64,000 bases of DNA from Streptosporangium saharense (GTDB taxonomy: Bacteria > Actinomycetota > Actinomycetes > Streptosporangiales > Streptosporangiaceae): positions 1,488,001-1,552,000 of the forward strand of contig NZ_JACHJP010000002.1 of assembly GCF_014203715.1 (NCBI RefSeq), in the 5' to 3' direction. The notes under the pieces are model-generated. The model was not told the DNA's origin. It did no database searches and was given only the letters and a program-made list of their open reading frames with translations. Positions within the stretch are counted from its first letter, which is position 1. Each line of letters opens with the position of its first letter. This document shows positions 1 to 64,000 of the stretch, in pieces. Made by a program: the position numbers and the translations under genes.

Positions 1-699
1 GGGGTCGTGGTGCCCCGGGTGCCCGAGGGGGTGGTCTCGGCGCCGGACTTCGGGCTGGTCGGGCAGATCGACCTCTTCGGCGGCTTCTCCAAGGCCGGTC
101 CGGTGACCGCGACGGTCGTGCTGTTCACGTTGGTGCTCTCCGGGTTCTTCGACGCGATGGGCACGATCATCGGGGTGAGCGACGAGGCGGGACTGGTCGA
201 CGAGCAGGGCCGGGTGCCCCGGCTCGGCGCGATCCTGACCGTGGACGGCGTGGCCGGGGCCGTCGGCGGCCTGTCGAGCGCCTCGGCCAACACGGTGTTC
301 GTGGAGTCGGCGGCCGGGGTCGGCGAGGGCGCCAGGACCGGTCTGGCGGCGCTGGTAACCGGTGCCCTGTTCACGCTGAGCCTGTTCTTCACCCCGATCG
401 CCTCCGTGGTGCCCGCCGCGGCGGCGGCCCCGGCGCTGGTGCTCGTCGGCGCGCTGATGATGACGCAGTCCAGGAACATCCCCTGGGAGGACCTGACGCT
501 GGCCGTACCGGCGTTCCTGACGATCGCGCTGATGCCCTTCACCTACAGCATCACCAACGGCGTCGGGGCCGGGGTGATCTCCTACACGGTCGTCCAGGCG
601 GCCGTGGGAAGGGCCGGACGCATCCCCTGGCTGCTGTGGGTGGTCACCCTGGTCTTCACCGCCTACTTCGCGATCGAGGCCGTCCAGGGGCTGTTCTAG
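1..699 (+). CDS. NCS2-family purine/xanthine permease, 3' part
   Basis: The frame is open to the window edge, so the true start lies upstream and only the last ~230 residues are seen. The segment GFFDAMGTIIGVSDEAG matches the conserved 'GFFDxMGT' block of AzgA/PbuG-like nucleobase permeases. It is followed by a Ser/Ala-rich SSASANTVFVESAAGVGEGARTG-type region and four or five hydrophobic helices. By family it is an inner-membrane proton symporter for guanine, hypoxanthine or adenine; the exact substrate cannot be read from this piece. Its TAG stop overlaps the stop of the convergent next gene by a few bases. Confidence 0.88.
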   Translation, partial: GVVVPRVPEGVVSAPDFGLVGQIDLFGGFSKAGPVTATVVLFTLVLSGFFDAMGTIIGVSDEAGLVDEQGRVPRLGAILTVDGVAGAVGGLSSASANTVFVESAAGVGEGARTGLAALVTGALFTLSLFFTPIASVVPAAAAAPALVLVGALMMTQSRNIPWEDLTLAVPAFLTIALMPFTYSITNGVGAGVISYTVVQAAVGRAGRIPWLLWVVTLVFTAYFAIEAVQGLF

Positions 700-1634
700 G
701 GCTTCTTGAGGTCGTCCGGATCGCAGGCGACGCCGTCGCCGTCCTTGTCGGTGTACCAGGTGTACTCCTGGTGGGTCTCCTTGAAGTAGGGCCCGTAGCC
801 CGCCTTCGCCGCGGCCTCGCAGTCCGGGAAACGGGGACCCGTCGTTCCCGTGGCGGCAGGCGCCGTTGTGGGCGCCGTCGTGGGCACTGTGGCGGGCGCT
901 GTGGTAGGCACCGTCGTGGCTTCGGGGGTCACCGGAGCCGCGCTGGGGGTCGTCGCCGGGGGCGAGGGGGTTCCGGCGCCGAGGAGGCGGGCGACCATGG
1001 CGTCGGCCTGCTCCTTAGTGAAGGAGCCCGCGATGCTCAGGCTGTCCTCGGTGATCACCTGGGCGACCCTGGGGGCCGCGACGACCCGCTCCCCCACGAC
1101 GATCGCCATCTGCTGGGTGACCGTCTCCTGGGTCAGGTCGTTGATCTGGTCGCGGAAGGTGGGCGCGAACACGATCTTGACCGAGTAGGCGCCGGTGCGG
1201 TCCTGGACCGCCTCGATCCTGCGCACCGCGTCCACGCTGACCCCCGCGGCCAGCGTGTAGCAGACCTGCCCGAGGTCGTCGGGCCTGGCGTCGGGGTCGG
1301 TGCACGGCCCCTGCTGGGCACCCGTCACCGGCGCGAAGTGGATGGGTACGGCCAGCCGCCGGGGAGGCGTCGCGCCGAGCGGCAGGTCGGGGTTGCGGGT
1401 CATCAGCACCGCGAGGGTGCCGAGCACACCGGCGGTCAGCACGACGATGACCAGGGCGACGACCAGGGCGATCGTGGTGATCCTGGTCGCCTGTGGCGGC
1501 GGAGGCGGGACAGGCCGGGACTGCTGTGGATCCCGGGGATCCCGGGGATCTCTGGGACGGCCGTGACGGGCGGGTGGCGGCCCCTGCGGCACCCGTGGAT
1601 CGTCCGTGCCGCCAGGACCGGCGCGCATCTCCAT
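696..1634 (-). CDS. Membrane-anchored protein with SecD P1-head-like and excalibur domains
   Basis: 312 residues. A Pro/Arg-rich cytoplasmic N-terminus is followed by one hydrophobic segment at about residues 50-75, then an extracellular domain around residues 90-205. The VITEDSLSIAGSFTKEQA portion resembles the head subdomain of SecDF P1 regions. A Thr/Ala/Pro-rich linker follows, and the C-terminal ~40 residues form an excalibur calcium-binding motif (DKDGDGVACD). Excalibur domains are known from secreted actinobacterial and firmicute proteins and bind calcium; no enzymatic function is evident. The gene converges on the permease with overlapping stop codons. Confidence 0.7.
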   Translation of the reverse strand: MEMRAGPGGTDDPRVPQGPPPARHGRPRDPRDPRDPQQSRPVPPPPPQATRITTIALVVALVIVVLTAGVLGTLAVLMTRNPDLPLGATPPRRLAVPIHFAPVTGAQQGPCTDPDARPDDLGQVCYTLAAGVSVDAVRRIEAVQDRTGAYSVKIVFAPTFRDQINDLTQETVTQQMAIVVGERVVAAPRVAQVITEDSLSIAGSFTKEQADAMVARLLGAGTPSPPATTPSAAPVTPEATTVPTTAPATVPTTAPTTAPAATGTTGPRFPDCEAAAKAGYGPYFKETHQEYTWYTDKDGDGVACDPDDLKKP

Positions 1635-1745
1635 CGTTTCGTCCCCGTATCCTCGCGTCCCTCGCGGGCGAGCCTACCGATCACTCAAAATCCCCGGTAA
1701 TCGGACGGTCAATCGGGCATCCAGAAAGATGACGACCTCTGTGGT

Positions 1746-1775
1746 TTGACAGCGTGTTATCAACGATGAGCGATT
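1746..1775 (+). promoter_or_regulatory. Candidate ald promoter
   Basis: A perfect TTGACA -35 hexamer sits at 1746-1751 in the AT-richer leader of the alanine dehydrogenase gene. The -10 is poorly defined (ATTCAT-like at about 1772). Activator dependence would fit a weak -10, as with AldR-type Lrp control of ald in other actinobacteria, but no operator could be assigned. Confidence 0.35.
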
Positions 1776-1854
1776 CATTGCATCTTGCGCGTAGTGCCCT
1801 CTTTCTCGGGAACGCAGAGTGAAGATGACATAGGTGCACGAATCTGGAGGAGCC

Positions 1855-2970
1855 GTGAAGATCGCTGTTCCCCGCGAGGTCAAGAACCACGAGTACCGTG
1901 TGGCCCTCACCCCCGCCGGAGCCCAGGAACTGGTCCGGCATGGTCATCAGGTGTTCATCGAGAAGGACGCCGGAGTGGGGTCGTCGATTCCCGACTCCGA
2001 CTTCCAGAGCGTCGGTGCCGTCATCATCGACTCCGCCGACGACGTGTGGGCCGAGGGAGATCTCGTCCTGAAGGTCAAGGAACCCGTCGCCGAGGAGTAC
2101 CACCGGTTGAGCAAGGGGCAGGTGCTCTTCACCTACCTGCACCTGGCCGCCTCGGAGGCCTGCACCCGGGCCATGCTGGAATCGGGTGTCACCGGAATCG
2201 CGTACGAGACCGTGCAGAACGCCAACGGCTCCCTGCCGCTGCTCGCCCCGATGTCCGAGGTCGCCGGGCGCCTGGCGCCACAGGTCGGGGCCTACCACCT
2301 GATGCGGCCAGAAGGGGGCCGTGGAGTGTTGATGGGCGGTGTCTCCGGGGTGCACGCCGCCAGCGTGGTCGTGATCGGCGCCGGGGTCTCCGGCATGAAC
2401 GCCGCAGTGATCGCGCTCGGCATGCAGGCCGAGGTGGTCCTGCTGGACAAGAACATCGACAGGCTCCGCCAGGCCGACCTCATCTACCAGGGCCACTGCC
2501 AGACGGTCGCCTCGAACAGCTTCGAGGTGGAGCGCGCGGTCCTCAACGCCGACCTGGTCATCGGCGCCGTTCTCGTGCCGGGCGCCAAGGCCCCGAAGCT
2601 GGTCAGCAACGAACTGGTCTCGCGGATGCGGCCCGGTTCGGTCCTGGTGGACATCTCCATCGACCAGGGCGGCTGCTTCGAGGACTCCCGGCCGACAACC
2701 CACGCGGACCCGACCTACCGGGTCCACGACTCGGTCTTCTACTGCGTGGCCAACATGCCGGGTGCCGTACCGCACACCTCGACCTACGCGCTGACCAACG
2801 TGACCCTGCCCTACGTCCTGTCCATCGCCGACCTCGGCTGGCGCAAGGCGCTGCGCGAGGATCCCGTGCTGGCCCCCGGCCTGAACACCCACGAGGGGCA
2901 CCTGACCAACCAGCCGGTCGCCGACGCCCACGGTCTGGACGCGGTGTCCCTGGAGCAGGTCCTGGCCTGA
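1855..2970 (+). CDS. ald: Alanine dehydrogenase
   Basis: 371 residues, catalysing NAD-dependent reversible oxidative deamination of L-alanine to pyruvate and ammonia in the cytoplasm. The GTG start at 1855 was chosen because GGAGGAG lies just upstream (1846-1852) and the protein then begins [11 protein letters not shown] like characterised Ald. Lys75 (KVKEP) and His96 (TYLHLA) fall at the positions of the catalytic residues of the mycobacterial enzyme. The dinucleotide-binding GAGVSG is at about 175-180. Full length; stands alone between convergent or divergent neighbours. Confidence 0.96.
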
Positions 2971-3042
2971 CGTGACCGCCCCCGCCCGGCCGGAGACGTC
3001 ACGGCCGGGTCGGGGTACGGCGTGCCGTACGGGAAGATCAGG

Positions 3043-3750
3043 TCAGGAGCTGCTCGGCGCCGGGGTCTCCGGAGCCATCGTGGGCGCCGTCGACGCACCG
3101 GAGGCGCCGGGGCTCGGGGTGGCCGTCGGGATCGGGGCCTCGGCCGTGGTCGTGTCCACGGCACCGCTGCAGGAGGCGCCGAACTCCGGGGTCTCGGTGC
3201 TGTTGTTCCTGTACTTGGCGATGTACTTGGGCAGGCGGGGGTCGTCGGCCCCGTCCAGCTTGATCTGCTTGTTCCAGGAGCTCGCGACGACCTTGGCGGG
3301 CAGCCCGGGGTAGGGGCTCAGCAGCATGTAGTCCTGCGAGGCCAGCTCCTTGAGCTTGGCCACCTGGTCCTTGGGCAGGTCCGGCTGGTAGGTGATCCAC
3401 ACGGCGCCGTGCTCCATCGAGTGCACGGCGTTCTCGCTGTTGATCGGCTGGTCGTAGACGCCGCAGTTCTGCCAGGCCGGGTTGTGCTCCCCGCCCATGG
3501 GCGGGTTCTCCTTGTACTGCACCTTGGTCAGGACGTGCATGCTGCCCGGATACTTGGCGCTGGTGACACCGTCGAGTGAGGTCGTCGCCCGCTCGTTGAC
3601 CATGTAGAAGCCAACCAGCCCGACGAGCAGGACGACGACGACACCGCCGACGCCCCACATCAGGAACGCGGCCCTGCGCTCCTGCCGCCTGTGCTCCGCA
3701 CGCATCCGGGCGAGATTCTCCCGCCTCGCCTGCGCCTTTTCCTTCGACAT
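3043..3750 (-). CDS. DUF3105 membrane-anchored protein
   Basis: 235 residues starting MSKEKAQARREN at 3750; the longer upstream frame lacks coding character. A short basic cytoplasmic N-terminus is followed by a single transmembrane helix at about 27-48. The extracellular DUF3105 domain has the HAVWITYQPDLP-like region and two Cys, one in WQNCGVYD and one near the end. The tail is rich in Thr, Pro and Ser. DUF3105 genes commonly sit next to DUF305 genes in actinobacteria, as here (divergent). The biochemical role is unknown. Confidence 0.88.
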   Translation of the reverse strand: MSKEKAQARRENLARMRAEHRRQERRAAFLMWGVGGVVVVLLVGLVGFYMVNERATTSLDGVTSAKYPGSMHVLTKVQYKENPPMGGEHNPAWQNCGVYDQPINSENAVHSMEHGAVWITYQPDLPKDQVAKLKELASQDYMLLSPYPGLPAKVVASSWNKQIKLDGADDPRLPKYIAKYRNNSTETPEFGASCSGAVDTTTAEAPIPTATPSPGASGASTAPTMAPETPAPSSS

Positions 3751-3858
3751 CGACCCTCCAGCCGGCGACCAACTCCGGGTCAGACTATGCCCTAACCGTG
3801 TGTGTGGAGAATAAAGCGAATCACAATGCGTGATACAGCAACGATTCGCCACAGTGGG

Positions 3859-3873
3859 TACGCTGGGCACGCG
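3859..3873 (+). promoter_or_regulatory. Candidate -10 of a leaderless DUF305 transcript
   Basis: TACGCT at 3859-3864 ends nine bases before the ATG at 3874, and no Shine-Dalgarno sequence is present. This spacing is typical of actinobacterial leaderless promoters, so transcription probably starts at or next to the ATG. Confidence 0.4.
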
Positions 3874-4521
3874 ATGGAAACCCCCGCAGGAAACACCTCG
3901 AAGCCCGGGCGCCGTACGGCACTCGTCGTACTGCTCGCCTGTCTCGCCGCCGCGGCCGTGTTGCTGCTGGTCGTCGGCAGGACCGCGGCGCCGACCGACG
4001 CCTCGCCCGAGGCGGGTTTCGCCCGTGACATGGCGACCCACCACGCCCAGGCCGTGGAGATGTCGTTCATCGTCAGGGACGGCAGCAAGGACGAGAACGT
4101 CCGGCGGCTGGCCTACGACATCATCGTCACGCAGACCGCCCAGCGCGGGATGTTCAGCGGCTGGCTCCAGCAGTGGGGGCTCGACCAGTCGACCGAGCGC
4201 CCCCCGATGGCGTGGATGTCAGGTCACGGTCACGGCGTAACGGCGGCGGCTCCGGGCGCGATGCCCGGTATGGCCAGCCAGGAGGAGCTCAAGAGGCTCC
4301 GCGAGGCCACGGGCAAGGACCAGGAGATCCTCTTCCTTCAGCTCATGATCCGCCACCACGAGGGCGGCGTGCAGATGGGCCAGGGGCTGCTGAAACTGTC
4401 GGACCGCGCCGAGGTGGTCACCACGGCGCGGCACATCGTCGAGGGCCAGACGGGAGAGATCAAGCTGATGACCGACATGCTGGCCCAGCGCGGAGCAAGG
4501 CCACTGCCCTCGATCCTCTAG
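3874..4521 (+). CDS. DUF305 protein, membrane anchored
   Basis: 215 residues from METPAGNTSKPGRR. One hydrophobic anchor at about 16-37 is followed by two DUF305 repeats with the characteristic DMATHHAQAVEM and LMIRHHEGGVQMGQ His-His-(Glu/Ala) motifs. These resemble ferritin-like helical metal-binding motifs. A His/Gly/Met-rich stretch (SGHGHG) between the repeats could bind metal. DUF305 proteins are often linked with copper or silver handling, but function here is inferred only. Divergent from its usual partner DUF3105. Confidence 0.9.
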   Translation: METPAGNTSKPGRRTALVVLLACLAAAAVLLLVVGRTAAPTDASPEAGFARDMATHHAQAVEMSFIVRDGSKDENVRRLAYDIIVTQTAQRGMFSGWLQQWGLDQSTERPPMAWMSGHGHGVTAAAPGAMPGMASQEELKRLREATGKDQEILFLQLMIRHHEGGVQMGQGLLKLSDRAEVVTTARHIVEGQTGEIKLMTDMLAQRGARPLPSIL

Positions 4522-4530
4522 GGTGTGTTT

Positions 4531-4563
4531 CCCGGATCTTCGCCATGGCGAGGATCGTCCGGG
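4531..4563. terminator. Hairpin after the DUF305 gene
   Basis: A nearly symmetrical stem (CCCGGATCTTCGCC / GGCGAGGATCGTCCGGG) begins 9 bases past the DUF305 stop. There is no U-tract, which is common for actinobacterial terminators. Confidence 0.5.
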
Positions 4564-4751
4564 TGGACGCGCCGGGACGCAGGAGAGGCTCGTAGCGAAG
4601 GTTCTGTGCGACCGCCCCAGGTTTCTCCCGGCTCTCCCGTGCCCACCCCCCTGTACGGCGTCCGCCTCGACGAGGTCGGCGCGCCCCTGCGCCGCCCGTT
4701 CCCCCGGCCAGGGCAGCATTGAGCAACCTGGCCGGAGGAGATAGAACAGAA

Positions 4752-5048
4752 ATGGTGAACGACGAACCGGAGAACCGCCTGGAGGTGAGCATCTCCGCCG
4801 AGGTCGAGGCCGGGCAGTACGCCAACTTCGCATCGGTGTGGCACACCGAGGATGGCTTCGTCCTGGACTTCGCGGTGATCACCAGACCGCCCCAGCTCGC
4901 CAACGACCCCTCGTCCGGCCAGCACTTCGTCAGCGTGCCGACCAGGATCGTCAGCCGGATCCGCATCCCCCCGAGCCAGGTGTTCGAGCTCATGAAGGCT
5001 CTGGAACAGCAACTGACCGCCTACGAGAAGGAGACGGGCCAGAAGTGA
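4752..5048 (+). CDS. DUF3467 family protein
   Basis: 98 residues. ATG at 4752 is preceded by GGAGGAG at 4734-4740. The sequence follows the DUF3467 pattern: a beta-rich core with YANFASVWHTEDGFVLDF, then RIRIPPSQVFELMKAL near the C-terminus. This family of small cytoplasmic proteins is widespread and uncharacterised. The 230 bp before it hold only the DUF305 hairpin and its leader. Confidence 0.9.
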   Translation: MVNDEPENRLEVSISAEVEAGQYANFASVWHTEDGFVLDFAVITRPPQLANDPSSGQHFVSVPTRIVSRIRIPPSQVFELMKALEQQLTAYEKETGQK

Positions 5049-5103
5049 CCCGTCCCCCCTGCTCCTCCCCGCGGCGGCGGTCCCTCCGACCGGCCCGCGG
5101 GGC

Positions 5104-6168
5104 TCACGCCTGCGCGCGCATCTCCTCGGCCACGGCCGCGGCGAAGGCGTCCACGTCCGCCTCCGTGGTGTCGAAGGCGGTCATCCACCGGACCTCCCCG
5201 GTGGCCTCGTTCCAGGTGTAGAAGCGGAAGCGCTTCTGCAGCCGCTGCGTCACCTCGGCGGGCAGGATCGCGAAGACCGCGTTGGCCTGCACGGCCCTCG
5301 GCACCTCGACCCCGGGGATCCTCCGCACGGCCTCGGCCAGCCTGGCGGCCATCGCATTGGCGTTGCGCGCGTTGCGCAGCCACAGGTCACCGGCGAGCAG
5401 CGCCTCGAACTGCACCGAGACGAACCGCATCTTCGAAGCGAGCTGCATCGAGTTCTTGCGCAGGTAGCGCAGCCCCCTGACGGCGTCGGGGTTGAGGACC
5501 ACGATCGCCTCGCCGAACATCAGCCCGGCCTTGGTGCCGCCGAAGGACAGCACGTCCACCCCGGCGTCCGTGGTGAAGGCGCGCAGCGGCACACCGAGCG
5601 CGGCGGCGGCGTTGGTCGCGCGGGCGCCGTCGAGGTGGACGAGCATGCCGAGCTGGTGGGCGTGCTCGCAGATCGCCCTGACCTCCTCGGGCGTGTAGAG
5701 GGTGCCCAGTTCGGTCGCCTGCGTGATCGAGACGACCCGGGGCTGGGCGCGGTGCTCGTCGCCGAAGCCCCACGCCTGGGTGTCGATCAGCTCGGGGGTG
5801 AGCCTGCCGTCCGGGGTGGGGACGGTGAGCAGCTTGAGCCCGGCGGAGCGCTCTGGGGCGCCGCCCTCGTCGGTGTGGATGTGCGCGGACTCGGCGCAGA
5901 CGACCGCCTCCCAGGGGGCGGTCATGGCGCGCAGCGCGACCACGTTGGCCCCGGTGCCGTTGAAGACCGGCCACGCCTGCGCCGACGGGCCGAAGTGGCC
6001 GCGGAAGACCTCCTGGAGCGCCCGGGTGTAGACGTCCTCGCCGTAGGCGGTCTGGTGCCCCTCGTTGGCCAGGGCGACGGCCTGGAGGATCTCCGGGTGC
6101 ACCCCGGCGTAGTTGTCGCTGGCGAAGCTCTTGACCAGCGGGTCGTGTCTGCGGATGGCGTCTGTCAC
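5104..6168 (-). CDS. Low-specificity L-threonine aldolase (beta-eliminating lyase family)
   Basis: 354 residues from a GTG start with GAGGGG upstream. A fold-type I PLP enzyme: FNGTGANVVAL binds the cofactor phosphate, the HLDGAR aspartate is at about 180, and the Schiff-base lysine is in SFGGTKAGL (about Lys213). The predicted reaction is cleavage of L-threonine or allo-threonine to glycine and acetaldehyde; related beta-hydroxy amino acids are possible. It is transcribed after the SDR and DUF6421 genes, 64 bp downstream, and probably shares their transcript. Confidence 0.9.
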   Translation of the reverse strand: MTDAIRRHDPLVKSFASDNYAGVHPEILQAVALANEGHQTAYGEDVYTRALQEVFRGHFGPSAQAWPVFNGTGANVVALRAMTAPWEAVVCAESAHIHTDEGGAPERSAGLKLLTVPTPDGRLTPELIDTQAWGFGDEHRAQPRVVSITQATELGTLYTPEEVRAICEHAHQLGMLVHLDGARATNAAAALGVPLRAFTTDAGVDVLSFGGTKAGLMFGEAIVVLNPDAVRGLRYLRKNSMQLASKMRFVSVQFEALLAGDLWLRNARNANAMAARLAEAVRRIPGVEVPRAVQANAVFAILPAEVTQRLQKRFRFYTWNEATGEVRWMTAFDTTEADVDAFAAAVAEEMRAQA

Positions 6169-6232
6169 TTCTTCCCCTCGGTCAGGCGGCCGGGCATCGG
6201 TGCCCGGCCGCCCGTGTCGCTCCCGCCCCGGC

Positions 6233-6871
6233 TCAGGGGGCCAGGACGATCCTGTCGCCGTTCCTGCCGGTGTCCCACAGGCCCTCGATCGCCTCGGCGA
6301 GGTCGTCCACGTCGGTGAACCCGGGGAAGGCCCGCTCCGGGCTCGCCTCCCGCATGGCCTGGTTCACCAGGGCCTTGACGACCAGGACGTTGGCCGTCGA
6401 GCCCGACCCTTCGAGGGCGTCGGCAAAGGCCAGGGTCCAGGCCTCGGCGGCGGCCTTGGCGGCGCCGTAGGCCGCGTTGCCCTGGGTGGGGCGTTCGGCG
6501 GCCAGCGCGGAGACGATGGCGAACCTGCCGTTCCCGCTCTCCCTCAGCAGCGGCTCGAAGGAGAGCGTGACGTGCTGCAGGGTGCGGATCAGCAGGTCGT
6601 GCAGCAGGTCCCAGTCCTCAAGCCTGGTCTCGGCGAAGGTCTTCGAGCCGCGCCAGCCGCCGACCAGGTGCGCGACGCCGTCGACCTTGCCGTGCTCGGC
6701 CCGGATGTCGGCGGCCAGCCTCTCGACAGCCTCGGCGTCGAGCAGGTCGACCGGGAGGGTCCCCTCGGCACCTGACTTGTCGACGCCGATGACGGTGTGC
6801 CCCCTGTCCGTGAAACGGCGCACCACCGCCCGGCCCGCGGGACCTGCCGCGCCCGTCACCAGAATGATCAT
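6233..6871 (-). CDS. SDR-family oxidoreductase
   Basis: 212 residues. Classical short-chain dehydrogenase layout with TGAAGPAG nucleotide-binding loop (6-13), catalytic Ser at about 121 and YGAAK (Tyr135, Lys139). Shorter than most SDRs, and the Asn of the catalytic tetrad is not obvious. The start codon overlaps the stop of the DUF6421 gene by 4 bp, so the two are translationally coupled. Substrate unknown. Confidence 0.88.
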   Translation of the reverse strand: MIILVTGAAGPAGRAVVRRFTDRGHTVIGVDKSGAEGTLPVDLLDAEAVERLAADIRAEHGKVDGVAHLVGGWRGSKTFAETRLEDWDLLHDLLIRTLQHVTLSFEPLLRESGNGRFAIVSALAAERPTQGNAAYGAAKAAAEAWTLAFADALEGSGSTANVLVVKALVNQAMREASPERAFPGFTDVDDLAEAIEGLWDTGRNGDRIVLAP

Positions 6872-8943
6872 GCCCGGATCCCCCTCGTGGACTCGACGAC
6901 ATCGCCGAGCTTACGGCGCAGGGCCTCGTAGAACATGCTCAGGGGGAACTCGTCGGACAGCACCGCGTCCACCACGGCCTTGGGGAAGCCCTCGACCGGC
7001 AGCGCGTCCACGCCCCGGTGCCAGACGGAGGCCGGGTGCGGCTCGACGTAGGCGGCGACGAGTTGGTGCGCGGCCAGCCAGTGGGCGAGCTTGGAGCGGT
7101 CGATCCCGTCGCGGTAGAGCTTCTCCACCTCGCCCCGCAGGTCGGCGACACCGTCGGCGACCCGGCTCCAGTCGACGCTGAGCCGGTTGTCGGTCCACCT
7201 GACGACGTCGTTGCGGTGCAGGTAGGCGAAGAGCAGTTGCCCGCCGAGGCCGTCGTAGTTGCGGACCCGGTCACCGGTGATCGGGAAGCGGAACAGCCGG
7301 TCGAACAGGATGGCGATCTGGACGTAGCGGGCGTGCGGCACGCCCTCCCGCTCCAGCTTCACGGCCTCGCCGAACGCGGTCAGGTCGCAGCGCAGCTCCT
7401 CCAGGGAGTACAGCCAGTACGGCATGCGCTGCTTGATCATGAACGGGTCGAAGGGCAGGTCGCCGTGGCTGTGGGTGCGGTCGTGGATCAGGTCCCAGAG
7501 CACGAAGGTGTCCTGGGCCAGCTCCTGGGAGGCGATCAGCCGCGCCGCGTCCGGCGGCAGCGCCAGCTTGAGCGTCTCGGCGGCGGCCCCGCTGACCGCG
7601 CGGAAGCGGGCGGCCTCCCGGTCGCAGAAGATGCCACCCCAGGTGAAGCGGGCCGGGGTCTGGCGCACCGCGACGGTCTCGGGGAACAGGACGGCGGAGT
7701 TGGTGTCGTAGCCGGAGGTGAACTCCTCGAACGCGATCGGCACGAAGAGCGGGTTGTCGTAGCGCTCCCCCTCCAGGTCGGCCAGCCACTTCGGCCAGAC
7801 CGTGCGGATCCACACGGCCTCCAGGTGGCGGCGGACGCTTCCGTTCTGGGTGTACATCGGGAAGACGACCAGGTGTTCGAGGCCGTCGATCCGCTGGGCG
7901 TCGGGGTGGAAGGCGTCGAGGGAGTCGAGGAAGTCGGGGACGCCGAGGCCCTGCTCGACCCACTTGCGCAGGTCGGCGACGACCGCGGTGAGGTAGGCCT
8001 CGTCGTGGGGGAAGCGCGGGGCGAGCCGTACGACATGGTCGATGATCTCGGCGATCAGCTCGACGGCCCTGTCCCGGTCGCCCTCGACGGAGCCGTCCTT
8101 GGCCTGCAGCGGCTGGAGCGCCTCGACTGCCTTCTTGAGCCCGAGGAACGCCTCGCGGGCACCGGAGGCGTTCTCCTGAGTGCCAGTGGGGACGGGCACC
8201 CGGGCGGCCCAGGTGACGAGGTTGCCCCAGAGCGCGGCGTGGTCGTAGTCGCCGATGGAGTCGTCACCGAACAGGTCGGAGTCGGCGACGACCACGACCC
8301 TGCCCTCGCCGTGCCGTACGGCCAGCGCGAGGGGCGCGTCGGCGGGGTCGGCGGTCGGTGAGGTCCGGAACAGCACGCTCGCGTGCTCGGGGCCGGTCAG
8401 GACGCCCGCCCGGTAGAAGCACGCCCTGCGCGCCCCGGCCAGCGGGTCCTCCTCGTGGGAGGGGTCGGCGGGGACGCCCAGGACCCAGGAGGCCACGCCG
8501 TTGTGGGAGTTCCTGGGGTCCTGGACGGTGGTGTGGGTGACGGTGACGCCGAAGCGGCCGAGCAGTTCGGCGAGGTTGCTGCCGTACTTCTCCTGCTCGC
8601 ACTCGGCGAGCACGACCAGGCCGCCCCCGGCCGTGACGTAGTCCTCGATGGCGTCGAGCTCCTCGACGGGCAGGACGGGGCTGCCCAGGCCCGTGGTGCG
8701 CTCCCAGCGGTCCGCAGAGGGGTGGGCGACCACGAGGACGTCCTGCGCCGCGAGGAGAGCCGGGGTGACCGGTCCACCGGTGTGCGCGGCCACGGTGTGC
8801 CCGAGGCGGCGCAGCGACTCGGCGGCGCGGGCGTAGCTGTTGTCGTCGGGATGCCCCGGATTCATCGTTTCGGCCACGTCCCTGCGGATGGTCCATGACT
8901 CGTTGTGCGCTTCGTCGAAGAGCACCCGTGGGAACGCTCGCAC
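6868..8943 (-). CDS. DUF6421 family protein
   Basis: 691 residues. The GTG at 8943 is chosen over the longer frame because GAGGGAGG lies seven bases upstream. Residues ~1-260 look like a glutamine-amidotransferase-like fold (VLFDEAHNESW, then a VVAHPSADRWE segment and GGGLVVLAECE). Residues ~290-691 are an alpha-rich region containing HDRTHSHGDLPFDPFMIKQR, whose His cluster could bind metal. I recall this family next to an SDR and a threonine aldolase in many actinomycetes, matching the order here. No reaction is established. Confidence 0.8.
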   Translation of the reverse strand: MRAFPRVLFDEAHNESWTIRRDVAETMNPGHPDDNSYARAAESLRRLGHTVAAHTGGPVTPALLAAQDVLVVAHPSADRWERTTGLGSPVLPVEELDAIEDYVTAGGGLVVLAECEQEKYGSNLAELLGRFGVTVTHTTVQDPRNSHNGVASWVLGVPADPSHEEDPLAGARRACFYRAGVLTGPEHASVLFRTSPTADPADAPLALAVRHGEGRVVVVADSDLFGDDSIGDYDHAALWGNLVTWAARVPVPTGTQENASGAREAFLGLKKAVEALQPLQAKDGSVEGDRDRAVELIAEIIDHVVRLAPRFPHDEAYLTAVVADLRKWVEQGLGVPDFLDSLDAFHPDAQRIDGLEHLVVFPMYTQNGSVRRHLEAVWIRTVWPKWLADLEGERYDNPLFVPIAFEEFTSGYDTNSAVLFPETVAVRQTPARFTWGGIFCDREAARFRAVSGAAAETLKLALPPDAARLIASQELAQDTFVLWDLIHDRTHSHGDLPFDPFMIKQRMPYWLYSLEELRCDLTAFGEAVKLEREGVPHARYVQIAILFDRLFRFPITGDRVRNYDGLGGQLLFAYLHRNDVVRWTDNRLSVDWSRVADGVADLRGEVEKLYRDGIDRSKLAHWLAAHQLVAAYVEPHPASVWHRGVDALPVEGFPKAVVDAVLSDEFPLSMFYEALRRKLGDVVESTRGIRA

Positions 8944-8979
8944 GATAAATCCTCCCTCAGATGTGTGCCAACGACGGAA

Positions 8980-9009
8980 AATATACACAAGATGCCCGAT
9001 TTTTGACAC
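8980..9009 (-). promoter_or_regulatory. Promoter of the DUF6421-SDR-aldolase operon
   Basis: On the minus strand, GTGTCA (9009-9004) and TATATT (8985-8980) are separated by 18 bp in a conspicuously AT-rich stretch. The -10 lies about 37 bases before the GTG start. Confidence 0.55.
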
Positions 9010-9110
9010 ATCACTTACGGTGCGACGATGTGGATCATCGGCGCATGGAGAGGATTACGGGCAGGCCGATACGCGGGACGGGCCCTGACACCGGGCCCGT
9101 CCCGGGAGGG

Positions 9111-9596
9111 TCACCTGCCGGCGAAGTAGTCGGCCACGATCCTGGTGTGCAGCGGGAAGGCCAGCTCCCGTGGGCCGTCGATCGTCAGCCACTCCGTCGT
9201 CTCGTCGGTCGGCACGACCGGGGGAAGCGCGGCGGAGGCAGTCTCCGGCCCCCTGGCGAAGATCAACACGGTGCCGTCGGGGGCGCTGAGCACGTCGAGG
9301 AGCCGGACGTCGTCCGCCCCGACGACGACCCCGGTCTCCTCACGCAGCTCCCTGACCGCCGCCTGCTGCCAGGACTCCCCCACGTCGACGAAGCCACCGG
9401 GCAGGGCGAGTTCGCCCCGGCGCGGTTCGACGCCGCGCCGGATCACCAGCACGCCGTCGTCGACGGGCAACAGCATCACGGCGACCGGCAGCGGGTTGAG
9501 GTAGGCGGTGTTGCCACAGAAGGAGCAGGTGCGCGGCCACGCCTGGTCGAGGGCGTATGCACTGCCGCAGAAGGAGCAGTGCGAGTTCCTGGTCAT
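9111..9596 (-). CDS. Nudix hydrolase with N-terminal zinc ribbon
   Basis: 161 residues. Two CxxC knuckles (Cys7/10, Cys24/27) form a zinc ribbon before the Nudix domain. The Nudix box G-x5-E-x7-REExTG is visible at about 68-90 (GGFVDVGE ... RELREETG). By family it hydrolyses a nucleoside diphosphate linked to another group; the ribbon recalls NudC-type NADH pyrophosphatases, though the protein is much shorter. The start could be the GTG one codon upstream. It is 17 bp downstream of the LysR gene on the same strand. Confidence 0.9.
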   Translation of the reverse strand: MTRNSHCSFCGSAYALDQAWPRTCSFCGNTAYLNPLPVAVMLLPVDDGVLVIRRGVEPRRGELALPGGFVDVGESWQQAAVRELREETGVVVGADDVRLLDVLSAPDGTVLIFARGPETASAALPPVVPTDETTEWLTIDGPRELAFPLHTRIVADYFAGR

Positions 9597-9615
9597 CACG
9601 CCGCGAGACTACGGC

Positions 9616-10575
9616 TCACAGGCGCTTCAGCGGTCCGTGCCGTTCCAGCCAGTTCCGGTAGGCGGGAGAGCGCTGCGACTCCGTCCAGTAGGTGGTGGTC
9701 AGCGCCCGCACCAGGTCGTCGGCGTGCGCGGTGATCGGCCCGGGAGCGGTCCACCCGATGAGGTGGCGGAAACGCAGCGGCGAGTCGGTCAGCGGACGGA
9801 TCGCGATGCCCTCCCTGGCCGGGACTGTCGCCTGGAACAGGCTGACGCAGCGCCCCTCGGCCACCAGGTCGACCCCGACCTCCAGGTTGACGCCGTAGGC
9901 CACCCTCGGGGCGAAGCCGTGCGTGGCGCAGGTGTTCCAGAAGTACTCCCTCGGCCCCGATTCGAGCGGGGTCGGCAGCGCCCAGTCCTCCTCGGCGAGG
10001 TCGCGCAGCTCGACCTCCTCCCGCGCGGCCAGCGGGTGCCCGGCGGGCAGCCCGACGAAGAGCGGCTCGACCGCGATGGCGGTGTACACCGCGCCCGGTG
10101 GCGCCGAGAGCCTGTGGTCCGGGTAGTCGTCGAGGGTCGCCAGCTCGATCCGCTCCGATTCGAGCAGGCCGGGCAGCGTGTCGATCGTCTGCTCGGTGAG
10201 CAGTCTGATCTCCGCCCCTGGCAGCAACTGGCGGAGGGTCTTGGCCAGGTAGATCCGCAGCCGGGTGGGCGCGCAGCCGACCCTGATCGGCGCCGTCTCC
10301 ACCTTCGGGGGCGCGTAACGCCTGGCCGTACGCTCCAGTTCGTCCACGGCGGAGACCAGGGAGCGGGAGCGGACGAGCAGCCACTCGCCGAGCCGGGTCG
10401 GGCGGGCACCCTCTGGCCCCCGGTCGAACAGGGGGTCGCCGAACATCTGCTCGATGCGGCGTAGCTGAGCGGTGAGCGCGGGCTGGGACATCTTCAGGGT
10501 GGCGGCCGCCCTGGAGATGCTCCCGCTGTCCGCGATCGCACACAGCACCCTCAGATGACGAACCTGGAGATCCAC
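9616..10575 (-). CDS. LysR-family transcriptional regulator
   Basis: 319 residues from the GTG at 10575, giving the standard VDLQVRHLRVLCAIADSGS beginning. The winged HTH covers residues ~1-60 (AAATLKMSQPALTAQLRRIE) and a type 2 periplasmic-binding-like effector domain follows. Length and overall sequence closely resemble the second LysR at 44813-45772. Its likely target is either the Nudix gene downstream or its own promoter. No divergently transcribed partner is adjacent, which is unusual for LysR genes. Confidence 0.93.
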   Translation of the reverse strand: MDLQVRHLRVLCAIADSGSISRAAATLKMSQPALTAQLRRIEQMFGDPLFDRGPEGARPTRLGEWLLVRSRSLVSAVDELERTARRYAPPKVETAPIRVGCAPTRLRIYLAKTLRQLLPGAEIRLLTEQTIDTLPGLLESERIELATLDDYPDHRLSAPPGAVYTAIAVEPLFVGLPAGHPLAAREEVELRDLAEEDWALPTPLESGPREYFWNTCATHGFAPRVAYGVNLEVGVDLVAEGRCVSLFQATVPAREGIAIRPLTDSPLRFRHLIGWTAPGPITAHADDLVRALTTTYWTESQRSPAYRNWLERHGPLKRL

Positions 10576-11105
10576 GCATCGAGAGTAAAAGCAAAGAAGC
10601 TTTCCAGTAAGGCCTAATCGGCGAAGTGCCCAGGACACGCTTCGGACACATCGGCCTCCCCGGCCACCCGGGGGCGGTTTTCGGACCGTCTGTTACCGGG
10701 TTACAGGTCCGTCCGGTACGGCTCACCGCCTCGACGACCCCCTCCCGAGGCCTCCGCCGTACCGGAAATTTGTGGCTTTAGTGGGTTATTTCTGGACTTT
10801 GGGGCGGCGGCGGGGTGGCAGCGTGGAAGGGGCAGGATCGTGGGAACGAGAAAGCCTGCCTTGTCTGGTTCCCGGCTGGCGCCTCCGGGGTCGCCGTTGG
10901 GAAAGTCCGCAGGTGGGGGGCTGCGGGGCTGCCGCCCCCAAGGGGCTTTGACCCCCTTTTTCGTCTCATACCAAGCTTTTTCGGTGGAGATTCAGGAAAT
11001 TCCACGAAATAGCGTGGCGGGCGGCAATAGAGTGTGGCCTCGCTCGGGGGTCTCGTCTCGCCCGGGCCGTGCTGTGCGGCAGGGGCGCACGACCCGAAGG
11101 GGTTG
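10576..11105. other. 530-bp intergenic region between LysR and NACHT genes
   Basis: No convincing coding frame. It holds the LysR promoter side (AT-rich 10575-10620), a G-rich tract at 10800-10940, an intrinsic-terminator-like element at 10940-10961 and a small CCACG/CGTGG hairpin near 11003-11018 before the NACHT gene. An unannotated small RNA ending at the terminator is possible. Confidence 0.5.
10940..10961 (+). terminator. Intrinsic terminator with U-tract, no upstream gene
   Basis: AAGGGG-CTTTGA-CCCCCTT stem-loop followed by a run of T. No plus-strand gene precedes it, so it may end a small RNA or be a dispersed repeat. Confidence 0.5.
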
Positions 11106-13076
11106 ATGGTGCCACCTCGTGTCCGTACGGCGCTGCTCGTAGGACTTCCCGTGCTTCTCCTCGGGCTGATGGCGAACGTCGTCAGCAACCGGCTCCCCGT
11201 CTGGGTGCAGGACAACTCGCCGTTCCTCCTCGTGATCGCCTTCCTGCTGGTGGAGGCGGGAGCCGCCTGGGCCACGAGCCCCACCAGGAGGAAGCGCAGA
11301 CGCGCCCGCCTGCGGACCGAGGTGGTCCGCGCCGTCGCCGCCGACACGGCGCGGATCCTCGACAGCGCTCTCGGCGGCATCCCGCGCATACCGCCGTGCC
11401 TGTCCGAGCGATCTGAGCCCACGGCCCCGTCGGTGACCGGGATCGGCGCCGTGGGCGCGCGGGCCGTACGACGGGATGACGGGCCGCTCGCGGCGTTCGA
11501 CAGGTCCGGCTCCTCGCTGCTGCTCCTCGGCGCGGGTGGCTCGGGCAAGACGGTGCTGCTGGCGGAGCTCTGCCGCGACCTCGCGGAACGGGCGCTCGCG
11601 GACAGGACCGAGCGCGTCCCCGTCCTGGTCGGCCTGGCCGGGTGGACCAGGAAACAGGGTCCTCTCGAACGGTGGCTGCGCGACACCGTCGCCGCGAGAT
11701 ACGGACTGTCGCGGGGGCTCGTGGACGAGCTGATGGACGACGACGGGCTCACGCTCCTGCTGGACGGCCTCGACGAGGTGCGGGGAAAGGACCGTGGGGA
11801 GTGCGTGGCGCAACTCAACAAGCTGATCACCGAGCGGGCCCCGTTGCCGGTCGCGGTGAGCTGTCGCAGCGTGGAGTACGGCACGACCGGCGACGTGCGG
11901 GCGCGGCTGGTGGCCGAGATCCAGGTTCCCGACGCCGACACGGCCGCCACCTACCTCAAGGCCCTGCGCAGCCCGACTGCCGACGCCGTCGCGGCCGTGC
12001 CGAGGCATGACGACGCGTGGTGGGAGCTGGTCACCTCCCCGCTGATCCTGGGGATGATCGTCAGGATCGCCGCGCACGACCCGACCGCCGTGCTCGTCGG
12101 ACGGGGATCACCCGCGCGGCGGCGCGGCCAGGTGGTCGACACCTACGTAAACGTGATGCTCGGGCGCAGGGCGAGCGGGGAGGAGGCCGATTCCCGCAGG
12201 TGGCTGGCGTGGCTGGCCCACTCGATGGACAGGACGCGGCTGTCGAGCCTGCCGATCGACCGGCCGCCGACAGCGTGGCTCGCCCTGTTCTGCGACCCGC
12301 CGTCCATCAAACACCTGGTGGTCAGGGCCTATATGGTGTGCGCGGCCTCGACCGTCGTCGTGGGCTCGGTGCTGGGCGTGGTCCCCGGCCTGGCGATCTC
12401 CCCGACCGCCTTCATGATGATCTTCCCCGCCCTGCTCATCCGGTACGACCTGGCCAGGCACCACACGGACGCCGACGCCCCGGTACGGCTCATCGCCCGC
12501 ATCGGGGTGCCGCCCTCCGACCTCATGCCCGCGACCCTCGCCAGGGCGGGGATCGTGCTGCTCGCCGCGGCGCTGCTGGCCCTCATCCCGGGTGTGCCCG
12601 CGGCGTGGCCCCTGGCCGTCGTCCCCGCGGCGTTCGCCACCGAGGCGCTCACCCTGACCACCAGCTCGGAGCCACGGGAACTGCCCGACAGACAGGCCGC
12701 CCTCCCCGGTTTCAGGATCCGCCTCTCGACGAGGAACGCCCTGCGGGGCCTCGTCTTCCTCGGCGTGCCCGCCGCGGCGATCATCGCCGGGGCGTCCTGG
12801 ATCGCGCAGGGGCCCGAGTACGTCCTGCCGACCTTCGTGGCCGAGACCGGTCCGCTGTGCCTGGGGGCGTGGCTCGCTGCGGGCGGCGCCCCCGTGGTCC
12901 AGCTCAGGCTGATGCTCAGGCGGATCCACCGCCGTGGCCTCGGGCCCCGGCGCTATCTCGACTTCCTCGACTCGGCGGCCGACCGTCTCATCCTCAGGCG
13001 GACGGGGACGGGCTACGTCTTCGTCCACCACCTCGTGCGGGACCGCCTCGCCCAGGAGTGGCGCCGGGCCCATTGA
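11106..13076 (+). CDS. NACHT-domain NTPase with membrane segments
   Basis: 656 residues. Two hydrophobic helices lie at about 8-25 and 39-57. The NACHT domain has Walker A GAGGSGKT (142-149), Walker B LTLLLDGLDE (about 215-224) and a sensor-like VAVSCRSVEYG. Residues ~410-610 contain several more transmembrane helices, followed by a short C-terminal segment (YVFVHHLVRDRLAQEW) like the winged-helix end of NACHT ATPases. STAND/NACHT proteins act as signal-driven switches, some in phage defence. No effector domain is recognisable and no partner gene is adjacent, so the role is open. GAAGGGG precedes the ATG at 11106. Confidence 0.85.
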   Translation: MVPPRVRTALLVGLPVLLLGLMANVVSNRLPVWVQDNSPFLLVIAFLLVEAGAAWATSPTRRKRRRARLRTEVVRAVAADTARILDSALGGIPRIPPCLSERSEPTAPSVTGIGAVGARAVRRDDGPLAAFDRSGSSLLLLGAGGSGKTVLLAELCRDLAERALADRTERVPVLVGLAGWTRKQGPLERWLRDTVAARYGLSRGLVDELMDDDGLTLLLDGLDEVRGKDRGECVAQLNKLITERAPLPVAVSCRSVEYGTTGDVRARLVAEIQVPDADTAATYLKALRSPTADAVAAVPRHDDAWWELVTSPLILGMIVRIAAHDPTAVLVGRGSPARRRGQVVDTYVNVMLGRRASGEEADSRRWLAWLAHSMDRTRLSSLPIDRPPTAWLALFCDPPSIKHLVVRAYMVCAASTVVVGSVLGVVPGLAISPTAFMMIFPALLIRYDLARHHTDADAPVRLIARIGVPPSDLMPATLARAGIVLLAAALLALIPGVPAAWPLAVVPAAFATEALTLTTSSEPRELPDRQAALPGFRIRLSTRNALRGLVFLGVPAAAIIAGASWIAQGPEYVLPTFVAETGPLCLGAWLAAGGAPVVQLRLMLRRIHRRGLGPRRYLDFLDSAADRLILRRTGTGYVFVHHLVRDRLAQEWRRAH

Positions 13077-13082
13077 CATCCT

Positions 13083-13110
13083 CCTGTTATGAACGTCCGT
13101 TCATAACAGG
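13083..13110. promoter_or_regulatory. Perfect 28-bp inverted repeat, TetR-type operator
   Basis: Arms CCTGTTATGAACG and CGTTCATAACAGG are perfectly complementary around a 2-bp centre. It lies 6 bp past the NACHT stop and 13 bp before the start of the methyltransferase remnant. Size and symmetry fit a TetR-family operator; the TetR gene at 14132 is the obvious candidate binder. Confidence 0.75.
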
Positions 13111-13123
13111 CCGAGGAGGAACC

Positions 13124-14037
13124 ATGAACGCCGTCGTCAACGCCCACCAGGCCGAGGCGTGGAACGGCTACCGGATTTGTCCCTAATGTCTCGGCATTCG
13201 CACCGAAGGCGAAGCGGCCCTTCTCGCAGAGCGAGATAGAAAAAGCCGATCCGCCGTCATGACGAACCAGCACCTGATAGCTTCGCCGCGTCAGGTACCG
13301 CCGGGCGGGCGGGAACGGAGCCGCAAGGCTCAAAAGCCTGTGGAGACCTGATAAGACCATTTCGGTGGCACAGGTCGCTGAAGCAGGAAGCCACAGAAGT
13401 ACCGCACATGCTGCACAGGTTGAGTCTCCGGCGTTCACGCTGGAGAGCACGTCAAGAGGGCAACCACTGGGCTGATCACCAGGACCGCTGATAACGCCGA
13501 GGGCGTCGCCCAGGTCCACCCGCTGCCCCCGGCGGGTTCGACGTGGCGGTGAGCCGGTTCGGGATCATGTTCTTCGCCGACCCGGTCGCCGCGTTCGCCA
13601 ACATCGGCCGCGCGCTGCATCTCGGCGGACGCCTGGCCATGCTGTCGCTGCGGAGCATGGCGGAACAGGACCTGGGCCCCGTCTTCGCCGCGATGACCCC
13701 GCACCTGCCGGGACGGCCCGCCTCGACCGAGCCCGGCCACCCCGGCCCCGAGTCACTGTCCGACCCCGCCCGCGTCCACGAAGTCCTCACCGGGGCGGGC
13801 TTCGAGGACGTGGCCACGACCCCCGTGGACGCGCCCCAGACGTGGGGCGCCGACGCCGAGGACGCCGCGGCGTTCCTGGGCGCCTGGGGCCCCGTCCGGT
13901 TCATGCTCGGCCAGACCGACCAGGACTCGGCCGCCCGCGCCCTCGCCGCGCTCACCGAGGCGATGCGCCCCTTCGAGCGTCCCGGTGCCGTACGGCTGCG
14001 CGGCGCCGCCTGGCTGATCACCGCCACCCGGCCGTGA
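13124..14037 (+). pseudogene. SAM-dependent methyltransferase, interrupted
   Basis: A good ribosome site (GAGGAGGA) and ATG at 13124 open a frame MNAVVNAHQAEAWNGY, the usual start of class I methyltransferases. It then runs into stops within ~320 bp of unrelated sequence. Recognisable methyltransferase resumes at about 13490 (AEGVAQVHPLPP). It needs a one-base shift in the C-run at 13526-13530 and continues as GGFDVAVSRFGIMFF to the stop at 14037. The SAM-binding motif I is gone, so no active enzyme can be made. Confidence 0.8.
13174..13490. other. Foreign ~315-bp segment inside the methyltransferase gene
   Basis: Approximate limits. It shows stops in all forward frames and none of the codon bias of its surroundings. 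It could be a remnant of a small mobile element or a MITE. I could not find terminal inverted repeats or a target duplication, nor identify a transposase fragment with certainty. Confidence 0.45.
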
Positions 14038-14055
14038 CCCACCGGCCTCACCAGA

Positions 14056-14121
14056 ACGCCTCGCTGGGACGCCTCGCTGAGGACGTCTCACTGGGACGTC
14101 TCACTGGAACGTCTCACTAGG
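14056..14121. repeat. Five tandem 13-14 bp repeats before tetR
   Basis: Five head-to-tail copies of ACGYCTCRCTRGG (one has an extra base) run directly into the -10 element. The last copy supplies part of TAGGAT at 14118-14123. Probably an operator array controlling tetR. Confidence 0.75.
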
Positions 14122-14131
14122 ATGCGGGGTG
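14118..14131 (+). promoter_or_regulatory. -10 element of tetR, leaderless
   Basis: TAGGAT at 14118-14123 lies 5-8 bases before the GTG/ATG start codons at 14129/14132. No Shine-Dalgarno sequence is present. Confidence 0.45.
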
Positions 14132-14767
14132 ATGTCACCGAGAAAAGCGGCAGCCCTGCGTGACGGCGCCGACGGCCTGAGCCTGCGCGACCACCTCGTC
14201 GCCACCGCCGCGCGGCTCATCGCCGAGCGCGGCACCGCCGGACTCACCGTCCGCGACATCGCCCGCGAGGCGCGGGTCGCGGACGGCGTGCTGTACAACC
14301 ACTTCGAGGGCAAGGAGGAACTCCTCGCCCTCGCCCTGCACGCCCACGTCCGCTCCGTCGAGCGCGACCTCGGCCCGCTGCCCGCCGTCCCGGGCGAGAA
14401 CACCGTCGCCGACAACCTGCACGCCTGCCTCACCTACGGCCTCGCCCTGCACACGGCCTTCCTGCCCGCCTTCGCGGGCCTGATCTCCCAACCCGAGGTC
14501 CTCGCCCGCTTCCACGCGCTGCCCAACCCCCTGGGCAGCGGCAGAGGGCTGAAGACGCTTCTGGCCGACTACCTGCGCGCCGAACAGACCCTCGGCCGCC
14601 TCTCCCCCGTCGCCGACCCCGAGGCCGCCGCCGCCATCATCGTCGGCGCCTGCCACGAACTGGTCCTCCCCCGCCTACTCCAGGGCGCGCTCCTGACCGA
14701 ACCGCCCCCCGGCCACACCGAAACCCTGATCACCACCCTGATGAACGGCCTCGCCCCTTCCACCTGA
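14132..14767 (+). CDS. TetR-family transcriptional regulator
   Basis: 211 residues (the GTG at 14129 would add one). N-terminal HTH at about 20-65: AARLIAERGTAGLTVRDIA ... VADGVLYNHFEGKEEL is a textbook TetR domain. An alpha-helical ligand domain follows. It stands downstream of the broken methyltransferase and behind the tandem repeats at 14056-14121. By usual TetR logic it represses itself and the palindrome-controlled methyltransferase gene, which is now inactive. Confidence 0.94.
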   Translation: MSPRKAAALRDGADGLSLRDHLVATAARLIAERGTAGLTVRDIAREARVADGVLYNHFEGKEELLALALHAHVRSVERDLGPLPAVPGENTVADNLHACLTYGLALHTAFLPAFAGLISQPEVLARFHALPNPLGSGRGLKTLLADYLRAEQTLGRLSPVADPEAAAAIIVGACHELVLPRLLQGALLTEPPPGHTETLITTLMNGLAPST

Positions 14768-14788
14768 GACGCGTCCCGCATCCCGTAC

Positions 14789-15137
14789 TCAGACCGGCAT
14801 CCTCTTCGCCACAAGACGCGCCCGGTCGAGAAACTCCCGCTCCTCCTCGCCACCCGGAACAAGAACGCGCCCCGACCGTTCGAGCATCACCACCGAAACG
14901 GTGAGGGTTCCACTCATCAGCTCCCTGCGACGACACGAAATACTCCTGGAACATCCGCCTGTTCAGCGTTTCGAAGGCCACGATGTCAATCTCACACATG
15001 TCACCGGATATCTCGACCACGCCGGACGGCTGACCGAGAAGTTCGGATATCGAACGCAGGAGGGAAAGATAAGTCTTGCCCACTCGTAACGCCGGGCTCC
15101 ATACGGTTTCCTCCCCGACCTCGAAGACGTAACTCAT
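14789..15137 (-). pseudogene. Small protein of the immunity-like array, frameshifted
   Basis: The ATG at 15137 has GGAG five bases upstream and gives MSYVFEVGEETVWSPALRVGK and onward for ~70 residues to NRRMFQEYFVSS. After that the frame turns into Arg/Gly/Ser-rich nonsense. The neighbouring frame continues naturally (RRELMSGTLTVSVVMLERSG) to a TGA at 14789-14791, so one base appears lost or gained near 14925-14935. A restored protein would have ~115 residues. Not assignable to a family. It starts 18 bp after the stop of the gene at 15156-15425, in an operon-like arrangement. Confidence 0.65.
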
Positions 15138-15155
15138 CCCCACTCCAACCAGATG

Positions 15156-15425
15156 TCACGGTTCTTCGGCTTCTTTCCACGAGTACCGTTCTGCCTGTTC
15201 CTCCAGGTAGGACCTCCACCGGGCGAGCATGGTGACCTCTCCGCAGGACGAACCGCCCGTCAGAACGACATCGACGTCCTCGCCCAACCACAGGACGCCT
15301 TCACGGTCACCTCCACCCGCCCTCATCAGGAGGATCACGGCTCCCGTGGAGGGATGCACAAGGCGCGCCCCGAGTCCGCCAGCCTTTTCCGCGGGAAGAC
15401 GAAACCGCAGGATCTCCCCGCGCAC
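15156..15425 (-). CDS. Small chimeric protein with a DUF2247-like tail
   Basis: 89 residues. The GTG at 15425 is chosen because AGGAGGT lies five bases upstream. Residues ~1-60 (VRGEILRFRLPAEKAGGL onward) are unrelated to anything I recognise. The last ~28 residues (MLARWRSYLEEQAERY) are almost identical to the end of the DUF2247 protein at 17155-17655, at DNA level as well. This looks like a recombination product between array members. Function unknown; an immunity role is only contextual. Confidence 0.6.
   Translation of the reverse strand: MRGEILRFRLPAEKAGGLGARLVHPSTGAVILLMRAGGGDREGVLWLGEDVDVVLTGGSSCGEVTMLARWRSYLEEQAERYSWKEAEEP
15183..15242 (-). repeat. Duplicated 3' end of the DUF2247 gene, copy 1
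   Basis: About 60 bp nearly identical to 17167-17226 (four differences by eye), same orientation, encoding the DUF2247 tail. The copies are 1984 bp apart. Confidence 0.85.
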
Positions 15426-15512
15426 GGCGCACCTCCTACCAAGGGCACGACACCTGCTCTCCCCCGACGCCGCCACCATCGGCTCCTGCTCAGAACACGG
15501 CCCACCCCTCTA

Positions 15513-15962
15513 CTAAACACCTTTCATGCGATTCAGCATCCTCCTAAGAGAATCTATATCAACAGACTCCCATCCCTTGAGATCACACTCCTCGATCACC
15601 CGTAAGGCACATTCCTTCACTGATTCAAAAAAGACATCATAAGATATCTCGATCAATCGGCCGCTGTTTGCGCTTCTGGCCCGGAAGAGGTTTGCAATAC
15701 ATCTTTCACCATCGAAGTCCAGGATGATCTCCCAAGGGCCGTCCATGAAAGATAATTCGATACTTCCAGCCGCACCACCTCTGCTCTCGGAAGATAGAAC
15801 AGCCTCTGTCCACCAGCCCAGAACGACAACGGGGAAATCCATCCACTCCAACTCCGGAAACGGCTCCTCCGCTCCCTCCACCCAGATGGGACCAACGATC
15901 GATCCGGAAGCCAGCCTCTCCAGCGCCGAGACATCGACCATCACGCGGACTTCTTTTTTCAT
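15513..15962 (-). CDS. Unknown small acidic protein, immunity-like
   Basis: 149 residues from the ATG at 15962; a TTG six codons upstream is an alternative with a better ribosome site. Acidic, with conserved-looking blocks ERLASGSIVGPIWVEGAEE, FPVVVLGWWTEAVL and FMDGPWEIILDFDGERC. The C-terminal part is helical (SVKECALRVIEECDLKGW). Base composition is clearly lower in G+C than the genome average, which suggests transfer. No family assigned. Its size, acidity and position among DUF4279/DUF2247 genes fit an immunity protein. Confidence 0.7.
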   Translation of the reverse strand: MKKEVRVMVDVSALERLASGSIVGPIWVEGAEEPFPELEWMDFPVVVLGWWTEAVLSSESRGGAAGSIELSFMDGPWEIILDFDGERCIANLFRARSANSGRLIEISYDVFFESVKECALRVIEECDLKGWESVDIDSLRRMLNRMKGV

Positions 15963-16098
15963 AGCATCGTCACAGAACAAGCGGTTTCAATCACCTTAGT
16001 TTTGAGGTATCGGCATGACCGAAAGGATATTTCGTCACTCGCGCTACTCCTTCACCACCGCCGACGAGGGAAAGTGACGCGGCGACACCATGGAACTG

Positions 16099-16433
16099 TC
16101 AGTCCGCGTCCGAGTCGCCGTCCTCCAAAGCCTCATCCATCAATCCTTCGATCTCCCTTCAAGGTCATCATGAAACGCAACATGCGAGCGAAGATCACCT
16201 ATCCACTCCGGGCTGAGGACAACCATTTCCTTGGCAGCCGAAAGACTCAGATCATAAATTTTTGACACCATATATATGGCCTCCACGGTCGAACGGCCCG
16301 CCGTACGCAGGCGGGAAATAATTGCCCTCGGTTCCTCCCCATCACCCCCTGCACACACCAGGCGATCACATTCATCGTCAATCTCGCGCCTATCCATCAC
16401 CATCCCACAAATTTTATACAGTTCGGACGACAC
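16099..16433 (-). pseudogene. Small unknown protein of the array, probable frameshift
   Basis: The frame from GTG 16433 gives MSSELYKICGMVMDRREIDDE and onward and stops at 16140 after HDDLEGRSKD. If one G is added to the GGG run at 16155-16157, the protein instead ends naturally as DDLEGEIEGLMDEALEDGDSDAD with a stop at 16099-16101. As deposited it encodes 97 residues. A shift in a homopolymer suggests sequencing error or recent inactivation. The start overlaps the end of the DUF4279 gene by 20 bp. Helical, acidic, family unknown. Confidence 0.6.
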
Positions 16434-16899
16434 ATTCCATCGGACAGGATTCTGACATATTTAACACACCAACCCGGAGGACAATTACTTTGGCATCAAA
16501 ATAGACGTACTGGTCTACTTCCACCCCGGCATCAGCCGTCGCCAACCACTCGACGACTTCAGGAGCCAGCGATATTCCCTTCTCCATCGAGTCGTCAGCA
16601 TCGCGAAACTCCTGTACCACCACCAGGGATATCTCCCAACGTCCCTCCGCGTGCAATGTGTGAAACTTCCCGGCCATGGGAAGGCCCCACGAGACCAGCT
16701 CGTCGAAGGCGTCTTCCGGCCTTTCGAAGCCGCCCTCCGGCCCGATCTCAACACTCCACGAACTGAACCGATGAGGCTCTCCAGTCCTCGGCGACCTCTC
16801 CCCAGCCCGGAACATCCGATCAGCCGTTATCCCCGTAATGACTGACACCTCAGCAGGATCAGCACTCTCATTAACGAGCCGCAGGGATACTCGAAACAA
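16414..16899 (-). CDS. DUF4279 domain protein
   Basis: 161 residues from a TTG start with GTGGTGAT upstream. The fold pattern is typical of DUF4279: a beta strand RVSLRLVNE, then DPAEVSVITGITADRMFRAGE, WSVEIG and a C-terminal LAPEVVEWLATADAGVEVDQYVYFD. I recall DUF4279 proteins in contact-dependent toxin/immunity neighbourhoods and the gene may be an immunity gene, but no toxin is in this window. The TTG start lies one base after the stop of a short upstream frame (16901-17098), so its translation may be coupled. Confidence 0.8.
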   Translation of the reverse strand: MFRVSLRLVNESADPAEVSVITGITADRMFRAGERSPRTGEPHRFSSWSVEIGPEGGFERPEDAFDELVSWGLPMAGKFHTLHAEGRWEISLVVVQEFRDADDSMEKGISLAPEVVEWLATADAGVEVDQYVYFDAKVIVLRVGVLNMSESCPMECVVRTV

Positions 16900-16900
16900 A

Positions 16901-17098
16901 TTAAATCACCACTTGCATTTCCGATTTAATCTTCACCTTGCCATCTTTACTGGTAAGCCGGTGATAACCATCCGATCCGTACATCACCTCCCCATACGAG
17001 CGTGACGTTGTCCAAGCGTTCCAACCGGACCAACGAACCCCGAGCGCGACGGAAAGAAAAAGGAGTGGTCTCCTATCCCAGCGGGGAAAGGATGGCAC
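16901..17098 (-). CDS. Short frame upstream of DUF4279, doubtful
   Basis: Up to 65 residues. The 3' end (SYGEVMYGSDGYHRLTSKDG) has natural composition, but the N-terminal part does not, and an alternative frame (SLVRLERLDNVTLVWGGDV) also looks coding across 16965-17040. This may be a decayed gene rather than a functional one. Its stop sits 1 bp before the DUF4279 start. The remaining 17099-17154 shows nothing else. Confidence 0.3.
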   Translation of the reverse strand: MPSFPRWDRRPLLFLSVALGVRWSGWNAWTTSRSYGEVMYGSDGYHRLTSKDGKVKIKSEMQVVI

Positions 17099-17154
17099 TC
17101 GCTTCCGGTTCTCCGCTCAGGGGAATGATATTCCCCGGACCGTGCTTCTTCGCC

Positions 17155-17655
17155 TTATTTTCTCCCGTACCGCTCTGCCTGTTCGTCCAGGTAGGACCTC
17201 CACCGGGCGAGCATGGCGGCCTCTCCCACCTCGGCACCGGCGGGCGCGGGCATATACCGAACGAACCCCTCCAGGGCCTCCGGGTGGTCGAAGTCGGAAT
17301 ACAGCGCCTCAACGACTTCGAGAGGCTCGTTCACCTTCTCCCTGTTCTCGTGGAGCCAGGCGAGTGACAGGTAGAGCCAGACGGCCTTCCTGTCCGAGGT
17401 CCGGCAGTCGGCCTGACGGCTTCCCAGTATCTCGTCCACCCGGCAGAGCTCCTCCCGGAGAAGGAAAGCCAATTCCTGGAACAGGGGATCGTCAACACCC
17501 TCGCAAACGGCCATCAGGCAGAGGGAGACGACCCCTTCACGATTGAGCCATCCCATCCGGAACCCGCACGCCACATCTTCCAGATGGAGCCTGACACGCG
17601 ACCAGACGAAATCCGCGGGAATGGTGAAACCGATCTCCGGCATCCTGTCGATCAT
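17155..17655 (-). CDS. DUF2247 family protein
   Basis: 166 residues. ATG at 17655 with GGAGG four bases before it; the longer frame to 17811 is not coding. DUF2247 hallmarks are FTIPADFVWSRVRL, GFRMGWLNREGVVSL, VWLYLSLAWLHENRE, DFDHPEALEGFVRYMP and the terminal MLARWRSYLDEQAERY. The family is of unknown biochemical function; many copies sit in multi-gene immunity islands. First gene of the minus-strand array, which continues to 14789. Confidence 0.85.
   Translation of the reverse strand: MIDRMPEIGFTIPADFVWSRVRLHLEDVACGFRMGWLNREGVVSLCLMAVCEGVDDPLFQELAFLLREELCRVDEILGSRQADCRTSDRKAVWLYLSLAWLHENREKVNEPLEVVEALYSDFDHPEALEGFVRYMPAPAGAEVGEAAMLARWRSYLDEQAERYGRK
17167..17226 (-). repeat. Duplicated 3' end of the DUF2247 gene, copy 2
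   Basis: Parent copy of the ~60-bp segment also present at 15183-15242, here as the genuine C-terminal coding end of DUF2247. Confidence 0.85.
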
Positions 17656-17832
17656 TTCGCCTCCGACGGGCAACGGTAGCCCGCCCTCCCGTCGGCACCC
17701 GATGGCGTCGGCGGGGTGATACGCCGCCGGAGGGACGGCGGGTCCGTCCGGGGGCGGACGACCTGGGGTTGGGGGCGGATCTACCGTCCTTGGGACAGTT
17801 CCGCACAGCAAGGCACAGCAAGGAAATTCCCG

Positions 17833-18537
17833 ATGTTCAAGGACTCAGCCGACTTCAGGCGTATCGCGTCCGGCACGCTGCTGATCGTCGCACCCCTCCT
17901 GCAAGCGATCGCCGTCATCATCGACCCCGGCACCTGGGGTGATGACCGGGAGGCCGTCAGCTTCGGCGACAACCCGGCCCTGGCCCAGGCGCAGTCGGCC
18001 CTGTACCACTGGGCCTACCTGCTCATGGCGCTGGTCGCCATCGCCCTGCTGCACGTGATGCGCCGCAGGATGGTGGTCTTCGGCCACGTCGTGGGCTCGC
18101 TCACCGCGCTCGGCTACATCAACCTGTCGGGCATGCTCATGATCGACCCGGTGGAGTGGTGGCTGGGGCAGCGCAACACCCCCGAGCAGTCCGCCAAGAT
18201 CCTCGACGAGATGCTGAACCTGCCCGGGGTCGTCTTCGCCTTCCAGATGCCCTGGCTCTTCTTCGCCATCCTCGGCATGCCGGTCCTGCTGGTGGGCGTG
18301 TGGCGGGCAGGGTTCACGCACTGGTGGGTGCCGCTCGTGGTGGCGGTCGGTTACGGCACCTCGCTGGTCGTGCCGTACGGCCCGGCCTCGGTTGTGCTGT
18401 GGGGCGCGTGCGCGGTCGCGATCGGCTCGCTCGGCGTCAAGGTGCTCAGGATGAGCCGTACGGAGTGGGTGGCCTATTACCCCACGGACGCTCCCGGCCG
18501 GACGACGCCCGACTCGTACGCGAACACCACGGCCTGA
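17833..18537 (+). CDS. Integral membrane protein, unknown
   Basis: 234 residues from ATG 17833 (AAGGAAA upstream). Five or six hydrophobic helices are visible: ~13-30, ~60-78, ~84-105, ~135-160, ~165-182 and ~186-205. There is a polar loop with DPVEWWLGQRNTPEQSAK. Not assignable to a known transporter family by eye. It converges on the response regulator gene and overlaps its 3' end by ~60 bp. It may be regulated by that two-component system, but the orientation gives no proof. Confidence 0.75.
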   Translation: MFKDSADFRRIASGTLLIVAPLLQAIAVIIDPGTWGDDREAVSFGDNPALAQAQSALYHWAYLLMALVAIALLHVMRRRMVVFGHVVGSLTALGYINLSGMLMIDPVEWWLGQRNTPEQSAKILDEMLNLPGVVFAFQMPWLFFAILGMPVLLVGVWRAGFTHWWVPLVVAVGYGTSLVVPYGPASVVLWGACAVAIGSLGVKVLRMSRTEWVAYYPTDAPGRTTPDSYANTTA

Positions 18538-19157
18538 GCCCGGTCCCGCAGATGGAGTTTCATGAGCACCCGCGCGACGTGCGTCTTGACCGTGGCCTCA
18601 CCGACGAAGAGCTCCCCGGCGATCTCGGCGTTGGTCATGCCCCTGGCCAGGAAGCGCAGCACCTCAAGCTCGCGCGGGGTCAGCTCGGCGAGCTGCGGCG
18701 GGGGCGCGGGGTCGTGGCGGCCGGCGAAGGAGGCGATGACCCGGGTGGTGACGGCCGGGTCGAGCAGCGCGTCGCCGCCGACGACGACCCTGATGGCCTC
18801 GACGAGCTGTTCGGGCGGCGAGACCTTCAGCAGGAAGCCGCTGGTCCCGGCGCGCAGCGCGGCGTAGAGGTTCTCGTCGGTGTCGAAGGTCGTCAGCATG
18901 ACCACCTTCGGCGGGGCGGGCTGGCCGAGGAGCTGCCTGGCCGCGGTGAGGCCGTCCATCCGCGGCATGGAGATGTCCATCAGCACGATGTCGGGCCGGG
19001 TACGGCGGGCGACGGAGACGGCTTCGAGGCCGTCGGCGGCCTCCCCGACGACCTCCATGCCCGCCTCGCTCTCCACGACGAGCTTCAGCCCGGCGCGGAC
19101 CATCGCCTGGTCGTCGGCGATCACGACGCGAATGCTCGACTCACTTGATCCGTTCAT
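18477..19157 (-). CDS. NarL/FixJ-family response regulator
   Basis: 226 residues from ATG 19157 (AGGAGGT upstream). Receiver domain with acidic pair IADDQ and phospho-acceptor Asp61 in VLMDISMPRMDG. The C-terminal LuxR-type HTH (LTPRELEVLRFLARGMTNAEIA ... VKTHVARVLMKL) covers ~150-210. It overlaps the end of the kinase gene upstream by 17 bp. Controlled genes are unknown; membrane or cell-envelope stress is typical for DesK/LiaS-like kinases of this type. Confidence 0.95.
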   Translation of the reverse strand: MNGSSESSIRVVIADDQAMVRAGLKLVVESEAGMEVVGEAADGLEAVSVARRTRPDIVLMDISMPRMDGLTAARQLLGQPAPPKVVMLTTFDTDENLYAALRAGTSGFLLKVSPPEQLVEAIRVVVGGDALLDPAVTTRVIASFAGRHDPAPPPQLAELTPRELEVLRFLARGMTNAEIAGELFVGEATVKTHVARVLMKLHLRDRAQAVVFAYESGVVRPGASVG

Positions 19158-20346
19158 CGGCGAACACCTCCTGGTGGGAGATAGGCAGGGACGCGTGGAC
19201 ACGGAAGCCGCCCTCGGGACGCGGGCCGGCCTCGAAGTCGCCGCCGAAGAGCGCGGCGCGTTCGCGCATGCCGACGAGGCCGTTGCCCGTCGACAGTTCG
19301 GACGGGGCTCCGCCGCCGCCGTCCAGGACCTCAAGCTCGACACGGTCCCCGTGGTAGGTGATGGTGATCGTGATCTCGGACTCGCCGCCGTGTTTGACCG
19401 CGTTGGTCAGGGCCTCCTGCGCGATGCGGTAGGCGGACAGGTCGAGGCCGGGCGGCAGCCGTACCGGATCGCCGACGATGTCGAGACCGATCCGCAGGCC
19501 GGAGGAGACCAGCGAACTGACCGTGCCGGCCAGCAGGTCGAGACCCGGCTGTGGGATGGCCTCGTCGAGCGGCATGCGCAGCGCGCCGAGCATGACGCGC
19601 AGTTCGTCGACCGCCTCCCGGCCCATCCGTTCGATGCCGAGCAGCATCTCCTCGTGCGGGCTTCCCATCCGGCGAAGCACCCCGGCCTGCATGACCATCA
19701 TGCTGACGCTGTGGGCCACCACGTCGTGCAGCTCGCGGGCGATGCGGGTGCGTTCCTGGGCGACGGCCTCGGCGGCCTGGCGCTCCCTGTCACGTTCCAG
19801 TTGTACGGCGTGGGCCGCGAGGCGCCGTGCCCTGGCGGCGTAGGCGTGCACCGCGAGACCGGTGAGGTAGGCGGCGCCGAAGACGACGGTGAGGAAGATG
19901 ACCTCGTCGAAGGGCAGCCAGCGGTGGTCGACGGCGCCGGAGTCGAAGACCAGGATGCCGGTCACGGCCCAGGCGAGGCCCGGCTTGAAGGGCAGTTCCG
20001 CGGCGACCGTGTGGAAGACGATCAGCAGGGAGAACAGCTGCCAGGTCTGGCAGGATTCGTAACCCTGCCGGTGCCAGGCGTACTGGGCGAGGATCATCAG
20101 GATGAAGACCGCGACCGGTGCCCTGCGCCGGAACCACACCAGCACCCCGGTGACGAGCGCCTGGCCGATCCACCACAGCTCGGGGGTCTCGGCGGCGCCG
20201 TGGTCGGCGGCGACGGTGAAGGCCTCCAGGGTGCCGAGCGCGATGATGGCCAGGCCGATCAGCAGGTCCACCCTGGGCACCGCGCGGAGGTGCCGGGCGA
20301 GGAAGTCGACGCCGGAGCGCTGCAGGAGGGGAGAGGGAACCGCCAT
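19141..20346 (-). CDS. Sensor histidine kinase, NarL-partner type
   Basis: 401 residues. Five or six N-terminal membrane helices (~25-170) without a large extracellular loop suggest membrane-state sensing. The HisKA_3 dimerisation motif is RTRIARELHDVVAHS with the phospho-acceptor His at about 207. HATPase motifs: AYRIAQEALTNAVKH (N box) and GNGLVGMRERAALFGG (G boxes). Forms an operon with the response regulator (17-bp overlap). Signal unknown. Confidence 0.95.
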   Translation of the reverse strand: MAVPSPLLQRSGVDFLARHLRAVPRVDLLIGLAIIALGTLEAFTVAADHGAAETPELWWIGQALVTGVLVWFRRRAPVAVFILMILAQYAWHRQGYESCQTWQLFSLLIVFHTVAAELPFKPGLAWAVTGILVFDSGAVDHRWLPFDEVIFLTVVFGAAYLTGLAVHAYAARARRLAAHAVQLERDRERQAAEAVAQERTRIARELHDVVAHSVSMMVMQAGVLRRMGSPHEEMLLGIERMGREAVDELRVMLGALRMPLDEAIPQPGLDLLAGTVSSLVSSGLRIGLDIVGDPVRLPPGLDLSAYRIAQEALTNAVKHGGESEITITITYHGDRVELEVLDGGGGAPSELSTGNGLVGMRERAALFGGDFEAGPRPEGGFRVHASLPISHQEVFADERIK

Positions 20347-20425
20347 GCGGGGAGACTAATCGCTCCCGCCCGCCGTGCATATGGGACAAACCACCCAGAC
20401 AAGTGGCTTACAAGTGGGCCACAAG

Positions 20426-21975
<1,550 letters not shown>

Positions 21976-21976
<1 letters not shown>

Positions 21977-23541
21977 CACGCCTCCGTGGGGTGCCCGCAG
22001 TAGCCACAGAAGCGGTGCGCGGGCCCGAGGCGCATCCCGCACGCGGTGCAGTACTTCTGCACGACGGTCCCGCTCTCCCCGGTCCCGGTCTCCTTGGTCG
22101 CAGGTCCGGCGCCGGGGTCACGCGCGACCAGCACCGGACCTCCTGGCTGGCCGGGCGCGGTGTTCGTCCTGGGCAGCGCGGGGAAGGACCTGCCGACCAC
22201 GACTGTGGCGTCGGGCACCTCGTCGGGCGGCGTCACCCGCGGCACGGGCCGTTGTTCGAAGGGCGGCGGCTCCTCGGCTTCCTCCTCGGTCCCCCTCCTG
22301 CGCCACAGCAGGAACGCCCCGGCCAGTACGGCCAGCACCAGCACGCCGCCCGCGACGAGGAAGGGCCATAGCGGAAGCCCGGCGGAGGTGTGGTGGGCGG
22401 CGGCGTCGGCCTTCTTCGCCCCCTCGTCCTCGGCGGTCCCGCGCTTCTGCTGGGAGGTCTTCAGGTGGGCCGCGGCCAGCACGTGTCCCGGATAGAGGTC
22501 GAGGACGCGCTGGAAGGCGGGCACCGCGTCACCGTAGTAGTGCGTGTGGAAGCGGGTCAGCGCCTGCTCGAAGGCCGCGTCGATCGGCCCTCTCCTGGCG
22601 GTGACCTTGGCCTCGGCCAGGGCCTTGGTGACCTCCCTGACCCCGATCATGCGGCCGTCCTCGCCGCCGCCGACCAGCAGTCCGACGACCTCGCCCTTCT
22701 TGTCCTCGATCACCGGGCCGCCCAGCAGGCCCCGGTCGACGAGCGCGCCCAGCTTGCGCGGTTCGTCGACCTTGTTCTCCGGGTCCTTGAACTTCCTGCC
22801 GCCCTCACCCGCTCCCCCGGCGGTCAGGTGGCCGATGTCCACGGTCTCCGGCAGGTTCGGCGCGGGCCGTCCGGTGAACCCGGCGACCGCGACCGGCCAG
22901 GAGTCCTTGTCGGGCACCTGGGCCGCGAGCGGCGCCGTCGGCAGGCCCGCGCTGGCGTCGGCGCGCCCGACCGGCACGAGCACGGCGGGGCTGTCCGGCT
23001 TGTCCCCGACCCGGGTGATCTCGGCCTTGAAGCCCTCCTCGTCGGGCCGGGAGATGTTGGGGAAGACGCGGACCTCGGTGGTGACGTCGATGATGCAGGT
23101 CGCCGTCGGCAGCTTGGGCGGGTAGCACTCCTGCAGGTGGTGGTTGAGCTGGTCGTCCTTCAGCGTGTGCCGCTTGAAGTCCTCGGGGATCTTGACCTTG
23201 TGGTGCTCGGCGAAGATCTTGTTGGCGGCGTAGACCGCCACGTCCTTGTCGGTCTTGACGACCCGGGTGAGGGTGACGACGGCGCCGTCGGGGTTGACCA
23301 CGGTGCCGGTGCCGACGCCGATCGGCACGTCGTAGGAGCGCTCCACATGGACCAGCTCGCCGACGTGGTCGAGCAGGGTGATGTCCACGCGCGCCTTGGC
23401 CTCGACCCTGACGACGGCGGGGGTCACCAGGTCGGTGATGCCGCTCGGGTGCTCGTGGGCGAAGGCGGGGACTGTCGCGGCGGTCACGGGGACGAGAACG
23501 CCGAGGAGTGCCAGAGCCAAGACGAACCGCCGCATAGCCAC
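21976..23541 (-). CDS. Secreted trypsin-fold protein lacking catalytic residues, TM plus zinc ribbon
   Basis: 521 residues with a signal peptide (~1-28). A trypsin-like domain spans about 35-300 with IGVGTGTVVNPDGAVVT. The position of the catalytic His is Arg (VVTLTRVV), and the usual GxSGGP is GLLGGPV, so Ser is replaced by Leu. A TPR-like helical section (HTHYYGDAVPAFQRVLDLYPG), one transmembrane helix at ~398-420 and a cytoplasmic tail ending in a zinc ribbon (YCTACG ... FCGYCG) follow. This looks like a membrane-bound pseudoprotease acting as sensor or scaffold for the coupled kinase; that role is inference. Confidence 0.82.
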
Positions 23542-23694
23542 TCCATAGGGGGGATTAGGACAAGCGTGGCAACCGTAGTGCAGAAGTCAATAGAACAGCA
23601 TGCGGATAAGCGTTTGATAGACGAACAATCGATGTTCTGCCAGGACACACCCCACCAGAACCCCGGCAACAACGCCCACACCAGCCGTTAACCC

Positions 23695-24378
23695 CTACAT
23701 ATCGGACAGCCCAGAAGATGGTTCCGGTACGGCCCGGCCGCTCCGGTCCATCCAGTCGCGGGTGCCCCGCCGTACGGCATCGTGGACCGCGCGGGCCACG
23801 CGGGCGCCCCAGGTCGAGCGCGGGCCGCCGAACAGCTCGGCCCCACCCTCTTCCCGTACGGCGACGCAGACCGCGTCCGAGGCGGTGCCCGTGCCGGGGA
23901 AGCCCTCCTCGACGAGTGCCTGGGTCTTGGCCTCGGTGACCGTCATGACCGCGTTGACCAGGGCGGCGTCGGTCATCGCCACCGGCACCGCGACGACGAT
24001 GTTGATCGTCCCCGGGAGATACATCGGCGCCAGCTCGGGATCGGGGGTCCCCTCGGGGGCCGCGGCCCAGGTGGGCACGCGCAGGCCGACGGTGGCCGCG
24101 ACCTCGACTCCCCCGTCGGCCGCCGTGGTGAACCGGTCGACGGCCGCCGCGGTCAGCATCCCGACGCCGGGACCGGGCGGAGCCATCTCCAGCAGGTGCG
24201 CCACCGGGTCCATCCGCGAGTAGCCGCCGGCCACCTGGGCGTTGAGCACCCACCCGACCGGCCCGATGCCGCCGCCCAGCATCGCCGAGGAAATCGCCCG
24301 CCAGCCGGGCCCGCACTCCCACAGCAACGAGGCGAGCCTGGCCCCGTCCTCCTCGCGGTGACTCAGCCCGAGCCTCAC
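23695..24378 (-). CDS. cbiZ: Adenosylcobinamide amidohydrolase
   Basis: 227 residues. The strongly conserved CbiZ block is present: NIVVAVPVAMTDAALVNAV, then MTVTEAKTQALVEEGFPGTG and TASDAVCVAV. The enzyme removes the aminopropanol side chain of adenosylcobinamide to give cobyric acid, letting the cell salvage incomplete corrinoids. Its start overlaps the stop of the ABC ATPase gene by 4 bp, so it is the last gene of the riboswitch-controlled cobalamin operon. Confidence 0.93.
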   Translation of the reverse strand: MRLGLSHREEDGARLASLLWECGPGWRAISSAMLGGGIGPVGWVLNAQVAGGYSRMDPVAHLLEMAPPGPGVGMLTAAAVDRFTTAADGGVEVAATVGLRVPTWAAAPEGTPDPELAPMYLPGTINIVVAVPVAMTDAALVNAVMTVTEAKTQALVEEGFPGTGTASDAVCVAVREEGGAELFGGPRSTWGARVARAVHDAVRRGTRDWMDRSGRAVPEPSSGLSDM

Positions 24379-25148
24379 GGGCGCTCCAGGTGGACCTGCG
24401 GCCTGCCGCCCGTACCGGCCACCACCCGGACCCGGGCGTCGAAGTGCTCGCCGATCAGTTCCTCGGTGAGGACCTGCTCCGGGGTGCCCGTGGCCGCGGC
24501 GCCGCCGTCAGCGACCAGCGTCATCCTGTCGGCGTACTGCCCGGCGACGCTCAGGTCGTGCAGCGTCGTGACCACGGTCAGGCCGTCGGCCAGCCTGAGC
24601 CGGTCGAGGAGTTCGAGGACCTGCTGCTGGTGCCCCAGGTCCAGGGCCGTGGTCGGCTCGTCGAGCAGCAGCACCGACGCCCGCTGGGTCAGCGCCCTGG
24701 CGAGCACGACCCGCTGACGCTCCCCGCCCGACAGGTGGCCGAGCGTGCGCCCGGCCAGCGCCGTCAGGTCGAGCCGCTCCAGCACCGAGCCGGTCACCTC
24801 CCGGTCCGCGCGGCTCTCCCTGCCCAGATGCGGGATGTACGGCGTGCGCCCGAGCAACGCGTAGTCGAAGACCGTCATGTCACCCGGCAGCGCCGGGGTC
24901 TGCGGGGCGTAGGCCAGCAGGCGGGCCCGCTCCCTCGGTCTGAGCCCGCGCACCGGCGTGCCGTCCACGAGCACCTCACCGGAGTGGGGCAGCAGCCCGG
25001 CCAGCGCCCTGAGCAGGGTGGACTTGCCCGCGCCGTTGGCCCCGATGACGGCCAGCCACTCACCCGCGTCCGCCCGAAGATCCACCCCGGCCAGTACGGC
25101 CCGGCCCCCGAGGACGACGCCGAGCCCCCTGGCCTCGACGCGGCTCAC
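24375..25148 (-). CDS. btuD: Cobalamin ABC transporter, ATPase
   Basis: 257 residues; GTG at 25148 overlaps the permease stop by 4 bp. Walker A GANGAGKST (36-44), signature LSGGERQR, Walker B LLLDEPTTALD and a switch His in TTLHDLS. This is the FecE/BtuD subfamily powering corrinoid or siderophore import. The riboswitch and cbiZ decide for corrinoid. Confidence 0.93.
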   Translation of the reverse strand: MSRVEARGLGVVLGGRAVLAGVDLRADAGEWLAVIGANGAGKSTLLRALAGLLPHSGEVLVDGTPVRGLRPRERARLLAYAPQTPALPGDMTVFDYALLGRTPYIPHLGRESRADREVTGSVLERLDLTALAGRTLGHLSGGERQRVVLARALTQRASVLLLDEPTTALDLGHQQQVLELLDRLRLADGLTVVTTLHDLSVAGQYADRMTLVADGGAAATGTPEQVLTEELIGEHFDARVRVVAGTGGRPQVHLERP

Positions 25149-26203
25149 GTCTCCACCCGCCGGGTCAGGCGCAGCACGGTCACGAAGAACGGCGCGCCGG
25201 TGAACGCGGTGACCACCCCGATGGGCAGCTCGGCCGGGGCGATCACGGTCCTGGCGACCAGGTCGGCCACGACCAGGAAGGCGGCCCCGCCGACCAGGGA
25301 CAACGGCAGCACCGCCCGGTAGGACCCCCCGGCCAGACGGCGCACCACGTGCGGCACCACGATGCCGACGAAGCCGATGAGCCCGCTGACCGCCACGGCC
25401 GAGGCCGTCGCCAGCGAGGCCGCGAGCAGCACCACGAGCCTGACCCTGGCCACGTTCACCCCGAGGCTGGACGCCTCGTCGTCGCCGACCGACAGCACGT
25501 CCAGCAGCCTGCCGTACAGCAACATGACCACGACGGAGACCACCGCGTACGGCAGAACCAGCCTGACCTGCTCCCAGCCGCCGCCGACGTTGCCGAGGAT
25601 CCAGCTGTAGACGCGCTGGAGCTCCTCCACGTCGAGCTGCTGCAGGAAGGTCTGGATCGCGGTGAGGAAGGAGGTGACGGCGACTCCGGCCAGGACCAGC
25701 GTCGCGGTCCCGCCGCCCCGTCCGGCGACGTTGCCCAGCGCGTAGGCGAGCATGACGCCGCCGATCGCCCCGGCGAACGCCGCCCCGGGCACCAGGAGCG
25801 TGCCTCCCTCGCCCGTCGTGAACACGATCACCGCCGTCGTCGTCAGCCCCGCCCCCGCCGCGGCCCCCAGCAGGTAGGGATCGGCGAGCGGGTTGCGGAA
25901 CACGCCCTGGTACCCGGCGCCCGCGCAGGCCAGCAGACCGCCGACGATCGCGGCCAGCAGGACCCTGGGCAGCCTGAGCTCCAGCAGCAGCGCCCGCTCG
26001 ACCGGCGCGAGCCCGGAGTCGGCGGAGACGAACGGCAGCCAGTCGAGCAGTTGCAACGCGGCCCCGCGCGGCGCGATGTCCGCCGCCCCGACCAGCAGGG
26101 CGGCGAGCATGCTCACCAGCAGCAGGCAGCAGGCCGCGAGCGTGACGAGCAGGCGCGGCCCCGCCGTCCTGACCTTCCCGGCGGGCGGGAGAGAACCGGT
26201 CAC
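25145..26203 (-). CDS. btuC: Cobalamin ABC transporter, permease (FecCD family)
   Basis: 352 residues, about ten transmembrane helices. FecCD signatures LRLPRVLLAAIVGGLLACAG near residue 80 and GLIGFVGIVVPHVVRRLAG near residue 270, the latter being the ATPase-coupling region. The GTG start abuts the TAG of the binding-protein gene without spacing. Confidence 0.94.
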   Translation of the reverse strand: MTGSLPPAGKVRTAGPRLLVTLAACCLLLVSMLAALLVGAADIAPRGAALQLLDWLPFVSADSGLAPVERALLLELRLPRVLLAAIVGGLLACAGAGYQGVFRNPLADPYLLGAAAGAGLTTTAVIVFTTGEGGTLLVPGAAFAGAIGGVMLAYALGNVAGRGGGTATLVLAGVAVTSFLTAIQTFLQQLDVEELQRVYSWILGNVGGGWEQVRLVLPYAVVSVVVMLLYGRLLDVLSVGDDEASSLGVNVARVRLVVLLAASLATASAVAVSGLIGFVGIVVPHVVRRLAGGSYRAVLPLSLVGGAAFLVVADLVARTVIAPAELPIGVVTAFTGAPFFVTVLRLTRRVET

Positions 26204-27169
26204 CTAGCTGTTCGCGGTCTTCTTCACGGCCTCGCCGACCTGCTTGACGAGATCGACGACCCGCGGACCCCAGCGGGAGGCGAGGTCGTCGTCGAGGGGG
26301 ACGACCCGGTCCTTCTTGATCGCCGAGAGCCCGGACCAGCCGGGACGCTTGGCGAGGGTCTCCCTGGACTCGCCGCAGCACTTGGTGTCGGCGAGGAAGA
26401 CGAGGTCCGGGTCGGCCTTGACGACGAACTCGGCGGAGAGCTTGGGGTAGCCGCCCGCCGCGTCGGGCGCCTTGTCCGCGATGTTGGTCAGCCCGAACAG
26501 GCCGTAGATCTGGCCGACGAAGGTGGTCGAGGTCGCCGAGTACGGCGTGCTGTCCAGCTCGTGGTAGTAGGTGAGCTTCTTACCCTGGGGCGCGTCGGCG
26601 GCCAGGGCCTCGATCTCCTTCCTCATCCCGGTGGCGACCTCCTCGGCCTTGTCCACGTTGCCGGTGGCCAGGCCGAGGTCGGTGATCTGGTCGTAGGCGT
26701 CGTCGAGCTTGGTGGCCGCGGGCTCGACCAGCACGGGGACGCCGAGCGTGCTCAGCTTGCCGACGACGCCGTCGATGTCGTTGGCGAGCACGACCAGGTC
26801 GGGCTTCTTGGCGACGATCGCCTCCACGTTCGGCTTGAAGCCGGACAGGGTCGTCTTCGGCGCCTGCTCGGGGTAGTTCGACTGGTCGTCAACCGCGACG
26901 ACCTGGGGACCGGCCCCGACGGCGAAGAGGCCCTCGGTCGCGGTCGGCGACAGCGAGACGATGCGCTCGGGACGCTTCTGGACGACGACCGGACCGTTGC
27001 CCGCCTGGACCGTGACGGGGAAGCTCCCCCGCTGCGGGGACCCCGTCGCGGAGGGCTGCGCGGTCGTGCTGTTTCCTGCGTCTCCCGCGCCTTCGGGGTT
27101 CCCGGCGCATCCGGACAGGGCAAGCACACCGGACAGCGCGCCGACGAGGGCGATACGTACGGGCCTCAC
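26204..27169 (-). CDS. btuF: Cobalamin-binding lipoprotein
   Basis: 321 residues from GTG 27169 with AAAGGA upstream. Lipoprotein signal with lipobox LSGC (Cys at ~21), a Ser/Thr-rich tether, then a type III periplasmic-binding fold (PERIVSLSPTATEGLFAVGAG ... KPDLVVLAND ... VPLDDDLASRWGPRVVDL). It captures corrinoids at the cell surface for BtuCD. First gene of the operon, behind a cobalamin riboswitch. Confidence 0.92.
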   Translation of the reverse strand: MRPVRIALVGALSGVLALSGCAGNPEGAGDAGNSTTAQPSATGSPQRGSFPVTVQAGNGPVVVQKRPERIVSLSPTATEGLFAVGAGPQVVAVDDQSNYPEQAPKTTLSGFKPNVEAIVAKKPDLVVLANDIDGVVGKLSTLGVPVLVEPAATKLDDAYDQITDLGLATGNVDKAEEVATGMRKEIEALAADAPQGKKLTYYHELDSTPYSATSTTFVGQIYGLFGLTNIADKAPDAAGGYPKLSAEFVVKADPDLVFLADTKCCGESRETLAKRPGWSGLSAIKKDRVVPLDDDLASRWGPRVVDLVKQVGEAVKKTANS

Positions 27170-27189
27170 TCGGGGGTCCTTTCGGTCAT

Positions 27190-27352
27190 CGGAACAGAGA
27201 GACCCGTGAAGGGACGGGGTCACCCTTTCCACGAGGGCAGACAGCGTCGGCACAGCGGAAGGCGACCTGGCTCGATCAGGGAACGCTCCCCTGACCATGA
27301 CAGTTGCGGGACAGCGCCGGACTCACACCGGACTTCGCTACACACTGCACGT
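27190..27352 (-). ncRNA. Cobalamin riboswitch
   Basis: On the minus strand, the hallmark segment GAAGTCCGGTGTGAGTCCGG, continued by CGCTGTCCCGCAACTG, occupies 27300-27336. A B12-box-like segment (GAGCCAGGTCGCCTTCCGCT) lies at 27254-27273. The order and spacing match the AdoCbl riboswitch. The aptamer ends ~20-80 bases before btuF, consistent with control of translation or early termination when cobalamin is plentiful. Outer limits are approximate. Confidence 0.92.
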
Positions 27353-27363
27353 CAAACAAACGC

Positions 27364-27393
27364 TATCAATCCCCCAAATCCCCTCCCAGTCAA
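27364..27393 (-). promoter_or_regulatory. Promoter of the btuFCD-cbiZ operon
   Basis: TTGACT (27393-27388) and TTGATA (27369-27364) on the minus strand with 18-bp spacing. Transcription would begin about 10 bases upstream of the riboswitch. Confidence 0.6.
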
Positions 27394-27503
27394 GCCCAAC
27401 CTCCTAACTCCCCAGCCCGAGCACCGACGCCAAGCGTGAGGAGTTTCCGGCTTGGGCGCGTCGGTGAACTGGACTGAGGAGCGACGGAGCGAAGCGGAGA
27501 AGT

Positions 27504-27651
27504 GACGAGGGAAGTCACCGACTTCGGGCGCCCAAGCCCGCGCCGCCGAAGGCGTCGCAAAGAGGCAGGGCAGCGGAGGAGCGACGAGGGAAGTCACCGA
27601 CTTCAGGCGCCCAAGTCCCGCGACGCCGTCAGGCGTCGCAAAGGGGCAGGG
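27504..27651. repeat. Two direct repeats of ~68 bp, period 79
   Basis: 27504-27570 and 27583-27651 share GACGAGGGAAGTCACCGACT, GGCGCCCAAG and GGCGTCGCAAAG blocks. The second copy contains the last codons of the oxidoreductase gene. Each carries the small inverted repeat GAAGTC-nnn-GACTTC. Could be a dispersed repeat or a duplicated terminator. Confidence 0.7.
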
Positions 27652-28505
27652 TCCCCCAGCTCCCTCTCCGCCGCCGCGATCACCTCCTGCAACCTCAGGC
27701 CGTGGGCGGCGTCGAGGGGGTGGCCGCCGCCTCTGGCGACGGTTTCGGCGAACTCGGCGAGCATGACGGCGAACGAGTCCGGCCCGAGGCGGCTCCCGTC
27801 GAGGTGTTCGCTGCCGAGACGGCCGTAGACGTCCACCCTGGAGGGCGGGGTCTCGCCGGGGACGCTCATGCACAGCGACGCCTCGCTGACCGCGCCCGTC
27901 TCGTGTTCGAGCAGCAGACCGACCCAGCCGCGCGGGTTGCCGTGGGCACGCACGCCGGTGACCCGGCCGAGGGCGGCGTCCAGCATGTCGATCATGTGCG
28001 GGCCGATGTCGAGGATCGCGCCGCGCTCAAGGCGCCAGGGGGTGGCGAAGTCGCCGCCGAGCATGGAGCCGGAGACGCTGACCGCGTTGCCGCCGAAGGG
28101 CTCGATGGCCGAGACCCTGGCCAGGAAGGCCCTGGTCGCCGCCGAGTACCGCCAGGTGAGGACCATCTGGGAGGGCACCCCGGCCTCGGCGACCGCGTCG
28201 GCGAGCCGTCTGGCCCCGTCGAGATCGGCGGCGAGCGGCTTCTCCAGCAGCAGCGCCTTGCCCGCCCGCGCGGCGAGCACCCCCAGCTCGGCCTGTACGG
28301 CGGGCGGCACGGAGAAGGCGACCGCCTCGCAGTTGTCGAACAGCTCCTCGATCCGCTCGTAGACCGGGACCCCGAACCGGGCGGCGGCCTCGGGGCGCCG
28401 CGCCCACACGCCCACCAGGCGCGTGTCCGGTCCGGCCGCGAGGATCGGTGCGTGCACCATCTCCGCCCACGGCCCCGCGCCCACCAAACCCACAGATATC
28501 GTCAC
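27603..28505 (-). CDS. Gfo/Idh/MocA-family oxidoreductase
   Basis: 300 residues from GTG 28505. N-terminal Rossmann fold (VGLVGAGPWAEMVHAPIL) and the family motif LLEKPLAADL at ~90-99 containing the conserved EKP. The C-terminal domain has DIGPHMIDMLDAALG, with the His at the usual active-site position. Predicted NAD(P)-dependent sugar or cyclitol dehydrogenase; substrate unknown. The 3' end reaches into the direct repeats. Divergent from the phosphatase gene. Confidence 0.92.
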   Translation of the reverse strand: MTISVGLVGAGPWAEMVHAPILAAGPDTRLVGVWARRPEAAARFGVPVYERIEELFDNCEAVAFSVPPAVQAELGVLAARAGKALLLEKPLAADLDGARRLADAVAEAGVPSQMVLTWRYSAATRAFLARVSAIEPFGGNAVSVSGSMLGGDFATPWRLERGAILDIGPHMIDMLDAALGRVTGVRAHGNPRGWVGLLLEHETGAVSEASLCMSVPGETPPSRVDVYGRLGSEHLDGSRLGPDSFAVMLAEFAETVARGGGHPLDAAHGLRLQEVIAAAERELGDPAPLRRLTASRDLGA

Positions 28506-28601
28506 GGCCCCAGCCTCTCACGACCTCTTCCGCCGGTCGTGCGCTCATCCGGGACCCACCCCACCAGAGACGCCGGGCCGTACCGGCATGATGGATCACC
28601 T

Positions 28602-29183
28602 ATGGACGAGATGATTCTGCTGCGGCACGGCGAGACCGAGTGGAGCAGGGACGGGCGGCACACGGGGCGCACCGACCTGCCGCTGACTCCCGTGGGCGAG
28701 GACCAGGCGCGGGCGCTCGCGCCACTGGTCGGGGACGGGTCCTTCGGGCTCACCCTGGTCAGTCCCGCCTCGCGGGCCCGCCGTACGGCGGAGCTGGCCG
28801 GGCTGACCGGCTACGAGGTCGATCCGGACCTGTGGGAGTGGGACTACGGCGGCTACGAGGGCGTCACGACCGTGGACATCCGGCGCACGCGTCCCGGGTG
28901 GTACCTGTGGCGTGACGGGGTGGTTCCCGGGGACGCCGAGCATCCCGGCGAGAGCGTGGAGGAGGTCGCCGCGCGCACCGACCGGGTGATCGCCAGGGCC
29001 CGCGCCGCGGACGGCACGGTCGTCGTGGTGGCCCACGGCCACCTGCTGCGGGTGCTGTGCGCCCGCTGGCTCGGCCTTCCCGCGCGGGACGGCCGGCTGT
29101 TCCGGCTGGACACCGGGACCTACTCCCGGCTGGGGTTCGAGCACGGCGAACCGGTGGCGCTCACCTGGAACGCCCCCGTCTGA
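28602..29183 (+). CDS. Histidine phosphatase family protein
   Basis: 193 residues. RHGE (8-11) carries the phospho-acceptor His. SPASRARRTAEL and WEWDYGGYEG follow, then the second catalytic His in VVAHGHLLRV. This subgroup (phosphoglycerate-mutase-like) dephosphorylates small metabolites; the exact substrate is unknown. No ribosome site; CATGAT 9 bases before the ATG suggests a leaderless transcript. The end overlaps the convergent small gene by 64 bp. Confidence 0.92.
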   Translation: MDEMILLRHGETEWSRDGRHTGRTDLPLTPVGEDQARALAPLVGDGSFGLTLVSPASRARRTAELAGLTGYEVDPDLWEWDYGGYEGVTTVDIRRTRPGWYLWRDGVVPGDAEHPGESVEEVAARTDRVIARARAADGTVVVVAHGHLLRVLCARWLGLPARDGRLFRLDTGTYSRLGFEHGEPVALTWNAPV

Positions 29184-29485
29184 GGGCCGGACCACGAGCC
29201 GGGCCGAGGACCTCGGCCCGTCAGCCATTCCAGCACCGCGCGGTGGCCCCTGCGGGCCTCCTCGTAGTGCTTCCATCTCCAGTAACGAGACTGGTCGCGT
29301 ACTCCGGTGACCCATGTGCGGTAGGACACCGGAGGAGTGGTCGCACCGTCGCCCGTGGCCTGTGAGGCGACACCATATGTGCGGATCACGACGCGACCGC
29401 CCGGTGCGAACAGCACGTCGTCGGCCACTGGATACAGGGTCATCCGGTCGAGCATGGCTTGAGCCCCCATTCGCTGTTGGCTCAC
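29120..29485 (-). CDS. Hypothetical protein near the DUF397/XRE genes
   Basis: 121 residues from GTG 29485 with GGAAAGAG upstream. Residues ~1-85 (MLDRMTLYPVADDVLFAPGG, VSYRTWVTGVRDQSRYWRWK) look like a real folded protein. The last 30 overlap the phosphatase gene antisense and are compositionally poor. No family recognised. Confidence 0.45.
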   Translation of the reverse strand: MSQQRMGAQAMLDRMTLYPVADDVLFAPGGRVVIRTYGVASQATGDGATTPPVSYRTWVTGVRDQSRYWRWKHYEEARRGHRAVLEWLTGRGPRPGSWSGPQTGAFQVSATGSPCSNPSRE

Positions 29486-29566
29486 ACTCTTTCCCGCCGA
29501 CCCGCTCCCCGGGTTACGTCATCGGCGCGGCGAGGTTAACCACTCGCCCCCGATGTGAAAACGGCG

Positions 29567-29803
29567 TTACACCGTAAGGCTGTCGAACTCCCCGTCTTTC
29601 ACCCCGAGCACCAGCGCGCGGATCTCGTCGCGGGTGTAGATCAGGGCCGGCCCCCCGGGAAAGCGGGAGTTCCGGACCGCGATGCTGCCGTCGGGCAGTT
29701 CCGCCAACTCGACGCAGTTGCCCGTCGAGTTGCTGTGACGACTCTTACGCCAACTCGCCCCGGCCAGGTCCGTGGCGGGCATGCCGTTGTAGGTGTGGTT
29801 CAT
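29567..29803 (-). CDS. DUF397 protein
   Basis: 78 residues. DUF397 signature: ASWRKSRHSNSTGNCVELA, then SIAVRNSRFPGGPALIYTRDE. DUF397 proteins pair with XRE/DUF5753 regulators in actinomycetes (WhiJ-like systems) and appear to modulate them. The start directly follows the stop of the regulator gene, so the two are translationally coupled. Confidence 0.93.
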   Translation of the reverse strand: MNHTYNGMPATDLAGASWRKSRHSNSTGNCVELAELPDGSIAVRNSRFPGGPALIYTRDEIRALVLGVKDGEFDSLTV

Positions 29804-30670
29804 TTAGATCTCTCTGAGAAGGTCGCCGAGGATCTCGGCGGTGCCCCCAGGCGTGGTGCTTTCCACGCACAGCTGCTCCATGGCCGTGAGGTATGGATCA
29901 ATGTCCTCACGTTTGTCCAGGTAGAGGGCACCCCAGAGCTGCTCGACATAAACGACGTCCGACAGGTCGGACTCGGGAAACCGCAAGATGCTGAACGCAC
30001 CACCCTCGGCCGCGTGCATGCCGAACCGGAAGGGCATCACCTGGATGGTGATGTTGGACAGCGCGGCCACCTCCAGCAGGTGCTGGAGCTGTTCGCGCAT
30101 GATCTCCCGTCCTCCGATAGGACGCTTCAGGGCCGCCTCGTCGATGACGGCCCACAGACGTGGCCCGTCCTTCTTCGTCAGGCGCTCCTGCCGCTGCATG
30201 CGCATATGCACACGACGCTCGATCTCCGCCTCCGGCACGTCCGGGTAGCCCAACCGGATCACGGTTCTCGCGTAGGCCGCCGTCTGCAGCAGGCCGGGAA
30301 CGAACTGCACCTCGTAGGTGCGGATCACGTTCGCCGCCTCCTCCAGCCCCACGTAGGTGGTGAACCAGTTCGGCAGGAGATCGCCGTACTTGTGCCACCA
30401 GCCGGGGGTGTTCGCCTCGCGGACCATCTCCAGCAGGCCGCGCCGTTCTGCGTCGTCGAGCACGCCGTACAGGGTGAGCAGGTCTTCCACGTCTCGTGTC
30501 TTGAAACCGACGCGACCCAGTTCCATCCGGCTGATCTTGGACTCCGAGGCGCGGATGTGAAATCCGGCCACCTCACGGGGGAGCCCTTTCTCCTCACGCA
30601 GGCGACGCAGGCTTGCGCCGAGCATGATGCGCCGAACGGTGGAACCGGTACCGGGCGGGTCCATGGACAC
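29804..30670 (-). CDS. XRE-family regulator with DUF5753 domain (WhiJ-like)
   Basis: 288 residues. The GTG at 30670 has GAGGAG seven bases upstream; an ATG two codons later is possible. The HTH spans ~15-70 (LGASLRRLREEKGLPREVAG ... SKISRMELGRVG). The DUF5753 ligand-like domain runs from ~105 to the end (IRTYEVQFVPGLLQTAAYA ... TIQVMPF). Homologues such as WhiJ take part in developmental control together with DUF397 and ATPase partners, all three of which are present here. Divergent from the ATPase gene. Confidence 0.93.
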   Translation of the reverse strand: MSMDPPGTGSTVRRIMLGASLRRLREEKGLPREVAGFHIRASESKISRMELGRVGFKTRDVEDLLTLYGVLDDAERRGLLEMVREANTPGWWHKYGDLLPNWFTTYVGLEEAANVIRTYEVQFVPGLLQTAAYARTVIRLGYPDVPEAEIERRVHMRMQRQERLTKKDGPRLWAVIDEAALKRPIGGREIMREQLQHLLEVAALSNITIQVMPFRFGMHAAEGGAFSILRFPESDLSDVVYVEQLWGALYLDKREDIDPYLTAMEQLCVESTTPGGTAEILGDLLREI

Positions 30671-30790
30671 GTGGTTGCTCCTCGCTCGCTTTCCTGATCG
30701 ACAGTCTGTCACTTCGCGGCCCAAGATTTCCCAGCCGCGGACAAGATCCCCTTTCTGTCCGATTGCCGATTTCATGGGTAACCGTAGCGG

Positions 30791-30846
30791 TTGCACGCAC
30801 CTTATGCACGTGCATTCGCTCTTGCACCTGCACGGGAGTTTGCACC
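30791..30846. promoter_or_regulatory. TTGCAC-rich control region with palindrome
   Basis: A perfect palindrome ATGCACGTGCAT (30804-30815) is flanked by TTGCAC at 30791, 30822 and 30840, the last directly before the ATPase start. Dense repetition in the divergent intergenic region suggests a binding array for the XRE regulator. Confidence 0.6.
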
Positions 30847-31365
30847 ATGATGATCGCTGTGCAGTCCGCCCACACCGCGCTCTCCCGAACCTCCTGGACG
30901 GCGCTCGACTGGTGGCCCCCCGTCGGCTGGTGGCCAGATACGGCACGCGATCTCCTCTCCGGATCCGCGGCCATGGCAAGCGCCACCTTCGTGCTCCCCC
31001 CGCAGGCCGAGTCGGTGCACTCCGCCCGCAGCTTCGCCGCGGGGACGCTCACCGGCTGGAAGCTCACCGACCTGGTCGAGAACATGGAGCTCGTCGTCTC
31101 AGAGCTGGCGACCAACGCCTTCAGGCACGGCCTTCGCCTGGCCGAGACGCGTGCGAAGGAACCGATCAGGCTCTCGCTGCTGCGCCGGGGAGGACTGGTC
31201 ACCTGCGCGCTCAACGACCCGGGATCGGGCTTCCCCACGCTGCGGGATCCGTCACCCCTGGACATCGGAGGGCTCGGACTGCACATCGTCGAGTCGCTGA
31301 GCGTGCGCTGGGGCTGGGCGCCCCTGGCCCCCTACGGAAAGATCGTCTGGGCCGTCCTCGGCTGA
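30847..31365 (+). CDS. ATP-binding anti-sigma-like protein (RsbW/AbaA type)
   Basis: 172 residues (a second ATG follows at once). The HATPase_c_2 domain covers ~50-170: N box VVSELATNAFRHG, G1 NDPGSGFP and G2 GGLGLHIVESL. Lacks a recognisable anti-sigma partner gene. In actinomycetes such single-domain ATPases are the third component of WhiJ/DUF397 gene sets. Divergent from the XRE gene across the TTGCAC array. Confidence 0.9.
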   Translation: MMIAVQSAHTALSRTSWTALDWWPPVGWWPDTARDLLSGSAAMASATFVLPPQAESVHSARSFAAGTLTGWKLTDLVENMELVVSELATNAFRHGLRLAETRAKEPIRLSLLRRGGLVTCALNDPGSGFPTLRDPSPLDIGGLGLHIVESLSVRWGWAPLAPYGKIVWAVLG

Positions 31366-31419
31366 CCGGACACCACGAAGACCATCTCGGACGGCGCCGC
31401 CTCTTCCCTCATTGGCGCC

Positions 31420-31470
31420 GGCCGGTCCCGGGTCCGTGACGCACCCCCGCGAACGGCCTCGGGACCGGCC
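31420..31470. terminator. Long hairpin after the ATPase gene
   Basis: Perfect 11-bp arms GGCCGGTCCCG and CGGGACCGGCC with a 29-base loop, 55 bp past the stop at 31365; no U-tract. Confidence 0.5.
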
Positions 31471-31635
31471 AAACAGCCGCCGAATCCCGCCGGTCACCCA
31501 CCGGTGGACCGGTGAACGTCACGTGAACCTGTCGCATTCTGCGCGGTGCGTCCCCTGGCGACGCCCTCTGCATTACCGTGGATGTTTATGGCTCACGGAG
31601 AGTCCCCGTGTGAGATTCCTGCAGAGAGCTGCGAG

Positions 31636-34026
31636 ATGGACGATCACCTGCTCGGCTGGTTGAAGACCCTCGACGAAGAACGGCTCACCCTGATCCTGGC
31701 CAACCGGCCGGACGCCATCGCGCCGCCGTGGCCGCGCCGCCTCGACACCCTGGCGCAGCGGCTGGGCAACGGGTCCGCGATCTCCGCGGTCATGCGTTCC
31801 CTCCCGCTGCCCTCGCTGGAGATCGCGCAGGCGGCCCTGGCCCTGGGCGACCGCGTCGACGTCGAGACGCTGGCCAGGTTCATGGGCGTCTCCGAGGCCG
31901 AGGCCGCCCCCTGGATCGACCTGCTGTCCGACCACGCCCTGGCCTGGCCCGACGGTGAGGGCCGCATCCGGCTCGCCGGGGCCCTGGCCCGCTGGTGGAC
32001 GGCCCCGTGCGGCCTCGGTGAGTCGCTCTCCCACTACCTGAACTCGTGGACGGTCAGCGCCGACGCCCTGCGCGCGCTGGCCAGGACGCTCGGCCTGCCC
32101 AACGGGCAGAAACGCCAGACCGTCGCCAAGATCTCCGAGACGCTCGCCGACCCCGGCCGCCTCGCCGCCCTGCTCGAACGGGCGCCCGAGGGGTCCAGGA
32201 GGCTGCTCGACGAGTTCGCCTGGGACGGCCCGTCGCGCGGCGTCGACGGCGGCCGGTTCGTGGTCCCCGGCTCCCCGGAGAAGTGGGCGGGCGACCACGG
32301 CCTGCTCTTCCGGCCGAGCTGGAACATCGCGGAGATGCCCAGGGAGGTGGCGCTGGCTCTGCGCGGCGCCGACTACCACCCCCCGTTCACCCCCGCCCCG
32401 CCCGACCTGGCGACCGTCCCCGTCGATCCCGAGGCCGTCGACCACCTGATGACGCTGGCGGCCCCGCACGTGGTCGAGCGCTGCGCCGCGATGCTGGAGA
32501 ACACCGCGAAGATCCCGCTGCCGCTGCTGAAGGCGGGCGGGGTCGGCGTGCGCGAGGTGCGCAGGCTCGCCAAGGACACCGGCTGCGACGAGGACGAGAC
32601 CCGGCTGCTGCTGGAGATCTGCGCGGTCGCCCGGCTGCTGGCCTGGGACGACACCGCGGGCGGCCTGGTGCCGACCGAGAAGTTCGACCGCTGGCGGCTC
32701 GACGACGCGGCGGCGAGGCTCCGGGTGCTGCTGGCCGCCTGGTGGCGCATGGAGCGCTCCTCGCTGCGCCGGATCGACGGCAGATACGGCACGGTGCTCG
32801 GCGACGACCCGGCGGGCATCCTGGTCGCCCGCGCCAGACGGGCGGTGCTGGGCGTGCTGGCCCGTCTACCTGCGAGTACGGCGTGCGCCGACCGGGCCGG
32901 GCTCGTCGAGGCGGCCCACTGGCACGCCCCGCTGCTCGACCGCCCGCTCCTGGGCGAGTGCGCCCCCGCCGTGCTTGAGGAGGCCAGGATGCTCGGCCTG
33001 GTCGCCTACGACACGATCACCGACCTGGGACGCGCGCTGGCCGCGCTGCAGGTGGCCGGTGACGAGAACGACGACTCGGTGCCGCTCGTCGAGAACGACC
33101 CGCTCCTGGCCGAGTGCTCGACCAGGGCCCTGGCCAGCGTACGGCGCAGCGCGCTGTTCGGCGCCGACCTGACCGCCGTCGTGACGGGTCCCCCCTCGGC
33201 CGAGCTGGCCGAGCTTCTCGACCGGGCCGCCGACCGCGAGTCCAGGGGCGCCGCCTCGGTGTGGCGCTTCAGCCCGGCGAGCGTACGGCGGGCGATGGAC
33301 GCCGGGTGTTCCGCCGACGACCTGCTGGCCGATCTCGCCGAGGTCGGCACGGTGCCGCAGCCGCTCGAATACCTCGTGCACGACGTGGCCAGACGGCACG
33401 GGGAGATCACCGTGACCACGGTCGCCTGCATCGTGCAGGCCTCCGACCCGGCGCTGCTGGCCGAGATCGCCGGGCACCGGAAGCTGGGCAGGCTGGGGCT
33501 CCGGCTGCTCGCGCCGACCGTGCTCGCCAGCTCCATGCCCGCGGCCAGGACCCTGGACGCGCTGCGGGAGAACGGCTACGCCCCGGTCCCGGTCGAGGAC
33601 ACCGGGGAGATCACCGTCCGCCGGGCCCGGATCGAGGAGCCCCAGGGCGGGCGGCTGATCCTGCTGCCCGGGGGGCGGGTCGCCGAGTTCGAGCAGCCTC
33701 CCTACCCCGTCCTCGACACCCCGCCCGACCCGCGTGAGCACGCCAGGCGGCTGCTGGCCACCGAGGAGGGCGCCCGTGGCACCGGCAGGACGTGGGCGGT
33801 GATCGGCCGGATGGCCTCCCGGCTGCCAACCGCCCAGCAGTCGCTGCTCGGTTTCGTGGTCGACCGGGGGGTGCGGGCCGCGATCACGCTGGCCGACGGC
33901 CTGACCGCGACCATCAGCCACGGTGAGCTGCGCGGCGGGGCGCTGGACGCCTGGTGTGAGGAGGCGGGCGACTATCTGGAGTTCCCCCTGGCCGACATCG
34001 TCGAGGTCCGCGGCACCTTCGTCTGA
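31636..34026 (+). CDS. Helicase-associated (XPB/Ssl2 N-terminal-like) domain protein
   Basis: 796 residues from MDDHLLGWLKTLDEER; an ATG at 31582 is an alternative. Mostly helical, with repeated winged-helix-like units. The C-terminal part (EYLVHDVARRHGEITVTTVA ... LGRLGLRLLAPTVLASSMP ... LRENGYAPVPVEDTGE) is the actinobacterial 'helicase C-terminal/XPB damage-recognition' region. No Walker motifs are visible, so it is not itself a helicase motor. In many actinobacteria this gene lies near the XPB-type DNA helicase gene; none is adjacent here. Confidence 0.85.
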   Translation: MDDHLLGWLKTLDEERLTLILANRPDAIAPPWPRRLDTLAQRLGNGSAISAVMRSLPLPSLEIAQAALALGDRVDVETLARFMGVSEAEAAPWIDLLSDHALAWPDGEGRIRLAGALARWWTAPCGLGESLSHYLNSWTVSADALRALARTLGLPNGQKRQTVAKISETLADPGRLAALLERAPEGSRRLLDEFAWDGPSRGVDGGRFVVPGSPEKWAGDHGLLFRPSWNIAEMPREVALALRGADYHPPFTPAPPDLATVPVDPEAVDHLMTLAAPHVVERCAAMLENTAKIPLPLLKAGGVGVREVRRLAKDTGCDEDETRLLLEICAVARLLAWDDTAGGLVPTEKFDRWRLDDAAARLRVLLAAWWRMERSSLRRIDGRYGTVLGDDPAGILVARARRAVLGVLARLPASTACADRAGLVEAAHWHAPLLDRPLLGECAPAVLEEARMLGLVAYDTITDLGRALAALQVAGDENDDSVPLVENDPLLAECSTRALASVRRSALFGADLTAVVTGPPSAELAELLDRAADRESRGAASVWRFSPASVRRAMDAGCSADDLLADLAEVGTVPQPLEYLVHDVARRHGEITVTTVACIVQASDPALLAEIAGHRKLGRLGLRLLAPTVLASSMPAARTLDALRENGYAPVPVEDTGEITVRRARIEEPQGGRLILLPGGRVAEFEQPPYPVLDTPPDPREHARRLLATEEGARGTGRTWAVIGRMASRLPTAQQSLLGFVVDRGVRAAITLADGLTATISHGELRGGALDAWCEEAGDYLEFPLADIVEVRGTFV

Positions 34027-34314
34027 CCCTCTCCGCCAGGGAACCGAGCATCTGCACAGGGCGTCTGCACGTTCGCCTGCACACGTCTCCCGCCGTGGGG
34101 GCGCATGCCTGGCCGTACTCGACGGTCAGGACCGTCGCGTGCTCGGCGGCCAGCGGGGCGAGCGGAAGGCCACGTGCGGGTGCCAGAACCGGTAGGCGCC
34201 GCCGTGCTGCTTCCCGGGCCAGGCGGCTGGCCGCGCTCGGTTACGCCCGCGACCGCGAGTACCGCGACGGCATCCAGGACCGGGCGACGGCGGGCCTGCC
34301 CGTCGAGTCCGGCG
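34027..34314. other. Intergenic region with coding-like fragments
   Basis: No intact gene. Two fragments show coding-type third-position G+C. One is plus-strand about 34210-34325 (RLAALGYARDREYRDGIQDR). The other is minus-strand about 34070-34205 (AYRFWHPHVAFRS, then shifted, LAAEHATVLTVEYGQACAP). Probably decayed gene remnants. Confidence 0.3.
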
Positions 34315-35574
34315 TCAGGTCCTGACCCCGCAGCGCCGTACGGCCAGCAGGGCGAGGGCCCGGCTGACCTCGAACACCTCCCGCAGCTCGACCCGCTCCC
34401 TGGGCGCGTGGGCCAGGCGCACGTCCCCCGGCCCGTAGTGCAGGGCCGGCACCCCCCGCGCGGCGTACAGACGCAGGTCACTGCCGTACGGCGCGGCCGT
34501 CTGGATGGGACGGACGCCCGTCGCGTCGGTGACCGCGTCGGCGACCTGGCCCGGCAGCTCGTGGCCCTCGGGCACCCGCCCGCTGGCGAACTGCCCACCC
34601 GGCCAGGTGAGCGTGACGGGGTGCTCCCGCAGCCACGGATGGTCGATCCCGGCGAGCGCCTCCTCCAGGGCGAGACGGGCCCTCGCCGGGTCCTCCCCGA
34701 GGCGCACGCCGAGCCTGCCCTCGGCGACGAGCAGGTCCGGCACGCTGCTGGCCCAGTCGCCCGCGCGGACCGTGCCGACCTCGATCGGGTAGGGCAGCGG
34801 GTTGCCCGCGAAGAGCGGGTCCGGGTCGCGGTTGCGTTCGGCCTCAAGGCGTCTGAGCGTCTCGAAGACCGGCCAGAAGACCTCCAGGGCGTTGACGCCC
34901 TCGTGGCGGGTCGCTCCGTGGGCGGCCCGCCCCTCGACCTCGATCCGGAACGTCAGCGCGCCCGCCGTCGCGGTGATGACCGTCCCCCCGGTCGGCTCGG
35001 TGATCACCGCGGCCTCGCCCCGGTGCCCGCGGGCCAGGGTGGCGAACGCGCCGAGCCCGCCGTCCTCCTCCCCGGCCACGCAGTGCACGGCCAGGGGCCT
35101 CGCCAGCCGTACTCCCGAGGCCCGCAGCGCGGCGGCGACGGCGAGGTTCGCCGCGAGGCCGCCCTTCATGTCGCAGGCGCCCCTGCCGTACAGGAAGCCG
35201 CCGCTGGTCCGGGCGCCGAAGGGGTCGGTTCCCTCCCAGCGGGCCGGGTCGCCGATCGGCACCACGTCGACGTGGCCCTGCAGGACGAGGGCGGGCTCCC
35301 CCTGTCCTCCGGTGACGCCGACCACGCCGTGGGCCCGGGTGCGCGGCGCCTCGGTGCCGGGGAAGCCGGGGGTCGCCCTGAGCGCGGCGAGGTCGATCTC
35401 CCACAGGTCGACGTCGAGCCCCGACTCCTCAAGCAGCCGCGCGCAGCGGTGCTGCAGCTCGGACTCCGCGTCGCTGCCGGTCACGCTCGGCACCCTGACC
35501 AGCTCGGCCAGCAGGGCGGCCGTCCGCGCGTCGTCGAGCGCGTCCAGCACCCGTCCCTCGGCTTCCCGCGTCAT
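34315..35574 (-). CDS. M20-family metallopeptidase (ArgE/DapE-like)
   Basis: 419 residues. Zinc-ligand motifs GHVDVVP (~100), GACDMKGG (~133) and GEEDGG (~170). The dimerisation domain contains GRAAHGATRHEGVNA. Predicted deacylase or dipeptidase acting on N-acyl amino acids; substrate not determinable. It starts 6 bp after the stop of the DUF885 gene, so the two form a peptidase operon. Confidence 0.92.
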   Translation of the reverse strand: MTREAEGRVLDALDDARTAALLAELVRVPSVTGSDAESELQHRCARLLEESGLDVDLWEIDLAALRATPGFPGTEAPRTRAHGVVGVTGGQGEPALVLQGHVDVVPIGDPARWEGTDPFGARTSGGFLYGRGACDMKGGLAANLAVAAALRASGVRLARPLAVHCVAGEEDGGLGAFATLARGHRGEAAVITEPTGGTVITATAGALTFRIEVEGRAAHGATRHEGVNALEVFWPVFETLRRLEAERNRDPDPLFAGNPLPYPIEVGTVRAGDWASSVPDLLVAEGRLGVRLGEDPARARLALEEALAGIDHPWLREHPVTLTWPGGQFASGRVPEGHELPGQVADAVTDATGVRPIQTAAPYGSDLRLYAARGVPALHYGPGDVRLAHAPRERVELREVFEVSRALALLAVRRCGVRT

Positions 35575-35580
35575 GGCCGC

Positions 35581-37188
35581 CTACCCCTCCAGGGCGACCC
35601 TGCGGGCCAGGCCGAGGGGAAGGCCGCCGGAGCCCGCCAGCCTGTCGTGGAAGGTCCGCAGGTCGCCCCGGCCCGCGGCCAGGTAGTCGTCGCGGATCCG
35701 GTCGATCTCCAGTGCCCCCGTCAGGTAGGACGGCGCCTGGGTCGGCCACGCGCAGTAGCGGTCCACCTCGCCCTTGGCGGTCCCCGGGGTGAGCGAGGAC
35801 CTCGTCGTCATGAACTCCTCGGCCTCCTCGACGCCCATGTCACCGCAGTGCAGCGAGGTGTCCACGATGATGCGGGCCGCCCTGAAGAGCCGGAAGTCCA
35901 GGTGGGCCAGCTCCTGGGCCGCCGTGGTGAAGTAGCCCTGCTCCCGCATGACCTTCTCCACGTACAGGCCCCAGCCCTCGACGAAGTACGGCGTGCGGAA
36001 CAGCTTGCGGACCCTTCGGGGGCTGCCCGCGACCCAGGACAGGTGCCAGTGGTGGCCGGGGTAGGCCTCGTGGACGGCGATGGAGGGCATCTGCGCCCTG
36101 GCGTTCGTGCGCAGCCGCTGGCGCACCTGCTCCTCGGTGAAGGAGTCGGGGGTGAACGGCACGAAGAAGTGCCCGATCCGGGAGGTGGACAGCGGCGGGG
36201 GCTGCAGGTAGGAGGCGACGGCGAGGATGGGCCGCTGGAACTCCGGGGAGGGCACGACGCGGCACTCCTCTCCCTCGGCGAAGGTCACCAGGCCGCGCTC
36301 GCGCACGAACCGCCTGGCCCGCTCGGTCTCGGCCTCGTACTCGGCCCGCATGTCCTCAAGGGTGGGCGCGTGGTCGTCCTGGAGCGCGGTGACGGCCGCG
36401 TGCCAGTCGCCGGTGCCGCCGGGCAGCCGCAGCGCGACCTCCCGCATCTGCGCGTCCAGCTCCTCGTAGGCCTCCTGGCCGCGCTTGAGCAGTTCGGCGG
36501 CGCCGTACCCCAGCGTCTCCCGCTCGCGCAGCAGCCTGGAGTAGAGCTCCTCCCCCATCCGCCAGGTGCCGCCCGCCCGGAAGCCCTCAAGGAAGGCGAC
36601 GAGGTCGTCGAAGGCCGCGGCGGCGGGCTCGGCCGCCTCGGCCAGGCGGGCGCGCAGCCGTTCGTCCCCGACCAGGCCGGGGACCGTCACGGTGAGGAAG
36701 TTGCGCGCGGTGCGGGCCTGGCCGAGTCCCCGCCTGACCAGCAGCTCCGAGGCCAGCGCCGGGTCCAGGTTGGCCTCGCAGGCGGCCAGGACGCCGGGCA
36801 CCTCGGCCAGCCTGGCGACCGCGGCCTCGACCAGTTCGGCCTCGGGTGCCAGGCGCTGCAGGAACGGGCTGAACATCGAGGCGAAGACCGTGCCCACGTA
36901 GACCGCGGGGTCGCGCCGCCAGGTCGGCCAGTCCTCGTAGGCCAGGGCGCCCCGCAGCGTCGAGACGACGAGCTCGCGGTCGATCTCCTCCTCGAACCCC
37001 TCCCCCTCCGGGGTCGCCGCGAGGCGTTCGAGCCAGCGCCGGGACCCGCGCTCCCTGTCGAGGAAGCCCGCCTCGGAGAGGTCGCCGAGGGTCCTGTCGT
37101 AGCCCTCGGCCCCCAGGAGGGTGGCCTGGACGGGGTTGGTCTCCAGATGCCAGGTGACGAAGTCGTTCACGAGCTCAGAGGACGTCAT
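35581..37188 (-). CDS. DUF885 family putative metallopeptidase
   Basis: 535 residues from ATG 37188 (AGGA 8 bases upstream). The family's zinc-type motif HEAYPGHHWH is present, preceded by FVPFTPDSFTEEQ and followed by a downstream Glu-rich helix (FVEGWGLYVEKVM). Cytoplasmic, no signal peptide. DUF885 proteins are distant relatives of gluzincin peptidases. Together with the adjacent M20 enzyme it may degrade a peptide to amino acids. Confidence 0.92.
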   Translation of the reverse strand: MTSSELVNDFVTWHLETNPVQATLLGAEGYDRTLGDLSEAGFLDRERGSRRWLERLAATPEGEGFEEEIDRELVVSTLRGALAYEDWPTWRRDPAVYVGTVFASMFSPFLQRLAPEAELVEAAVARLAEVPGVLAACEANLDPALASELLVRRGLGQARTARNFLTVTVPGLVGDERLRARLAEAAEPAAAAFDDLVAFLEGFRAGGTWRMGEELYSRLLRERETLGYGAAELLKRGQEAYEELDAQMREVALRLPGGTGDWHAAVTALQDDHAPTLEDMRAEYEAETERARRFVRERGLVTFAEGEECRVVPSPEFQRPILAVASYLQPPPLSTSRIGHFFVPFTPDSFTEEQVRQRLRTNARAQMPSIAVHEAYPGHHWHLSWVAGSPRRVRKLFRTPYFVEGWGLYVEKVMREQGYFTTAAQELAHLDFRLFRAARIIVDTSLHCGDMGVEEAEEFMTTRSSLTPGTAKGEVDRYCAWPTQAPSYLTGALEIDRIRDDYLAAGRGDLRTFHDRLAGSGGLPLGLARRVALEG

Positions 37189-37289
37189 AGCGGAAAATCC
37201 TACTTTCGGCCCCCCGGAAGGCTTCAAGACTCACGGTGCCGTACGGCCCGCGCGAGGCGATCGCAGGTGGCCGAGGGGCTCCGTTCCCA

Positions 37290-37301
37290 TAAGCTTCTCC
37301 T
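37290..37301 (+). promoter_or_regulatory. -10 element, leaderless GroES-like gene
   Basis: TAAGCT at 37290-37295 ends six bases before the GTG start at 37302; no ribosome binding site. Confidence 0.45.
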
Positions 37302-37622
37302 GTGGGTGACCCGAAGTTCGAGATTCAGATGCTCCACGACCGCGTCATGGTCAGGATCGAACAGGAGTCGGAGGAGCGCCGCAGCACCGCGGGCATCGTC
37401 ATCCCCGCGACGGTGAAGATGGCCAACCGGCTCGTCTGGGGTGAGGTCTGCGGCGCGGGCGCGAACGCCCGTTCCGTCAAGGTCGGCGACAAGGTGCTGT
37501 TCAACCCCGAGGAGCAGTACGAGGTCGAGGTGCACGGGCAGCTCTACCTCGTCATGCGCGAGCGCGACCTGCACGCCATCGCCACGCCGCAGACCGACAA
37601 CGGCACCGGCCTGTACCTCTAG
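37302..37622 (+). CDS. GroES/Cpn10-like protein
   Basis: 106 residues from GTG. The chaperonin-10 fold pattern is clear: LHDRVMVRIEQESEERRSTAG-type start, AGIVIPATVK mobile loop equivalent, VKVGDKVLFNPEEQYEVEVHG, and YLVMRERDLHAI at the end. It lacks an adjacent groEL. Such solitary Cpn10 paralogues are common in actinobacteria and their client is unknown. Confidence 0.88.
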   Translation: MGDPKFEIQMLHDRVMVRIEQESEERRSTAGIVIPATVKMANRLVWGEVCGAGANARSVKVGDKVLFNPEEQYEVEVHGQLYLVMRERDLHAIATPQTDNGTGLYL

Positions 37623-37659
37623 TCGCCGGGCGCCGCGAGGCGGCACCCGGCGGTGACGG

Positions 37660-38610
37660 TCAGCCGCGCGTGTAGCTCAGATAGATCTTCTTGTCCCAGT
37701 CACGCGCCGAGACGTCGGCCAGGACCCGCAGCCCCTTGCCCTTGACGTCGATGACCACGACCTTGTAGACGCCGGAGCCGGGCAGGACGGCCACGAAGCT
37801 GCGCTCGTCCCACCAGCCGAGCAGGGCCTTCGGCTTGACGCCCTTGACCTTGACGGCGAGCTTGCCCGAGCTGCGGTCCCAGACGCAGACGTCCTCGGCG
37901 TAGCTCGCCGGGCACCAGGTCATCAGTCCCTTGCCGGAGGGAGAGAAGACGTCCTCTCCTCCCGCGGGGGCGCCGGTCTTGGCCAGGGTGCGCCTGACCG
38001 TGCCGTCCTGGCCGTAGAAGCGGACCCCGCCCTGGTGGGCGGCGACGAGCTGGGCGTTGTCCGGGGTCCAGCGGAACCTCGCGGTCTTGTCCACCCCGGA
38101 GACGTTCACGGTGCGGGCGGTCTTCGCCGCCACGTCGACGACCACGAAGCCGGTCGTCTCCCAGCCCCCCGCCGCCTTGCGCTGGACGGTCAGGGCCACC
38201 TTGCGGCCGTCGCGGGACCAGTGGGCGAAGTGGGCGACGAACGGCTTCTGCACCGTCTGGATCTTGACGGCCTTCTCCGTGACCAGGTCGGCCAGCAGCA
38301 CCGAGTCGTGTCCCGAGGCGTAGGCGGTGGGAACCGCGAGCGCCTTGGCCCCGCCCGGCGCGACCGTGATCTCCTGGTATCCCTTCTGCTTGGCGAACGC
38401 CTCGCCCCTGCGCAGGTAGGCGAGGTTGCCGAGGGTGTAGGAGGTCACCGTGAGCGGGTCCGCCGGGCTCTCCCTGACGGTCACCCCGGTGTCGGGCAGC
38501 GAGACGTCCGCCGGGAGGGCGGCGTGGGCTGCGGACGGGGCGAGCGCGGTCAGGCAGGTCGCGATGACAGCGCCGCCGAGCATTCTGTTGATTACAGGAG
38601 TCACAGGCAC
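37660..38610 (-). CDS. Secreted beta-propeller-like protein
   Basis: 316 residues with a signal peptide (GGAVIATCLTALAPSAAHA, cleavage near 30). Repeated beta-strand units containing SRDGRKVALTV, TPDNAQLVAAHQGG and SPSGKGLMTW resemble TolB/WD40-like blades. No catalytic motif. A single Cys pair (WCPASYAEDVC) could form a disulfide. The start is uncertain between GTG 38610 and later codons. Confidence 0.75.
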   Translation of the reverse strand: MPVTPVINRMLGGAVIATCLTALAPSAAHAALPADVSLPDTGVTVRESPADPLTVTSYTLGNLAYLRRGEAFAKQKGYQEITVAPGGAKALAVPTAYASGHDSVLLADLVTEKAVKIQTVQKPFVAHFAHWSRDGRKVALTVQRKAAGGWETTGFVVVDVAAKTARTVNVSGVDKTARFRWTPDNAQLVAAHQGGVRFYGQDGTVRRTLAKTGAPAGGEDVFSPSGKGLMTWCPASYAEDVCVWDRSSGKLAVKVKGVKPKALLGWWDERSFVAVLPGSGVYKVVVIDVKGKGLRVLADVSARDWDKKIYLSYTRG

Positions 38611-38646
38611 GGGCGCAGCCTAGGACGGGAGTTACTCATAGTTTGT

Positions 38647-38675
38647 GATCTATACCGAATCGGTTTCCCTGACAA
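38647..38675 (-). promoter_or_regulatory. Candidate promoter of the secreted propeller gene
   Basis: TTGTCA (38675-38670) and TAGATC/TATAGA near 38654-38647 on the minus strand; spacing 17 or 15 bp, in an AT-rich leader. Confidence 0.4.
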
Positions 38676-38829
38676 GGGCGCTTCTTTCGATGAGAACCGC
38701 CGGGATTGGCCAGGAGAGGACCGACGAGGGAGGGGTTGGGGTGGTTTCTGATGGGGAACGGGAGAATTCGGAGACACGCGGGCCGGGTGGGGACGATCGT
38801 CGCCGTTCCCGCCCGGCCGGTCGTGCTCG

Positions 38830-39201
38830 TCAGAAGTAGCTCGCGCCCGTGACGGTGACCGGGGCGTCGCCGACGTTCTTGATCTTGAGGCGGACGCACT
38901 CGGGCACCTGGGACTCGGTGGCGGCGACGTAGGCGGCGTGGTCGCCCGCGGGGATGGCCACCTTGCCCAGGGAGCGGCCGTGGCAGTTGTTGACCTTCAC
39001 CTCGGTGGGCTGGCTGTTGCCCTTCAGCCGGACCAGCACGTTGCCCCGGTAGGCGGCGGTCGGGGTGAGCTGGGGGCTGAGGAACGCCTCGGCGCCGGGC
39101 TCGACCGTCGCGCTCAGGTTCGCGCTGTCGGCGTGAGCCGTACCGGGCAGGACGACCAGCGCCGCGGTGGCCAGGGCGGCCAGGGAGGACAGGGTGCGCA
39201 T
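38830..39201 (-). CDS. Small secreted protein
   Basis: 123 residues with a signal peptide (MRTLSSLAALATAALVVLPG ... AHA). The mature part is a beta-rich domain with two Cys (NNCHGRSLG and PECVRLKI), likely one disulfide. GGAGAG precedes the ATG. No known family; could be a cell-wall or spore-surface protein. Confidence 0.75.
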   Translation of the reverse strand: MRTLSSLAALATAALVVLPGTAHADSANLSATVEPGAEAFLSPQLTPTAAYRGNVLVRLKGNSQPTEVKVNNCHGRSLGKVAIPAGDHAAYVAATESQVPECVRLKIKNVGDAPVTVTGASYF

Positions 39202-39323
39202 CGGGCGTCACTCTCCTTGTGTCCGTGTGGATGAGCGGATGGGACGCAGAGGACACTACGGAGGGCGACGCATGGCCTACGCCATGTGATCCTCGGCGGA
39301 GGGCAAAGGATCACCCGGCCCGG

Positions 39324-39803
39324 TCAGCGGTTCAGGAGGGCGCGCGCCTCGGCGATCAGGTCGATGTGGAGGCTGAGCCTGAGGCCGTAGTAGACGATCA
39401 CCATGGCGGTCAGGGCGGCGGCCAGGATCACCAGGATCTTGACCGGCCAGGCCTGGCGCCCGAGCCAGGCGGTCCAGGCGGCCAGCGTCCGTTTGCCGAA
39501 CTGCAGCAGGCGGTGCGCCCAGTGGAACTCCGTCGCCAGCACGGCCAGACCGGCGAAGACGACCAGCCAGCCGGGGCCGGGGAAGGGGACCATGATGAGC
39601 CCCGCGATGACCAGCACGGAGCCGATGACGCCGATGACGATCTTGAGAGTGAGGCGGCCGGTCCTGGTGGTCCTGATGCCGTCGAGCCATCCGTGGATGC
39701 CCGAGCGCCGGGCCGCCTCGTCCTTCAGGGCGTCGGCGTCGCCGGTCTCCGACGGGCGCCCCGAGGCGTCACGTTCGTCATGCGTCCTGTCGGAAGTGGC
39801 CAC
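39324..39803 (-). CDS. TIGR02611 family transmembrane protein
   Basis: 159 residues. The family hallmark VPFPGPGWLVVFAGLAVLATE (PGPGW) sits between two transmembrane helices (~54-72, ~77-92), and a third lies at ~122-142. The acidic N-terminus is cytoplasmic. Conserved in actinobacteria; function unknown. Confidence 0.9.
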   Translation of the reverse strand: MATSDRTHDERDASGRPSETGDADALKDEAARRSGIHGWLDGIRTTRTGRLTLKIVIGVIGSVLVIAGLIMVPFPGPGWLVVFAGLAVLATEFHWAHRLLQFGKRTLAAWTAWLGRQAWPVKILVILAAALTAMVIVYYGLRLSLHIDLIAEARALLNR

Positions 39804-39864
39804 CTGATCCCCTCGACGTTGGCTTCGTCAAAGGATAGGCGCCTTCGCGTGGATCGCACCCACC

Positions 39865-40263
39865 TCAGCCCCTGAGTTCGACGACGATCAGCGTGTTGCC
39901 GTCGGGGTCGGCCAGGTGCAGCGAACGGCTGTCGGCGTCCTCCCGCTCGTTCCACACGCGCACGCCGTACTCGGCGAGGCGCGGGGCGAGGCGGCCGAGG
40001 TCGGCGGTGTAGAGCACGAGGGAGGGCCTGCCGCCACCCGGGGAGCCGCCCGGGGGGTCGCCCACGGGCATGAGCCACACCCCGACCGGCTCCTGGCCCG
40101 GCAGCCCGACGTGCAGGTAGCGGTAGCCGCCGTCGGTCTGGTCGTGGAGCACGGCGAAGCCGAGGACGTCCCGGTAGAAGGCGAGCGCCACGTCGAGGTC
40201 ACCGACGGGCAGGACCATCCGCCCGACGGCGGAGAGCAAAGTTTTCTGTGAGGTAGCGATCAC
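39865..40263 (-). CDS. VOC-family (glyoxalase-like) protein
   Basis: 132 residues. Single glyoxalase/bleomycin-resistance domain with LPVGDLDVALAFYRDVLGF at the start and LADPDGNTLIVVE at the end. The family binds a metal with His/Glu; possible roles are a small-molecule lyase, dioxygenase or binding protein. Confidence 0.9.
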   Translation of the reverse strand: MIATSQKTLLSAVGRMVLPVGDLDVALAFYRDVLGFAVLHDQTDGGYRYLHVGLPGQEPVGVWLMPVGDPPGGSPGGGRPSLVLYTADLGRLAPRLAEYGVRVWNEREDADSRSLHLADPDGNTLIVVELRG

Positions 40264-40401
40264 GGGAGGGACCCTAACGGCGGCGACCGACGTTTTCCCC
40301 GGCGTTACGCGCTCTTGGTCGTGACGGGTTCTCGAAACTGGTCTTACAGGTCCAAGGTAAAAACCCTGGTCAATTGGGTGATTTTAGCCCCAAAAGTGGG
40401 T

Positions 40402-40413
40402 TAATGTCCGTCC
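40402..40413 (+). promoter_or_regulatory. -10 element, leaderless phosphotriesterase-like gene
   Basis: TAATGT at 40402-40407, six bases before ATG 40414, with no ribosome site. The upstream 40 bp are rich in short TTGGG/CCCAA inverted repeats. Confidence 0.5.
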
Positions 40414-41334
40414 ATGTCTGAGGCTCCCCTTGTCAAGACCGTCAGCGTGAGGACGGTCAGCGGCCCCTGCGCCGTGTCCGCCATCACCGGATCGGTCCTG
40501 CCCCGCGAGCGCCTCCGTACCGACCTGCGCTGGGCGGCGGGCGTTCCGTCCGACCCTCAGCGCTGGCTGGACGAGGAGGACGCGGCCGCCGTAGAGCTGC
40601 GCGAACTGCGCAGGTCCGACGGGCTCGGCCTGGTGGTCGAGCTCAGCTCCATAGGAACCGGTCGCGACGCCGCGACCCTGTCCAGGATCTCGGCGTGCAG
40701 CCGGGTCTCCGTGATCGCCGGAACCGGGTTCTTCTCGGAGCCGTTCAGCCCGTCGTGGGCGCTGACCGCCGACGTGGACGCGCTCACCGCCCACCTGATG
40801 GACGAGATCAACGACGGCCTCGACGGCACCAGCTCCCGTCCCGGCGTGATCGGTGAGATCGGCGCCTGGGGCGAGGAGCCGACCCCCGCCGAGGAGCGGT
40901 ACGCGGTCGCCGCCGCCAGGGCCTCCCTGGCCTCCGGCCTGCCCGTCGCCGTCAGCGAGCGCGGCGGCCTGCCCCTGATGGAGATCCTCCTCTCCGAGGG
41001 GGTCCCCGCCCACCGGATCAGCGTCGCAGACGCGGGCACCGACCCTATGACCGCGCACAAGGTCGTCGAGTCCGGCGGCTACGTCTGCCTCACCTCCATG
41101 GGCGGCGACCGGCTGCGGGACGCCCTCGTCCTCATGGAGGACGGCTACGCCTCCAGGCTGCTGTTCAGCAGCGGTCTGTCCAGGTTCTCCGAGATCGAGC
41201 GGTACGGCGGCGCGGGCTACAGCCACCTGTTCCGCACCCTCCTGCCCAGGCTGCGCGAGTCGGGCGTCGGGGAGGGCGCCATCCGCATGATCACTCATGA
41301 CAACCCCCTCCGCTGGCTGACCTGCGCCCCCTAG
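40414..41334 (+). CDS. Phosphotriesterase-fold protein without metal ligands
   Basis: 306 residues aligning along the whole PTE family: VRTVSGP start, IAGTGFFSEPFSPSW, GVIGEIGAWG, PAEERYAVAAARA and final HDNPLRWLT. The metal-binding residues are replaced: HxH is RER (LPRERLRTD), VSxH is VAVSE, GHxD is VADAG, and the late Asp is absent (LLFSSGLS). It is therefore unlikely to be a hydrolase. Co-transcribed with the isomerase gene 3 bp downstream; perhaps a pseudoenzyme partner or a differently built active site. Confidence 0.8.
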   Translation: MSEAPLVKTVSVRTVSGPCAVSAITGSVLPRERLRTDLRWAAGVPSDPQRWLDEEDAAAVELRELRRSDGLGLVVELSSIGTGRDAATLSRISACSRVSVIAGTGFFSEPFSPSWALTADVDALTAHLMDEINDGLDGTSSRPGVIGEIGAWGEEPTPAEERYAVAAARASLASGLPVAVSERGGLPLMEILLSEGVPAHRISVADAGTDPMTAHKVVESGGYVCLTSMGGDRLRDALVLMEDGYASRLLFSSGLSRFSEIERYGGAGYSHLFRTLLPRLRESGVGEGAIRMITHDNPLRWLTCAP

Positions 41335-41337
41335 GCC

Positions 41338-42216
41338 ATGTCGATCAAGGTCGCGAACGCCCCAGTCAACTTCGGGATCAACCGGGCGGAGGGCGGTGCA
41401 CCGAGCCCCGACCTCCTGCTCGACGGGCTGGCCGAGGCCGGTTACGAGGGAATCGACTCGGGGCCGATCGGCTACCTGGGCACCGGTGGCGGTCTGCTCG
41501 ACCGGCTCGCCAGGACCGGGATGGGCCTGGCTGGTGGCCAGGTGGACCTGCGCTACGACGACGAGGACGCCTTCGCCGCCGGACTGGCCGGGCTGTACAC
41601 GGCGCTGGCGGTCTTCGCGAGCGTGCCGGTCGCCGACTCACGCTTCGCCCCCCGCCTGACCCTGGCCTGCCCGCCCCACCGCAGGCGGTTCACCCAGGGC
41701 GTCGCCCCCGGCCTGCCCGGCGAGGCGTGGGCCGACTTCGCCTCACGAGTGCAGGAGGCCGCCGACCGCTGCCGGGACCGGGGTCTCGAACCCGTCTTCC
41801 ACCACCACCTGGGCACGCTCGTCGAGACCCCCGAGGAGGTCGAGAGGTTGCTCGACCTCACCGACGTCTCGCTCTGCCTCGACACCGGCCACTTCTGGCT
41901 CGCGGGCGGCGACCCGGTCACCGCGCTGCGGCTGTGGGGCGACCGGATCAGGCAGGTTCACCTCAAGGACGCCAGCAGGCGGGCCCGCGACCGGGCACGG
42001 GCCGCGGGCGGTGACCTGGCCGCGGTCATCGCGGGCGACGCCTTCCCCGCGCTCGGGGCGGGCGAGGTCGATCTGGCGGGCGTCCTGCGCGAGCTGCGCG
42101 ACTACGAGGGCTGGCTGGTCGTCGAGCAGGACGCGCCGGGCCCCGGCCAGGACGTCGGGCGCGCCATGGCCGACCAGCGCGCCAACCGGATCTGGCTGAG
42201 CGCGCACGGCCTCTGA
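41338..42216 (+). CDS. Sugar phosphate isomerase/epimerase (IolE-like TIM barrel)
   Basis: 292 residues. Xylose-isomerase-like TIM barrel with FHHHLGTLVETPEEV, CLDTGHFWLAGGDP, VHLKD and a terminal VVEQD, which supply the usual Glu/Asp/His metal site. Closest in style to inosose dehydratase and related epimerases. Only GCC separates it from the stop of the PTE-like gene, so the two are one transcription unit. Confidence 0.88.
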   Translation: MSIKVANAPVNFGINRAEGGAPSPDLLLDGLAEAGYEGIDSGPIGYLGTGGGLLDRLARTGMGLAGGQVDLRYDDEDAFAAGLAGLYTALAVFASVPVADSRFAPRLTLACPPHRRRFTQGVAPGLPGEAWADFASRVQEAADRCRDRGLEPVFHHHLGTLVETPEEVERLLDLTDVSLCLDTGHFWLAGGDPVTALRLWGDRIRQVHLKDASRRARDRARAAGGDLAAVIAGDAFPALGAGEVDLAGVLRELRDYEGWLVVEQDAPGPGQDVGRAMADQRANRIWLSAHGL

Positions 42217-42223
42217 GAACGGC

Positions 42224-42706
42224 TCAGGCGCAGGCGGCCCCGGTCCGCGGCGGATCGCAGTCCACGGAGCACTCCCGTGGCGGCAGCATCAGCCGCGAGC
42301 CGGGACCGCCAGCCGCGGCCTTGTCGTCGGGGTTGATCAGCGCGCAGCGGTCGAGGGACAGGCAGCCGCAGCCGATGCAGTCGCTCAGGCCGTCCCTGAG
42401 TAGCTGTAACTGTTTGATGCGGTCGTCCAGCTCGCTCTGCCAGGCCGCCGAGAGCCTGGCCCAGTCGTCGCGGTTCGGGGTGCGCTCGTCAGGCAGGGCC
42501 GACAACGCGTCCTGGATGGCCCTCAGGGGGATCCCGACCCGTTGCGAGACCCGGATGAAGGCGATCCTGCGCAGCGTGTCACGGCTGAAACGGCGCTGGT
42601 TGCCCGCCGTACGGCGGCTGCTGATCAGGCCCCTGGACTCGTAGAAGTGAAGGGCGGAGACGGCGACCCCGCTGCGCGAGGCGAGTTGGCCGACGGTGAG
42701 CTCCAT
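42224..42706 (-). CDS. soxR: SoxR, redox-sensing MerR-family activator
   Basis: 160 residues from MELTVGQLASRSG at 42706. MerR HTH (VGQLASRSGVAVSALHFYESRGLI). The four-Cys [2Fe-2S] motif CIGCGCLSLDRC is at ~111-122. Senses redox-active compounds and activates genes with SoxR boxes. A partial SoxR-box-like sequence lies between this gene and the divergent PPOX gene. Confidence 0.95.
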   Translation of the reverse strand: MELTVGQLASRSGVAVSALHFYESRGLISSRRTAGNQRRFSRDTLRRIAFIRVSQRVGIPLRAIQDALSALPDERTPNRDDWARLSAAWQSELDDRIKQLQLLRDGLSDCIGCGCLSLDRCALINPDDKAAAGGPGSRLMLPPRECSVDCDPPRTGAACA

Positions 42707-42727
42707 GTTCGCGGACACGTTCCACTC

Positions 42728-42745
42728 TAACTTGACCTTCACCAT
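42728..42745. promoter_or_regulatory. Possible SoxR half-site
   Basis: TCAAGTTA (minus strand, 42735-42728) equals one arm of the dyad consensus CCTCAAGTTAACTTGAGG. The other arm is poorly preserved. It sits between divergent soxR and the PPOX gene. Confidence 0.35.
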
Positions 42746-42768
42746 GATTGAGGTTGCACGCTGGAGGC

Positions 42769-43167
42769 ATGACCTTCACGCGGGCAGAGCTCGACTACCT
42801 CTCCGACCAGTTCCTCGGGCGTCTGGCGACCGTCGGACCGGACGGCGCGCCACAGAACAACCCGACGGCCTTCACCGTCGTCCAGGAGACGGGGACGATC
42901 GACATCCACGGCCTGGCCATGGGCAAGACCAGGAAGTTCCACAACGTCAGGCGGGACGGCAGGGTCTCCTTCGTCGTGGACGACATCGCCTCGCGGACGC
43001 CGTGGAAGGTCAGGGGGCTGGAGATCCGCGGGGTCGCCGAGGCCGTCGAGGGCGTGGAACCGCCCGAGCCCTACCTGAGCCGGGAGGTCATCCGCATCCG
43101 CCCGACGCGGATCATCTCCTGGGGGCTCGAACCCGGCCAGGAGGACATGCGTGGCCGCGACGTCTGA
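42769..43167 (+). CDS. PPOX-class F420-dependent oxidoreductase
   Basis: 132 residues. Split-barrel flavin/F420-binding fold: FLGRLATVGPDGAPQNNPTAF, GKTRKFHNVRRDGRVSFVVDD and a C-terminal RPTRIISWGLE, all standard for this class. Divergent from soxR, which may regulate it. GGAGG is only one base from the ATG, so the transcript may be leaderless. Confidence 0.92.
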   Translation: MTFTRAELDYLSDQFLGRLATVGPDGAPQNNPTAFTVVQETGTIDIHGLAMGKTRKFHNVRRDGRVSFVVDDIASRTPWKVRGLEIRGVAEAVEGVEPPEPYLSREVIRIRPTRIISWGLEPGQEDMRGRDV

Positions 43168-43214
43168 TCCCGTACGGCATGCCGGACATGAGCCGTGACC
43201 GCGACAATGGGGAC

Positions 43215-44036
43215 ATGACGAGAGCACTGGTGCTTGGCGGCGGAGGAATCGCGGGGATCGCGTGGGAGGCGGGCATCGTGACCGGCCTGCGGCGGGCGGG
43301 CCTGGACCTGGGTGAGGCCGACCTGGTGGTCGGCACGTCGGCGGGATCGGTCGTGGGGACCCTCATGACCACCGGCGTCGATCTGGAGGAGGCGGTCGTC
43401 GCGCAGGCGGAGGCCGAGCCCGCCGCCTCCCCCCGGGTCGATCCCGAGGCGGTGATGGCGGTCTTCGGCCTGCTCCACGACTCCTCCCTCGACCCCGAGG
43501 AGGCCAGGCGGCGGGTCGGCGCGCTCGCCCTGGGCACCGAGGACACCGGGGCCAGGACCGAGGAGATCGGCAGGCGGCTGCCCGTGCAGGAGTGGCCGGA
43601 GCGCAGGCTGCTGGTCACCGCGGTCGACACCGTGACCGGCGGGTTCGTGGTCTGGGACCGTCACTCGGGCGTCCCGCTGCCCTCGGCCGTCGCGTCGAGC
43701 TGCGCCGTGCCGTGCGTCTTCCCGCCGGTGGAGATCGGCGGGCGCCACTACATGGACGGCGGGGTCCGTTCGGTGACCAACGCCGACCTGGCCGCGGGCA
43801 GCTCGGCGGTGGTCGTCGTCGAGCCGCTGGCGCACCTGGAGACCAGGGAGCGCTTCGACGCGGAGATCACCACGCTCGGGGACGCGGCGGTCGCCCACGT
43901 GGCGCCCGACCAGGCGGCCGTCGACGTCTTCGGGATCGACATCCTCAACCCGGCCCTGTGGCGGCCCGCCTTCGCGGCGGGCCTGGTCCAGGCCGCCGAC
44001 GTCGCCGAGACCGTGGCCAAGGTCTGGCGGATCTGA
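43215..44036 (+). CDS. Patatin-like phospholipase
   Basis: 273 residues. Oxyanion loop LGGGGIAGIAWEAG, nucleophile elbow GTSAGSVVG (Ser ~44) and catalytic Asp in DGG (YMDGGVRS). Cytoplasmic lipid acyl hydrolase by family; substrate unknown. Start at 43215, with GACAAT six bases upstream as a possible leaderless -10. An in-frame ATG at 43188 is an alternative. Confidence 0.92.
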   Translation: MTRALVLGGGGIAGIAWEAGIVTGLRRAGLDLGEADLVVGTSAGSVVGTLMTTGVDLEEAVVAQAEAEPAASPRVDPEAVMAVFGLLHDSSLDPEEARRRVGALALGTEDTGARTEEIGRRLPVQEWPERRLLVTAVDTVTGGFVVWDRHSGVPLPSAVASSCAVPCVFPPVEIGGRHYMDGGVRSVTNADLAAGSSAVVVVEPLAHLETRERFDAEITTLGDAAVAHVAPDQAAVDVFGIDILNPALWRPAFAAGLVQAADVAETVAKVWRI

Positions 44037-44051
44037 GCCCGTCCCCCGGGG

Positions 44052-44294
44052 TCAGCGTTCGACGCTCCAGTCGTGGCGGCCGACGGCGTAGGCGGCGCCG
44101 TCGGCCCTGAGCCAGCCCGCCTCGGCGAGGGTTCCGAGGCTGTGCCGTACGGCCTCCTCAGGCAGGTCGGTGGCGTGGACGATCTCCTCGACCGTCGCCG
44201 TCCTGTCGTCGACCGCGAGCACGGCCACCGCCTCGTAGACGCGGGTGTCCGTCCCGGACAGCGCCTGGACGTCGGCCTGTCGTTCCTCGCTCAT
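44052..44294 (-). CDS. Small winged-helix-like protein
   Basis: 80 residues. TDTRVYEAVAVLAVDDRTATVEEI and LPEEAVRHSLGTLAEAGWLR form a helix-turn-helix plus wing, ending AYAVGRHDWSVER. Likely a small DNA-binding or protein-interaction module; no target evident. Confidence 0.75.
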   Translation of the reverse strand: MSEERQADVQALSGTDTRVYEAVAVLAVDDRTATVEEIVHATDLPEEAVRHSLGTLAEAGWLRADGAAYAVGRHDWSVER

Positions 44295-44446
44295 GTCGTT
44301 CCGCTTCCCTTCCTCGGTCCGTTCCTTCGAGGCCCCCGATGGCCCCCAGAGGGCCGGTCGACTCCGGCCTCATAGTCACTCCCCGTCACTCCCGTACGCC
44401 CCTCCACGGCCCTTTCACGGGCTTCTGTGGGGCTTCTGGAGGGCCG

Positions 44447-44668
44447 CTACCGGCGGCGTGCGCCCTCGCGCAGCCGTTCCGGATCAACGTCCCGCCCCGG
44501 ATGGCGCCGGAGATATTCGCGTTCGAGCTCCTCGGTGCGCGCGGTGTGGTTGGCCAGCGCTTCGTCTGATGCGTGCAGAAATGTCTCGGTGCGAGTAACG
44601 TGCAGGTGACGCAGCTCTCGGAGCAGGCCTTCCTCGGTGAGACCACGCGGACTGATTCCCATTCCCAT
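44447..44668 (-). CDS. DUF6158 family protein
   Basis: 73 residues. GLTEEGLLRELRHLHVTRTE, HTARTEELEREYLRRHP and a closing DPERLREGARRR match the small conserved actinobacterial DUF6158 family. Highly charged, helical. The long upstream extension of the frame is noncoding. Function unknown. Confidence 0.82.
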   Translation of the reverse strand: MGMGISPRGLTEEGLLRELRHLHVTRTETFLHASDEALANHTARTEELEREYLRRHPGRDVDPERLREGARRR

Positions 44669-44812
44669 AGGGAACCGCCTACCCCGTCCCGCCTCCGCCG
44701 CACCTCTTCGCATTCCTCGCTTCCTTCGCATTGGAGCGCTTTCACGAAATTGAGTCAGATTTCGTGACACGTTTGCATTGCGGCCATAACGTCTTAGCCT
44801 TACCTTCCCGGT

Positions 44813-45772
44813 ATGGATCTCGAGCTCCGACACCTCAGGATCGTGCGCGCGGTCGCAGAGGCCGGGAGCGTCACCAAAGCTGCCAGCCATCTCGGGCTGG
44901 CACAGCCCGCGTTGACCGCGCAGCTCAAGCGGATAGAGCGAGTGCTCGGGGGAGCTCTTTTCGAACGCGACCACAACGGCGCGCGGCCCACACCTCTCGG
45001 GGAACTGGTCTTGTCCAGGGCGATGGTCTTGCTACCGGCCGCCAGGGAACTCCAGGAAGAGGCGGTCCGCTTCGCCAACGCCACCGGCGACATTCCTCGT
45101 TACCGGCTGGGCGCCACCAACGGTCCCATCCTCGGCGGGCTGGTCGACCGGCTCGCCAGGGCGTGGCCGTCGACACCGGTGAGCACGTACACGTCGTGGT
45201 CGGCCAGGGAGCTGACCACGATGGTCATGCTCGGCCGGATCGACTTCGCGCTCATCGGCGCCTGCGGGGAGAGCGCCCCGCCGGTCGAGGGACCGGTGGT
45301 CTGGCTCACCGTGGGAATGGACCCGGTCTTCGTCCTGCTCAACGAGGACCATCCCCTCGTGGACCGGAAGGAGGTGACACTGGCCGAACTGGCAGGAGAG
45401 AGCTGGGCGGTCACCCCCGGTGACAGTTGCTTCGGTGACTGCTTCGCCACGGCGTGCGCCCGCGCGGGCTTCACGCCGCAGACCATCTACGAGACGGACG
45501 TGGCGACATGCATGCACCTGGCCAAGGTGGGCCGGGCGGTCGTACTGTGCCAGGCGACCTTCCAGCCGACGGCCGGGGTGGCGCTGGTACCCCTCGTGGA
45601 CGCGCCACTGCGCTGGCGGCAACTGCTTGGCTGGCATCCGGAAGGCCCGGGTGCGCGAGCCGCCGCCTCGATCGTCGAGCACGCCAAGGCCGCCCACGCG
45701 GACGCGGTACGGCAGAGCACCCGCTACGCCGCGTGGCTCGCGGACAATCCACGTTTCGGCACCTCTCCGTGA
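44813..45772 (+). CDS. LysR-family transcriptional regulator, second copy
   Basis: 319 residues. HTH at 1-60 (MDLELRHLRIVRAVAEAGSV ... LAQPALTAQLKRIE) and a type 2 effector domain. Same length and shared signatures with the regulator at 9616-10575 (ALTAQLxRIE, ARPTxLGE, LLGWxPEGP-like end), so the two are paralogues. No ribosome site; TACCTT seven bases before the ATG may be a leaderless -10. Confidence 0.93.
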   Translation: MDLELRHLRIVRAVAEAGSVTKAASHLGLAQPALTAQLKRIERVLGGALFERDHNGARPTPLGELVLSRAMVLLPAARELQEEAVRFANATGDIPRYRLGATNGPILGGLVDRLARAWPSTPVSTYTSWSARELTTMVMLGRIDFALIGACGESAPPVEGPVVWLTVGMDPVFVLLNEDHPLVDRKEVTLAELAGESWAVTPGDSCFGDCFATACARAGFTPQTIYETDVATCMHLAKVGRAVVLCQATFQPTAGVALVPLVDAPLRWRQLLGWHPEGPGARAAASIVEHAKAAHADAVRQSTRYAAWLADNPRFGTSP

Positions 45773-45835
45773 CACCGCGGTGAGGCACCAGACGCGGAGC
45801 CCACGGAGAACCCGTACCCCCCGCGTTCACCGTCC

Positions 45836-45910
45836 GCCCGGCCTGAACGGCCGGGCCCGAACCCCCCAACCCGTGAACGCCGCCGCCCCTTCCAGAAGGG
45901 ACGGCGGCGT
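45836..45910. terminator. Two consecutive strong hairpins after LysR
   Basis: GCCCGGCC-TGAAC-GGCCGGGC (45836-45856), and then ACGCCGCCG-C-CCCTTC-CA-GAAGGG-A-CGGCGGCGT (45877-45910). They lie between the LysR gene and the next plus-strand gene; no U-tract. Confidence 0.7.
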
Positions 45911-45964
45911 CCTGACGTTCAGGGCCGGGTACGGCGGGGCGGGAACGTCGAGAACAATGGACGG

Positions 45965-47389
45965 GTGAGTGACCTTCTTACGCTGAGCGAGGGCGCGGTG
46001 CTGACGCACCTGGCCACCAGGGCCGAGCTGACGGGCGGTGCCCTGCGGGCCGTGGACGACCTGCGGCTGTGGGCCCGTCTCGCCGACGGCGACGGGCTGC
46101 CGCTGGCCGGGGGCGGCACGGTGCGCACGGTGGTCGAGGCGGGCGAGCCGTACCTCACCGGGCCTCGGGGCTGGCTCGCGGCGGTGCGGCCCGAGGAGGT
46201 GGTCGCGCTGCGCCTGCGCGGGGGCGGGTTCGAGCTGTCCACCACGACGCTGACCGGGTTCTCCGCCGAGCGGGCGGTCCGGGTCACCGAGGAGTTCGCC
46301 CAGCGGGCCCTTGAGGCGCTGCGCGCCTTCGCCGAGGGGCTAGAACCGAGTCCCGGGGTCTCCATCGACGTGGCGGTCCTCGGTCTGCTGGCCAGCGACC
46401 CCGAGACGTTCGCCGATCCGCTGCCGCCGCTGGCCCCGCTGCTGAACGGCGCCTCACTTGAGGTGCGGGGCGGCCGGGTCGGCATCGTCGGCGCGCCGTG
46501 GGAGACGGACTCGGTGGCCGACCTCTCCCCCTCGGACGTCGTCAGGCTGGCCCTGGTCCGCAGCGCGCTGCGCACCTACGGGGAGGGCGCCAACCTGTCG
46601 CGGGCGCTCACCTACCTGGGCCGCTCGGAGACGGTGCTCACCAGGATCGCCGACGAGGTCGAGCGGGAGCCGCTGCCCGCGCGCCTGGTGGAGGCGCTGC
46701 CGCGCACCGACCCCGCGGCGCTGCTGCTGGCCGCCAGGACCGCAGAGGGCGAGGGCCGCTCGTTCGAGGCCGCCGGGATCGTCTCCGAGGTGCTCACGCT
46801 GGCTCCCGGGCTCACCCCGGCGGAGCGGGACGCGGCCGAGTACGCCGCGTGCCGTACGAACCCGAAGGACCCGCTGCCCGCGCGGGCGGCGCACCTGTTC
46901 CGGCAGCTGCTGGTGTACGGCGACCGCCCGGCCAGGCGCCGCCTGGTCGACGACCTGGTCGCGCTGAGCGTCCGGGTCGCCGAGCCCGCCCTGGCCGACC
47001 TGGCGCTGTTCGAGAACGACGTCGTCGGCGAGTTCCTGGACGCGCGAGGCGAGTGGCTGCGCGAGGACGAGGTCCGGCTGCTCGAATCGTGGCGCGGGAC
47101 GCCGCTGCGCCTGTGGGAGGTCCTGGAGGCCGGCGACGGCCGGATCACCCTGCGCGACGCGGCCGAGGAGGCCGGGCGGCCGGTCACGCTTGCCGACGAA
47201 CTGCTGCCCTCCCAGGCGCTGCCCGGCGACCTGATGCTGACCAGGCTGCTCGACGACGGGACGGGGCCGCACGTGTTCGGCCACCCCTTCAAGGTGGATC
47301 CGGCGCGCCGTCAGGAGATGCTCGCCCTGCTCGCCGACCCGGTCGATCCCTACGCGGTCGCGGCCTTCTTCAGACGCGCCGCCCGGTGA
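45965..47389 (+). CDS. Hypothetical protein, helical
   Basis: 474 residues from GTG. I do not recognise it. N-terminal ~160 residues are mixed alpha/beta (RTVVEAGEPYLTGPRGWLAA, FELSTTTLTGFSAERAVRV). The middle and C-terminal parts are helical with Leu/Ala/Asp repeats, containing LARALTYLG-like and PARAAHLFRQLLVYGDRPAR segments that could be TPR-like. No signal peptide or membrane helix. AACAAT upstream could be a leaderless -10. Confidence 0.75.
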   Translation: MSDLLTLSEGAVLTHLATRAELTGGALRAVDDLRLWARLADGDGLPLAGGGTVRTVVEAGEPYLTGPRGWLAAVRPEEVVALRLRGGGFELSTTTLTGFSAERAVRVTEEFAQRALEALRAFAEGLEPSPGVSIDVAVLGLLASDPETFADPLPPLAPLLNGASLEVRGGRVGIVGAPWETDSVADLSPSDVVRLALVRSALRTYGEGANLSRALTYLGRSETVLTRIADEVEREPLPARLVEALPRTDPAALLLAARTAEGEGRSFEAAGIVSEVLTLAPGLTPAERDAAEYAACRTNPKDPLPARAAHLFRQLLVYGDRPARRRLVDDLVALSVRVAEPALADLALFENDVVGEFLDARGEWLREDEVRLLESWRGTPLRLWEVLEAGDGRITLRDAAEEAGRPVTLADELLPSQALPGDLMLTRLLDDGTGPHVFGHPFKVDPARRQEMLALLADPVDPYAVAAFFRRAAR

Positions 47390-47395
47390 CGGGGC

Positions 47396-48061
47396 TCAGC
47401 CGCTGGTCTGCGGCAGGACCGGTCCCTCGCTCGCCTGGACCAGGACGAACCCCTGGCCCTGGAAGGCGAGCTGGACCGCCTCGCCGCTGCCGCGCCCGAT
47501 GAGCGCCGCGGCCTTGAAGGTGCGGTTGACGCCGACGCGCAGGCTGGTGCTCCAGCACACCGCGGACTGGCTGTCGGCGTAGGTGGGCGCACGGGAGGCG
47601 TCGAGCAGGACGGGCGCGCCGTGCGCGGTCACGGCCACCCACCCGGTGCCCTGGACCGTGGTGTTGAACAGGCCGCCGGTGGCGATGCCCGCGCCCTGCA
47701 CCCGCTGGATGTCCCAGGTGAGCTGCGGGTCGAAGGCCAGCAGGTTCCTGCCGTTGACGGTGATCGCCTCGTTCTCCAGGTAGAACAGGTGGATGTCGTC
47801 GGCGTTGTCGGCCACAAAGAGCAGGCCCTGGCCCCGCACCCGCATCAGGGGCACGCCCTCGCCGGTGACCATCTTCTTCAGCAGGCGGCCGACGCCGCCT
47901 CCCTCGTAGTCGAAGTCCATCTGCCCCTGGAAGGCGACCATCGACCCCTGCCTGGCCAGCACCTCCCCGTTGAGCTGCACCCGCAGCATCTTGGCGTTCT
48001 GCAGGGCGAAGTGACCGGGAACCTGCGCCTGGTCGAGGTTTCCGAAGAACGAGCTACGCAC
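47396..48061 (-). CDS. AIM24 family protein
   Basis: 221 residues from GTG (AGAGG upstream). AIM24/TRAP-like beta-sandwich: GSMVAFQGQMDFDYEGGGVG, GQGLLFVADNADDIHLFYLE, GNNLLAF-like and the C-terminal EAVQLAFQGQGFVLVQASEG. Cytoplasmic. Homologues exist across bacteria and fungal mitochondria; role unknown in bacteria. Confidence 0.9.
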   Translation of the reverse strand: MRSSFFGNLDQAQVPGHFALQNAKMLRVQLNGEVLARQGSMVAFQGQMDFDYEGGGVGRLLKKMVTGEGVPLMRVRGQGLLFVADNADDIHLFYLENEAITVNGRNLLAFDPQLTWDIQRVQGAGIATGGLFNTTVQGTGWVAVTAHGAPVLLDASRAPTYADSQSAVCWSTSLRVGVNRTFKAAALIGRGSGEAVQLAFQGQGFVLVQASEGPVLPQTSG

Positions 48062-48372
48062 GGGTGATGCCTCTCGATGTCGGGGGATTCACACCGGAAC
48101 GACGCGCGAGGGGACGGAGGAGTTCCCCCGGTTCCGGGACACCCCAATCATCAGGCCAATCACCGATAAATCAGCACATCGGGTCGTTACGCTACCGCTT
48201 CGTGACCGGATCCTGACGGACGGGCAGCCGTGGCCGGTCACCGGCCCGTCCCCACCGGACCCGCCCTGTCGGCGCGGCGGAGGGCCACTCCTATCGACAG
48301 GACCGGAATTGCGATTAATGATCGTAAATAATCGCGACTGCCGCCGGGGCAGCGCATGCACAAGGAGAAGAC
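48062..48372. other. Divergent intergenic region with an inverted repeat
   Basis: No gene visible in 311 bp. An AT-rich inverted repeat GCGATTA-n11-TAATCGC spans 48311-48335, about 40 bp before the DUF6221-like start, a probable operator. Several GC-rich hairpins lie at 48225-48290. Confidence 0.5.
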
Positions 48373-48750
48373 GTGACCGCCGAGATCGCGGGCTGGCTGT
48401 TCCACACCATCAGGCGCGAGGTCGCCGGCGCCGAGGCCCTCGCCGCGGAGACCGACCTCGTCTCCACCCTCGGGGAGAGGACCCTCGGCCCGGGAAGCGG
48501 CCGAGGGTTCATCGAACACATCCGCTCGAACAGCGAGGCGAAGATCAGGATCGTCGAGATGTTCACCAGGAACCGGGCGGTCCTCGACGACCTCGAAGGC
48601 CGCATCCGCGAAGGCGAGAGCCTCACCGCGGGCGAGGCGCACGCCCTGGCCGTCGCCGCCATCCGCGACGAGGTGCTCACCGAGGCGCTCACCGAGACGG
48701 CGTACGGCTACCGCCTGCGCCCCGGCTGGAAGGAGGAGTGGAAGCCGTGA
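48373..48750 (+). CDS. DUF6221-like small protein
   Basis: 125 residues from GTG with AAGGAG five bases upstream. The EAKIRIVEMF block and the closing YGYRLRPGWKEEWKP resemble the end of DUF6221 proteins (EAKRRIVE ... YREEWRP). Mostly helical, acidic. Function unknown. Confidence 0.65.
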   Translation: MTAEIAGWLFHTIRREVAGAEALAAETDLVSTLGERTLGPGSGRGFIEHIRSNSEAKIRIVEMFTRNRAVLDDLEGRIREGESLTAGEAHALAVAAIRDEVLTEALTETAYGYRLRPGWKEEWKP

Positions 48751-48767
48751 CCACCCCCGTCAGGCCG

Positions 48768-49142
48768 TCAGATGAACGCGTAGCACTCGACCTCGGCGCG
48801 GCGGAAGGTCAGGCCCTTGGCGAGCGAGTCCCGCACGCACGCCCGCTCGGAGGGACTCAGCCGCAGCGGGCCGCACACGGTGACCCCGGAGTACGTACGG
48901 CAGTCCAGGTCCGGGTTCTCCTCGGCGCCCACCCGGAAGTCCTGCCTGACCGTGTCCCGGCACGTGGCCCTGCGCCGCGCCGTGGCGGCGTAGGAGCACT
49001 GGTTGAGGAGTGTCTCGTACTGCGACCGGTTCACCGGTGTCCTGCCGTTCTCCCTCGGCAGCGCCCGCGCCGTGGTCCCGGTGACGACGAGCCCGGCCGT
49101 GCTGACCATGACAAGCGCCGTGACGGCGATGATGCGTTTCAT
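48768..49142 (-). CDS. Small secreted cysteine-containing protein
   Basis: 124 residues with a signal peptide (MKRIIAVTALVMVSTAGLVV; cleavage near ALP). The mature domain has six Cys, probably three disulfides. GGGGGAGG precedes the ATG. No family recognised. Confidence 0.75.
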   Translation of the reverse strand: MKRIIAVTALVMVSTAGLVVTGTTARALPRENGRTPVNRSQYETLLNQCSYAATARRRATCRDTVRQDFRVGAEENPDLDCRTYSGVTVCGPLRLSPSERACVRDSLAKGLTFRRAEVECYAFI

Positions 49143-49284
49143 GACGCCTCCCCCTGTGACCAGTCATGACGTCCCTCTGTGACCAATCCTCAATCCACAG
49201 TAACGGGCGCATGGCAAAGAACACTTCCGGGGCACAAGGGGCATAGCGTTACGGAAGGACGGTTCCGCGAGAACGGGGAGAGCG

Positions 49285-49728
49285 TTGGACGACCACGGCT
49301 GGCTGCGGCTCGCGTGTGACCTGGCCGGGCGCTGCCCGCCGTCCTCCTCGGCTTTCTCCGTCGGCGCCGTGGTCGTCGGCGCGGACGGGGTGGAGATCGC
49401 CAGGGGGCACTCCCGGGAGACCGGACCCCACCTGCACGCCGAGGAGGTCGCGCTCTCCAGGGTCTCCCCCGGCGATCCCCGGCTGCCCGGTGCGACCGTC
49501 TACAGCAGCCTCGAACCGTGCAGCGTGCGCCACTCCCGTCCCGTCCCCTGCAGCTCGCTGATCATCGCCAGCGGGGTGCGGCGGGTCGTGCTGGCCTGGC
49601 GGGAGCCGCTGCTGTTCGTCGACTGCCGCGGCGCCGAGGAGCTCACCGCAGCGGGCGTCACGGTGCTGGAGATCCCCGATCTGGCCGGGGCCGCCCGGAA
49701 ACCGAACGCGCACCTGCTGACGGCCTGA
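49285..49728 (+). CDS. CMP/dCMP-type deaminase (RibD-like)
   Basis: 147 residues from a TTG start (GGGGAGAG upstream). The zinc-dependent deaminase motif HAEEVAL and the PCSVRHSRPVPC block supply one His and two Cys ligands; Glu of HAE is the proton shuttle. The SSLEPCSxRxSRPxPC spacing resembles the RibD deaminase domain. Substrate is a cytosine- or pyrimidine-type base; no reductase domain is fused. Confidence 0.88.
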   Translation: MDDHGWLRLACDLAGRCPPSSSAFSVGAVVVGADGVEIARGHSRETGPHLHAEEVALSRVSPGDPRLPGATVYSSLEPCSVRHSRPVPCSSLIIASGVRRVVLAWREPLLFVDCRGAEELTAAGVTVLEIPDLAGAARKPNAHLLTA

Positions 49729-49731
49729 GGG

Positions 49732-51606
49732 TCACCGCGGGTCGATCACGGCCCTGGCGCGGGCCAGCCGTACGGCACGCGAGAGGGTTGTGATGTCGTA
49801 GGCGCCCTGGTGGCGCCGTCCGTTGACGAAGAACGTCGGGGTGCCGGAGACGCCGCTCAGGTCGGCCGTGTCCACGTCCTCGGCGATCCTGGCCGTGCCC
49901 ACGTGCTCCTGGAGGTCGCGGCGGAAGCGTTCGACGTCGAGCCCGAGCGCCTCGGCGTGGCCGACCAGGTCGCGCGGGCGCAGGTCGTCCTGGTGCGCCA
50001 GCAGGCGGTCGTGCATCGGCCAGAAGGCGCCCTGCGCCGCGGCGGCCTCCGCGGCCTCCGCGGCGAGCTGGGCGCGCGGATGCACGTCGTTGAGCGGCAG
50101 GTGCCGCCAGACGTAGCGCAGGTCGCCGAACCCGGCCAGCAGGTCACGGACGACGGGCTCGGCCTGGCCGCAGTAGGGGCACTCGAAGTCGCCGTACTCG
50201 ACCAGCGTCACGGGCGCGTCCTGCGGCCCGCGCACGTGGTCGCGGCGCGGATCGACCGGCGCGACCAAGTCCACGATGGACTCCGAGGTGCCCAGCAGCG
50301 CGCGGATCCGCAGCGGTTTCGGCAGCAGCGTGGTCGCCCGCGACAGCAGCCAGGTCAGCGTCGAGGCGCACAGCGCGGCGGCGAGCACGCCGACCTTCGC
50401 CTCTTCGAGCTGGGGGCCGCGCAGGGCGATGGTCGCCACGAGCAGGGAGACGGTGAAGCCGATGCCCGCGATCGTGCCTCCGCACAGGACCGCCGCCCAC
50501 CCGACGGGAGGGCGCAGGCGCCCGCCGCTGAGCCGGGTGACCAGCCACGCGGTGCCGGTGATGCCGACCGGCTTGCCCAGGACGTAGCCGAGCAGGACGC
50601 CGATCGTGACCGGCGAGGTGACGGCGCGGCCGAGCAGCTCGCCGGTCACCTCGATCCCGGCGTTGCAGAGCGCGAACAGCGGGACGATCAGGTAGCTGGT
50701 CCACGGGTGGTAGAGCCGCTGCAGCCGTTCGTTCGGCGAGATGGCCGAGGCGAGCCCGGCGCGGACCGAGCGTTCGAGTTCGGGGGTCGGCTGCTCACGG
50801 AAGAGCCGGAACAGACCACTGGCCCGTTCGAGGTCGGTGCGGGCCGCCGGGTAGGCGTAGGTCAGCAGGCCCATCGCCAGCCCGGTGATGAGCGGATCGA
50901 CGCCGGAGACGAACAGCGCGGTCCACGCCGCCACGCCCAGCAGCACGTAGACCAGTCCCCTGCGCACGCCCAGCGCCCGCACGACCAGGACCAGGGCGAA
51001 GATCCCGAGCGCGGTCAGCAGCGGGGGCACCGCGACGTGGCCGCTGTAGACGGTCACGATCACCACGAGGGCGACGATGTCGTCCACCACGGTGACGGTG
51101 AGCATGAAGACCCGCAGCCGGTCGGGCAGGCGCGAACCGGCCAGGGCCAGCATGCCCAGCGCGAAGGCCGTGTCCGTGGACATCGCCACGCCCCAGCCGT
51201 ACGCGGAGGGCAGGCCCGCGTTGATCACGAGGTAGATCGCGACCGGTACGGCCATGCCGCCGATCCCGGCGAGCACCGGGAGGGCGGCCCGCCGCCGTTC
51301 GCGCAGCTCACCCATGTCGAACTCGCGGCGGGCCTCAAGGCCGACGACGAAGAAGTAGAACGTCATCAGCCCGCTGTTGACCCAGCCGCGCAGGTCCTGG
51401 GACAGGGCCGCCCCGCCCAGGTCGATCGTCAGCGGCGTGCGCCAGAGCGCCTCGTAGGCCGAAGGGACGAGGTTGGCCCAGGCGAGCGCGACGAGCGTCG
51501 CCACCAGCAGGACCGCGGCGCTGCCGGTCTCGGTGCGCAGGAACTCCCGCAGCGGGGTCCGCAGGCCGCGCGCCCACACGGTCCTTCCGGCCCTCTCGGT
51601 GCTCAT
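49732..51606 (-). CDS. nhaA: NhaA Na+/H+ antiporter fused to a DsbA-like thioredoxin domain
   Basis: 624 residues. Residues ~25-420 form NhaA with about 11-12 helices, including STDTAFALGMLAL and VTVVDDIVALVVI (the paired Asp of the ion site). Residues ~440-624 are a thioredoxin-fold domain with CPYC (FECPYCGQAEP) and SGVSGTPTFFVNGRR. Such NhaA-DsbA fusions are known in actinobacteria; the oxidoreductase domain should lie outside the membrane or regulate the antiporter. The start is 16 bp after the stop of the TIGR03083-like gene. Confidence 0.93.
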   Translation of the reverse strand: MSTERAGRTVWARGLRTPLREFLRTETGSAAVLLVATLVALAWANLVPSAYEALWRTPLTIDLGGAALSQDLRGWVNSGLMTFYFFVVGLEARREFDMGELRERRRAALPVLAGIGGMAVPVAIYLVINAGLPSAYGWGVAMSTDTAFALGMLALAGSRLPDRLRVFMLTVTVVDDIVALVVIVTVYSGHVAVPPLLTALGIFALVLVVRALGVRRGLVYVLLGVAAWTALFVSGVDPLITGLAMGLLTYAYPAARTDLERASGLFRLFREQPTPELERSVRAGLASAISPNERLQRLYHPWTSYLIVPLFALCNAGIEVTGELLGRAVTSPVTIGVLLGYVLGKPVGITGTAWLVTRLSGGRLRPPVGWAAVLCGGTIAGIGFTVSLLVATIALRGPQLEEAKVGVLAAALCASTLTWLLSRATTLLPKPLRIRALLGTSESIVDLVAPVDPRRDHVRGPQDAPVTLVEYGDFECPYCGQAEPVVRDLLAGFGDLRYVWRHLPLNDVHPRAQLAAEAAEAAAAQGAFWPMHDRLLAHQDDLRPRDLVGHAEALGLDVERFRRDLQEHVGTARIAEDVDTADLSGVSGTPTFFVNGRRHQGAYDITTLSRAVRLARARAVIDPR

Positions 51607-51622
51607 CTCCCGGGGCGGGTCG

Positions 51623-52339
51623 TCAGGCCAGGCAGCGCAGGGCGGCCCTGACCCTGCGGTCGATCGGGTAGTCGTCGGGGAGCCTGCCGACTGTCGCCTC
51701 GACGAAGACCGGGACGGGCAACTGGGTGGTCGTGTCGTAGGCGTGCACCCAGATCCGCTCCGCGGTCGGCTCAACCTGGGCCTGCGAGCCCTGCTCCTCA
51801 AGCACGAAGACCGCGACCCTGGCCCGCCACCAGGCCCGGTCGTCGGCCTCCTCCTCGGAGACGGGCGCCCCGACGTCGTCGGCGTGGGTGGCGTACTCGG
51901 AGTCGTAGTGGAAGGTCTGCCTGCCGACCGGGTACGGCCCGGCCAGGGTGGGCAGCGACGCGTCACGGCCGAGTGCCCGTATGCGCGCCCGGGTCACGCC
52001 GTTCGCCTCCCGCCACTCCTGGAGCACCTCCTCGACCGGCAGATCCCTGCGGCGGCGCACACACCAGTCGTTGAAGGCGTTGAAGCCGCCCTCGACCCCC
52101 TCGCGCCTGAGCATCGCCGAGAACCCGTCGAGGTCGTCGTCGAGACAGGCGTGGTTGTACAGCTCCTCCCCCGCCAGGTGCCCAAGGACGTCGCGGACCG
52201 ACCAGCCCGCCGCGCGGGAGGGACGGTTCCAGCCCTCCTCGTCAAGGCCGGAGAAGAACCGGTCGAGGCGGGCCGCCTCGGTGTCGAAGATGTCGAAGGG
52301 GTCGAGATCCGGCAGGGGATCCTTCGGTGATGGGCTCAT
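51623..52339 (-). CDS. Maleylpyruvate isomerase/DinB-like (TIGR03083) protein
   Basis: 238 residues. The four-helix DinB/MDMPI N-terminal domain has WNRPSRAAGWSVRDVLGHLAGEE with the metal-binding His. The second His is probably in FHYDSEYATHADD. Family members include mycothiol-dependent isomerases, so a thiol-transfer role is possible. Same strand as and just before the NhaA fusion gene. Confidence 0.87.
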   Translation of the reverse strand: MSPSPKDPLPDLDPFDIFDTEAARLDRFFSGLDEEGWNRPSRAAGWSVRDVLGHLAGEELYNHACLDDDLDGFSAMLRREGVEGGFNAFNDWCVRRRRDLPVEEVLQEWREANGVTRARIRALGRDASLPTLAGPYPVGRQTFHYDSEYATHADDVGAPVSEEEADDRAWWRARVAVFVLEEQGSQAQVEPTAERIWVHAYDTTTQLPVPVFVEATVGRLPDDYPIDRRVRAALRCLA

Positions 52340-52393
52340 GCCATGAGCGATACCCCGCCCGGCACGAGGGGCAACAGGCCATGTCTCCGCAGG

Positions 52394-53065
52394 TCAGCGC
52401 TGTCGCACGGGAGAGGTGAGGTAGGCGAGCCCGGCGCGGGCCAGCTCGTCGCGCAGGTGGGCCGACGACCTCGGCAGCCCCGGCCCCTCGCCGAGGCCGT
52501 ACGCGGTCAGGAAGCTGCCCAGGCACATGTGGAACACCGTCAGCAGGGCCGTCTCCGGGTCCTCGTGCCGGATCTCGTCCCCGTGGCGCAGCACCGCCTG
52601 CCTGAAGGCGGCGAACATGCGCTCGCGGGCGCGGAGCCTGCGGGCCCTGAGCGGCTCGTCGTCCGTCGAGTGCTCGGCGAGGGGGTGCACGGCCTGGGAG
52701 GCGACGTCCTCGGACAGGCAGGTGACGAAGGCGCGCACCACGTCCGCCAGGGAGGTGTCGGCCTCGCCGAGCCGTTCGGTGAGGTCGTCCTCAAGGCGGG
52801 TGAGGACCATGTCGCCCACGGCCCGCATCAGGCCCTGTTTGCCGTCGAAGCGGCCGTAGATCCCGCCGATGGAGATGCCGGAGGCCTCGGAGACTGCGGC
52901 CATCGTGAACCCGTCCACGCCGTCACGCGCCAGCACGGCCCTGGCGGCGTCGAGGATCTGCAGGGCGGAGCGGCGGCTGCGGCGCTGCTGCGGCTCCTCA
53001 AGAAGGCCCTCGTGCAGGCCGGGCAGCCAGCTGCCCCCCGCGTGGTCCTCGGGGCCTGCCGGCAT
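52394..53065 (-). CDS. TetR-family transcriptional regulator
   Basis: 223 residues from ATG 53065 with GGAGG eight bases upstream. HTH at ~35-80 (ILDAARAVLARDGVDGFTMA ... ISIGGIYGRFDGKQGLM). The C-terminal ligand domain is helical. It lies 43 bp downstream of the FMN reductase gene on the same strand and is the leading candidate for binding the twin motifs at 53784 and 53885. Confidence 0.94.
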   Translation of the reverse strand: MPAGPEDHAGGSWLPGLHEGLLEEPQQRRSRRSALQILDAARAVLARDGVDGFTMAAVSEASGISIGGIYGRFDGKQGLMRAVGDMVLTRLEDDLTERLGEADTSLADVVRAFVTCLSEDVASQAVHPLAEHSTDDEPLRARRLRARERMFAAFRQAVLRHGDEIRHEDPETALLTVFHMCLGSFLTAYGLGEGPGLPRSSAHLRDELARAGLAYLTSPVRQR

Positions 53066-53108
53066 GCCATTCCCTCCGCCCAGCGTGGACGCGCGAGAGT
53101 TTCCACCC

Positions 53109-53726
53109 TCAGCGCGTTCCCACCACGGTAGCAGGATCCGAAGATCCGTTCTGATGTGCGCGCACCCCGCGTGGCGGGGGGACGACGCCGCGTCCGCAGA
53201 CTTCGAGTCCCACGGTGCGCAGTTGGTCGAGGACCCGCTCGCCGGGATGCCATCCGCGTCCGTCACGGCCCTCGGCGACGTTGAGGGCGGCCCCGAGGGG
53301 GGTCGGCCAGCCACGCAGGGCGTGCACGATGGTGCGCAGGGCCTGCAGGGTCGTGACGGCGGCCTGCCAGCCGTACGCGGTGGTGACGCAGCCGACCGCG
53401 CGGCCCGTCAGGTAGGGGCGGGTGTCGTCCCTGAGGTCCTCGGCGTAGTCGAGGGCGTTCTTGACCAGGCCGGAGACGGAGCCGTGGTAGCCGGGCGAGC
53501 AGACGATCACGCCGTCGGCAGCGCGCAGCGCCTCGACCAGGCGCCGTCCCGAGCCGCCCGGGGGACGGTCCGGGTCGTACATCGGCAGGCCAGACAGGTA
53601 GTCGGCGCCGAACAGCTCCGTGCGGGCCCCGGCGGCGGCCGCGGCGTCGAGGGCGAGGCGCAGGGCGGTCTCACTGGTCGAGGAGGCGCGCGTCGTGCCC
53701 CCGAGTCCGACGACGAAGGGCTGCAT
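53109..53726 (-). CDS. NAD(P)H-dependent FMN reductase
   Basis: 205 residues, GAGGAG upstream. Flavodoxin-like fold with the phosphate-binding VVGLGGTTRASSTSETALR and CSPGYHGSVSGLVKNALDY, typical of SsuE/MsuE-type reductases. Supplies reduced FMN to flavin-dependent monooxygenases. Divergent from the DszC-like monooxygenase gene, which strongly suggests a two-component oxygenase system. Confidence 0.92.
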   Translation of the reverse strand: MQPFVVGLGGTTRASSTSETALRLALDAAAAAGARTELFGADYLSGLPMYDPDRPPGGSGRRLVEALRAADGVIVCSPGYHGSVSGLVKNALDYAEDLRDDTRPYLTGRAVGCVTTAYGWQAAVTTLQALRTIVHALRGWPTPLGAALNVAEGRDGRGWHPGERVLDQLRTVGLEVCGRGVVPPPRGVRAHQNGSSDPATVVGTR

Positions 53727-54094
53727 TCCACTGTCTCCTCGGTGGGGAGGGGTTCCTGAGCGGCGGCGCGTTCCAGCGGTACCAATCCGAATCAGTATTC
53801 TTTTTCGAGTATCAAGCGCGCTTTCCCTTCCGTCAAGACCGCTCAGAACGGGCCTCCGGGCGCCTCGGTCAAGCCTTGACTTAGAATCCGAATCCGGATT
53901 TTACTTAAATGCGACGCGTGGGTACGGCTCCCGCGTGGCAGGTCCGGCGGACGGTCGCCTCGACGTCCGGTCCGGGCCTCACCGGGCGGCGCGGCCCGGC
54001 CGGTTGACGGACGTCCCGGCGCGGCGGTCGGCGCGGATCGAAGGCCCGGATTCCAGCGACTCTTCGGGTGCACAACCGCAGGACAGGAGAGGTC
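53727..54094. promoter_or_regulatory. Divergent control region with two copies of a 16-bp motif
   Basis: AATCCGAATCAGTATT at 53784-53799 and AATCCGAATCCGGATT at 53885-53900 differ at two positions and lie 101 bp apart. The second falls between a TTGACT -35 (53876-53881) and the presumed -10 of the monooxygenase promoter. The first lies 15 bp downstream of TTGATA on the minus strand. Both placements suit repression by one regulator. Confidence 0.7.
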
Positions 54095-55309
54095 ATGACT
54101 TTTCAGGAAAACGGGGCATCTTCCGGCGAGGACGCCACGAGGCACCGGATCGCCGACCTCGCCCGCAGGGCGGCGGCCCTGCGCAGGGAGTTACCGGAGA
54201 GCGCCGCAGAAGCCGACACCGCCAACACCGACACCGCGTTCGGGATGCGGCGCCTCTGGGAGGAGGGCCTGTTCGCCTTCTGCCTGCCCCACAGGTTCGG
54301 CGGGATCAACGACGCCAGGCCCGAGGTCCACACCGAGGACTTCTTCAGGATCGTCCTGGACGTCATGGCCGGGGACTCCTCCGCCGGGATGAACTTCCTG
54401 GTCCAGTCGCTGGTGACCTTCGAGGTCTTCAAGGAAGACAACAGCCTGCCCGAGACCACGAAGGCGGAGCTGGCCCGCCTGATCCGCGACGAGGGGGTCA
54501 GGCTCTGCGCCTCGAACTCGGAGGCGGGCTCGCCGGGACCCGTGACCGCCAGGCGCGTGCCGGGCGGCATCGTCGTCACCGGCACCAAGGCGTTCAACAC
54601 CAACAGCGGCGGGGGTGGCTGGGCCTCCGTCGGCCTCACCCTCGAAGGCCGCAGGGGCCGCTACAACGCGCTCGTCCCCCTCGACCAGCCCGGCGTGGCC
54701 ATGAAGCACGACTGGGACAGCATGGGCCAGCGGGGCACCCACAGCCAGACCATCGTCTACGACGAGGTGTTCGTCCCCGACGGTCACCACTTCGACTCGG
54801 GGCCCGTCTCCCCGTCCTACCTGTCGTACGTCTTCCTGACGCACGCGGCGATCATGCTCGGTCCCGGGCTCGGCGCCTTCGACGCCGCCCTCGACTACGT
54901 GCGCAAGCTGGACCGGCCGAGCCTCCCCGAGTTCGACAGCGCGACCGAGGACGTTCTCGTACGGCGCCGCATCGGCGGCTGCGCGGTCGACCTGCGCGCC
55001 GCCCGCGCCTTCCTCCTGGACACCGCCCGCAGGATCGAGCGCAGCGCCCCCGACGAGGACACCACGGAGCTGTTCGTCGAGGCGTTCGGCGTCAAGGTCG
55101 CCTGCGTCAGGGCCGCGCTCTCCGTCACCCAGGAGATCTTCGACCTCACCGGCGCGCGCAGCACCTCGGGCAGGTACGGCTTCGACCGCTTCTGGCGCAA
55201 CGCCCGTACCTTCGCCACCCACGACCCGACCGACGCCAAGGAGGTCTGGATCGGCGACTGGTACCTCACCGGCAAGGAACCCCCGATGGCGGCGATGCTG
55301 CGCGTCTGA
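54095..55309 (+). CDS. Flavin-dependent monooxygenase of the acyl-CoA dehydrogenase fold (DszC/SfnC-like)
   Basis: 404 residues with AGGAG five bases upstream. Acyl-CoA dehydrogenase fold, but the C-terminal GRYGFDRFWRNARTFATHDP and KEVWIGDWYLTGKEPP follow the R-x-WRN-xRT-x3-HDP pattern of DszC-type monooxygenases rather than catalytic-Glu dehydrogenases. DSMGQRGTHSQTIVYDEVFV is the usual mid-domain. Predicted to oxygenate a sulfur- or nitrogen-containing substrate with FMNH2 from the adjacent reductase. Confidence 0.85.
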   Translation: MTFQENGASSGEDATRHRIADLARRAAALRRELPESAAEADTANTDTAFGMRRLWEEGLFAFCLPHRFGGINDARPEVHTEDFFRIVLDVMAGDSSAGMNFLVQSLVTFEVFKEDNSLPETTKAELARLIRDEGVRLCASNSEAGSPGPVTARRVPGGIVVTGTKAFNTNSGGGGWASVGLTLEGRRGRYNALVPLDQPGVAMKHDWDSMGQRGTHSQTIVYDEVFVPDGHHFDSGPVSPSYLSYVFLTHAAIMLGPGLGAFDAALDYVRKLDRPSLPEFDSATEDVLVRRRIGGCAVDLRAARAFLLDTARRIERSAPDEDTTELFVEAFGVKVACVRAALSVTQEIFDLTGARSTSGRYGFDRFWRNARTFATHDPTDAKEVWIGDWYLTGKEPPMAAMLRV

Positions 55310-55379
55310 GCCCGCGGGCCGTACCGCCGCGCTCCGTGAACTATGTTTGGCGGGAGCGAACAAGGCGGAGGAGGAGCCG

Positions 55380-56000
55380 GTGGTCGTGCCGGAGCACCAG
55401 GACGGCGCAAGGCCGGGGGTCCACGGCGACGTCGGCGCCAGGATGCGGCGCTTCCGCAAGGAACGCGGCCTGACGCTGCGCGGGCTCGCCGCCGCCTCGG
55501 GGCTCTCGATCGGATTCCTGTCCCAGGTCGAGCGGGGCATCTCCGCCATCGGCCTGACCGCGCTGAACGGCGTCGCGGCGGCCCTCGGCCGGAGTGTCGC
55601 GGACTTCTTCGGCGACGAGCCCGGTCAGGAGGCGCCCGCCGTACCCGCTGTGCCGCAGCCGGGTCACTTCACGCTGACCCGCGCCGAGGCGGGGGCGACC
55701 GAGTACATCTCGGGGCAGCAGACCTACCGGATGCTCTCCGCCCGTGGCCCCGGTCTCGTCCTCGAACCGCTGCTGGTGCGCATCGCCCCCGGCGGGCGGC
55801 GTGAGGACGCCTACGGCCACGCGGGCGAGGAGTTCGCCTTCGTGCTCGAAGGGGAGCTGATCTACGAGGTGGACGGCGTCGAGCACCGCCTGCGCCCCGG
55901 GGACAGCGTGCACCTGAGGTCCACGGTGCCGCACAGCATGTACAACGACACCGACCGGGTCACGACCGTGGTCTCGGTGGTCACGCCCCGGCTCTTCTAA
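55380..56000 (+). CDS. XRE-family regulator with cupin domain
   Basis: 206 residues. The GTG at 55380 is preferred because GGAGGAGGAG lies 5-12 bases upstream; a TTG at 55347 lengthens the frame. HTH at ~18-70 (ARMRRFRKERGLTLRGLAAA ... GFLSQVERGISAIGL). The cupin_2 sensor domain is at ~125-200 (GHAGEEFAFVLEGELIYEVDGVEH ... STVPHSMYN). Likely senses a small carboxylic or amino compound. Ends 4 bp from the convergent dioxygenase gene. Confidence 0.92.
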   Translation: MVVPEHQDGARPGVHGDVGARMRRFRKERGLTLRGLAAASGLSIGFLSQVERGISAIGLTALNGVAAALGRSVADFFGDEPGQEAPAVPAVPQPGHFTLTRAEAGATEYISGQQTYRMLSARGPGLVLEPLLVRIAPGGRREDAYGHAGEEFAFVLEGELIYEVDGVEHRLRPGDSVHLRSTVPHSMYNDTDRVTTVVSVVTPRLF

Positions 56001-56004
56001 GCCT

Positions 56005-56892
56005 CTACATCGCCGTCCTGGCCGACCACAGCTCGGGGAAGACCTCGCGGCGCAGGCTGCGCTCCAGCCAGGTCAGCCCGCTCGAACCGCCCGAACCGGG
56101 CTTGGCGCCCATGGACCTGCGCACCGCCATGAGGTGGCGGTAGCGCCAGTCGGAGAAGCGCTCGGACAGGTCGGTCAGGGCCTCGCCGAGGGTCCACAGC
56201 TCGTCGCCGGGTCCCTGGTCGGCGTAGATCGCGACCCAGGCCGCCTCGACCAGCGGGCTCGGGACATACTCGGCGGTGAGGTCCTGCCGTACCGGAATGT
56301 CGAAGCCCCGCCTGCCCAGCAGGGCGAGCGTGCTGTCGTAGAGGCTCGGGGCGCTCAGGGCGTCGAGCAGTTCCCGGTGGACCCTGGGGTCGCGCCGGTG
56401 CGGGCGGATCAGCGCCTCCGACTTGTTGCCCAGCAGGAACTCCAGGTGCCGGTACATCGACGACTGGAACCCCGAGGCCTCCCCCAGTTCGTCACGGAAG
56501 GAGTTGAACTGGGCGGGCGTCATCCAGCCGAGCGCCGTCCAGGCCGCGTTGAGCGCCTCGAAGTGGCGCACGCTCCTGCCGATCACCGTGGTCGCCCCGG
56601 TCACGTCGTCCTCGTCGAGCAGCCGCCTGGCGAGCGTCCACTCCGAGCGCAGCAGGCCGAAGTAGAGCTCCATGACCTGGGTGGTCACCAGGAACGCCAG
56701 CTCCTCGGGGGCGTCGGTGACCGTCCGCTGCAGGTCGTGCAGGACCTCGGTGCCGACGTACTCGTCGTAGGGGGTCCGGGCCGCGAACTCCAGCGTCGGC
56801 GCGCCCGCGTTGGCCGCCGCGCGGGCGGCGCGCCCGTGCCCGTCGACCACCCCGACCCGGCCCGCCGAGCCCCTGGTGCGCCTCGTCGTCAT
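56005..56892 (-). CDS. Tryptophan 2,3-dioxygenase family protein
   Basis: 295 residues from ATG 56892 (AAGGAGG upstream). Characteristic motifs: YDEYVGTEVLHDLQ, QVMELYFGLLRSEW and SGFQSSMYRHLEFLLGNK. The last of these and YRHLMAVRRSMGAKPGSGGS supply the haem-pocket and substrate residues. Opens the indole ring of L-tryptophan or a relative to an N-formyl product. No kynureninase gene follows; the nearby amidohydrolase could act as deformylase. Confidence 0.9.
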   Translation of the reverse strand: MTTRRTRGSAGRVGVVDGHGRAARAAANAGAPTLEFAARTPYDEYVGTEVLHDLQRTVTDAPEELAFLVTTQVMELYFGLLRSEWTLARRLLDEDDVTGATTVIGRSVRHFEALNAAWTALGWMTPAQFNSFRDELGEASGFQSSMYRHLEFLLGNKSEALIRPHRRDPRVHRELLDALSAPSLYDSTLALLGRRGFDIPVRQDLTAEYVPSPLVEAAWVAIYADQGPGDELWTLGEALTDLSERFSDWRYRHLMAVRRSMGAKPGSGGSSGLTWLERSLRREVFPELWSARTAM

Positions 56893-56904
56893 GTCGCCTC
56901 CTTC

Positions 56905-56949
56905 GTTCAGCTCTATGTTCACGCCTGCTGAACGTTCCTGAAATCAGGA
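56905..56949. promoter_or_regulatory. Inverted repeats upstream of the dioxygenase gene
   Basis: GTTCAG (56905-56910) pairs with CTGAAC (56928-56933), and TCCTGA-AA-TCAGGA (56936-56949) is a separate perfect dyad. Candidate operators for the XRE-cupin regulator. Confidence 0.45.
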
Positions 56950-57031
56950 CTGTGAGGTGATTGGCGGCTTTCGCCTTATGCGCCGAAGGTTATCCGCGGA
57001 TCGAGTTTCGGCGTGACGGATCGTGACCCCC

Positions 57032-58060
57032 TCATGCCCCATCGGCCGCGGCGCCCGGGGAGCGGTCGAGCAGCGGGAGTACGGCGGTGCCGAGCAGTTC
57101 GACGCCGCCGTCGTCGGTGAGGCCGTGCGGGGTGCCGAACTCCACGCGCCGCACCCCGGCGTCGATGAGCGCCTGCGCCTGCGCGGCGACGTGTTCTGGG
57201 TCGCCGGAGAAGGCGAACAGGTCGAGCAGGTCGCCGGGGATCAGCCGTCCCGCCTCCTCGTGCCGTCCCGCGTCCACCAGCTCCTTGACCCCGGCCAGCA
57301 GGTCGGCGGGGACGTGCGCGGTCGGGTCGAGGTCGGCGACGACCGCGAGATACATGGCGACCTCGGTGCGGGCCCTGGCCCTGGCTGCGGCGCCGTCCCG
57401 GTCCACGACGGTCACCGCGCCGAACACCAGCCCCACCTCCCCCGGGTCACGGCCCACCTCGGCGGCGCCACGGGCGACCCGCTCCCGGATCACCGGGACC
57501 ATCGCCGGGTTGGCGCTGCCGCCGACCTTCAGCTCGTCGGCGATCCGCCCGGCCAGGGCCGCCCCCTTCGGCCCCCACGCGCCAAGCAACAGCGGCGGCC
57601 GGGGCCGGTGCACGGCGTAGCGCAGTGCGGTTCCCGGGGCCAGGCGGAACATCTCCCCCTCGAACCCGTCCCGGTCGCCCGCGAGCAGCAGGTGGATCAC
57701 CTTCACCGCCTCCGCGAGCGCGGTCAGCGGCCTGGGCTGGGCGATGCCGACCGCGCCGAGCCAGGTGCCCCTGGCCAGCCCCAGGTAGGCCCTGCCGTGC
57801 GAGGCCAGGTCGAGCGCCGCCACCTGCCCCGCGATCTCGTACGGCGCCGCCGAGTAGGGGTTGAGACAGGCCGGGCCGAGCCGTACGCGACGGGTGGCGG
57901 CGGCCATCTCCAGCAGCGGGAAGATCGGGGGCTGGTACATCAGGTCGCCGAACACGCTGAGCACGTCGAAGCCGTGCTCCTCGGCGCGGCGGGCGAGCCT
58001 GGCGTAGTCGCCCGCCCTCTTGTCGCTCTGCAGGCCGAGGCCGATCTCGGCGACGGTCAT
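57032..58060 (-). CDS. LLM-class (F420/flavin-dependent) oxidoreductase
   Basis: 342 residues. Luciferase-like TIM barrel with IGLGLQSDKRAGDYARLARR, FDVLSVFGDLMYQPPIFPLL, YLGLARGTWLGAVG and a GGSANPAMVPVIRERV segment. F420-dependent enzymes of this group oxidise or reduce small organic substrates. GAGGAG four bases before the ATG. Fourth gene of the amidohydrolase operon. Confidence 0.9.
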   Translation of the reverse strand: MTVAEIGLGLQSDKRAGDYARLARRAEEHGFDVLSVFGDLMYQPPIFPLLEMAAATRRVRLGPACLNPYSAAPYEIAGQVAALDLASHGRAYLGLARGTWLGAVGIAQPRPLTALAEAVKVIHLLLAGDRDGFEGEMFRLAPGTALRYAVHRPRPPLLLGAWGPKGAALAGRIADELKVGGSANPAMVPVIRERVARGAAEVGRDPGEVGLVFGAVTVVDRDGAAARARARTEVAMYLAVVADLDPTAHVPADLLAGVKELVDAGRHEEAGRLIPGDLLDLFAFSGDPEHVAAQAQALIDAGVRRVEFGTPHGLTDDGGVELLGTAVLPLLDRSPGAAADGA

Positions 58061-58075
58061 CGGGGCTCCTCAAAC

Positions 58076-58405
58076 TCAGGTCAGGTCGGCGGAGTTCATC
58101 CGGCGGCGGCGGGTGCGCTCGACCCGCATCACCAGCCGCTCCTCGGGGTCGGGGCAGGCGAACAGGGAGTCCTGGGCCAGCCAGTCACCCGAGGCCAGGT
58201 CACGCTGCTTGGCCGCGAGGAAGGGCAGCACCGAGGCCAGCGCGTACACGCAGAAGTGCCTGCCGTCGGGCAGCCGCAGGTGCGCGCTGTTCTCCAGCGT
58301 GAAGCAGTCGCCGACCTCCATCCCGCAGACGGACCTGCCCTCGATGCGGTCGACCACGACCCTCAGGTCGTACAGCTCCATGTCGCCGTCTTCCACGGGT
58401 TCCAC
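58076..58405 (-). CDS. TIGR04076 family protein
   Basis: 109 residues from GTG 58405 with GGAGG seven bases upstream. Family signature: CGMEVGDCFTLEN, FCVYALASVLPFLAA and CPDPEERLVMRVER with three conserved Cys. A small protein of unknown function, often next to LLM or radical-SAM enzymes. Fits the operon by 12-15 bp spacing on both sides. Confidence 0.82.
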   Translation of the reverse strand: MEPVEDGDMELYDLRVVVDRIEGRSVCGMEVGDCFTLENSAHLRLPDGRHFCVYALASVLPFLAAKQRDLASGDWLAQDSLFACPDPEERLVMRVERTRRRRMNSADLT

Positions 58406-58417
58406 GGGGGCGCCTCC

Positions 58418-58810
58418 TCAGGGGCCGAGCAGCTCGGAGTGGTGGTGGACGATGAGCCAGCCGTCGCCGGTACGGCGCAGCACGTCGGTCACCCTGCTGT
58501 GCTCGGCGGGGGCGCCCGGGGGCTCGGCGACGAGCACGTAGCGGGCGACGCCGGTGTCCCCCCACACGTCGATCCGCCTGTCCCGCGCGCTCAGCCCGTC
58601 GAGGACGGGCCTGGCGCCGGAACTGTCGCGCTCCTCACGATAGGCGTCCAGTTCGGCGCGGGTGCGCAGCGGCCCGGGCAGGTGGGTCTCCCAGACCGTG
58701 ACCTCGGCGTGCAGGTGGGCGTCGAAGCGTGCCCGGTCCCCGCTGAGGAACGCGTCGTACATGTCGTCGATGCCCGCCGAGATCGCCTCGGCGTCGGTGG
58801 TCTCAGACAT
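58418..58810 (-). CDS. SnoaL/NTF2-like protein
   Basis: 130 residues. NTF2 fold: SAGIDDMYDAFLSGDRARFD, HAEVTVWETHLPGPLRTRAE and a C-terminal WLIVHHHSELLGP. Such proteins act as small cyclases, isomerases or steroid-type hydrolases. Overlaps the amidohydrolase stop by 8 bp. Confidence 0.87.
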   Translation of the reverse strand: MSETTDAEAISAGIDDMYDAFLSGDRARFDAHLHAEVTVWETHLPGPLRTRAELDAYREERDSSGARPVLDGLSARDRRIDVWGDTGVARYVLVAEPPGAPAEHSRVTDVLRRTGDGWLIVHHHSELLGP

Positions 58811-60041
58811 GGCTCACCTCTCCGGCCCGGTCGTCGCGGACGACCCGGCCTCCCTTCATCACCCAGCGGACCGCGCGGAAGGCCGACGCCGACTCCAGCG
58901 GGTCGGCGTCCATGGCGACGAGGTCGGCGTAGCGGCCCGCCTCGACGGTGCCGATGTCCTGGTCGGCGCCGAGCCAGCGGGCGGGGCCGAGCGTGCCCGC
59001 GTACAGCGCGCGGACCGGACCGAGACCGCCCTCCGCCATGTGTTCCAGCTCCCGAACCGTGGCGTTCGTCCCCTCGAACTCCCAGAACGGCGGCATGTCG
59101 CTGCCCAGCAGCACCTCCACGCCCGCCGCCAGGGCCATGGCGTAGCTCTCCAGGTGCCGGGGACCGGCCCCCAGGGAGCGGCACTGCATCCACTCGGGCA
59201 CGCCGAGCTCGTCGAAGAACTCCTTGCACCGGGTGACGATGAGCGTCGGCACCAGGGCGGTGCCGCGCGCGGCCATCGCCGCCGCGACCTCGGGGGTGAG
59301 CTGGTAGCCGTGCTCGACGCAGTCGAGGCCGAGTTCGACGGCCTCGGCGATCACCGGGGCGGGACCCGCGTGCGCGGTGACCTTGCGCCCCCAGGCGTGC
59401 GCGGTGGCCAGCACCGCGGCCATCTCGTCGGAGAACAGCTGCGGGGTTTCGATGCGCTCGTGCTCCCCGGCGATGCCCCCGGAGATCATCACCTTGATGA
59501 GGTCGGCGCCCGCCCTGAGCTGGGTGCGGACCCCGCGTCTGAACCCGTCGGCGCCGTCGCACTCCAGGGTGTCGGACCCCTCGTGGCCGTGGCCTCCGGT
59601 GCAGACCAGCGCCTGCCCGGCGGTGAAAACGCGCGGTCCCGTCGCGGTGCCCGCCTCGATGGCCCGGCGCAGGGCGAAGTCCGCGTGGTCCTTCTCCGCG
59701 ACGCACCGCACGGTGGTGACGCCGCAGCGCAGGGTGCGCCGGGCGCCGTCGGCCATGTGGAGGGCCAGTTCGTGGGGGTTGAGCCCCTTGACGCCCTCCC
59801 CGGCGCTGCCCGGCAGCGACAGCGAGAAGTGGGTGTGCATGTTGACCAGGCCCGGGGTGAGGTGGGCGCCGTCCAGGTCGATCGTCCTCGCCCCCTCCGC
59901 CTGGGGCAGGACCTTTTCGCGGGGGCCGACGAGCGCGACGCGCTCCCCCCTGACCAGCACGGCGGCGTCGGCGAGCGGCTCCACGCCGTCGGCGGCCCTG
60001 CCGTCGGTCACGGTGCAGTTGACGATGACGAGGTCGCCCAT
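58803..60041 (-). CDS. Metal-dependent amidohydrolase (imidazolonepropionase-like)
   Basis: 412 residues, AAGGA upstream. Metal ligands in NMHTHFSLSLPG (HxH ~69-71), the Lys in LIKVMISGGI, His residues in KVTAHAGP and DCVEHGYQL, and Asp in LGSDMPP. Predicted cyclic-amidase or deformylase type hydrolase. First gene of the minus-strand operon ending with the LLM enzyme. Confidence 0.92.
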   Translation of the reverse strand: MGDLVIVNCTVTDGRAADGVEPLADAAVLVRGERVALVGPREKVLPQAEGARTIDLDGAHLTPGLVNMHTHFSLSLPGSAGEGVKGLNPHELALHMADGARRTLRCGVTTVRCVAEKDHADFALRRAIEAGTATGPRVFTAGQALVCTGGHGHEGSDTLECDGADGFRRGVRTQLRAGADLIKVMISGGIAGEHERIETPQLFSDEMAAVLATAHAWGRKVTAHAGPAPVIAEAVELGLDCVEHGYQLTPEVAAAMAARGTALVPTLIVTRCKEFFDELGVPEWMQCRSLGAGPRHLESYAMALAAGVEVLLGSDMPPFWEFEGTNATVRELEHMAEGGLGPVRALYAGTLGPARWLGADQDIGTVEAGRYADLVAMDADPLESASAFRAVRWVMKGGRVVRDDRAGEVSHV

Positions 60042-60278
60042 CGGCCGTCCTTTCCCTGACCTTCCTGGTCGCGGGGGACGGTCACCTCCGCCGCGGTCCG
60101 TCCGTTCTATCAGGCAAAAGTTTCATGAACAAGGGATGGGTCGTCGTTCACGGGTAAAGCCGCTCCAGCCAGTGGGATGTTCACCGGGTTTCACACCGGC
60201 GTTACCGGGTCGATGCTTGACGCCGCGTGGAGCGGGCAGGCGGCATACACCGGTATTCATGAGCGGAGGGGGTTGACC

Positions 60279-61607
60279 ATGACCAAGCGGCAGCGGGTCG
60301 TCGTCGTGGGAGGGGGGTTCGCGGGCTTCACCGCGGCGCGCACCCTCTCCAAGCTGGCGCGGGGCGCGATCGAGATCGTCCTGATCAACCCGACCGACTA
60401 CTTCCTCTACCTCCCGCTGCTGCCCGAGGTGGCGGCCGGGATCCTCGACCCCCGCAAGGTCGCGATCCCGCTGGCGGGCATCTGCCCCGGGGTACGGCAC
60501 CTGCTCGCCTCTGTCGACTCGGTCGACGTGGCCAACCGCCGGGTGCGCTGCACCGACGCCGAGGGCCAGAGCCGTGAGCTTGGCTACGACCGCCTGGTGC
60601 TCTCGGTCGGCAGCGTCAACAAGCTGCTGCCCGTCCCCGGGGTGGCCGAGCACGCGCACGGCTTCCGCAGCATCGCCGAGGCCCTCTACCTGCGCGACCA
60701 CCTCATCCGGCAGATCGAGCTGGCCGACGCCTCCGACGACCCCGCCGAGCGCAGGGCGCGCTGCACGTTCGTCGTCGTCGGCGCCGGATACACCGGGACC
60801 GAGGTCGCGGCGCAGGGCCAGTTGCTGACCCTGGACACCCGGCGGCACCGGTCCGGCCTGCACGACCAGCAGATCCGCTGGATCCTGGCCGACCACGCGC
60901 CGCGCATCCTGCCCGAGCTGGACGAGCGGCTCTCCGACGTCGCCCACCGCACCCTGGCCGGTCGCGGGATGGAGATCCGCACCGGCACCAGCGTGGCCGA
61001 GGCGACCTCGGAGGGGGTCAGGCTCTCCGACGGGGAGTTCGTGCCGACCCGCTCACTGATCTGGTGTGTCGGCGTACGGCCCGACCCGCTGGTGGAGTCG
61101 CTCGGGCTGCCGACGGAGCGGGGCAGGCTGCTGGTCGACGAGTATCTCGGCGTGCCGGGCCATCCGGAGATCTTCGCCTGCGGGGACGCGGCGGCCGTAC
61201 CCGACCTGACCAGGCCCGGAGAGTACACCACGATGACCGCCCAGCACGCCGTACGGCAGGGCAGGCGGGCGGCGCTCAACCTGGCTGCCTCCTACGGCAG
61301 GGCGGAGCGGGAGCCGTACCGGCACCATGATCTGGGGTTCGTGGTCGATCTCGGCGGGGTGAAGGCGGCGGCCGACCCGCTGGGGGTGCCGCTTTCCGGG
61401 CTGCCCGCAAAGGTGGTAACCCGGGGTTACCACCTGCTGGCCATCCCGGGAGGCAGGGCGCGCATCGCGGGCAACTGGCTGCTGGACGCGCTGCTGCCGC
61501 GCCAGACGGTCCAGCTCGACCTGGTGCGCGGGCAGGAGGTGCCGCTCGACTCCTCCTCGCCGTATCCCGTCCTGCCCGGGGAGCGATCGAAGGAGCACGC
61601 GGGCTAG
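60279..61607 (+). CDS. Type II NADH dehydrogenase-like FAD oxidoreductase
   Basis: 442 residues from ATG 60279 with GGAGGGGG upstream. FAD-binding VVVGGGFAGFTAARTL (~8-22), NADH-binding VVVGAGYTGTEVAA (~160) and the CGDAAAVPD region near 300. The C-terminal amphipathic part (GNWLLDALLPRQTVQLD) may attach to the membrane. Transfers electrons from NADH to quinone without proton pumping. Confidence 0.92.
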   Translation: MTKRQRVVVVGGGFAGFTAARTLSKLARGAIEIVLINPTDYFLYLPLLPEVAAGILDPRKVAIPLAGICPGVRHLLASVDSVDVANRRVRCTDAEGQSRELGYDRLVLSVGSVNKLLPVPGVAEHAHGFRSIAEALYLRDHLIRQIELADASDDPAERRARCTFVVVGAGYTGTEVAAQGQLLTLDTRRHRSGLHDQQIRWILADHAPRILPELDERLSDVAHRTLAGRGMEIRTGTSVAEATSEGVRLSDGEFVPTRSLIWCVGVRPDPLVESLGLPTERGRLLVDEYLGVPGHPEIFACGDAAAVPDLTRPGEYTTMTAQHAVRQGRRAALNLAASYGRAEREPYRHHDLGFVVDLGGVKAAADPLGVPLSGLPAKVVTRGYHLLAIPGGRARIAGNWLLDALLPRQTVQLDLVRGQEVPLDSSSPYPVLPGERSKEHAG

Positions 61608-61660
61608 GCGACTCCGCAGGGGGGTTCAGGGGCGGGCCGAAATTACCGTCGGCTCGGCCC

Positions 61661-61688
61661 TTGACTCATCTTCCCAGGCAAGTATCTT
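61661..61688 (+). promoter_or_regulatory. Promoter of the tandem secreted-protein genes
   Basis: TTGACT (61661-61666) and TATCTT (61683-61688) with 16-bp spacing; the start point would fall inside the adjacent palindrome. Confidence 0.6.
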
Positions 61689-61692
61689 CCTA

Positions 61693-61711
61693 TTTAGGAA
61701 ACTTTCCTAAA
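61693..61711. promoter_or_regulatory. Perfect 19-bp palindrome TTTAGGAAACTTTCCTAAA
   Basis: Nine-base arms around a central C, covering the predicted transcription start of the gene at 61771. A classical repressor operator in an otherwise AT-rich leader. Confidence 0.75.
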
Positions 61712-61770
61712 GGAAAGGCCCGGCCGGCGCTTCCACCACTCCAAGAACCCCCCCTCGGAGGAATGAAGAC

Positions 61771-62088
61771 GTGAAAGCCAGTAAGTGGGCAGCTGCCCTT
61801 TCCACAACCGCGTTGCTCACCACCGGAGTGCTGATGGGCACGGTCTCCGGCGCGAACGCGGCACCCGACAGCTGCACCACCTCCGTCTCCGGGTCCACCG
61901 GCGCGGCGACGGGATCGAGCTACTGCGCGAGCGGCACCGGGGAGCACCAGGTCTCCGTGGTGTTCCGGCACCTCAACCCGTGGATCCCCGGTCTCCAGCA
62001 GATCTCGGGGCCGTGGAAGCCCGCCGGGCAGACCTCCTCCGTCACGGTCGTCGGCACGATCGTCTCCGTCAGCGTCCTCAAGCGCTGA
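61771..62088 (+). CDS. Small secreted protein, copy 1
   Basis: 105 residues from GTG 61771 (GGAGG upstream). Signal peptide (WAAALSTTALLTTGVLMG ... ANA). A mature ~75-residue beta-rich domain follows with two Cys in PDSCTTSVSGS and SSYCASGTGEHQV, then VSVLKR end. Paralogue of the next gene. Possibly a surface or antimicrobial/lectin-like protein; unclassified. Confidence 0.8.
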   Translation: MKASKWAAALSTTALLTTGVLMGTVSGANAAPDSCTTSVSGSTGAATGSSYCASGTGEHQVSVVFRHLNPWIPGLQQISGPWKPAGQTSSVTVVGTIVSVSVLKR

Positions 62089-62140
62089 CCCTCCCGTTCC
62101 ACCGCCTCCGGGGCGTCACGCCACCCCCGGCAGAGCGGAC

Positions 62141-62160
62141 GCCGGAGGACACGCTCCGGC
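62141..62160. terminator. Hairpin between the tandem secreted genes
   Basis: GCCGGAG-GACACG-CTCCGGC perfect 7-bp stem, about 50 bp past the first stop. Could terminate or attenuate, lowering expression of copy 2. Confidence 0.45.
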
Positions 62161-62245
62161 CGCCACGCGGACGGCTCCGCCGTTCCCCGCGAGCCGTACC
62201 CCACGTGGCATCCCCCCACCTCTCCAGCCACCAGAGGAAACACAC

Positions 62246-62551
62246 GTGAAGACACGTCTTCGGGCTCTCGCCCTGTCCGCGACGACCCTGCTCACCGGCG
62301 CGCTCCTGGTCGGCGGGGCCGCGGGTGCCAACGCCGCCCCCGACAACTGCACGGTCTCGACCTCGGGGTCCTACGCCTCCAGCTACTGCGCCTCGGGCAG
62401 CGGGCAGCATCAGATCGCCATCACCGTCCTGCACGCCAACCCCTCCGTCGGCTACGTCTACAACACCGGGCCGTGGGTCTCCGCGGGAGCCACCTCGACG
62501 GCCTACATCCCGCCGGGGACGATCGTCTCCATCCGCACCAACAAGCGCTGA
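62246..62551 (+). CDS. Small secreted protein, copy 2
   Basis: 101 residues from GTG 62246 (AGAGGAAA upstream). Same layout as copy 1: signal peptide ending ANA, PDNCTVSTSG, SSYCASGSGQHQI, and a closing TNKR. About 40% similar to copy 1 by eye. No own promoter is obvious, so it is probably read from the upstream promoter. Confidence 0.8.
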   Translation: MKTRLRALALSATTLLTGALLVGGAAGANAAPDNCTVSTSGSYASSYCASGSGQHQIAITVLHANPSVGYVYNTGPWVSAGATSTAYIPPGTIVSIRTNKR

Positions 62552-62659
62552 TCCCCCGTCCGTACGGCTGACGCACCCCCCGGACCATCACGATCCCGCC
62601 AGCCGGGACACCACATAGAGAAAAGGAACGGCCACCCCGACCGGGTGGCCGTTCCCGTT

Positions 62660-63868
62660 CTAGTTCTGGCTCTGGGCGTCCTCGTCCGCGAGCCACAGGT
62701 CGGGGCCGAAGACCTCGTAGTGGACGTCACGCGGCGCGACCCCCGCGCGGATGAGCTGGGTGCGCGCCCTGCGCATGAAGGGCAGCGGCCCGCACAGGTA
62801 GGCGACCGCGCCGTCGGGCACCCTGACGCCGTCCAGGTCGATCAGTCCGGTCCTGGCTCCCTCGGGAGCCCCGTCCTCGTACCACAGGAAGCTCTGCGCG
62901 CGGGGCAGTGACCCGAGGTGCTCGGCCGTCTCCTCGCGCAGCGCGTGGTTGACCGGGGAGCGGTCGGCGTGCAGCAGCATGACGGGACGCTCGGAGCCGG
63001 TCGCGGCCAGGTGGCCCAGCATCGCGGTGATCGGGGTGCACCCGATGCCCGCCGAGGCGAGCACGAGCGGGCGGTCGCCGTCCTCCAGGGTCACCTCGCC
63101 GAACGGCGCCGAGAGGGTCAGCTCGTCACCGGCCCTGACCGTGTCGTGCAGCAGGTTGGACACCTCGCCCGCGGGGACACCTTCGCCGTGCACCCGCTTG
63201 ACGGTGATCCGCCGCAGGCCGTCCCGCCCACCGGACAGCGTGTACTGACGGAGCTGGTGAACACCGTCCGGCATCAGCACCCGGACGCTGACGTACTGCC
63301 CTGGCCGCGCCGGAGGGACCGGTTCTTCGCCGAGCGGCCGCAGCAGGAAGGAGGCCACCTCGGGTGTCTCCTCGCGGCGTTCGACGACGCTCCAGCGCCG
63401 CCAGGTGCTCTCCCCGTCCTCGGCCCCCGCCTCGGCGTACAGGCGGGCCTCCATGGCGATCAGCGCTCCGGCCATCAGCCAGTACACCTCGTCCCAGGCC
63501 TGTGCGACCTGCGGGGTCACGGCTTCTCCGAGCACGTCGGCGATCGCCCCGAAGAGGTATTTGTGCACGATGACGTACTGGTCCTGGGTCACTCCGACCG
63601 CGGCGTGCTTGTGCGCGATCCTGGCCAGCAGCCGGTCGGGACGCTCGTCGGGCCGGTCGAGCAGCGCGGTCGCGAACGCGGCGATGGACCCGGCCAGTGC
63701 CCTGCGCTGCTCACCGCTGGCCTGGTTGCCGCGGTTGAACAGGCCGTCGAGGAGCTCGGGGCGGTCGGCGAACATCGTGGCGTAGAACCGCGTGGTGATG
63801 GCGTCGAGCGAAGCTCCGATGACGGGGAGCGTGGCGCGGACGATCTCGGCGGACTCCGGGGAAAGCAC
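62660..63868 (-). CDS. hmp: Flavohemoglobin (nitric oxide dioxygenase)
   Basis: 402 residues from GTG 63868 with GGAGG four bases upstream. Globin domain (1-~135) with proximal His in LARIAHKHAAVGV and distal pocket Tyr/Gln region. The FAD domain has RQYTLSGG and the NAD domain has SAGIGCTPITAMLG and YLCGPLPFM. Converts NO to nitrate using O2 and NADH. The upstream AT-rich site and DosR-like boxes fit control by NO or hypoxia. Confidence 0.94.
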   Translation of the reverse strand: MLSPESAEIVRATLPVIGASLDAITTRFYATMFADRPELLDGLFNRGNQASGEQRRALAGSIAAFATALLDRPDERPDRLLARIAHKHAAVGVTQDQYVIVHKYLFGAIADVLGEAVTPQVAQAWDEVYWLMAGALIAMEARLYAEAGAEDGESTWRRWSVVERREETPEVASFLLRPLGEEPVPPARPGQYVSVRVLMPDGVHQLRQYTLSGGRDGLRRITVKRVHGEGVPAGEVSNLLHDTVRAGDELTLSAPFGEVTLEDGDRPLVLASAGIGCTPITAMLGHLAATGSERPVMLLHADRSPVNHALREETAEHLGSLPRAQSFLWYEDGAPEGARTGLIDLDGVRVPDGAVAYLCGPLPFMRRARTQLIRAGVAPRDVHYEVFGPDLWLADEDAQSQN

Positions 63869-63896
63869 GTGGCCTCCAGGGGAGGGACAGGGGTTA

Positions 63897-63921
63897 AATA
63901 TTCATCTGATATGCAAATTAA
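63897..63921. promoter_or_regulatory. AT-rich site upstream of hmp
   Basis: The 25-bp AT-rich block from AATATT at 63897 through ATGCAAATTAA at 63921 is the only such sequence nearby. The AATATTCATCT part recalls NsrR sites of Streptomyces hmp genes. Placed ~30 bp before the GTG start. Confidence 0.45.
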
Positions 63922-63946
63922 AGCCCGTGATCCAACCTGCCGCTGA

Positions 63947-63982
63947 GGGCCGAAAGCCATCTCCCCTAGGGACGAAGGTCCC
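63947..63982. promoter_or_regulatory. Paired DosR/DevR-like boxes
   Basis: GGGAC-GAAG-GTCCC (63969-63982) is a perfect core of the DosR consensus. A weaker GGGCC-GAAA-GCC copy is centred 22 bp upstream, two helical turns away. They may serve hmp or a gene beyond the window edge. Confidence 0.5.
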
Positions 63983-64000
63983 CCTCCTCCCGGCCCAGCA

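Follow-up and report, generated by a model that had tools for sequence, protein, structure and literature searches.

The 64,000 nucleotides of Streptosporangium saharense analyzed here (the window) carry, side by side, genes for an FMN reductase, a DszC-like monooxygenase, a protein of the tryptophan 2,3-dioxygenase family (TDO) and a small operon that includes an amidohydrolase. Do they belong together, and what would they degrade? A first-pass annotation had read them as a single oxidative pathway for an indole-like or N/S-heterocyclic compound. The best explanation overall, and the one toward which we lean, is that the locus is a shortened version of a catabolic supercluster conserved in actinobacteria, standing beside an unrelated flavin-oxygenase pair.

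Gene content of the locus

The eight genes listed by the first-pass annotation were all borne out in the window, in coordinates as well as in families (Table 1). The LLM, TIGR04076, SnoaL and amidohydrolase genes form a tight operon on one strand, with gaps of 15 and 12 bp and an overlap of 8 bp between the SnoaL and amidohydrolase genes.

Table 1. Genes of the locus, with positions in the window and the models supporting each call.
Feature	Position	Strand	Remarks
TetR-family regulator	52394-53119	-	PF00440; beside the FMN reductase, context only
NADPH-dependent FMN reductase	53109-53726	-	PF03358, 90.4 bits; probable lineage-specific neighbour
DszC/SfnB-like flavin monooxygenase, acyl-CoA-dehydrogenase-like	54095-55309	+	SfnB and DszC models; probable lineage-specific neighbour, outside the conserved module
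XRE-HTH and cupin regulator	55347-56000	+	PF01381 and PF07883; start codon uncertain
Tryptophan 2,3-dioxygenase family protein (TDO)	56005-56892	-	PF03301; alternative start GTG 56922
LLM (luciferase-like), Mer-like, possibly F420-dependent oxidoreductase	57032-58060	-	PF00296
TIGR04076 family protein	58076-58405	-	TIGR04076 model
SnoaL-like/DUF4440 protein	58418-58810	-	PF13474 and PF14534
Amidohydrolase resembling COG1228 carboxypeptidases/dipeptidases	58803-60041	-	PF01979

The amidohydrolase passes PF01979 (Amidohydro_1) with 138.5 bits and has the metal-site residues (HxH, Lys, His, His and Asp), at positions that align with those of the Cc2672 carboxypeptidase, Xaa-Pro dipeptidase and LlADH chains. 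It is similar to COG1228 amidohydrolases such as Cc2672, Xaa-Pro dipeptidase and ochratoxinase over most of its length. Its solved COG1228 relatives include several amino-acid carboxypeptidases or dipeptidases, as which COG1228 relatives are also listed in Table 1 of PMC11342369, and others are named imidazolonepropionase or phenylurea hydrolase. It falls below the Xaa-Pro dipeptidase cut-off (NF051886, 236.5 vs 500), and, unlike these enzymes, its family is fused to or in operons with TIGR04076 and SnoaL proteins. Amidohydrolase-SnoaL fusions were found in two loci (L125 and L134), and amidohydrolase-TIGR04076 fusions also exist among the module loci, which hints at a possible complex of the module proteins.

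The LLM protein passes PF00296 (148.5 vs 27.9 bits) and its nearest solved chains are methylene-H4MPT reductases (Mer, E 1e-36), three of them titled F420-dependent. It scored below the cut-off of the F420-dependent Mer model TIGR03555 (141.4 vs 348.7) and missed the other Mer equivalog cut-offs too. The genome contains a cofG-type F420 gene. The TIGR04076 protein passes its own model (71.9 vs 33 bits), with 25 invariant columns over the 33 rows of the family alignment; comparing the fold of its structure model (pLDDT 88.9) gave no confident match.

The dioxygenase and the kynurenine pathway

The TDO passes Pfam PF03301 (200.3 bits, cut-off 34.9) and lies below the NCBIfam equivalog TIGR03036 (312.2 vs 390.7 bits); for this reason we have filed it under PF03301 and taken its function from context. 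When aligned and numbered after xcTDO, the window protein has His240, the proximal heme ligand, and, on the substrate side, Tyr24, Tyr27, Phe51, Arg117 and Ser124. There are two substrate-side changes (Tyr113 to Phe and Thr254 to Ser), and the distal His55 is replaced by Thr. Ser or Thr occupies this distal position in all 31 cluster rows of window-type TDO (the window included, and some genomes represented twice), and these rows include members located inside kynurenine operons. A distal-His TDO accompanies KynU and KMO in two Nocardioides loci.

KynU, KMO and 3-hydroxyanthranilate (3-HAA) dioxygenase are all present in the S. saharense genome. The kynureninase model gave two matches over its cut-off. 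At locus C1, KynU and KMO (74% and 80% identity to the cluster representatives) form one operon with an alpha/beta hydrolase, and this KMO matches solved KMOs at E 1e-103. At locus C13, a 3-HAA dioxygenase over the cut-off belongs to an operon that also encodes aldehyde DH, acetaldehyde DH, aldolase, RidA-type and ACMSD-like proteins. Because its relatives are found in kynurenine operons and kynurenine-pathway operons exist elsewhere in its own genome, we take the TDO as ordinary: judging from this context, it is very probably a tryptophan 2,3-dioxygenase, the first enzyme of tryptophan breakdown. It would convert tryptophan to N-formylkynurenine, with the rest of the kynurenine pathway, in all likelihood, encoded elsewhere in the genome by the genes of predicted activity just described. 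The alpha/beta hydrolase beside KynU and KMO is a possible formamidase.

The arrangement resembles the kynurenine/3-HAA/aminomuconate pathway in having the TDO in the window and the set from KynU to acetaldehyde DH elsewhere in the genome, but here the genes are spread over at least three loci and the TDO has Thr rather than His at the distal position. We know of no kynurenine pathway that includes the amidohydrolase-SnoaL-TIGR04076-LLM module. The KynU-KMO-hydrolase and 3-HAA dioxygenase/ACMSD-like operons are ordinary kynurenine-pathway partners, which the first-pass annotation had itself named as evidence against its proposal, and the new indole-type ring opener is set aside. Its idea of an N-formyl product that is then hydrolyzed stands as chemistry, although it amounts simply to TDO plus a formamidase; a similar chain is proposed in the mycemycin passages of PMC5867642.

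A conserved module next to tryptophan catabolic genes

The amidohydrolase, SnoaL, TIGR04076 and LLM genes are a conserved, co-inherited actinobacterial module adjoining tryptophan/kynurenine catabolic genes, a linkage of which we are highly confident. Orthologs of the amidohydrolase (63-100% identity) were found in 33 of 250 family genomes. Within 25 kb of the amidohydrolase, a TDO was located in 26 of the 34 ortholog rows against none of the 19 paralog rows (26/30 against 0/9 when only genomes with a TDO row are counted), the genomes being non-independent samples for which a Fisher test is descriptive only. A kynurenine gene was present within the flank covered at 27 of the 72 named module loci, all 27 with TIGR04076 and/or LLM. 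The flanks covered at the other 45 had none; some of them end at contig ends, but among them are also loci from Micromonospora and Dactylosporangium whose flanks reach about 10 kb in both directions. The same partners appear in different gene orders in Paractinoplanes, Blastococcus, Nocardioides and one Dactylosporangium MAG, LLM/TIGR04076 adjoin an Lrp-TDO pair in all nine Herbidospora, Acrocarpospora and Microbispora stretches mapped, and the HTH-cupin gene recurs with the module at 39 of the 72 loci. Overall, the module ranges over Streptosporangiaceae, Micromonosporaceae, Geodermatophilaceae and Nocardioides. Within Streptosporangium, 14 of the 15 other loci mapped have the TDO without the module, and in several genomes TDO and 3-HAA dioxygenase are both encoded while the module is absent. 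The predicted co-tracking of 3-HAA dioxygenase with the module in the genus failed (12 of 16 genomes over the cut-off, seven without the module).

These data bear out the first-pass view that the operon is a genuine cluster with the look of a catabolic one; its linkage to TDO extends across actinobacteria. The conserved clustering holds for the amidohydrolase, SnoaL, TIGR04076, LLM, TDO and HTH-cupin genes, and fails for the FMN reductase and DszC. That the route is not a described pathway also agrees with our search: we found no description of the gene combination in open-licence PMC papers, and the module is apparently undescribed.

Fuller versions of the module add an oligopeptide (Opp) transporter, hydantoinase A/B (HyuA/HyuB) or a DUF885 protein, and also alpha/beta hydrolase, KynU and KMO. 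Among the 72 named loci, oppB was found in 55 and the alpha/beta hydrolase in 35. A homologue of this hydrolase (50-63% identity) lies near TDO in eight of 15 Streptosporangium loci mapped, all eight module-free there. RidA-type proteins occur in several versions. In the window and in S. carneum there is no HyuB at E<=1e-60 and no Opp-type gene beside the module in the mapped stretch, so that uptake is unaccounted for there. The HyuA/HyuB of the fuller clusters resemble CapA/CapB of caprolactamase, and their HyuB also N-methylhydantoinase. However, their scores against the caprolactamase models (519.6 and 214.5 vs 1000) are far short of the cut-offs, and, unlike in either system, there are often two HyuB copies.

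The FMN reductase and the DszC-like oxygenase

The FMN reductase satisfies PF03358 and falls below the MsuE and SsuE cut-offs (22.7 vs 212.5 and 21.4 vs 164.05). The top solved matches of the oxygenase are DszC chains, and it is far below the cut-offs of both DszC (NF043015, 121.2 vs 850) and SfnB (TIGR04022, 160.7 vs 430.9). As in DszC/SfnB/MsuC-type two-component flavin monooxygenases, the oxygenase gene stands beside an FMN reductase gene. The two-component oxygenase of the first-pass annotation is made plausible by this adjacency, but, unlike such systems, the two genes are divergently transcribed and neither product reaches the cut-off of any matching NCBIfam model.

At E<=1e-70, DszC was found in two of 16 genus genomes and three of the 250 family genomes, the third with 48% identity and elsewhere in its genome. 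Among the 15 other genus loci mapped, only S. carneum (G006) has the FMN reductase beside TDO; it has the same genes in the same order at 79-96% identity, with a KMO gene in between. Neither flavin gene was found in 34 related loci, a set to which S. carneum, with both, does not belong. Most likely the pair are later, lineage-specific neighbours and not members of the module. Gene adjacency alone is misleading here: the most striking pair does not travel with the rest.

Possible role of the module

In the fuller versions, the Opp transporter may import an amide-linked or peptide-like compound, which HyuA/HyuB or the DUF885 protein would open first. A carboxypeptidase-type amidohydrolase would then split off a C-terminal aromatic amino acid at the amide bond preceding it, the tryptophan or kynurenine released would enter the kynurenine pathway, and LLM, TIGR04076 and SnoaL would act on what is left of the compound or on an unstable intermediate. 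We put forward this amide-release mechanism as the leading, though tentative, account of the module. Somewhat more doubtful is that the amidohydrolase, TIGR04076, SnoaL and Mer-like LLM proteins are one enzyme system with undescribed chemistry, dismantling a common environmental amide that contains tryptophan or kynurenine (an N-acyl, peptidyl or cyclic conjugate). If the amide-release reading is true, an anonymous operon becomes a branch, open to testing, that feeds tryptophan/kynurenine catabolism in several actinobacterial families, the uncharacterised TIGR04076 family obtains a functional setting, and the amidohydrolase, LLM, SnoaL and HyuA/B provide a concrete set for tracing the natural substrate. 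Were the four proteins one enzyme system, TIGR04076 would gain a function, and tryptophan catabolism in bacteria would turn out to have a so far unrecognised input, present in several actinobacterial families.

The amidohydrolase might instead be the N-formylkynurenine deformylase, acting after TDO and ahead of the later kynurenine-pathway enzymes; the window cluster itself is without an alpha/beta-hydrolase formamidase. The biosynthetic passages of PMC5867642 propose this very step for the amidohydrolase MymD/MyeD of mycemycin, with the same order of chemistry (TDO, amidohydrolase and kynureninase, MymC/MymD/MymQ), and report that deleting myeD abolishes mycemycins A and B. However, as described there, that cluster makes an antibiotic, with halogenases and carrier proteins, and the parallel with MymD, of 513 aa, is one of proposed role. 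The alpha/beta hydrolase, which adjoins KynU-KMO in the S. saharense genome, is the better formamidase candidate because it recurs in module loci and near module-free TDOs; with several solved relatives of the amidohydrolase being carboxypeptidase-type as well, we consider a deformylase unlikely. Just as unlikely, in our estimate, is a damage-control function or side-branch of the kynurenine/3-HAA pathway, clearing or salvaging reactive or dead-end intermediates. The constant presence of LLM and/or TIGR04076 at the kynurenine-linked loci and beside Lrp-TDO, and the RidA-type proteins, would agree with it, whereas the Opp-type permease and HyuA/HyuB or DUF885 point to an external amide substrate, and several genus genomes with TDO and 3-HAA dioxygenase do without the module.

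The single oxidative pathway of the first-pass annotation, running through FMN reductase, DszC, TDO and the operon, has in its favour the adjacency of the genes and their order kept in S. carneum. The rarity of DszC in the genus and family, the 34 related loci without either flavin gene and the presence of ordinary kynurenine genes at other sites of the genome make it very improbable. F420-type LLM enzymes occur in antibiotic-type secondary-metabolite pathways. As TDO/KynU sets serve antibiotics too, according to the mycemycin passages of PMC5867642, the module could make a kynurenine- or anthranilate-derived secondary metabolite instead of degrading. This is very improbable: the 30 neighbour proteins scanned contain no NRPS, PKS or carrier-protein domain, and importers and aldehyde-dehydrogenase/meta-cleavage-type genes accompany the module in several genera.

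Gene content and layout of the region

The first-pass annotation had placed eight genes in one oxidative pathway for an indole-like or N/S-heterocyclic compound. Gene calls and family profile searches bore out the positions and families of all eight. The amidohydrolase, SnoaL, TIGR04076 and LLM genes form, in this order, a tight operon: the first two overlap by 8 bp, and gaps of 12 and 15 bp separate those that follow. The tryptophan dioxygenase (TDO) gene lies on the same strand 139 bp downstream. The HTH-cupin and TDO genes are convergent, with 4 bp between the gene ends; the DszC and HTH-cupin genes run together, and those for FMN reductase and TetR in the opposite direction. A promoter and terminator scan of 53000-60300 gave nothing decisive. 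The sole promoter-like site (mean in shuffles 0.1) lies upstream of the FMN reductase gene.

Coordinates of the features discussed, in the window or in extracted loci (L-numbers)
Feature	Sequence	Position	Strand
Amidohydrolase-SnoaL-TIGR04076-LLM operon	Window	60041-57032	-
TDO (PF03301)	Window	56005-56892	-
HTH-cupin regulator	Window	55347-56000	+
DszC-like monooxygenase	Window	54095-55309	+
FMN reductase	Window	53109-53726	-
TetR regulator	Window	52394-53119	-
Promoter-like site	Window	53836-53808	-
Two small related ORFs	Window	61828-62551
Stretch of lower G+C	Window	14767-17155
Second TDO, own genome (C2:765750)	L048	6739-7566
Further TDO, S. carneum (C16)	L047	6583-7386
DUF885-SnoaL fusion	L093	5689-7707
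Module and neighbors, Rhodococcus	L181	3859-8314
Module and neighbors, Agromyces	L183	13288-17183

A conserved module linked to tryptophan dioxygenase

Orthologs of the amidohydrolase (63-100% identity) were found in 33 of the 250 family genomes. The same partner genes surround them in the family maps and in 72 named loci that came out of a bacterial genome scan (L191, at 33% identity, was excluded), so that the conserved co-occurrence of the operon genes with TDO, which the first-pass annotation had wanted looked for, does exist. Genes of the related loci were called with a simple in-house caller. Among the 72 loci we counted TIGR04076 in 56, oppB in 55, LLM in 54, SnoaL in 47, HTH-cupin in 39, HyuB in 36, HyuA and an alpha/beta hydrolase in 35 each, TDO in 24 (22 of Thr/Ser type and two of His type) and KynU and KMO in 18 each. 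The amidohydrolase itself was recorded in 70, since L165 has no gene calls and the L189 protein, split into two ORFs, was not counted.

We compared the positions of the amidohydrolase and of TDO (E<=1e-60) on the same contig in the same 250 genomes. TDO lay within 25 kb in 26/34 ortholog rows (33 genomes) versus 0/19 rows of paralogs with 37-46% identity, figures that are descriptive because related genomes are not independent. When rows from genomes without a TDO row were omitted (4/34 ortholog and 10/19 paralog), the values were 26/30 and 0/9. The eight unlinked ortholog rows are those of genomes G002, G012 and G013, with KynU and a KMO-type gene in their clusters, one of two rows in G042, and those of G073, G118, G188 and G050, which have no TDO row. 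Overall, TDO was present in 29 of the 33 ortholog-bearing genomes versus 107 of the 217 others. In Herbidospora, Acrocarpospora and Microbispora, ten genomes have TDO 11-24 kb from the amidohydrolase, and in all nine stretches mapped in these genera TDO and an Lrp gene adjoin LLM and TIGR04076.

A fuller version was found in six Paractinoplanes loci (L154, L156, L158 and L160-L162), with the order SBP-oppB-oppC-oppDF-HyuA-HyuB-HyuB-amidohydrolase-SnoaL-Zn-ADH-TIGR04076-LLM-alpha/beta hydrolase, followed by HTH-cupin and Lrp in opposite orientation and then TDO-KynU-KMO-aldehyde dehydrogenase (in L156 SBP falls beyond the stretch and oppDF did not cluster). This layout recurs, without Zn-ADH, in Actinoplanes sp. 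RD1 (L171), and Paractinoplanes tereljensis (L157) has a different one, its flank being free of kynurenine genes. In Blastococcus (L176) and Nocardioides (L186), 3-hydroxyanthranilate (3-HAA) dioxygenase, ACMSD-like, RidA-type and FAA-type genes are added in other orders. Single open frames join the amidohydrolase to TIGR04076 (L119) or to SnoaL (L125 and L134), and DUF885 to SnoaL (L093). These fusions suggest that the proteins involved work together, and the last one that SnoaL partners with different amide hydrolases. The four-gene operon belongs to a conserved catabolic module that is linked to tryptophan and kynurenine and apparently undescribed; we found no published account of it in open-licence PMC papers, where TIGR04076 turned up once, in one listed paper.

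The oxygenase pair

The pathway of the first-pass annotation included a two-component oxygenase made of the FMN reductase and the DszC-like protein. This pair does not travel with the module. Of the 15 other genus loci mapped, that of S. carneum alone has it beside TDO, and neither gene appeared in the 34 related family loci mapped. DszC was detected in 2/16 genus genomes (E<=1e-40) and 3/250 family genomes (E<=1e-70), the third copy being elsewhere in its genome. On these distributions we rejected a single pathway including the pair, which is probably a bystander of the module. Both proteins score far under the equivalog cut-offs for DszC, SfnB, MsuE and SsuE.

Tryptophan dioxygenase and the kynurenine pathway

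The window TDO is a PF03301 protein (200.3 bits) that falls under the NCBI equivalog cut-off (312.2 versus 390.7). Compared with solved TDO chains, it keeps the His that is the proximal heme ligand and, on the substrate side, Tyr24, Tyr27, Phe51, Arg117 and Ser124. Tyr113 is replaced by Phe, Thr254 by Ser, and the position of xcTDO His55 is Thr. We dropped the lost distal His as a sign of unusual chemistry: Ser or Thr stands there in all 31 cluster TDO rows of the window type (the window included, some genomes counted twice), so that its absence marks a lineage.

The own genome has two kynureninase matches above cut-off. One of the two lies in an operon of KynU, KMO and an alpha/beta hydrolase (KynU 74% and KMO 80% to the cluster type), the KMO matching solved kynurenine 3-monooxygenases at E 1e-103. 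On contig C13, a 3-HAA 3,4-dioxygenase (above cut-off) shares an operon with an aldehyde dehydrogenase, two FAA-type proteins, acetaldehyde dehydrogenase, a DmpG-type aldolase, a RidA-type protein and an ACMSD-like amidohydrolase. With both operons and TDO present, a route from tryptophan to central metabolism appears to be encoded across at least three loci. The first-pass annotation had given TDO a special pathway while naming ordinary kynurenine genes elsewhere in the genome as evidence against it. On these genes, together with window-type relatives in kynurenine operons, we rejected a new ring opener, and the window protein is very probably an ordinary tryptophan 2,3-dioxygenase. What stands of the earlier interpretation is the operon as a conserved module of catabolic type.

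TDO matches occur in 16/16 genus genomes (best identity at least 56%) and, at E<=1e-60, in 136/250 family genomes. Near TDO in the 15 other mapped genus loci we found an Lrp-type regulator (13/15) and an alpha/beta hydrolase (8/15). In the TDO tree the window groups with S. carneum and genome G015 (support 84/95, not starred), and the Sphaerisporangium cluster TDOs are the next closest by path; a separate supported clade holds 12 other Streptosporangium TDOs, and the TDO of G011 falls in a different part. The TDO of G015 is flanked by homologues of the genes that the window has at 51623 and 62660, without the module; therefore gain or loss of the module took place around the TDO gene. Unlike the window, S. 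carneum carries a KMO gene between the TDO and HTH-cupin genes. Close-type KMO (65% or more) was found in 5/5 module-positive versus 0/3 module-negative Streptosporangium genomes, the latter being three of the 11 in the genus. Four Herbidospora TDO matches seemed to hold an in-frame TGA, which we dropped as a finding: the stop falls in a poorly conserved stretch before the aligned part, and the aligned part, from residue 32 (three) or 21 (one), is stop-free.

The own genome holds a second TDO with 33% identity to that of the window and the distal His kept. It adjoins aminotransferase-, amidase- and acetyltransferase-like genes (by eye) and may belong to a secondary-metabolite locus or to a separate Trp locus. 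A 14-kb stretch of S. carneum holds a further TDO (46% to the window TDO) together with a KMO-like gene (44%).

Possible function of the module

The amidohydrolase has the metal-site positions in place (background in the preprint PMC13081902). Among the solved chains related to it are arginine carboxypeptidase, Xaa-Pro dipeptidase, prolidase, ochratoxinase and further amide hydrolases; others are titled imidazolonepropionase or phenylurea hydrolase. Because of these relatives, and of the carboxypeptidase and dipeptidase activities tabulated for the group in 2024 (PMC11342369), it would be an amide hydrolase releasing an amino acid. That the substrate is an external amide-containing compound is suggested by the importers of Opp type in the clusters and by the HyuA/HyuB, DUF885 or Amidohydro_3 proteins that occur there as alternatives. 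Cyclic dipeptides are one possibility; the account of narrow DKP hydrolysis in two tested strains draws, where it describes them, no link to the module genes (PMC3852281). The product could be Trp or Kyn, which would account for the neighboring kynurenine pathway.

A rival reading would make the amidohydrolase an N-formylkynurenine deformylase acting between TDO and kynureninase, the role already proposed for the amidohydrolase in the TDO-amidohydrolase-kynureninase chain of mycemycin (PMC5867642). Release of Trp or Kyn is itself weakened by several observations. No kynurenine gene was found in the flank of 45/72 named loci, some flanks being cut by contig ends. The prediction that 3-HAA dioxygenase would be confined to module-positive Streptosporangium failed: it was above cut-off in 12/16 genus genomes, including 7 that lack the module, and so does not track it. 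Besides, neither the window nor S. carneum has HyuB at E<=1e-60, and no importer lies beside the module in the mapped stretch of either.

As to the other module proteins, LLM resembles Mer, several solved chains of which are titled F420-dependent, and the own genome has a cofG-type gene. The predicted TIGR04076 model (pLDDT 88.9) had no Foldseek match at E<=0.001; a second look gave at best chains described as an Rv0376c homologue, with Z scores of 7.0 and 6.3, and a chain titled xanthine dehydrogenase (Z 6.2), all too weak for use.

In Rhodococcus the module adjoins a salicylyl-CoA 5-hydroxylase/oxidoreductase-type protein (above cut-off) and a benzoate-CoA-ligase-like gene, and its product there may be an aromatic acid. 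In Agromyces the neighbors are DapA-like, glycine/sarcosine-oxidase-like and SoxA-like genes, all under equivalog cut-offs, perhaps for imino-acid catabolism.

Other features of the window

A stretch of about 2.4 kb has lower G+C (0.59-0.64 in 2-kb bins versus mostly about 0.70 elsewhere), no called genes and several small ORFs; an Rfam search of 12-19 kb gave no match within it and nothing decisive. The names DinB, NhaA and flavohaemoglobin in our gene maps were given by eye and not from a family search. Between a Pyr_redox_2 gene and the flavohaemoglobin-like gene lie two adjoining small related ORFs (86 and 101 aa), whose N-termini look secretion-like by eye.
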